IMG/VR virus record: IMGVR_UViG_3300032116_001621
Coordinates: 1-20,378 of that record
DNA from: a virus
Direction: 5' to 3' (one strand)
Length of the DNA stretch: 20,378 bases
Below are positions 1 to 20,378 of the stretch, piece after piece. The notes under the pieces were generated by a model. That model had not been told where the DNA came from, made no database searches, and was given only the letters and a program-made list of their open reading frames with translations. Both the position numbers and the translations under genes were made by a program. The first letter of the stretch is position 1; every line of letters starts with the position of its first letter.

Positions 1-394
1 GGTTCTGCGACCCACCGCCCGCGATGCCCGCAAGCGCCGCCGTGCCGGGAGACGAGTTGAGGTAATTGCCCGAGATGGTGTTCTGCACAGCCGTCTGCGC
101 TGCCGGGATCAGGCCAGTCGGAGTCTTCGAAAGGTCCGTGATCTGTTTCTGGGCGGCAGTCGTCTGCGCCGAGGCATTCGGGACCGCCGAAGGGCCGAAC
201 GACGGTCGCGGGTTAGCTTGGTACAGCGCCTGCGACGAACTCAGTATCTCGTCCAGATACGGGATCGTCGGCTTGTACGGCTCGGCAACGGTCGTTGCGT
301 TGGTCGTGGTCTTGGTCTTCTTGCCAGCGGCACCGGACAGCGCCCCGCCCGCAATTGAACCAGCTAGACCAATGGCGGGGAGTGCCATAGGCAT
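1..394 (-). CDS. Probable internal virion / DNA-ejection protein, N-terminal part
   Basis: The frame starts with ATG at 394 and stays open for 131 codons to the window edge, so only the N-terminus is visible. The protein begins MPMALPAIGLAGSIAGGALS, a small-residue, glycine/alanine-rich hydrophobic stretch. A Lys/Thr-rich segment and then Gln/Ser/Ala-rich, probably helical sequence follow. This composition, and the place after the tail hub genes at the end of a podovirus head-tail module, resemble internal virion or ejection proteins; the function is inferred from position and composition. The start is well supported: AGGAGG (positions 403-408) sits 8 bases upstream, and the ATG overlaps the stop of the preceding gene by one base (TGATG). 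It could instead be a tail-tube or other minor virion protein. Confidence 0.7.
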   Translation of the reverse strand, partial: MPMALPAIGLAGSIAGGALSGAAGKKTKTTTNATTVAEPYKPTIPYLDEILSSSQALYQANPRPSFGPSAVPNASAQTTAAQKQITDLSKTPTGLIPAAQTAVQNTISGNYLNSSPGTAALAGIAGGGSQN

Positions 395-807
395 CAGACA
401 GCCCTCCTGTAAGTGGCTTTGTCGCCGTTGCGTTCCATGTCGTAATCCTTCAGGAATTTTGCCCAGCCCAAGCGGGCGTCATTGATGACGACTTGCCTGG
501 CACCGTTGTGCCTTGCCCAGCGTTCCGTAGTTTTCAGAAGTTCCTGCATCCACCCGCCGGCGCCGGAACCGGCCATGGCAAAGATCGTGGCATTGTTGTC
601 AACTACCTGCGTTCCGAACGTCGCCACCGGGCGAGCCTCATCGGGCGCCCATACGATCCAGAGGCGAGCCATCTCCGTCAGGAACACGCCCCGGAGATAT
701 TCGGGCGTCACCGTCGTTCCTTCGCAGCCCTTGCGGAAAAGCGGGACCACCAGCGGCCAGACCTGAGCAACATTCTCCGTGGGGATCGGCACTATGCCGA
801 ATACCAC
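394..807 (-). CDS. GNAT-like phage protein
   Basis: This 137-residue frame starts with GTG at 807. The sequence pattern (VPIPTENVAQVWPLVVPLF near the N-terminus, a central beta-rich part with IVWAPDEARPVATFG, then WMQELLKTTERWARHNGARQVVIN and GWAKFLKDYDM) matches the general layout of small acetyltransferase-fold (GNAT) proteins found next to podovirus internal virion genes, such as the T7 gp13 type. I do not see a convincing acetyl-CoA-binding Q/R-x-x-G-x-G/A loop, so enzymatic activity is doubtful and a structural role is possible. The start is uncertain: GTG at 807 overlaps the preceding gene by 16 bases and has a poor Shine-Dalgarno, while GTG at 792 would give a 1-base TAGTG overlap and a protein beginning MPIPTENV. 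The end overlaps the next gene by one base. Confidence 0.75.
   Translation of the reverse strand: MVFGIVPIPTENVAQVWPLVVPLFRKGCEGTTVTPEYLRGVFLTEMARLWIVWAPDEARPVATFGTQVVDNNATIFAMAGSGAGGWMQELLKTTERWARHNGARQVVINDARLGWAKFLKDYDMERNGDKATYRRAV
403..408 (-). promoter_or_regulatory. Ribosome binding site of the putative internal virion protein
   Basis: A perfect AGGAGG on the minus strand lies 8 bases before the ATG at 394. It sits inside the end of the preceding gene, so translation of the two genes is probably coupled. Confidence 0.7.
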
Positions 808-1175
808 TTGCCCGCCCCGTCAGAGAACAGCGTGCGCCGTCCGTAATTGGTGGAGATCACCAGCGTATTCGCGCCGTTGATGGTGTCCGTTCCGCCTCGC
901 GTGATGGTGATGTTGTTCGCTCCCGCGTTGCCGCTGTCCTGAATGATGACAGACCGCCCCTTGGGTGTGCCGGTCGGTAGGGTCGGCGTACACGCCCCGC
1001 CCGAGGTGTCGCACAGCACAAAGGTCCATTCCGCTTCCAACGTGACCGTGCCGGAAGTCTCTTTCCAGAACGGCAGGTAGACCCGGTTCAGCAGGTTGTT
1101 AATGGCGTCCGCGACGTTCCACACCCACCGAGCGAAAGCCGATGGCGTGTTGTCGAACCGGGATGCGATGCTCAT
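792..1175 (-). CDS. Tail-associated structural protein (small, beta-rich C-terminus)
   Basis: The protein has 127 residues. The N-terminal ~40 residues (SRFDNTPSAFARWVWNVADAINNLLN) look helical. The rest is beta-rich, with GRSVIIQDSGNAGANNITI, a Gly/Thr/Asn-rich stretch and a final RRTLFSDGAGKWYSA. C-terminal segments of this kind recur in phage tail-tip and fibre proteins, where they form beta-sandwich or beta-prism ends; this assignment comes from pattern, not from a specific family match. The ATG overlaps the TGA of the upstream gp10-like gene as ATGA, and GGGGA precedes it. Its place between the tail hub and the GNAT-like gene supports a virion role. Confidence 0.75.
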   Translation of the reverse strand: MSIASRFDNTPSAFARWVWNVADAINNLLNRVYLPFWKETSGTVTLEAEWTFVLCDTSGGACTPTLPTGTPKGRSVIIQDSGNAGANNITITRGGTDTINGANTLVISTNYGRRTLFSDGAGKWYSA

Positions 1176-2635
1176 CGGTCCCCGGTGTACTCAAATTCGA
1201 TATCAACCCCCTGGGCGTGCTGCCAGAAGGTCTGCGACGGGATCGTGAGCCGCGCCCGGTGATACCTGCCATTCGAGCGCATGTTGCACTTGCCACGGTC
1301 GTTCATCACCGCTGCCGTCGTGTAAGTCGGGTCGCTGGCCTGCATGTAGCGCGAGCCGATTTCCACTTCACAGGTGGACACGCCTGCAACGAGAGGCCGC
1401 GCAGAAATCACCTTGGATGTGGTGTCGCCGCCCCATTCGGTCGTCTCGATAGTCGCTTCCAGCGCGAGGCCGTTGAAGAACCCGAACTTGTTGTTGCTGT
1501 CGAACCCGCCCAGGAGAACCGCGCCGGTCTGCCAGTAGACGCTATCGAGCGAGTAAGGCAGGAGGTCCAGATTGGTGGTGATGGCGTCCAGATCGTCCAG
1601 CGTGTAGCCGAAGGAATAGCCCTGCATCAGGAACTGCGCCGTTTGCTCGGCGTAGGACCATTTGTCCACAAAAGGGTTGTAGATTAGCTGGTGATTGGCC
1701 GCGCCCGAATTTCCCTGTCCCGGATATGACCACATGATGATGCCGAGAACCGGGTCCACGGACGCCGTGATGAGGTAGGTTAGCGCCCGGTCGCAGTCCG
1801 TCAGGAAGAAGTCGTTGACCCGCTGCGTGCCGATGTTCCGAACCGACACGCCGTCGCAGTACTCAAAGCCGTTGTCGGAGATGAAATACACACCCCCGCG
1901 ATGCTCCACGATGGAACCCGCCGCCATGCAGCCAACCGAGTTCTCACCCGACACCAGAGGCGCGAACGAGAAGATCAGCGGACTGCCGGGCTGGTAGTCC
2001 ATCCGCTGGATGGCCCGGCGCTGGAAGATCAGTCCGTATTCGCCGCCCACCAGGCCGAGGATCTCGCCGCCATCCGGCAGGATCTGGTCGCCGGCCAGCC
2101 CGACGCCGATGGTCCAGCTCGTGACGTTTCCCTGTGCACACCAGCGCAGCGCCGTCGAATCCGTCGAAAGGTTCCCCAGCACCAGGAACTGCTTCACGAT
2201 GGCGATGTGGTGGGCAATCGGCGGCGAACCGGATAGCGGCTCAAAGTCCGTTGACGACCCGACATCATAATACTGGGTGGCGTCCGTCCCGTTGACCGCG
2301 ACCACGTAGTCGCCGAAATCCACGAACCGCCATGCATCGTCCGTGGCGGTCGCGTAGGCAACGCCTGACGAGCGGGTGACCGTCTCCCATGTCTTCGCCG
2401 CCTGGAGCTTGTAGAGCGCCGTGGCGGTGCCGGCGAACACGTAGTTAGTTCCGTCCCGCTGGAAGCTGTAGGCACCCTTGGGAGCGGCAGCAAGGGCAGC
2501 GGTATATCCCGCCAGTGCTGCCAGAGGGCCGAACGTCCGCGCCTTCGGGACCACGTTGGTTGCGAGAGGCACGCCGGGGTTCTGAAAGTCAGGCTGATCC
2601 GGCAGGTAATCGGCAAACCCAAGGGTCTGCTTCAT
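1172..2635 (-). CDS. P22 gp10-like tail hub / packaged-DNA stabilization protein
   Basis: This is a 487-residue protein starting with ATG at 2635, which overlaps the preceding TGA as ATGA; GTG codons three residues upstream are possible but less likely starts. It begins MKQTLGFADYLPDQPDFQNPG, the kind of opening seen in gp10-like proteins of P22-type short-tailed phages. It then runs through repeated beta-strand units with aromatic and glycine turns (YVFAGTATALYKL, WRFVDFGDYVVAVNGTDATQYY, IVKQFLVLGNL, GGVYFISDNGFEYCDG, INPFVDKW-like segments), consistent with a beta-propeller. Proteins of this class form the tail hub that plugs the portal channel. It follows directly after a gp4-like adaptor gene, the expected order. 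The length is close to that of P22 gp10. Assignment is by recognition of sequence style and synteny. Confidence 0.8.
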   Translation of the reverse strand: MKQTLGFADYLPDQPDFQNPGVPLATNVVPKARTFGPLAALAGYTAALAAAPKGAYSFQRDGTNYVFAGTATALYKLQAAKTWETVTRSSGVAYATATDDAWRFVDFGDYVVAVNGTDATQYYDVGSSTDFEPLSGSPPIAHHIAIVKQFLVLGNLSTDSTALRWCAQGNVTSWTIGVGLAGDQILPDGGEILGLVGGEYGLIFQRRAIQRMDYQPGSPLIFSFAPLVSGENSVGCMAAGSIVEHRGGVYFISDNGFEYCDGVSVRNIGTQRVNDFFLTDCDRALTYLITASVDPVLGIIMWSYPGQGNSGAANHQLIYNPFVDKWSYAEQTAQFLMQGYSFGYTLDDLDAITTNLDLLPYSLDSVYWQTGAVLLGGFDSNNKFGFFNGLALEATIETTEWGGDTTSKVISARPLVAGVSTCEVEIGSRYMQASDPTYTTAAVMNDRGKCNMRSNGRYHRARLTIPSQTFWQHAQGVDIEFEYTGDR

Positions 2636-3273
2636 ATGCACCACGCCTGAATGGTATTGGTTGAGGTCTTCATGTCGGCCTTGCGGCGCAGCGAGTTGTA
2701 GGCCGACGCTTCAGCCGTGCAGAGGAAGTCCATGCGGTTCAGAGCATAGCCTTGGGCCTCGGCCATCGCGCCTGCGTCCTGCAAGTAGTTCATCTTCACC
2801 GCCGCCTTGGCCCGAGCGCGGATTAGCGCCTCGCCCTCATTGGTCCAATCGTTCGTGTCCGCATCCGCCGAGAGCGCGGTCTGCGATCCGATGTAGGAGA
2901 ACGTCAGCGTGTAGACCGCGTCGGGGATCGGATAGAGCCTGATCTGGCCCGCATAGAAGGCATAGCAGGACGGCTCCGCTTCATCCGTGCCGCTGTCGAT
3001 CTTGTCGAGGTATTCGTAGGTCACGCGGCGCATGATCTCGTAATCGCCGCTGATGGTGATCTTGAGCGAATCCTCGTCCAGAAAATTGGACGGGACCGCC
3101 ACATAGGGGATGTTCGCCACGGTCGAAGCCGTCGCCCTGATCTCGCTCCACGACCACCGCTGGTTCTCGTAATGGGCAATGGCCGTCAGAATTTCCAAAC
3201 CAATCTGCGTCGTCAAATCGCTGCGGTCCAACTCGTCCGCAATGCGGGTTTTCATGTCGCCGAATGTGCTCAT
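2632..3273 (-). CDS. P22 gp4-like head-tail adaptor protein
   Basis: The protein has 213 residues and starts MSTFGDMKTRIADELDRSDLTTQIGLEILTAI. This is the helical N-terminus typical of phage adaptor proteins that bind below the portal ring, where the opening is often a variant of M-x-x-[YF]-x-D-M-x-x-R-I-x-D-E. A helical region with HYENQRWSWSE follows. A beta-rich middle contains LYPIPDAVYTLTFSYIG, which matches the conserved segment of this family where physical quantities such as P-x-P-D are seen. The C-terminus is helical, running from EALIRARAKAAV. The ATG is preceded by CGGAGGGCGAC. The gene lies downstream of the capsid gene and overlaps the gp10-like gene by four bases. Its role would be joining portal to tail. 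Confidence 0.85.
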   Translation of the reverse strand: MSTFGDMKTRIADELDRSDLTTQIGLEILTAIAHYENQRWSWSEIRATASTVANIPYVAVPSNFLDEDSLKITISGDYEIMRRVTYEYLDKIDSGTDEAEPSCYAFYAGQIRLYPIPDAVYTLTFSYIGSQTALSADADTNDWTNEGEALIRARAKAAVKMNYLQDAGAMAEAQGYALNRMDFLCTAEASAYNSLRRKADMKTSTNTIQAWCI

Positions 3274-3291
3274 GTCGCCCTCCGGTGGTTA

Positions 3292-3311
3292 GGGGAGGCC
3301 GAAGCCTCCCC
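3292..3311 (-). terminator. 8-bp hairpin with UUCG tetraloop after the head-associated protein gene
   Basis: Read on the minus strand this is GGGGAGGC-TTCG-GCCTCCCC, a perfect eight-pair stem closed by a very stable UUCG loop. It begins 6 bases after the stop codon of the upstream gene (TAA at 3318-3320) and ends before the ribosome binding site of the gp4-like gene. It lacks a U-run, so it is more likely an mRNA 3'-end stabiliser, processing site or partial terminator than a full intrinsic terminator. Confidence 0.55.
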
Positions 3312-3317
3312 ACCCCA

Positions 3318-3722
3318 TTACTGGTCGTTGTCCGGGATGTAGCAGATGATCACTTCCGCCGTGCCGGCCGAGGCCGAGGCGGTCGAGGTCACCAGGCACT
3401 GAACGACAGTGTCGGACGCCACCAGCATGGTCACCGCTTCGTCCAAGGGGACGAGTGCGATGGTTGCCAGCGACCCGGAGGTCATCCACAGGTTCGTGCC
3501 GGAGTCGGTCGAGGGACCGATGTCCAGCACGTTGCTGCTGTTGCCGTTGAAGGCGACGTTGACGGAAACACCAGAGATGGCCTTGATCACCAGCGAACCA
3601 GCGGGAATGGTCCCGATGGTCACGGTGTCGCCGTCCATGGTGTAGTCGATCGACTTGCGCAGGTAGTGAACCTGCTGGGTCGGGTAGAGCCGGGCAGCGG
3701 TTCCGGCAGTTCCGGTAGGCAT
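3318..3722 (-). CDS. Probable head-associated structural protein (beta-rich)
   Basis: The protein has 134 residues and is rich in beta-branched residues, Gly and Ser, with no cysteine cluster or membrane segment. The central part reads as successive strands (GDTVTIGTIPAGSLVIKAISGVSVNVAFNGNSSNVLDIG, then SLATIALVPLDEAVTMLVA). Proteins of this style and size sit directly behind the major capsid gene in many phages and are often head decoration or minor head proteins. The function here is inferred from position and composition only. The ATG at 3722 is preceded by AAGGAG at good spacing and lies 12 bases after the capsid stop. The end is followed at once by a UUCG hairpin. Confidence 0.8.
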   Translation of the reverse strand: MPTGTAGTAARLYPTQQVHYLRKSIDYTMDGDTVTIGTIPAGSLVIKAISGVSVNVAFNGNSSNVLDIGPSTDSGTNLWMTSGSLATIALVPLDEAVTMLVASDTVVQCLVTSTASASAGTAEVIICYIPDNDQ

Positions 3723-3734
3723 GTCCGTTTCTCC

Positions 3735-4799
3735 TTACGCTGAAGCAGCAGCGTAGGACGACACGACGAAGGTGCCGAAATCCACGCTGTTGTAGACGGT
3801 CTTCTTCAGACCCCAGATGAGGCCGCCGGCCACGCCAAGCTTGTTGCCGTAGTCGAACGACTTCTCCGTCCAGTTCGCCGAGGAAACGCCCTCGGTGCCC
3901 TTGCCGAAGCCGATGGCAGCCGCCTGCGCGCCGCACAGCACCGCACGGCGAACCGTGGTGATGGGCGTGCCCGAGTTGGTGCCGACCGGGATGCGGGTGG
4001 ACTCGTGGAACACGACGCCGTTGTACTCGCCGAGGGCGCCCGTATAGATCGGGTTCTTCTTCGAGCCGTTGGCGGACAGCGCCGCCTTCTGGATGTCGAG
4101 CCACTGGCCGGTGGTGGTCGAGGTCCGCATGTCCCGCACCTGGTAGGGGTGCAGAAACATCACGTACTTCTCCTCGCCGTCCACCATGATCGGGCGGATC
4201 AGCGGGGTGGACAGCTTCACGCGAGTGACGACCTCGTCAACCCAGGTCAGGTTGAACGTGTCGCCGCTGTCGATCTGGCTTTCCGTGGTGGAGCCGGTCT
4301 CGGCGATCAGGAGCCGGGTCGAACTCGGCGCGATGGTCGCGTTGTGGCCGGTGTAGCGGGTGTCCGTCTGGTCGGTGACGCCGCAGATCTGGTTGAAGAA
4401 CGCGGTATCGACGCGGCCGGCCATCCAGTCCTTCAGGCCGCTCATGGCCTCGTTGCGGACGCTGAACGGAACGCGCTGTTCCGACATCTTGCCGCCCGAG
4501 CGGACAGCGTGACGGAGCTGGTTGATGTAGACGGCGTCGCTGTAGGTGGTCAGCGATTCCTCGTTGCCCTCCAGGATGCCGTCGCCTTCGACGCCGTCAC
4601 CCGCGAGCTGCATACGCAGACCGAAGGTGACCTTGTCGCCCGCGTTGGTGCCGAGTTCCTTCTTCTTGTGGATGAGGGAATCCGCGCTCTCGCCGATGAA
4701 CTTGCCGATGTAGGTCTGCTTGAGAACTTCCGCTTCAAGCTTCTTCGCCCACAACTGTACGGCAAGTGAGTCGTTCACTGCATAGCTGGTGTCAGCCAT
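3735..4799 (-). CDS. Major capsid protein, N4-gp56 family
   Basis: The 354-residue protein begins MADTSYAVNDSLAVQLWAKKLEAEVLKQTY. It contains features I associate with the N4-gp56 family of HK97-fold major capsid proteins: AGDKVTFGLRMQLAGDGVEGDGILEGNEE, then YSDAVYINQLRHAVRSGGKMSEQRV, and in the second half VMFLHPYQVRDMRTST with a following W-x-x-I/Q pattern. This protein assembles into the icosahedral shell, and its length fits the family. It follows the putative scaffold gene and precedes a probable head-associated gene. The start is firm, with AAGGAG at 7-base spacing before the ATG, the strongest initiation region in the window; that suits a protein needed in hundreds of copies. Confidence 0.93.
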   Translation of the reverse strand: MADTSYAVNDSLAVQLWAKKLEAEVLKQTYIGKFIGESADSLIHKKKELGTNAGDKVTFGLRMQLAGDGVEGDGILEGNEESLTTYSDAVYINQLRHAVRSGGKMSEQRVPFSVRNEAMSGLKDWMAGRVDTAFFNQICGVTDQTDTRYTGHNATIAPSSTRLLIAETGSTTESQIDSGDTFNLTWVDEVVTRVKLSTPLIRPIMVDGEEKYVMFLHPYQVRDMRTSTTTGQWLDIQKAALSANGSKKNPIYTGALGEYNGVVFHESTRIPVGTNSGTPITTVRRAVLCGAQAAAIGFGKGTEGVSSANWTEKSFDYGNKLGVAGGLIWGLKKTVYNSVDFGTFVVSSYAAASA

Positions 4800-4925
4800 G
4801 GTGTATCTCCTTGCTGGATGATGTGATTTGGGTTTGGTTCAGCCCTTGACGCTGGCTGCGGGCGAAGAAGTCGGTAACGGCGACTACACCGAAGCGTTTA
4901 ACGTCCGCATGACGAAGAAGGGTGG
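4800..4925. other. Non-coding gap between scaffold and capsid genes
   Basis: This 126-base stretch is one of the longer gaps inside the virion operon. Apart from the capsid ribosome binding site I see no gene in it. I looked for sigma70-like -35/-10 pairs on the minus strand and saw none that convinced me; weak inverted repeats are present but lack a U-run. A dedicated capsid promoter here is possible but unsupported. Confidence 0.5.
4807..4812 (-). promoter_or_regulatory. Strong ribosome binding site of the major capsid gene
   Basis: AAGGAG followed by TACACC-like spacer and ATG on the minus strand gives near-ideal spacing of 7 bases. It fixes the capsid start at 4799. Confidence 0.8.
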
Positions 4926-5759
4926 TTATTCCTTCATTACCTTGTCGAAGTTCGCCAGAAAGTCGTTGTCCGACATGGCGAGGAGGTCCGCAGGGGTGAG
5001 GCTGGCTTTCGCCTTGCCCGCGCCCGCGTTCCGGGTGGTTTCCTGTCCCCTGGCGATGGTTGCCAGTTTGGTAGTGGTGTCCTGCCCCGCAGCGGGCTTC
5101 TGGTAGCCCACGGCGGTCGCGGCCTGATAGAGCATGGCCGACAGGCTCATGCCCGTCTGACGCGCCCGTGCGGCGAAAGCATTGGCGTCCTGGTTCAGCA
5201 GGGCGTTGACTTCGTGATCCTGATAGCCCATCGCCCGGTACATGGTGGCGCGGTTCTCTGCCAGATGGTTGAGCGCGTCCGTGTAGTCCGGTGCCTGCGC
5301 CATGAACTGCTGCCGGTCACGCTCGACGTACTGGTTCCACGCCTGCGCTTCGGCCTGCAACTGCCGCTGCCGCTGATCTTCCTGTAACCGGCCTTCCACC
5401 GTGTCCAGCTTGTGGACGATGGCGCCGATGGGATCATCATCCAGCGACGGCGGCTTGGGTGCGTCCTCCTGCGCCTTGCGCGCTTCGGCGGCCTGGAACC
5501 GCTCCATCATCTGGCGCTGCCAGTTGCGGAGGTCGGCGGCTTCCTTCTCGATTGCCTGGCGCTTCAGCCGCTCCTCATGCAGCGCGGCATGGGGAACGAA
5601 TTTTGGCCTGCCGTCTTCCGTGGTTTCGGTCGCCTCGGTGGTTTCCGAGGCTTCCTCTGTCTCCTTGCCCTGTAACGCCGCGTCAAGCGCGGTATCGTCC
5701 ATCTGGGCAACGTCGGTCACTTCGGGGGCTTCACCCCCGTCATTTGGTAGCGTGCTCAA
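4926..5759 (-). CDS. Putative scaffolding protein
   Basis: The 277-residue protein is strongly acidic at the N-terminus (repeated Glu/Thr runs around residues 33-48). A long, highly charged Gln/Glu/Arg/Ala-rich helical region follows (residues ~60-150: HEERLKRQAIEKEAADLRNWQRQMMER and EGRLQEDQRQRQLQAEAQAW), probably coiled coil. The C-terminus carries SLTPADLLAMSDNDFLANFDKVMKE. The lack of a globular fold, the charge pattern and the place between portal and capsid genes are typical of phage scaffolding proteins, which guide procapsid assembly and leave before DNA fills the head. The start appears to be TTG at 5759, with AAGGA eight bases upstream; no in-frame ATG lies before residue 20. Confidence 0.8.
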   Translation of the reverse strand: MSTLPNDGGEAPEVTDVAQMDDTALDAALQGKETEEASETTEATETTEDGRPKFVPHAALHEERLKRQAIEKEAADLRNWQRQMMERFQAAEARKAQEDAPKPPSLDDDPIGAIVHKLDTVEGRLQEDQRQRQLQAEAQAWNQYVERDRQQFMAQAPDYTDALNHLAENRATMYRAMGYQDHEVNALLNQDANAFAARARQTGMSLSAMLYQAATAVGYQKPAAGQDTTTKLATIARGQETTRNAGAGKAKASLTPADLLAMSDNDFLANFDKVMKE

Positions 5760-5779
5760 GTTTGCATCCTTGCGATGAA

Positions 5780-5796
5780 GCCTGAATCGGTCAGGC
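5780..5796 (-). terminator. Short hairpin overlapping the portal stop codon
   Basis: Read on the minus strand it is GCCTGA-CCGAT-TCAGGC, a six-pair stem with a five-base loop that includes the portal TGA. There is no U-run, so transcription termination is unlikely; it may mark an mRNA end or be incidental. Confidence 0.25.
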
Positions 5797-7896
5797 AGCC
5801 GAACCCCGGAACCGGGGATTACCAGGAGGCATTGGCCTCAAGTCTCTGTGGACGCCCTGCTGGGCGTCGTGCATCTGCTTGGCAGCCTCAAGTTGTAGCT
5901 TGGGCTGCACCGTGCCGGCCTCTGCCGCGATCTTCTGCGCCTCGGCCTGCTTCTTTGCCGTGTCGGCCTGCGTGTTGGCGATCTCAGCCTCGACGCCCTG
6001 CTGCTCAAGCTGTTGGGCCTGCTGCTGCGCCTGTATCGCGTTCGGGTCAACCTGCGACTGTGCCATTTCCTTCAGTTTGGTCACCAGGCTTTCAGGCAGC
6101 GGCGTGTACGGCAGGATTTCCAGCATGATCTGGCCCGCCGCCGGCATCGCCATGATCGTTGGCATCATCGCCTGGATGATGCCCCACACCTTTTCCTTGT
6201 TGTTCGGGCTGGACGGCGCTTCATCCACAATCACATCGTACTCAAGCACGCCGTCCTGCTTCATCAGCGGGACATACTGCGCGCCCTCATCCCCGACGAC
6301 ACGCACAAGGCGACCATCGGCGATGTATTCATTAATCATCTTCAGCAGAACCCGCCCCTGCTCCTTCCGGTAGCGCCTTAGAGCATCAAACATCGTCGCC
6401 AGCACGGTCATGCCGGCCTGTTTGCGCTGCGCTTCCAGATACCCCGCCTGCTGACGGTCAGCGAGGCCCAACAGTTCCAGATTGACGCCCGACACATCCC
6501 GGATGGACGAAATGGCGTACTGCATCAGGTCGGCCAGTCCGTTGGGATAGGTGGACATCTGCTGTTCGCGGACGCCGTTCAGGTTCTCGACGATCTTGAC
6601 CTTGGTCGGGTTGGCCCAATCCTCCTGAAACTTCTTCGGATCAGCGACGGCGTTGCGCTCGACAAGCACGCCGCCCTTGGCGCTGTTGTTGATGATGTGC
6701 AGGATTGACGAGAAGAACTTGTTGGCCCACCGCTGCGGGTCTTTCATCACTCGCACGATGCCGTACCAGGTGTTCTCGTTCCTGTCCCGCGAGCCGGTGA
6801 TGAAGTTGTAGGTGAAGTACTCCCTGACCGGCGCGTAGCCTTCCTGAAGCACCGTGGACCCGGCAAAGAACGCCTGCTTGACGACCTTCCTGCGCTGCTT
6901 CACGTAGTCCCGGCCCTCTTGCAGAGCCTCGGGAACCTGCGGAAGCTGCATCACATCCTCGGCCCGCATCGTCTCGATACCAGGCATCGCGCCCTTCATG
7001 GTCGCGGCAGCGGCCTTCCACTGCTTCTCCATGTCCTTGCGGGCCTGTTCAGCCGCCGAGATCTCGTCATCGCGCTGCTTGCGGTAGACCTTGAACCGCT
7101 TCTCATCCAGCGGGACGATCTGGCCTGACGGGTCCGCAACCCGATAGACCGTCTCGTACTCGCACCACTGATATTCAGCCACGCGGACCTTGGACACGAT
7201 GGACGGCATCGGGCTGTCGCCGCCCTCGTAATACTCTTCACGGTAATCCGACTGCTTTGCACCGTCACCCGGCCCGGCGCCCCACGTATCGCGTGCGCTC
7301 GCAGACGGAATCTGTGCATCCGGCCAGTAGTACTTGAACTCCGATCTCGGGTAGTCCTTCACCCGGAACACATAACGCTTATCGTCAAGGTTGCGTTTGG
7401 TCGCGTTCGGGTCCGGGTACATCTCCATCGGGTCAACCCGGTCGATCACGATGTCGCCGTCGAGGTTCCGCGTGTAATCCAGATGCGTCTCCGTGCATCC
7501 CAGCCCGCAGATCACCATGTCCACGAATGCGTCGGATTCCTCGTCCTCGGCATCACATCCGTCCCGAACCCACATGGCCGTCGAGGTCATCAGCTCCGAG
7601 ACGCGGGCGTCACCTTCCTCTCTTGGGAAGTACTTGACCTCCTGACGGTTGCTTACCTCGCTTCCGGCCACGGCCTTTACGACCGTCTGAATGCGGTTGA
7701 ACTGCACGACCGGGCGCATCTCCCCGATCATCTTCGCCTTGTCCGTCGAGTCCCACTGGTCGTTGTCCACGAAGGAATAATCCTCCTTCGCCTGGGTGCG
7801 CCACTTGCTCCAATGCGAGAACGCCTCGTTCCAATGAGCGCGGGCCTGGTTCAGCAGGTCGTCGTTGCTGCCCTTGGTGTCGAGGTCGTCGTTCAT
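5791..7896 (-). CDS. Portal protein, P22 gp1-like
   Basis: The 701-residue protein matches the P22-type portal family in length and layout. An N-terminal helical part has WNEAFSHWSKWRTQAKEDYSFVDNDQWD and MRPVVQFNRIQTVVKAVAGSEVSNRQEVKYFP. The wing and stem region has YPDPNATKRNLDDKRYVFRVKDYPRSEF, YTYNFITG-like strands and NTWYGIVRVMKDPQRWANKFFSSILHIINNSAKGG. A segment with GVNLELLGLADRQQAGYLEAQRKQAG follows, and then a long Gln/Ala/Glu-rich C-terminal coiled coil (residues ~610-690) corresponding to the barrel of P22-like portals. Portals form the dodecameric vertex ring through which DNA is packaged. The gene lies 46 bases after the terminase stop and upstream of the scaffold gene. The ATG is preceded by GAGGTAGGCG. 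Confidence 0.93.
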   Translation of the reverse strand: MNDDLDTKGSNDDLLNQARAHWNEAFSHWSKWRTQAKEDYSFVDNDQWDSTDKAKMIGEMRPVVQFNRIQTVVKAVAGSEVSNRQEVKYFPREEGDARVSELMTSTAMWVRDGCDAEDEESDAFVDMVICGLGCTETHLDYTRNLDGDIVIDRVDPMEMYPDPNATKRNLDDKRYVFRVKDYPRSEFKYYWPDAQIPSASARDTWGAGPGDGAKQSDYREEYYEGGDSPMPSIVSKVRVAEYQWCEYETVYRVADPSGQIVPLDEKRFKVYRKQRDDEISAAEQARKDMEKQWKAAAATMKGAMPGIETMRAEDVMQLPQVPEALQEGRDYVKQRRKVVKQAFFAGSTVLQEGYAPVREYFTYNFITGSRDRNENTWYGIVRVMKDPQRWANKFFSSILHIINNSAKGGVLVERNAVADPKKFQEDWANPTKVKIVENLNGVREQQMSTYPNGLADLMQYAISSIRDVSGVNLELLGLADRQQAGYLEAQRKQAGMTVLATMFDALRRYRKEQGRVLLKMINEYIADGRLVRVVGDEGAQYVPLMKQDGVLEYDVIVDEAPSSPNNKEKVWGIIQAMMPTIMAMPAAGQIMLEILPYTPLPESLVTKLKEMAQSQVDPNAIQAQQQAQQLEQQGVEAEIANTQADTAKKQAEAQKIAAEAGTVQPKLQLEAAKQMHDAQQGVHRDLRPMPPGNPRFRGSAA

Positions 7897-7942
7897 CGCC
7901 TACCTCGTGCTGCCAGTAGTGGAGCCATGTCCAGATATCCAT

Positions 7943-9463
7943 TCATGCTGCCCAGGGCGAGAACTTAGGCCCGCTGGTCCCGTAATCGTCCCGCTTCTCT
8001 TCGTAGTGCTGCGGCCAGACGATCCTCAGATCCTCTTCGTAGATGCGGCTCAAGGCGTCCAGCATGTCGTCGTGACTTGCCACCGGAAACGCCTTGTATT
8101 CCTGCTCCACGAAGTCGAACACCAAGTCCCGCGTCAGCTTCTCGTAGTTCGTCCGGTGCAGGCTTTCCGGCAGATACCAGCGCCCCTGCTCGAAGTCGGG
8201 GATCAGCCGGCGTATCCGGTCGTTCTTGGGCATCTGCCCGCCGAGTTCCGTGATCTGGAAGCGGTAGTTCTCGCGGTTCTGCCGGTCGCGGATGTGCTCG
8301 ACATCCGCCATGGCGCCATATTTCTCGTAGCCCACGCCCATCGGCCTGTATTTGCGGTGCAGCGTGAACAGCGTATCCGCCCGCTCCGTCAGGTTGAGCC
8401 TGTCGCGGACGATGTCGATGACGTAAAAATTCCGGTCGTTTCCAAGTCCGACCACCCACATCGCCGTGTAGTCGCTGCCCTTCTTCTTCTCGCTGGCCGC
8501 GTCCACCAGGATATATCGGTTCATCGCCGCCCAATTGTCCGGGCGCCAGTATTTCAGCCAGTCGGCCTTGAAGCCCTGCGTGGCGTCGGCTACCGGGTTC
8601 TGTAGCATCTGGCACGCAAACGTGTACGGACCCATCTCCCGGCGCTTGGTGGCCAATAGTTCCGCCGGCATGTGGTATGGCTCACCGTCAACCTCGCCGT
8701 CCTTCGTGGCCGCGTAAATCCTCGGCGTCACAACGTCGCGGCGCATCATCTCGCCGTAGCTGTCCGCGAAGTGATACCGCGTGCCGATGTAGCGTGACGT
8801 TCCGCCCTGCGCCGTCAGGTTGCGCGATAGCTCCCAAGCCTCGGTCGTCTTGGCGATCTGCTCAGGCGTCGTCACCGACTCCCTGGTGACCGTGTCGTCG
8901 TACACCATGAGACGATAGTGCTTCGATGTCGGCTGGCCATCCACAAGGCCCCACGCCTCGACCGTGCCCTCTTTCGGGTTGCCCTTGCGCTTGACGATGA
9001 TGCCGTCGTCTTCCGACCACTTCGGCGCGTCTTTTTGCGGGTTCGCGTAAAGCACATCGGGAAACAGATCCTTCAGCAGCTCGTTGGCCTCGAACTCCCG
9101 CTTGATCTGCCGTAGAAACCCTTTCGCAATCGGCCTGGTGTGGCTGAAGATCCCGACGGTGATGTCAGGGTCTTTCAGGATGTCCTGTATCGTCAGGGCG
9201 AACGTGATGATCGTGGACTTGTAGTGTTCCCGCGCCCACAGGTCCAAATGACCATTCGGCGCTTCCTGGACCTCGCGGCACCGCTCAAAGCACCAGTCGT
9301 TGTCAGCGTCCTTGCGGCCCAAACCGTAGACCAGCAGGAAGAACAGATCCTCAGTGCACAGGTTCCGTAGGTGGCCGTTCCTCTCGGTCTCTAAGCACAT
9401 CTGCAAGCCAGTCAGCACTTTGAGATACGCCGATCTGTCCGGAATGAGTGTGCTTAACGTCAC
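7943..9463 (-). CDS. Terminase large subunit
   Basis: The 506-residue protein is the packaging motor ATPase and nuclease. A deviant Walker A reads WAREHYKST (residues 76-84). Walker B is RLMVYDD (184-190), with Asp189/Asp190 as acidic residues. A coupling-type motif, GTSRYIGTRYHFAD, follows at 221-234. The C-terminal RNase H-like nuclease has ILVDAASEKKKGSDYTAMWV (Asp321 and Asp331) and HDDMLDALSRIYEE (Asp466/Asp469), the expected metal-binding acids. The start is uncertain: GTG at 9463, with AAGGTGG upstream, gives a 113-base overlap with the small subunit gene. ATG at 9400 would shorten the overlap but has no clear Shine-Dalgarno. The length suits a terminase. The neighbours (small subunit upstream, portal downstream) agree. 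Confidence 0.93.
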   Translation of the reverse strand: MTLSTLIPDRSAYLKVLTGLQMCLETERNGHLRNLCTEDLFFLLVYGLGRKDADNDWCFERCREVQEAPNGHLDLWAREHYKSTIITFALTIQDILKDPDITVGIFSHTRPIAKGFLRQIKREFEANELLKDLFPDVLYANPQKDAPKWSEDDGIIVKRKGNPKEGTVEAWGLVDGQPTSKHYRLMVYDDTVTRESVTTPEQIAKTTEAWELSRNLTAQGGTSRYIGTRYHFADSYGEMMRRDVVTPRIYAATKDGEVDGEPYHMPAELLATKRREMGPYTFACQMLQNPVADATQGFKADWLKYWRPDNWAAMNRYILVDAASEKKKGSDYTAMWVVGLGNDRNFYVIDIVRDRLNLTERADTLFTLHRKYRPMGVGYEKYGAMADVEHIRDRQNRENYRFQITELGGQMPKNDRIRRLIPDFEQGRWYLPESLHRTNYEKLTRDLVFDFVEQEYKAFPVASHDDMLDALSRIYEEDLRIVWPQHYEEKRDDYGTSGPKFSPWAA

Positions 9464-9755
9464 CCGTCACCACCTTGCGTTCTGCGTAGATGTCTGGACG
9501 CCGCGACTTCAGCAGGAAGATCAGCAGCGTGTCGGATTTATCCTTTGCCCGCTCAAGGGCGATGTCCTCCAGAACGGTCGTGCCCCGGTCGATGCATCGC
9601 TCCCAGCTTTTGCGGAACACATCGTCCTGATCCCTCCAGCGGTAGACCGTCTTGCGGTCAACATCGGCCAGCTTTACCGCCTCGCTGACCGTGCTGCCCG
9701 ACTGTAGCGCCCGGAGAAACTGAACGCGCTTTTTGGTCGCGGCTTTTGCGTTCAC
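9351..9755 (-). CDS. Terminase small subunit
   Basis: The 134-residue protein has an N-terminal helix-turn-helix (residues ~8-45: RVQFLRALQSGSTVSEAVKLADVDRKTVYRWRDQDDVFRKSW), the layout of phage small terminase subunits that recognise the packaging site. Next comes an oligomerisation-type helix with TTVLEDIALERAKDKSDTLLIFLLKSRRPDIYAERK; the segment LLIFLLKSRRPD followed by Tyr is characteristic of this protein family. The C-terminal tail is polar. The start is GTG at 9755, overlapping the stop of a possible 17-codon frame as GTGA, with GAGGAA just before it at tight spacing. It lies directly upstream of, and overlaps, the large subunit gene. Confidence 0.88.
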   Translation of the reverse strand: MNAKAATKKRVQFLRALQSGSTVSEAVKLADVDRKTVYRWRDQDDVFRKSWERCIDRGTTVLEDIALERAKDKSDTLLIFLLKSRRPDIYAERKVVTGDVKHTHSGQIGVSQSADWLADVLRDREERPPTEPVH

Positions 9756-9805
9756 TTCCTCAGTTCCATGGGTTCCGACCCGCGCCCGCCATTCTTCTTG
9801 CCCAT
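9752..9805 (-). CDS. Possible 17-residue coupling microgene
   Basis: The peptide would be MGKKNGGRGSEPMELRK. Its ATG overlaps the stop of the upstream structural gene by one base (TGATG), and its TGA overlaps the terminase small subunit GTG (GTGA), so it fits exactly between two genes. Either it is a real translated leader that couples the genes, or it is a chance frame in a 49-base gap. The Lys/Gly-rich start resembles openings of some phage terminase small subunits, so a past frameshift fusing it to the next gene is also possible. Confidence 0.3.
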   Translation of the reverse strand: MGKKNGGRGSEPMELRK

Positions 9806-10431
9806 CAGACCCGCTCCACGATGTACAGTTTCAGCGTGCCAGAGGTGAACGCTGTCACGTTGAGGCGCACACCGTAAATCGGGGTGGTAATCGGCAGGAA
9901 GGTGTCCGCAGTCTTTGCGCTGCCGGCAGATTCAGTCCAGCCGACGAACGCATCATCCGCAGCGGTAAAGGTCAGCGGCTCCATCGCGTATTCCACGCTG
10001 AAGGTGCACGTACCGGAGATGTCCACCGCAACACCCGTGGCGAAGGTGGAGTAACGGTTCTTGACAGGGAACCATGCGGTTTTCAACAGGCCGGTCACAC
10101 CCGCCTCAACAGCCGCACCCGTTCCCGCGTCCACCGCGATCTGAGTGATGGTCTTGAAAAACGCTGTGCTGGATACCGTGCTGGCATTGACGCCCGTCAC
10201 CGTGCCTGTCTGGGCAACGCCGTACCTGTCCGTGCCGGTAATCGTAAACACACGGGCCGCGATGTTGGACCCCGAGTAGATCGACACCGGCTGGGGATCG
10301 GTAAGCGTCACGCTGCCGCCCGAGGCAAGCGCGCCCGTAATCGTCAGGTTGCCCGCGCCGCCTGGTGTCTGCGATGCGCTGATGCCGTCCCGGTCAAGGG
10401 CTGTCGGCGTGATTGTGGCCTGAAGACTCAT
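9805..10431 (-). CDS. Phage structural protein of unknown role (beta-rich)
   Basis: The 208-residue protein begins MSLQATITPTALDRDGISASQTPGG and consists of beta-strand-rich Thr/Val/Gly sequence, with GTDRYGVAQTGTVTGVNASTVSSTAFFKTITQIAVDAGTG in the middle. That segment, G-T-D-R-x-G followed by x-V-T-G-V-N-A-S-T-V, is a pattern I associate with uncharacterised virion proteins of podoviruses. No enzymatic motif, cysteine cluster or signal peptide is seen. The ATG at 10431 has GGAG eight bases upstream, and the gap to the preceding gene is three bases. It lies between small tail proteins and the terminase genes; a virion role is inferred from context. Confidence 0.75.
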   Translation of the reverse strand: MSLQATITPTALDRDGISASQTPGGAGNLTITGALASGGSVTLTDPQPVSIYSGSNIAARVFTITGTDRYGVAQTGTVTGVNASTVSSTAFFKTITQIAVDAGTGAAVEAGVTGLLKTAWFPVKNRYSTFATGVAVDISGTCTFSVEYAMEPLTFTAADDAFVGWTESAGSAKTADTFLPITTPIYGVRLNVTAFTSGTLKLYIVERV

Positions 10432-10434
10432 GGC

Positions 10435-10641
10435 TTACTCCACCCTCGGAATTGCGGTCCAGGTTGTTGACTGCGAGTTCTGATTGGTCCAGTCGGTCGT
10501 TACGCCGTTCTGCGCTGACCAGTTCGTCGTGACCGGCGACTGAGGCGTCCATGTTGCGATGTCACCCACAGCGCCAAAGCCTAGCAGGACCACGTTGGCG
10601 ATGGAGCCAGGCGTAAAACCCAGCGTTGCTATCGCCGTCAT
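10435..10641 (-). CDS. Small phage structural protein (Trp/Thr/Gln-rich repeats)
   Basis: The 68-residue protein has a hydrophobic Gly/Ala-rich first half (LGFTPGSIANVVLLGFGAVGDI). The second half repeats a short unit: TTNWSAQN, TTDWTNQN, STTWTAIP, i.e. T-x-W followed by polar residues with Gln-Asn, about every nine or ten residues. Such tryptophan-bearing repeats suggest a small beta-structured virion or tail-attached protein, but no family function is known to me. The ATG overlaps the stop of the fibre gene as ATGA. Confidence 0.7.
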   Translation of the reverse strand: MTAIATLGFTPGSIANVVLLGFGAVGDIATWTPQSPVTTNWSAQNGVTTDWTNQNSQSTTWTAIPRVE

Positions 10642-11591
10642 GTGGCGCGGGCCGAGCTGGTGGGCGTGGTGGCGCTGTCAATCGTGATGGTCGCCGCTGT
10701 CGTGCTGCCGTCAATCCTCTTGACGGTGATGGTTGTGCCGCTGATGGCGAAGTCGTACAGCCGCTGCATGGTCAGGAACTGCGCCTGCGCCAGTGTGGGG
10801 GCTGCGCCGTCCGTCGAGTAGCTTTCCGTCATCTGTGTGGTCAGGACCGCAGCGGCGATGCTGGCCGCGCTCGGGATGTCGCCCGTAGCCGCAGGAGCCG
10901 CCGGCAGGTTGTCGGTCTTGGCCTTGATTGCAGCAATTTCCGTGTCGAGATAGCCCGCGATGGTCGAGAGAGTGGCAGGCAGTGTCGTGCCGGTGTCCAC
11001 CAGGATGTCATCCACGATGCCGTCCACCGTCGCCAGAGCGGCAGCGGTGGCCAGCCCGCTCTGGATTTCCGCCACCGCGTCCGTGGCAATGGCAGCCGCA
11101 TCAATAGCGCCAGCGGCAAACTTGGCCGCAGTAATCGCGCCCGTCGCAATCGCGCCTGCGTTGATTGCGTTGTCGGCAATGGCATCCGCGTCGATGGCGT
11201 CCGTCGCAATCGCCGCTGCGGTAATCAGGCCCGCCGTGATCTCATCCGCGTGGACTTGCAACTTGTCCGCACCAAACATGGAATCCCACACGTTGGCGGG
11301 AACAACCATGAAGTTCCGCCATGCCGGGCAAGCGCCGCTCTCATTCACAGCGACAACCAGCGAGCCAAGGGTGTTGGTGTCGGTCGTATCGAGCGGCACG
11401 CCGTACCAGCCATTTTCCATGTGGGTGGCGCCGGTCGCGTTGTTGGTCTGCGCGAAGGCCCCGCCGTTCTTCGACAGGCGGATGTCAGCCTGCGAGATGG
11501 TCAGGGCCGTCTCTGCGGTCACGCCGTCCGTTGAATCCACGAATGGACCCACAGGCACCGTTACCGCCGTTGATTGCTTCAGCCAGGTCAT
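10638..11591 (-). CDS. Tail fibre-like protein with pentad repeats
   Basis: The 317-residue protein begins MTWLKQSTAVTVPVGPFVDSTDGVTAETALTISQADIRLSKNGG, a beta-rich N-terminal domain common in phage tail fibre and appendage proteins (residues ~1-110). A central stretch (residues ~117-175) repeats a five-residue unit ending in Ala-Ile: AAAIA, TDAID, ADAIA, DNAIN, AGAIA, TGAIT, AAKFA, AGAID and so on. A helical region with DTEIAAIKAKTDNLP and a C-terminal beta segment (TTITVKRIDGSTTAATITID) follow. The regular pentad suggests an elongated trimeric shaft. The gene sits between two other appendage genes with four-base ATGA overlaps on both sides. Confidence 0.8.
   Translation of the reverse strand: MTWLKQSTAVTVPVGPFVDSTDGVTAETALTISQADIRLSKNGGAFAQTNNATGATHMENGWYGVPLDTTDTNTLGSLVVAVNESGACPAWRNFMVVPANVWDSMFGADKLQVHADEITAGLITAAAIATDAIDADAIADNAINAGAIATGAITAAKFAAGAIDAAAIATDAVAEIQSGLATAAALATVDGIVDDILVDTGTTLPATLSTIAGYLDTEIAAIKAKTDNLPAAPAATGDIPSAASIAAAVLTTQMTESYSTDGAAPTLAQAQFLTMQRLYDFAISGTTITVKRIDGSTTAATITIDSATTPTSSARAT
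11067..11243 (-). repeat. Pentad-repeat region encoded in the fibre gene
   Basis: This covers codons ~117-175 of the fibre-like protein: about eleven or twelve in-frame five-codon units whose fourth and fifth positions are usually Ala-Ile, with Lys-Phe once and Ala-Val at the end. At DNA level the plus strand shows recurring GCAAT(C/G)GC and GCG-rich words. Such units expand and contract readily. Confidence 0.7.
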
Positions 11592-12280
11592 GAACGCATC
11601 ATCCTGTAGTGGTGGTCCTTGACGGCTAGAGCGGCGCCCGAGCCATCCAGTTCAAGAATGATGGCCGAACCACCAAGCGTGCCGCCGTAGGTGCTGCCCC
11701 ACGTTATGGTCGTGCCGGTAAACCCGCTGTCCCTGGTCGCCACCTCCACGCCTGTCGACGGTGTCGGTTGGCCGATATCGAGACGCTCCGTCCAGCTCGT
11801 CGGCGCGGTCATCGTTGCCGCGTTGCGACCGTTGAATACGGCGCCGATTGTCATGTTCCCGGTCAAGGCCGATGATGCAAATGTCGGCGCCGGAGTTGTA
11901 GCCGACGCCTCGTTTTCCACCTTCGCCGACTGCCGTACCGCAGTTGCCCCCGTTTTGGCCATGCCCGAAACGGCAATAATACCAATCGAGGTGGCGGTGT
12001 TGGACCCGGTCGCCGTCGTGATCGTATGCAGCACCGCGCTCGATACAAGCTGGTCTCGCACGTAAACCGCGCCGATGTCTGCCGATGTGTCCCAAAGAGC
12101 GGTATTGACCTGAGTATAGGTGCCGCCCTGGTCGTCGCTGACCGTGGCGGAGGTATTTGTGTTTGTGCTCGCGTTGTAGGCGACTACGAGAAGATCGCCA
12201 ACTGCCGGGGTTATGGCAGCAGTGCGGTTGCCAGTACCGGAAGTGCCGCCACCGGATGCTGCGGATGCGTAAGCCGCCAT
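11588..12280 (-). CDS. Tail or appendage structural protein
   Basis: The 230-residue, Thr/Ser/Ala/Gly-rich protein is almost entirely beta-type. It contains AVGDLLVVAYNASTNTNTSATVSDDQGGTYTQVN near the start, a pattern (G-D-L-L-V-V followed by S-D-x-x-G-x-x-Y) found in many phage tail-associated beta-sandwich domains. GSAIILELDGSG near the end looks like the closing strands of one domain. A short basic tail (KDHHYRMMRS) follows. The ATG at 12280 lies three bases after the stop of the spike gene, with only a weak Shine-Dalgarno, so coupling is likely. The end overlaps the fibre gene as ATGA. The exact function is unknown. Confidence 0.75.
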   Translation of the reverse strand: MAAYASAASGGGTSGTGNRTAAITPAVGDLLVVAYNASTNTNTSATVSDDQGGTYTQVNTALWDTSADIGAVYVRDQLVSSAVLHTITTATGSNTATSIGIIAVSGMAKTGATAVRQSAKVENEASATTPAPTFASSALTGNMTIGAVFNGRNAATMTAPTSWTERLDIGQPTPSTGVEVATRDSGFTGTTITWGSTYGGTLGGSAIILELDGSGAALAVKDHHYRMMRS

Positions 12281-12283
12281 CGT

Positions 12284-13426
12284 TTAAAACCCGAACGCTG
12301 CCGCTTCAGGACACGCCGCCATGTTGGCCTTGATGTTCGCCAGCGCCGGGTCGAGCATCTCAGCCACCAGGCGCGCCTCCAGCGCGGTGCGCTGCCATGG
12401 TCCGACCGTGCGGGCCAACGACGCCCGCAGGCCGGAACACGGCTCCACGGCCAGCCCAGGCGGCAGCTCGACGTTGATGCCTGGCACCACCAGCGCGTGC
12501 TGCGGATAGGCCGACCCGATGTTTGCCAGCCATGGCTTTGCAGCAAGCAGCGCGGGCGGGATGACATCGCCGCAGTCCTGATAGTAGATCGACGAACCGG
12601 CAATCGCGCTGCTCTCCTTGGCTGAGAACGCGCTGTTCTGCTTGTCGTTGCCGATGACCGTCTCGCATCCGATAAATGCCCAATGGCTAGGCGACTGCGG
12701 CTCGGTCGAGGAATAGAACTCGTAGGTCTTGTTGTTGTTCAGCGTGACGCAATTCACGAACGCGCCGGTCACGCCGTAGTGGATGGCCGGCGAGCGGTAA
12801 GAGTTGCTGGCCAGCAGGCAGCGGTAGAACAGGATGTCCTTGGAGTTGACGCCCAGCAACAATCCGGTCGAGTGGTCGCCCTCGGGATGCCCGGCAGCCT
12901 TCAGGCACTCGGCGAGGATGCACTCCTCGACAGTCACGCCGCGCACCGGGTAACTGGGCTTGTGCCAGAAATCCAGCAAACCGTCCACAGCCCACGCCAG
13001 CGTCAGGTTCCGCAGGACCACGTTCTCGATGGGGGCGGCACCCTGCGAGCCGATGGTGATGCAATCGCGGTCGTTCTTTGCTGGCCCGGTCGCACGGTCG
13101 CCTGGCAGCAGCCGCAGATGCCGCACCTCGACGTTGCCGCGCTCGATGGTCAGCTTGCCGCCGGTGATGCTCACCGGCGACGGCGCGGTCTCCCCGGCGA
13201 TGATGATCCCCGGATCGGTGATCTTGGTCGCGCCCTGCATGTTGGAGCCGTCAGGCTTGTAGCTCCAGTCGATGATACCGCCCACGGCGAACTTGATGAT
13301 CGCGCCGGGGTTGCTGTTCGGCATGCTGTGCAGGATGGTCCGCAACGTGCCCGTGCCCTCCGGCGCCAAGCTGGTTACGGTGTATTCTTGTGTCGGAACC
13401 CAGTTGGGTGTCGCACCTACGGGCAT
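12284..13426 (-). CDS. Pectate lyase-like beta-helix tail spike / depolymerase
   Basis: The 380-residue protein resembles the polysaccharide lyase family 1 beta-helix. GTLRTILHS and PGAIIKFAVGGII (residues ~25-52) form the first coil. IIIAGETAPSPVSITGGKLTI follows, then VEVRHLRLLPGD, RDCITI, IENVVLRNLTLAWAVDGLLDFW (residues ~133-154, the position of the D-x-x-D calcium-type motif), VTVEECILAECL and YRCLLASNSYRSPAIH (201-216, with Arg211-Ser-Pro where lyases have the catalytic Arg-x-Pro). No signal peptide is present. As the first gene of the virion operon it probably encodes a tail spike that degrades host surface polysaccharide. CGGAG precedes the ATG. Whether it is active, and its substrate, are inference. 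Confidence 0.82.
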   Translation of the reverse strand: MPVGATPNWVPTQEYTVTSLAPEGTGTLRTILHSMPNSNPGAIIKFAVGGIIDWSYKPDGSNMQGATKITDPGIIIAGETAPSPVSITGGKLTIERGNVEVRHLRLLPGDRATGPAKNDRDCITIGSQGAAPIENVVLRNLTLAWAVDGLLDFWHKPSYPVRGVTVEECILAECLKAAGHPEGDHSTGLLLGVNSKDILFYRCLLASNSYRSPAIHYGVTGAFVNCVTLNNNKTYEFYSSTEPQSPSHWAFIGCETVIGNDKQNSAFSAKESSAIAGSSIYYQDCGDVIPPALLAAKPWLANIGSAYPQHALVVPGINVELPPGLAVEPCSGLRASLARTVGPWQRTALEARLVAEMLDPALANIKANMAACPEAAAFGF

Positions 13427-13441
13427 GTAGACTCCGAACGC

Positions 13442-13468
13442 AAAAAAGGCCCGCCGAGGCGAGCCTTT
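13442..13468 (-). terminator. Intrinsic terminator or attenuator just before the spike gene
   Basis: On the minus strand AAAGGC-T-CGC-CTCG-GCG-G-GCCTTT folds into a six-pair plus three-pair stem with one internal mismatch, and the 3' arm runs into TTTTTT. This is a good Rho-independent terminator for leftward transcription. It ends 15 bases before the spike start codon, leaving room only for the ribosome binding site. On the plus strand the U-run is only three bases. Confidence 0.75.
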
Positions 13469-13489
13469 GGGAACTATGTCGAGAAAGAG

Positions 13490-13526
13490 AGAGGGGACAG
13501 CACCATGGCGATGGTGTGTCCCCTCT
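13490..13526. repeat. Long imperfect inverted repeat (16-17 base arms)
   Basis: The left arm (13490-13506) reads AGAGGGGACAGCACCAT and the right arm (13511-13526) reads ATGGTGTGTCCCCTCT. They pair over 16 positions with one bulged G, around the loop GGCG. On the plus strand it is followed by TTTCGTTTC, on the minus strand by CTCTTTCTC. It may be a bidirectional terminator, an operator or another structured RNA element. Confidence 0.7.
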
Positions 13527-13675
13527 TTCGTTTCCCGCGAACCCGGCGAGATAGTCCATCGCTCCGGGTGCGACGGGTAGAGACCTGCTACGGCCTCCGT
13601 CTCACAAACGAACCGTACAGCGTGGATTCCCGCCGTTCAAGAGCGATGGTCGCAACCGAACCATGAGGTATCATC
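13527..13675. other. Intergenic stretch upstream of the plus-strand small gene
   Basis: I see no convincing gene on either strand in this stretch beyond the leader of the plus-strand gene. It is the most likely place for promoters that drive the virion operon leftward and the small gene rightward, but no strong -35/-10 pair stands out. Confidence 0.5.
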
Positions 13676-13861
13676 ATGAAGATCGGACGCAACGCAGGCA
13701 CCGGGAAGTTCATCCCGGTCAAGGAAGCGCAGACCCGCAATGGGGAAGGCTGCGAGACCTCATTGCCTCATAAATCAAACGCACTCGATCCTCGGGCAAA
13801 TCAAACTCATCGTTGGTTGAGCACAACTCAGCCACACCCGCCTCGATCATCTCAGCGGTAA
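13676..13861 (+). CDS. Small plus-strand phage protein, probably with a replaced C-terminus
   Basis: The frame starts MKIGRNAGTGKFIPVKEAQTR and has 61 codons. GAGGT lies eight bases before the ATG. From memory, the first ~21 residues match the opening of a family of very short proteins (roughly 30-40 residues, G-R-x-x-x-T-G-x-F-x-x-V-x-x-A-x-x-R) found in proteobacteria and their prophages. That family usually continues with Arg-Pro-x-Thr-Thr and a Val-Glu-x-x-Lys end. Here the sequence after the Arg codon (about 13738) is unrelated, low in family character, and lies antisense to the 62-residue minus-strand gene. The simplest reading is a real gene whose 3' end was replaced by recombination. 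It is the only plus-strand gene I accept, and its function is unknown. Confidence 0.5.
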   Translation: MKIGRNAGTGKFIPVKEAQTRNGEGCETSLPHKSNALDPRANQTHRWLSTTQPHPPRSSQR

Positions 13862-13907
13862 TCTCGATCTCAGTGTCTGGAAGCGTCGGCCTGTCGGCCA
13901 TTTTCAT
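13719..13907 (-). CDS. Small acidic protein of unknown function
   Basis: The 62-residue protein begins MKMADRPTLPDTEIEITAEMIEAGVAELCSTNDEFDLPEDRVRLIYEAMRS. The shape I-T-x-E-M-I-E-A-G followed by R-V-x-x-I-Y-E-A-M is one I have seen in small uncharacterised phage and prophage proteins; no function is known. The last dozen residues (RSLPHCGSALP) lie antisense to the conserved part of the plus-strand small gene and may be foreign to the family. The ATG at 13907 overlaps the stop of a 17-codon frame as ATGA. It is the last gene of the early minus-strand group before the terminator. Confidence 0.65.
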   Translation of the reverse strand: MKMADRPTLPDTEIEITAEMIEAGVAELCSTNDEFDLPEDRVRLIYEAMRSRSLPHCGSALP

Positions 13908-13957
13908 ATCCCGGACGAGCCTTTGAGGGGCGCAGAAAGCGCCATTAGCAGCATCAT
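13904..13957 (-). CDS. Possible 17-residue leader microgene
   Basis: The peptide would be MMLLMALSAPLKGSSGI, hydrophobic at the start. GGGAGG lies about ten bases before the first of two adjacent ATG codons. The stop overlaps the next gene's ATG as ATGA. It contains a five-pair inverted repeat (GGCGC-TTTCT-GCGCC) within its frame. A leader that couples translation is plausible; chance is also plausible. Confidence 0.3.
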   Translation of the reverse strand: MMLLMALSAPLKGSSGI

Positions 13958-13977
13958 GCCATTCTCACCTCCCGCTG

Positions 13978-14475
13978 TCAACGCACTCTCCGCTTGACCG
14001 CGTGATAGGCGTCCAGCCCGTCGATCAGCCACAACCGGATCAGCGCGTCCCGGTGGTTCATCCGATCCGCGATGGCCGAGATGGTCAGCCCGTCCACCGC
14101 GACATGCAGGCACACACGCTGACAGGGGAGCCTGTGGGCCTGGACCAGATCAGCCGCCCACTCCCGGTAGCGCAACACGCATCTGCGCTCCCAGTGCCCC
14201 TCTCCGCGCTCGCCAGGGTCACTCCGCATCAGGGAGGACAGCTTGGGCGTCACGGGTTCCGTCACCAACCTGAAACCCGCCTCGATAGCCTGCAAGCTGG
14301 CAAACTGCCCGCCGTCGATCACGCCACGATCCAGCAGCATCTCGCTGGCGTGCTTGGTCACACTGGCCTTGGCGAGCGTCTCTGGCGTGCCGCCAACCCG
14401 GCGCGTGATCTTCTCCTCGTAGGCTTGCTGGCGCTCGACCTTGAGCCTGGCGCGCACGGTGTCGTCGTAGGTCAT
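13978..14475 (-). CDS. Unknown protein with C-terminal helix-turn-helix-like segment
   Basis: I start this gene at ATG 14475, because GGAGG lies nine bases upstream, giving 165 residues beginning MTYDDTVRARLKVERQQAYEEK. An alternative ATG at 14508 overlaps the previous gene by seven bases and would add 11 residues. The N-terminal part is helical and charged. The middle contains SDPGERGEGHWERRCVLRYREWAADL. The C-terminus (VDGLTISAIADRMNHRDALIRLWLIDGLDAYHAV) has the spacing of a helix-turn-helix with a recognition helix around NHRDALIRLWL. This suggests DNA binding, perhaps regulation, but I do not recognise a family. The neighbours are small unknown genes downstream of the replication initiator. 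Confidence 0.7.
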   Translation of the reverse strand: MTYDDTVRARLKVERQQAYEEKITRRVGGTPETLAKASVTKHASEMLLDRGVIDGGQFASLQAIEAGFRLVTEPVTPKLSSLMRSDPGERGEGHWERRCVLRYREWAADLVQAHRLPCQRVCLHVAVDGLTISAIADRMNHRDALIRLWLIDGLDAYHAVKRRVR

Positions 14476-14501
14476 CGCGTTCAACCTCCAATCAACAGCA
14501 A

Positions 14502-14741
14502 TCAACATCCAAGCCTCTTCAGCAGCGCGTTGCGGACGGACAGCATCCACCCGTCCACTTCCGCGTGTTGCGTGATCTGTTCGCGGTTCCAGTCGTCCAT
14601 GAACCGCTCGATGGCGTCCAGCAGGTTGGCCTCCCACTCATCGGGCGTGTTGGCGATATTCCAGACGGCAACCCGGATCGCAGCCTCAAGCCGCTGCCGG
14701 CGCGTCGGGGTTTCTGGCGGTGTGTCGGATTCGAAGTGCAT
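14502..14741 (-). CDS. Small protein of unknown function
   Basis: The 79-residue, largely helical protein has two tryptophan-containing segments (AAIRVAVWNIANTPDEWEANLLDAIERFMDDWNRE) and a C-terminal helix (GWMLSVRNALLKRLGC). I see no catalytic motif, membrane segment or cysteine cluster. AGGAGG lies five bases before the ATG, making the start firm. It follows the replication initiator gene after a 54-base gap and overlaps the next gene only if that gene starts at 14508. Function unknown. Confidence 0.75.
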   Translation of the reverse strand: MHFESDTPPETPTRRQRLEAAIRVAVWNIANTPDEWEANLLDAIERFMDDWNREQITQHAEVDGWMLSVRNALLKRLGC

Positions 14742-14795
14742 GCGGTCCTCCTGATCAACACTTTTTAGGTGTGGTTTGTGTGGCGGTGCGGTGGG

Positions 14796-15872
14796 TCATG
14801 CTTGCCTCGCTGCTGCGTCGGGAAACGATGTTACGTTGGACTGTCGGCGCGGTGCTGGTCCTGGCGCTATGTCGCGTGGTCCCGCAACGTCGCTTGGCCC
14901 GTTGAAACCACGCTGGTCTGGCGCCGGCCCGTGGTAGCTGGCATCCCACTCGTATTCGCCGGCTCGCCACTTGGCGACGATCTTGCGCCAGACGGTGTCG
15001 CTGATCAGGGCGCAGCGGTCGGCGATCTCGGCGTTGAGTTCGGCGTTGCGCTGATCGACGCGGCGGCGGATGGCCGGCTCGAAGTATTTCAGGTTGCTGA
15101 TGGCGTGCGGGTCGTAGTTCTCGCCGTCCACCACATCCTGCACGGCGGCGAGGATGTCGGCCTCGGTCCAGTCGGCCAGCCATTGCCTGACTATGCCGTA
15201 GGTCACCGGACGCGGCTTTTCGTCCAGCCGGGTGATCTCCAGCAGCTCGGGGCCTAGCAGGGTCCACCGTTCGGCGGGCTTGTACTCGGGCAGATCACCA
15301 AGGCTCAGATCCTCGTCTGGGCCGGGCACGGTTGGATCAGGCTCGGTGGTCCCTTCCACTTCCAAAAAACCACCACCATGCAGCGTCTCCGCTGGCACTT
15401 CCGAATGGGGGTTTGGGGGTTCTTTAAGTGTGGGTGTAAGTGTGGGTGTGGGTGCTTGAGCATTGCTTGTCGTTTGCTTGGATTTTGCTTGGTGTTTTGC
15501 TTGAGCATTGCTTAAGCCAATTTCCCTTGTTTTTCCGTGGCTTACCTTTCCACCCTTCTGGCCGGCTGCCCTTCTGGCGTCTCTTTTTGCCGTTACGTAG
15601 TCCAGTTCCTTGTTCAAACGCTTCTGCGACCAGCGACCATTTCGCAGCGTCCAGAAATCCATCACGACAGGCTTCATCGCCACCCATGAATCGAGCGTCA
15701 GTCGGGCGATGCTGGCGAGCTGATGGTCACTGTCTGGCAGGCTTCCACCCTGCGCCCAGGCTGTCCCAAGCAGCAGCAAATACGCTCCATGCTGCTCCGT
15801 CGTCAGGTGCATGGTGTCGATCAGGTAGTCCTTCACGAACCACGGCATGGCGGGCATGTTCTTCTCGGCCAT
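14796..15872 (-). CDS. DUF1376-type replication initiator / replisome organiser
   Basis: The 358-residue protein has an N-terminal DUF1376 (YdaU-like) domain at residues ~8-95: MPWFVKDYLIDTMHLTTEQHGAYLLLLGTAWAQGGSLPD, then ASIARLTLDSW and LRNGRWSQKRLNKELDY. Proteins with this domain sit beside helicase genes in many phages and are thought to bind the origin and recruit the helicase, like lambda O; this role is inferred. A low-complexity linker (residues ~100-200) carries Ala-Lys-Gln and Thr-Pro-Thr-Leu repeats. A C-terminal domain (residues ~210-325) follows. The ATG overlaps the helicase stop as TGATG. The linker DNA contains a phased repeat array that may be the origin. Confidence 0.83.
   Translation of the reverse strand: MAEKNMPAMPWFVKDYLIDTMHLTTEQHGAYLLLLGTAWAQGGSLPDSDHQLASIARLTLDSWVAMKPVVMDFWTLRNGRWSQKRLNKELDYVTAKRDARRAAGQKGGKVSHGKTREIGLSNAQAKHQAKSKQTTSNAQAPTPTLTPTLKEPPNPHSEVPAETLHGGGFLEVEGTTEPDPTVPGPDEDLSLGDLPEYKPAERWTLLGPELLEITRLDEKPRPVTYGIVRQWLADWTEADILAAVQDVVDGENYDPHAISNLKYFEPAIRRRVDQRNAELNAEIADRCALISDTVWRKIVAKWRAGEYEWDASYHGPAPDQRGFNGPSDVAGPRDIAPGPAPRRQSNVTSFPDAAARQA
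15425..15448 (+). repeat. 12-bp tandem repeat in the initiator gene linker
   Basis: TAAGTGTGGGTG occurs twice in tandem (15425-15436 and 15437-15448), followed by a partial copy. It is in frame on the minus strand and encodes the Thr-Pro-Thr-Leu repeats, so protein-level expansion explains it, unlike the adjacent 11-base-phased array. Confidence 0.75.
15453..15519 (+). repeat. Candidate origin iterons: six TGCTT(G/A) units at about 11-bp spacing
   Basis: On the plus strand TGCTTG begins at 15453, 15464, 15475, 15486 and 15498, and TGCTTA at 15509. The intervals are 11, 11, 11, 12 and 11 bases, one helical turn each. The units fall in different reading frames of the initiator gene, so the pattern is not a protein repeat. 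A 15-base direct repeat (GCTTGAGCATTGCTT) at 15454-15468 and 15499-15513 is part of it. The stretch 15461-15550 has 38 G/C in 90 by my count, clearly AT-richer than its surroundings. Position inside the initiator gene matches the lambda O arrangement. Confidence 0.55.
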
Positions 15873-17284
15873 CAGTATGTCGCCCCCTCTTCATGCAGAT
15901 CGAAAAACCTGTTCACCGGCAGATCCACGCCGACCTTGACCACCTTGACGGGGCCGTGGCGGTTCTTGCTGACGATGACCTCGGCGTCACCCATTGATGT
16001 TTCGACGGTCATCTGGTGGCCGGCGTTGGATGCCTTGCCGGCATCTCGCGCCAGGTAATAGCTCTCCCGGTGGATGAACATGACCGTATCGGCGTCCTGC
16101 TCGATGTCGCCGGATTCGCGCAGATCGGAAAGCTGCGGACGCTTGTCCTGCCGGCCTTCGAGTGCGCGGTTGAGCTGCGCCAGGGTCAGCACCGGGATGC
16201 CGGCGTGCTTGGCCATGTCCTTGATTGACCGGCTGATGTAGCCGATCTGCTGGATGCGCTCGCGGATCTTCTCAGGCGCCCGGATCAAGCCCAGATAGTC
16301 GATGACGGCCAAGGTGAGACGCTTGCCGGTCAGCGCCAGTTTGGTCTTCTGCCGCAGCACATCGGCGCGCAGGGTGTCGATGGTCATGCCGTTGGCGATG
16401 ACAATGATCAGCGGCAACCCGTCGAGGATGTCGAGCGCGTCCTTGACCTTCTCCATTTCGTGCAGCTTGTCGCGCTTGCCGCGAATAACCGTGTAGGGCA
16501 CGCGGATGCCGCGCTCGGCCAGCAGCATGGAGACGCAGCGGGCCGTGATCTCCACCAGGCTCATCTCGTAGCTGTAGAACACGACAGGCTCGCCTCTGCG
16601 CGCCGCCTGGAGAGCAACGGCAAGGCCCAGCGCCGTCTTGCCCATGGACGGGCGACCACCGAGGATGATGCTCTCTCCCTGCCCGAAGCCCGACAGAACG
16701 GCATCAAGCGTGGACAGAGATGTGCTGACCAGCGGCGTGCCGCCCGACGACATGTATTCCAACATGGCAACCTTGGCGCTGGCCTCGCGCTTGACCGCAC
16801 CGACGAAGCCTTCCATGGCGCCGAGTTGCTGCGCGGCGAGACGGTCGATGGCTTCCTGCGCGGTCATCGCCGGGTTCATCTCCAGATCCCACTTGCTCTC
16901 CTCGAGAATGGAAAGCAGCGAACGGCGCGCAGCCATCTCGATCACCAGCCCGGCAAGCGGCGCGGCATCGGGGAACGGCGTCATGAATAGCTGCTGGCGC
17001 AGGCGCGAGATGTATTTCAGGTCGATGCCGTGCTTGTCCGCGAACCGTGCGTCATGGCGCATGTCCCGCATGATAAATTCGGGCGAGAACGGCTCGCCGG
17101 CCTGCCAGCGGTCGAGAATGGCCTGGTAGATGTCGGCGTGCAGCGGGTCGTAGAACATATCCGGCGTCAGCATGGCACCGAACTCGGCGACGGTTGACGG
17201 GCGGGCCATGCACGCGCCGAGGATGGTCTGCTCTGCCTCAACCGCATGCGGGGGGCTAATGGCCTCTATGGGCGCCTCAGCCAT
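15872..17284 (-). CDS. Replicative DNA helicase, DnaB-like
   Basis: The 470-residue protein matches DnaB in length and domain order. The N-terminal DnaB domain (residues ~10-115) contains HAVEAEQTILGACM and DPLHADIYQAILDRWQAG. A linker helix follows, then a RecA-like motor from ~180. Walker A is GGRPSMGKT (209-217). YSYEMS follows at 238-242, Walker B is LAVIDY (325-330, Asp329), then LTLAQLNRALEGR, SDLRESGDIEQDAD (386-398, the conserved DnaB motif) and SKNRHGP (439-445, arginine-finger region). It unwinds DNA ahead of the phage replication fork as a hexamer. It overlaps the zinc-knuckle gene by eight bases upstream and the initiator gene by one base downstream, consistent with an initiator-helicase pair. 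Confidence 0.95.
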   Translation of the reverse strand: MAEAPIEAISPPHAVEAEQTILGACMARPSTVAEFGAMLTPDMFYDPLHADIYQAILDRWQAGEPFSPEFIMRDMRHDARFADKHGIDLKYISRLRQQLFMTPFPDAAPLAGLVIEMAARRSLLSILEESKWDLEMNPAMTAQEAIDRLAAQQLGAMEGFVGAVKREASAKVAMLEYMSSGGTPLVSTSLSTLDAVLSGFGQGESIILGGRPSMGKTALGLAVALQAARRGEPVVFYSYEMSLVEITARCVSMLLAERGIRVPYTVIRGKRDKLHEMEKVKDALDILDGLPLIIVIANGMTIDTLRADVLRQKTKLALTGKRLTLAVIDYLGLIRAPEKIRERIQQIGYISRSIKDMAKHAGIPVLTLAQLNRALEGRQDKRPQLSDLRESGDIEQDADTVMFIHRESYYLARDAGKASNAGHQMTVETSMGDAEVIVSKNRHGPVKVVKVGVDLPVNRFFDLHEEGATY

Positions 17285-17573
17285 CGGGCCGCTCCGTCCT
17301 CTTTTCGCAACGCGGCAACGGGCACTGGTCCTTGTACTTCAGCAGCGCGCCACATGAACGGCACCGCGGCGCCCCGGCCTGCTTGTGTGCCTCCATCCTG
17401 GTAGCGGGCCTGCCGGCGGCCCTGATGACCTCCAGAGCGCCGACCTTGCGCCCGCCGAGCAGGAACACCGTTGCGGGCGTCCAATGCTGCTGGTGGGCCG
17501 GAGGATCGCTCTGGACGCGCATTCCGGCGCGGGTCAACTGAAGCGCGGCTGACCGGACCTCGGACATTCTCAT
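17277..17573 (-). CDS. Small zinc-knuckle protein upstream of the helicase
   Basis: I start at ATG 17573, which overlaps the upstream TGA as ATGA, giving 98 residues; ATG at 17588 would overlap more, and ATG at 17567 is also possible. The C-terminus holds a four-cysteine zinc site, Cys71-x2-Cys74-x9-Cys84-x4-Cys89 (CRSCGALLKYKDQCPLPRC). The preceding part (HWTPATVFLLGGRKVGALEVIRAAGRPATRMEAHK) looks like a small helical or winged region. Zinc ribbons of this size often bind nucleic acid or protein partners. With its place immediately before DnaB, a role in replication or regulation is possible but unproven. Confidence 0.72.
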   Translation of the reverse strand: MRMSEVRSAALQLTRAGMRVQSDPPAHQQHWTPATVFLLGGRKVGALEVIRAAGRPATRMEAHKQAGAPRCRSCGALLKYKDQCPLPRCEKRTERPDG

Positions 17574-18169
17574 GCTACTCGCCCCCACTGGTCGGCCATG
17601 GCCTCGGCAATGCCGGTGAAAAACCGTGATCGTTCGCGCCAGCGGTCTGGGCCGGGCGACATGCGATGCACACGCGCTTCGCGGCCATCAACAATGTTGG
17701 TGGGGGCCAACACCGGCAGATTCTTCAGCCAGAGACATGTGCGCTTTGTCTCAGGGTGGCCGAACTGCCACGGCTGAATGCTTTGCGCGAACTCCCGATA
17801 GTTCAGGATGCGCGCCTTGGCGTGCTTGTGCATCACCGGGTTCTCGACAGCGATCCGCTCTATGGGAGCGTTCCAGCAGGCCGAGAACAAATCAGCGCCC
17901 TCGTCCAGTTCGCGCCACATGTCGTCCAGCGTTCGACCCGGCGGTGGCACCGAAAGCCAGCGCACGCCGCTGTTGCACAACCGGGTGCACGGCGGGTGGG
18001 CAACCAGCAGATCCCAGCCATCGTTCAAATAATCACGGACATCACCGACGATGTGCCGGTTTGTGCGGTCCTCGGCGGGCAGCAGATCGCAAGACCACGC
18101 ATCATGGCCTCGGGCAGCAAAAGCGCGGCGCACAGTGCCGGAAAATTCGCAGGCTATCAGGACTCGCAT
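17570..18169 (-). CDS. C5-methyltransferase-like protein (small, Rossmann fold)
   Basis: I start at ATG 18169, preceded by GGGGGCGGGG and overlapping the upstream 51-residue gene as ATGA; this gives 199 residues. The N-terminus MRVLIACEFSGTVRRAFAARGHDAWSCDLLPAED looks like cytosine-C5 methyltransferase motifs I-II (F-x-G loop, then acidic residue). LLVAHPPCTRLCNSG holds a Pro-Pro-Cys like motif IV, and RIAVENPVMHKHA an Asn-Pro variant of motif VI Glu-Asn-Val. FGHPETKRTCLWLKNLP follows. It is far shorter than a full C5 enzyme and has no clear target-recognition domain. Proteins like this are annotated in phages as DNA cytosine methyltransferases; activity, and whether it modifies DNA differently, are open. 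Confidence 0.75.
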   Translation of the reverse strand: MRVLIACEFSGTVRRAFAARGHDAWSCDLLPAEDRTNRHIVGDVRDYLNDGWDLLVAHPPCTRLCNSGVRWLSVPPPGRTLDDMWRELDEGADLFSACWNAPIERIAVENPVMHKHAKARILNYREFAQSIQPWQFGHPETKRTCLWLKNLPVLAPTNIVDGREARVHRMSPGPDRWRERSRFFTGIAEAMADQWGRVA

Positions 18170-18321
18170 GATCCCCGCCCCCTCTCGGCCTTGCGCCGCT
18201 CGACGTACTGCCTTGCCGTCTCGCCCTCTCGGCGGTTGGCGAGGTAGTCGGCGCGTGCGGCTTCCAGGGCGACCTCGTAGCTGCGGGCGCCGTCGATGCG
18301 CGGGCAATACTCCTGCGTCAC
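18166..18321 (-). CDS. Small 51-residue gene with GTG start between two methyltransferase genes
   Basis: The frame encodes 51 residues beginning MTQEYCPRIDGARSYEVALE and ending RKAERGRGS, mostly helical and strongly charged with many Arg and Glu. GTG overlaps the upstream methyltransferase stop as GTGA, and AGGAGG lies seven bases before it (18329-18334). Its TGA overlaps the next gene's ATG as ATGA. Precise overlap at both ends plus a perfect Shine-Dalgarno make it a convincing gene despite its size. No family is recognised. It might be an accessory to one of the methyltransferases or unrelated. Confidence 0.75.
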
Positions 18322-19043
18322 AGCATCGCCTCCTGCTTGAACTTGGGCGGCGGCTCGCGGAACATGTCGCCCTGCTTGTAGGCAGCCTCGATGCGGCGGC
18401 AGGCGACATCAAACCAGTTCGGGTCTATCTCCACGCCCACGAACTTCCGACGCTGACGGATGGCCGCGCAGGCTGTCGTTCCGCTCCCCATAAACGGGTC
18501 AAGAATGGTCTTGCCGGGCGTCTCCATGACCAACCGTTCAATCAGATCAAGCGGCTTCTCTGCGGGGTGGCCTGTCGGTCGTTGAGATGCCCACTGCGAC
18601 CGCCAAATGTCCGGCAGTCCACGATTAGGTAACGACGCATCATTCATCGAAATCAGGGCAACCAACTCGTATGACGGACGCAGGCCGACATTGCCGCCGG
18701 GGCCAATCCATTCCTTGTCCCAGACAAGCAGGCTGTCGAACTTCAGCCCGGCATCCCAGACGGCCTTTTGCAGCGGAATAAACGTCTTCCAGTTCAGGAA
18801 CTGCCAGATGATGCCCGGTCGCGCTGGACCAATGGCGTCCTGAAAAGCGCGAAACACCGCCGAGAACCAAAAGGAAGAATTTACCGCGTCACCCCATGGG
18901 TGCATCTTTCCACCAGCACTAGATGTGCTGAAGTTGTAAGGCGGGTCCGTCACGACAGCATCCACCTTGCCAAGCGTCGGCAGAATGTCGAGGCAGTCGC
19001 CCTGATACAGCGTGCAGTCGCCTATGACGACGGGCTGCGTCAT
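18318..19043 (-). CDS. DNA methyltransferase, beta-class (N6-adenine / N4-cytosine)
   Basis: I start at ATG 19043 (MTQPVVIGDCTLYQGDCLDIL), which overlaps the upstream stop as ATGA with a GGCGGGGGCGG leader; an upstream start at 19178 would run through the previous gene. The 241-residue protein has motif IV TDPPYNF early (residues ~35-41), a long variable middle, HPAEKPLDLIERLV (motif X-like), and DPFMGSGTTACAA (motif I, residues ~195-207), then FVGVEIDPNWF. Motif IV before motif I marks the beta class, and DPPY suggests adenine-N6. It lacks the extra C-terminal domain of CcrM. It probably protects phage DNA from host restriction or alters regulation. Its target sequence cannot be read here. 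Confidence 0.92.
   Translation of the reverse strand: MTQPVVIGDCTLYQGDCLDILPTLGKVDAVVTDPPYNFSTSSAGGKMHPWGDAVNSSFWFSAVFRAFQDAIGPARPGIIWQFLNWKTFIPLQKAVWDAGLKFDSLLVWDKEWIGPGGNVGLRPSYELVALISMNDASLPNRGLPDIWRSQWASQRPTGHPAEKPLDLIERLVMETPGKTILDPFMGSGTTACAAIRQRRKFVGVEIDPNWFDVACRRIEAAYKQGDMFREPPPKFKQEAML
18329..18334 (-). promoter_or_regulatory. Ribosome binding site deciding the GTG start of the 51-residue gene
   Basis: AGGAGG on the minus strand, seven bases before GTG at 18321, lies inside the end of the upstream methyltransferase gene. It supports translation of the small gene. Confidence 0.65.
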
Positions 19044-19828
19044 ACCGCCCCCGCCATCTCCAGCACGACCGCCGCCGGCACATCCCGCAGCGAGCCGACG
19101 CGGAACATCGTCTCCGGGCCGTATGCCTTCGGCGTCTCGAACCGCTTGCGGGCGGTCTCCTCGGCGTGCACCGGGCAATAGCGCGTCCGCAGCCGAGTAA
19201 CGGCGGCGTCTAGCGAGGTCATGTCAGACGCCGGGCGCCATGTGCCGAGATCCTTCATCGGGTTGCGCCACTTGGCCTCGGCCTTGCCGGGCGAGCGGAC
19301 ACGGCGCGACTGCGTGACGTTGGTTGCCCGCTTCGACATCTGCTCCTTGACGCTGATGCCGCGATCCTTGCACAGCCGGTGAATGGTCGAGATCGACACG
19401 CCAAAGACCTTGGCAATGCAGATTCGCCGCTCGCCATCCTCGACCAACCGGCGCAACTGAACGTCCTGTTCCGGCGTCAGCACAAGGAGCTGGGTGCTCG
19501 CGTTGCGTCCGGGCTTGAACGTGATCCCTCGCTCCTTTGCCATCCGCATGAGCTGCTCGAAGCCGCAGCCGATCTGCCGGCGCGTCTGTTCCGCGCTGCT
19601 GCCGGCGTTGGCCTCGCGCTCGATCAACGCAATCTCGGCGGCGGTCCATTCCCGGCGCAGATTCGGCCCAGGAGGCAGCGGCGGCGCGAACGTCAGCCCC
19701 AGCGCCTTGATGTTCTCGGCAAAGTTGCTCGGTGCGATCTTGATGGCCCGGCGCGTCTGGGCGAGCGTGGCGCCCGTCGCGGCCATGCGCTTGACGGTTT
19801 CAAGCTCGGCTGGCGTGAAGTCCCTCAT
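19040..19828 (-). CDS. Triple helix-turn-helix DNA-binding protein
   Basis: The 262-residue protein contains three 44-residue units at residues 4-47, 61-104 and 117-160. Each has [F/W/L]-T, acidic and hydrophobic helix residues, a Gly at unit position 16, a helix-turn-helix-like core (QTRRAIKIAPSNFAENIKAL; QTRRQIGCGFEQLMRMAKER; CIAKVFGVSISTIHRLCKDR) and a closing Gly-[L/I]-[T/S]. Short Pro/Gly-rich linkers separate them. The unit resembles the helix-turn-helix of GcrA-type regulators and resolvase-type domains. The C-terminal ~100 residues are basic (SKRATNVTQSRRVRSPGKAEAKWR), then unassigned. GAAGGGGGAA lies before the ATG. It overlaps the methyltransferase gene by four bases. Regulatory DNA binding is the likely role. 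Confidence 0.78.
   Translation of the reverse strand: MRDFTPAELETVKRMAATGATLAQTRRAIKIAPSNFAENIKALGLTFAPPLPPGPNLRREWTAAEIALIEREANAGSSAEQTRRQIGCGFEQLMRMAKERGITFKPGRNASTQLLVLTPEQDVQLRRLVEDGERRICIAKVFGVSISTIHRLCKDRGISVKEQMSKRATNVTQSRRVRSPGKAEAKWRNPMKDLGTWRPASDMTSLDAAVTRLRTRYCPVHAEETARKRFETPKAYGPETMFRVGSLRDVPAAVVLEMAGAV
19349..19819 (-). repeat. Three tandem 44-codon repeats in the helix-turn-helix gene
   Basis: Codons 4-47, 61-104 and 117-160 align end to end without gaps, with the conserved Thr at unit position 2, Gly at 16 and Gly at 41. Units 1 and 2 also share Gln-Thr-Arg-Arg at positions 21-24. The copies have diverged, so the duplication is old. Confidence 0.7.
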
Positions 19829-19845
19829 GTGTTCCCCCTTCGATT

Positions 19846-20070
19846 TCAGAGACGGTCACCAGCACGCTGGCGCGGCCCGCTTTTGAACCATGGATTTTTT
19901 GCTGCCGCGGCTATCCCGTTGGCCCTGTGTTTCTCGCTGAGTTCCAGGCGCCATGCCTCGTCGTGCCAGGCTTTTTCAATGGCGCCACACTTGTCGTAAT
20001 TGCGGCGCTTGAACGCCTTAACCCACGGTTTGAAACTTGCGACGATCTGTTTTTCTTGGTCCGTCAGCAT
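19846..20070 (-). CDS. Small basic protein of unknown function
   Basis: The 74-residue protein begins MLTDQEKQIVASFKPWVKAFKRRNYDKCGAIEKAWHDEAWRLE. It is helical and basic, with a C-terminal GIAAAAKNPWFKSGPRQRAGDRL rich in Lys/Arg. I recognise no motif. A GAAGGGGGAA Shine-Dalgarno region precedes the ATG, and the same 13-base leader is repeated before the next gene. It sits between a resolvase and the helix-turn-helix gene in the early operon. The positive charge is compatible with nucleic acid binding, but that is only a guess. Confidence 0.68.
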   Translation of the reverse strand: MLTDQEKQIVASFKPWVKAFKRRNYDKCGAIEKAWHDEAWRLELSEKHRANGIAAAAKNPWFKSGPRQRAGDRL

Positions 20071-20091
20071 TCATTCCCCCTTCGATTGATG

Positions 20092-20378
20092 CTATTTGGC
20101 GTTGGTTTCCGTAGCCCACAGCCGCAGCGCAATGGCGTCGGCCTCGTTGTCGTCTGTCGGCTGATATCCACGCGCCCTGACAGCGGCGATGACCGCCTGC
20201 TTGTCGGCGTTTCCCTTGCCGGTGATGTGCCTCTTGATGGTGCCAACCGGGACGCCCTGGTATGGGACGCCCTGCTCTTCCGCCCATGCGGTCAGGGTTG
20301 CCATCAGCCCGCCATAGACGTGCGCGGCGTCGGTTGCGGCGTGGCGGCGGACTTCCTCGAAATAGAGAGTGCCGATCA
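20092..20378 (-). CDS. RuvC-like Holliday junction resolvase, C-terminal part
   Basis: The reading frame is open from the window edge to TAG at 20092, giving about 95 C-terminal residues; the start lies outside. The visible part includes IGTLYFEEVRRHAATDAAHVYGGLMATLTAW, then GVPYQGVPVGTIKRHITGKGNADKQAVIAAVRARGY and NEADAIALRLWAT. The GxG-N-A-D/K-x-x-V/M segment and the final D-N-E-A-D-A-[I/L]-A-L/A are the C-terminal half of the RuvC family, where the last Asp residues bind the catalytic metal. The enzyme resolves branched DNA made during replication and recombination before packaging. It is the first gene visible in the early minus-strand operon. Confidence 0.85.
   Translation of the reverse strand, partial: IGTLYFEEVRRHAATDAAHVYGGLMATLTAWAEEQGVPYQGVPVGTIKRHITGKGNADKQAVIAAVRARGYQPTDDNEADAIALRLWATETNAK

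Follow-up and report, generated by a model that had tools for sequence, protein, structure and literature searches.

Control of late genes by antitermination is an already known kind of regulation. In the lambdoid phages the parts of the Q system follow one another as regulator gene, promoter, leader, terminator and late genes, an order shared by the viral locus described here, where the predicted leader is longer than the roughly 190 nt of lambda. The element bound by Q lies in the promoter spacer, and AlpA, an antiterminator of Pseudomonas aeruginosa, likewise has its element between -10 and -35 (both as cited in PMC11150451). In the Caulobacter gene transfer agent the antiterminator is GafZ, with which transcription can run past a terminator. 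GafZ, the counterpart of the C-terminal portion of GafA, depends on an element located between -10 and -35 and associates with both polymerase and Nus factors (PMC11150451). GafA homologues are annotated as DUF6456 (PMC9638019, PMC9765227), and one study describes GafA as an activator in contact with the omega subunit (PMC9638019). In the Sinorhizobium phage phiLM21, gp34 is annotated as a transcription antiterminator and is reported in all phiLM21-like prophages (PMC12429752).

The window, that is, the whole 20,378-nt stretch of viral DNA analysed here, carries all of its called genes on the minus strand (codon-usage gene caller). A DnaB-type helicase gene, a primosome-like gene, a 79-aa ORF and a 165-aa gene precede a gap of 551 nt (13977-13427), behind which the spike gene opens a nearly gapless minus-strand run with genes for terminase, portal and major head protein (Table 1). 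No gene was called in the gap by the codon-usage caller and a tRNA search found none; the proper unit of study is the entire gap. Elsewhere in the window, a probable DNA methyltransferase gene with a DPPY motif, seen by eye, lies at 18318-19043 (-).

Table 1. Features of the gap and its surroundings, in window coordinates.
Feature	Coordinates	Strand	Basis
Intrinsic terminator T2 with U-run	13442..13468	-	Consensus scan, folding, letters rechecked
Hairpin T1, the inverted repeat first noticed	13487..13529	-	Repeat search, folding
Candidate late promoter, TTGACA-17-CATGAT, extended TG	13953..13981	-	Promoter scan, letters rechecked
Candidate protein-binding element GCGGGAGG in G-rich promoter spacer	13968..13975	-	Motif match; putative function
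Predicted leader RNA, about 505 nt	13442..13946	-	Start placed 7 nt after -10
Candidate antiterminator gene, 165 aa	13978..14475	-	Codon-usage call, relatives, profile match, fold model
Spike gene, pectate-lyase-like, first after T2	12284..13426	-	PHROG 27797 (3.3e-8), gene call
Virion operon, spike to window's end	2..13426	-	Gene calls; portal, major head protein and terminase matches

The initial annotation had placed a minus-strand intrinsic terminator 15 nt before the spike start codon, and this terminator, T2, was recovered. Its stem (13468-13445) has 10 pairs, six of them G-C, the hairpin folded in isolation reaches -17.6 kcal/mol (z -3.15), and a U-run (13447-13442) follows it on the side facing the virion genes but not on the other. 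Between the end of the U-run and the spike ATG at 13426 lie 15 nt (13441-13427), which agrees with the further claim that a promoter has no room there; the ribosome site of the spike gene, GGAG at 13435-13432, falls in this stretch, beyond T2. A simple consensus scan of the whole window revealed no terminator-like excess (13 sites against a shuffle mean of 13.9). T2 is the sole site on either strand of the window with a dG of -13.5 or below, a stem-loop of at most 30 nt and TTTT immediately behind the stem. When the strand was shuffled 100 times by dinucleotides, 8 shuffles held a site of this strength; T2 is a real outlier directly before the spike gene. Just upstream of T2, the 16-nt inverted repeat noticed previously is also real (13484-13499 / 13517-13532, 88% complementary) and forms part of a longer hairpin, T1, which folds at -37.2 kcal/mol (z -6.1), is more stable than T2 and was equalled by none of the shuffles, but is not a classical U-tract terminator. 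Since its tail is pyrimidine-rich without a clean U-run, T1 is the weaker terminator candidate.

Only one site in the window scored 10/12 or better on either strand in the promoter scan. It overlaps the end of the 165-aa gene, starting at the last coding base and taking in the TGA stop codon (13980-13978) within its -35 TTGACA. Its -10 matches the consensus at only 4 of 6 positions. A transcript from this site would cross T1 and T2, which gives a candidate start to the virion transcripts that the initial annotation had required to begin upstream and pass the terminator. Element GCGGGAGG fits a motif seen after other genes of the same family, TTGAC-N1-5-GGG; the string TTGAC-N-GGG has a chance expectation of about two per strand of the window. 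From the candidate promoter it is about 480 nt to the first good terminator, as against about 20 nt in relatives. Two ORFs in this region were rejected as genes, a 62-aa frame in the leader (13907-13719) and a plus-strand frame (13676-13861), neither of which was called or matched any family at a convincing E-value. The plus-strand frame, antisense to the leader, begins MKIGRNAGTGKFIPVKEAQ, has a plausible ribosome site and found no match in phage records.

No antiterminator gene had been recognised at first, and the 165-aa protein has no convincing Pfam match and none in phage records or PADLOC; the gene directly upstream of the gap is nonetheless the best candidate. Its open frame reaches back beyond 14514. 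No close relatives of the protein were found in viral contigs or phage records, and the same holds for two members of its family (L212 and L202). The open frames of loci fetched through the terminase did contain relatives, in L017, L103, L062 and L015, all of them encoded ahead of the terminase gene, and a family profile was built from these. This profile was positive in 19 of 385 alphaproteobacterial genomes and then, in three orders, in 4 of 347 genomes, three of these four being weak (2.6e-5 to 6e-5), in 23 of 25 and in 4 of 10; the last two counts include four and two genomes already positive among the 19. Nine genomes of terminase matches yielded one weak match (0.0095), and in the order of G281 the family gene was present in G281 alone of two genomes. 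No model in Pfam or NCBIfam describes the family. Five of 24 members match PHROG 21451, a group without an assigned function (best 0.0006), and the family profile found no match among solved-structure sequences.

The order with 23 positive genomes (L193, L194, L198, L204, L223-L247) carries the gene as a single copy in 21 of the 23. In L194 it is followed by small terminase, terminase, DUF4055 portal and P22-type coat genes, and a side reading of these loci is that of a near-universal prophage remnant or an element resembling a gene transfer agent. Besides the proteins of L194, 18 of 42 listed downstream proteins were scanned. The gene is followed by a terminase in L194, L199, L200 and, weakly, L208, by an SU10-type adaptor (L205), by a small-terminase-like protein (L203) and by head or tail genes (L211, L210), while non-virion genes lie behind it in L206 and L207. 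With downstream genes so varied, the family gene stands ahead of virion genes from more than one type of phage, and some copies lie outside such a context. In L199 a dCTP deaminase gene (6902-8047, -) lies between the family gene and the terminase. The closest relative by identity in A6, L196 (32%), has neither late genes behind it nor the module described below.

Many family genes share a compact arrangement at their end, in which the stop codon is followed by a promoter-like site with a CGGGG-type spacer and then by an intrinsic terminator about 20 nt past the -10. The parts, their order and the recurrence of this arrangement in relatives were observed directly. Promoter and terminator together followed the family gene in 9 of 26 loci, compared with 5 of 338 other gene ends in the same loci, in a test that ignored the spacer motif; the p-value (1.8e-8) serves, like the others for the module, as a guide only, because the criteria were fixed after the first loci had been inspected and the loci share ancestry. 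The 26 loci are not independent, since they include, along with the window, five chosen by terminase (L015, L017, L062, L099, L103) and four from the later-sampled order (L193, L194, L198, L204). The pair was also present in 16 of 20 further loci, all from one bacterial order, and the spacer motif TTGAC-N1-5-GGG in 10 of 26 loci (6 of 326 controls) and in 15 of the 20 further loci. The motif shares its first base with the end of the coding sequence in the window and in L062, L194, L198, L212, L242 and L243. Excluded from the module counts were L245, whose contig ends at the match and which was also left out of the comparison of the L099 protein with the family, L216, with too little DNA downstream, and L213-L215, L252, L253 and L255; L254, read by eye later on, has a promoter-like site and a terminator, and L255 has no terminator. 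A fixed-gap pattern sought in four records proved too strict, leaving the window unmatched and giving one match and one control match in G010.

Of the 26 first-set loci, 17 lack the module, including the window; L195, L196, L197, L199 and L201 are examples of loci without it. The window was negative in the promoter and terminator test because no promoter-proximal terminator is present. It has the Q-type layout of a regulator gene next to a promoter and a terminator ahead of the virion genes, without the terminator close behind the promoter that relatives have. Either the promoter-proximal terminator has been lost and the gene-proximal T2 does its work, an option suggested by the tandem terminators of L062, L103 and L205, or early transcripts supply the late genes. 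In L062, L205 and L015 a terminator likewise ends about 40 nt before the next gene, the corresponding distance in the window being 15-18 nt.

We propose, with a probability of roughly two in three, that the locus is a late switch like those of Q and GafZ, in which transcripts stop at T1/T2 until the candidate protein lets polymerase through. The resemblance to an antitermination switch between early and late genes had been pointed out in the initial annotation, and the evidence that now favors it is comparative, namely the family gene, the module and the virion genes. The 551-nt gap would be the control region for late transcription. Host polymerase would start at 13981-13953, directly behind the candidate gene for the antiterminator, and produce a leader RNA some 500 nt long that terminates at T2, perhaps helped by T1. 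Transcripts of the early genes arriving from upstream would stop at T1/T2 as well, and the virion genes would therefore stay off. As the 165-aa protein accumulates, its sigma-4-like domain would bind the G-rich promoter spacer and the protein would load onto polymerase, after which T1/T2 would be ignored and the whole virion operon transcribed. Promoter activity, termination, binding, loading and read-through are the steps that we infer. Counting against the proposal are the missing promoter-proximal terminator, the length of the leader, the imperfect -10 and the family loci that lack the module or have non-virion genes behind them. A plainer account, rather improbable in our estimate, is that T1/T2 merely end the early operon, with the virion genes living on partial, unregulated read-through and the candidate gene otherwise employed. 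Leaky terminators are common, and the compact module seen in relatives is missing from the window, both of which favor such an account; the best promoter-like site in the window, however, lies right behind a gene whose relatives have promoter-terminator modules in that very place.

A possible link between the candidate family and described antiterminators came from comparing profiles. The family profile aligned with that of DUF6456 at a probability of 80% (E 1.3e-5, 113 columns, 8% identity), the latter profile comprising five sequences only. The window protein itself has no match to PF20057 (DUF6456), and one of 24 family members matched at E 0.077. A bridge is provided by phage contig L099, whose terminase is 66% identical to that of the window over the best segment: it encodes a protein matching DUF6456 at 1.1e-13 and the candidate family at 0.0065, and the gene sits in the place of the candidate gene and is followed by TTGACA-17-CATACT and a terminator. 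The L099 protein has three 100% copies in viral contigs (L249-L251) and none in phage records. The DUF6456 model matched the Caulobacter control genome; matches were present in 0 of the 19 family-positive genomes and in 5 of 9 others. The family may be distantly linked to DUF6456, the domain of GafA and probably of GafZ.

The structure model of the 165-aa protein is poor (mean pLDDT 58). Residues 91-165 gave a best Z of 10.6 over 71 residues at 1.9 A, with sigma region 4 in the top rows, a score that helical models can reach, as the tool warns, by common arrangement; residues 1-90 were barely covered by the fold comparison. The C-terminal part is thus modelled as a sigma-like helix-turn-helix with a sigma-region-4 fold. 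Such a domain would also suit a classical activator at the promoter, with strong late transcription outrunning leaky terminators, and the account of GafA as an activator contacting omega (PMC9638019) points the same way. This we hold to be somewhat less probable than a simple end of the early operon, as activation alone would be futile in the many relatives with a terminator about 20 nt behind the -10, and GafZ antiterminates (PMC11150451). For lambda Q and Q21, the fold listing was filled by sigma factors and the profile search of solved-structure sequences found no match. Phage_antitermQ (PF06530) was absent from the window and appeared in 2 of 46 records at E <= 0.1, neither over the cut-off. 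A terminase relative of the window encodes, upstream of late genes, a Q-like (PF06530) protein below the family cut-off (L007:964-1335).

It is quite improbable that the gap marks a module boundary, the spike gene having been acquired with a stray terminator and late transcription coming from an unrecognised promoter. The spike has a single weak match (E 0.077) among the open frames of the fetched loci, the T1 core found 0 matches in viral contigs and no similar DNA was found in phage and plasmid records, all of which favors such an origin; against it, terminators close ahead of the following gene occur in L062, L205 and L015 too. Attenuation by RNA alone, through a riboswitch, a leader peptide or alternative hairpins, might be read into the long structured leader with its 62-aa ORF, but is the least probable reading, given that Rfam returned no match at the gathering threshold, that mutually exclusive hairpins are ruled out by T1 and T2 not overlapping and forming together in the minimum-energy fold, and that the ORF was not called.

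The antitermination switch proposed here resembles the GafZ/GafA system in its distant profile match, in the sigma-like helix-turn-helix, in the element within the promoter spacer and the terminator ahead of most structural genes (PMC11150451), and in the DUF6456 gene occupying the same place in phage L099. It differs in that the window protein has no DUF6456 match of its own and no known dependence on GafY or IHF. The promoter at which GafZ acts is distant from the GafZ gene, whereas promoter and gene adjoin in the window, and termination in Caulobacter involves a set of 150-bp repeats that follow the first gene. We would give even odds to a broader proposal, that DUF6456/GafZ and the candidate family form one superfamily of Q-like antiterminators serving late transcription in alphaproteobacterial phages and prophages, with a compact promoter-terminator cassette at the regulator's own stop codon and with GafA and GafZ as domesticated members. 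Searches of open-licence papers showed GafZ, but no description of the candidate family, of a cassette at the regulator's stop codon or of the link to GafZ. Should these readings be right, a phage protein family so far unnamed in Pfam would have a function open to testing and a DNA signature that can be read, and GafZ would have relatives in phages with gene, promoter, site and terminator within about 100 nt. The compact phage cassettes would then lend themselves to in vitro and structural studies, and would hint at the source from which gene transfer agents acquired their late regulator.

In phiLM21 the genes run DnaB, primosomal gene, DnaA-like helix-turn-helix gene, gp34, HNH gene and terminase, so that gp34 has the same place in the gene order as the candidate gene. 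It differs in having no Pfam match and in its scores with the family profile and the DUF6456 profile, which do not exceed about 3 bits; by the profiles used, gp34 belongs neither to the candidate family nor to DUF6456, and by eye it looks NusG-like. The DnaA-like gene (PF08299, 4.3e-11) lies directly before gp34 (L256:2399-3390), which recalls the GafY-GafZ pair.
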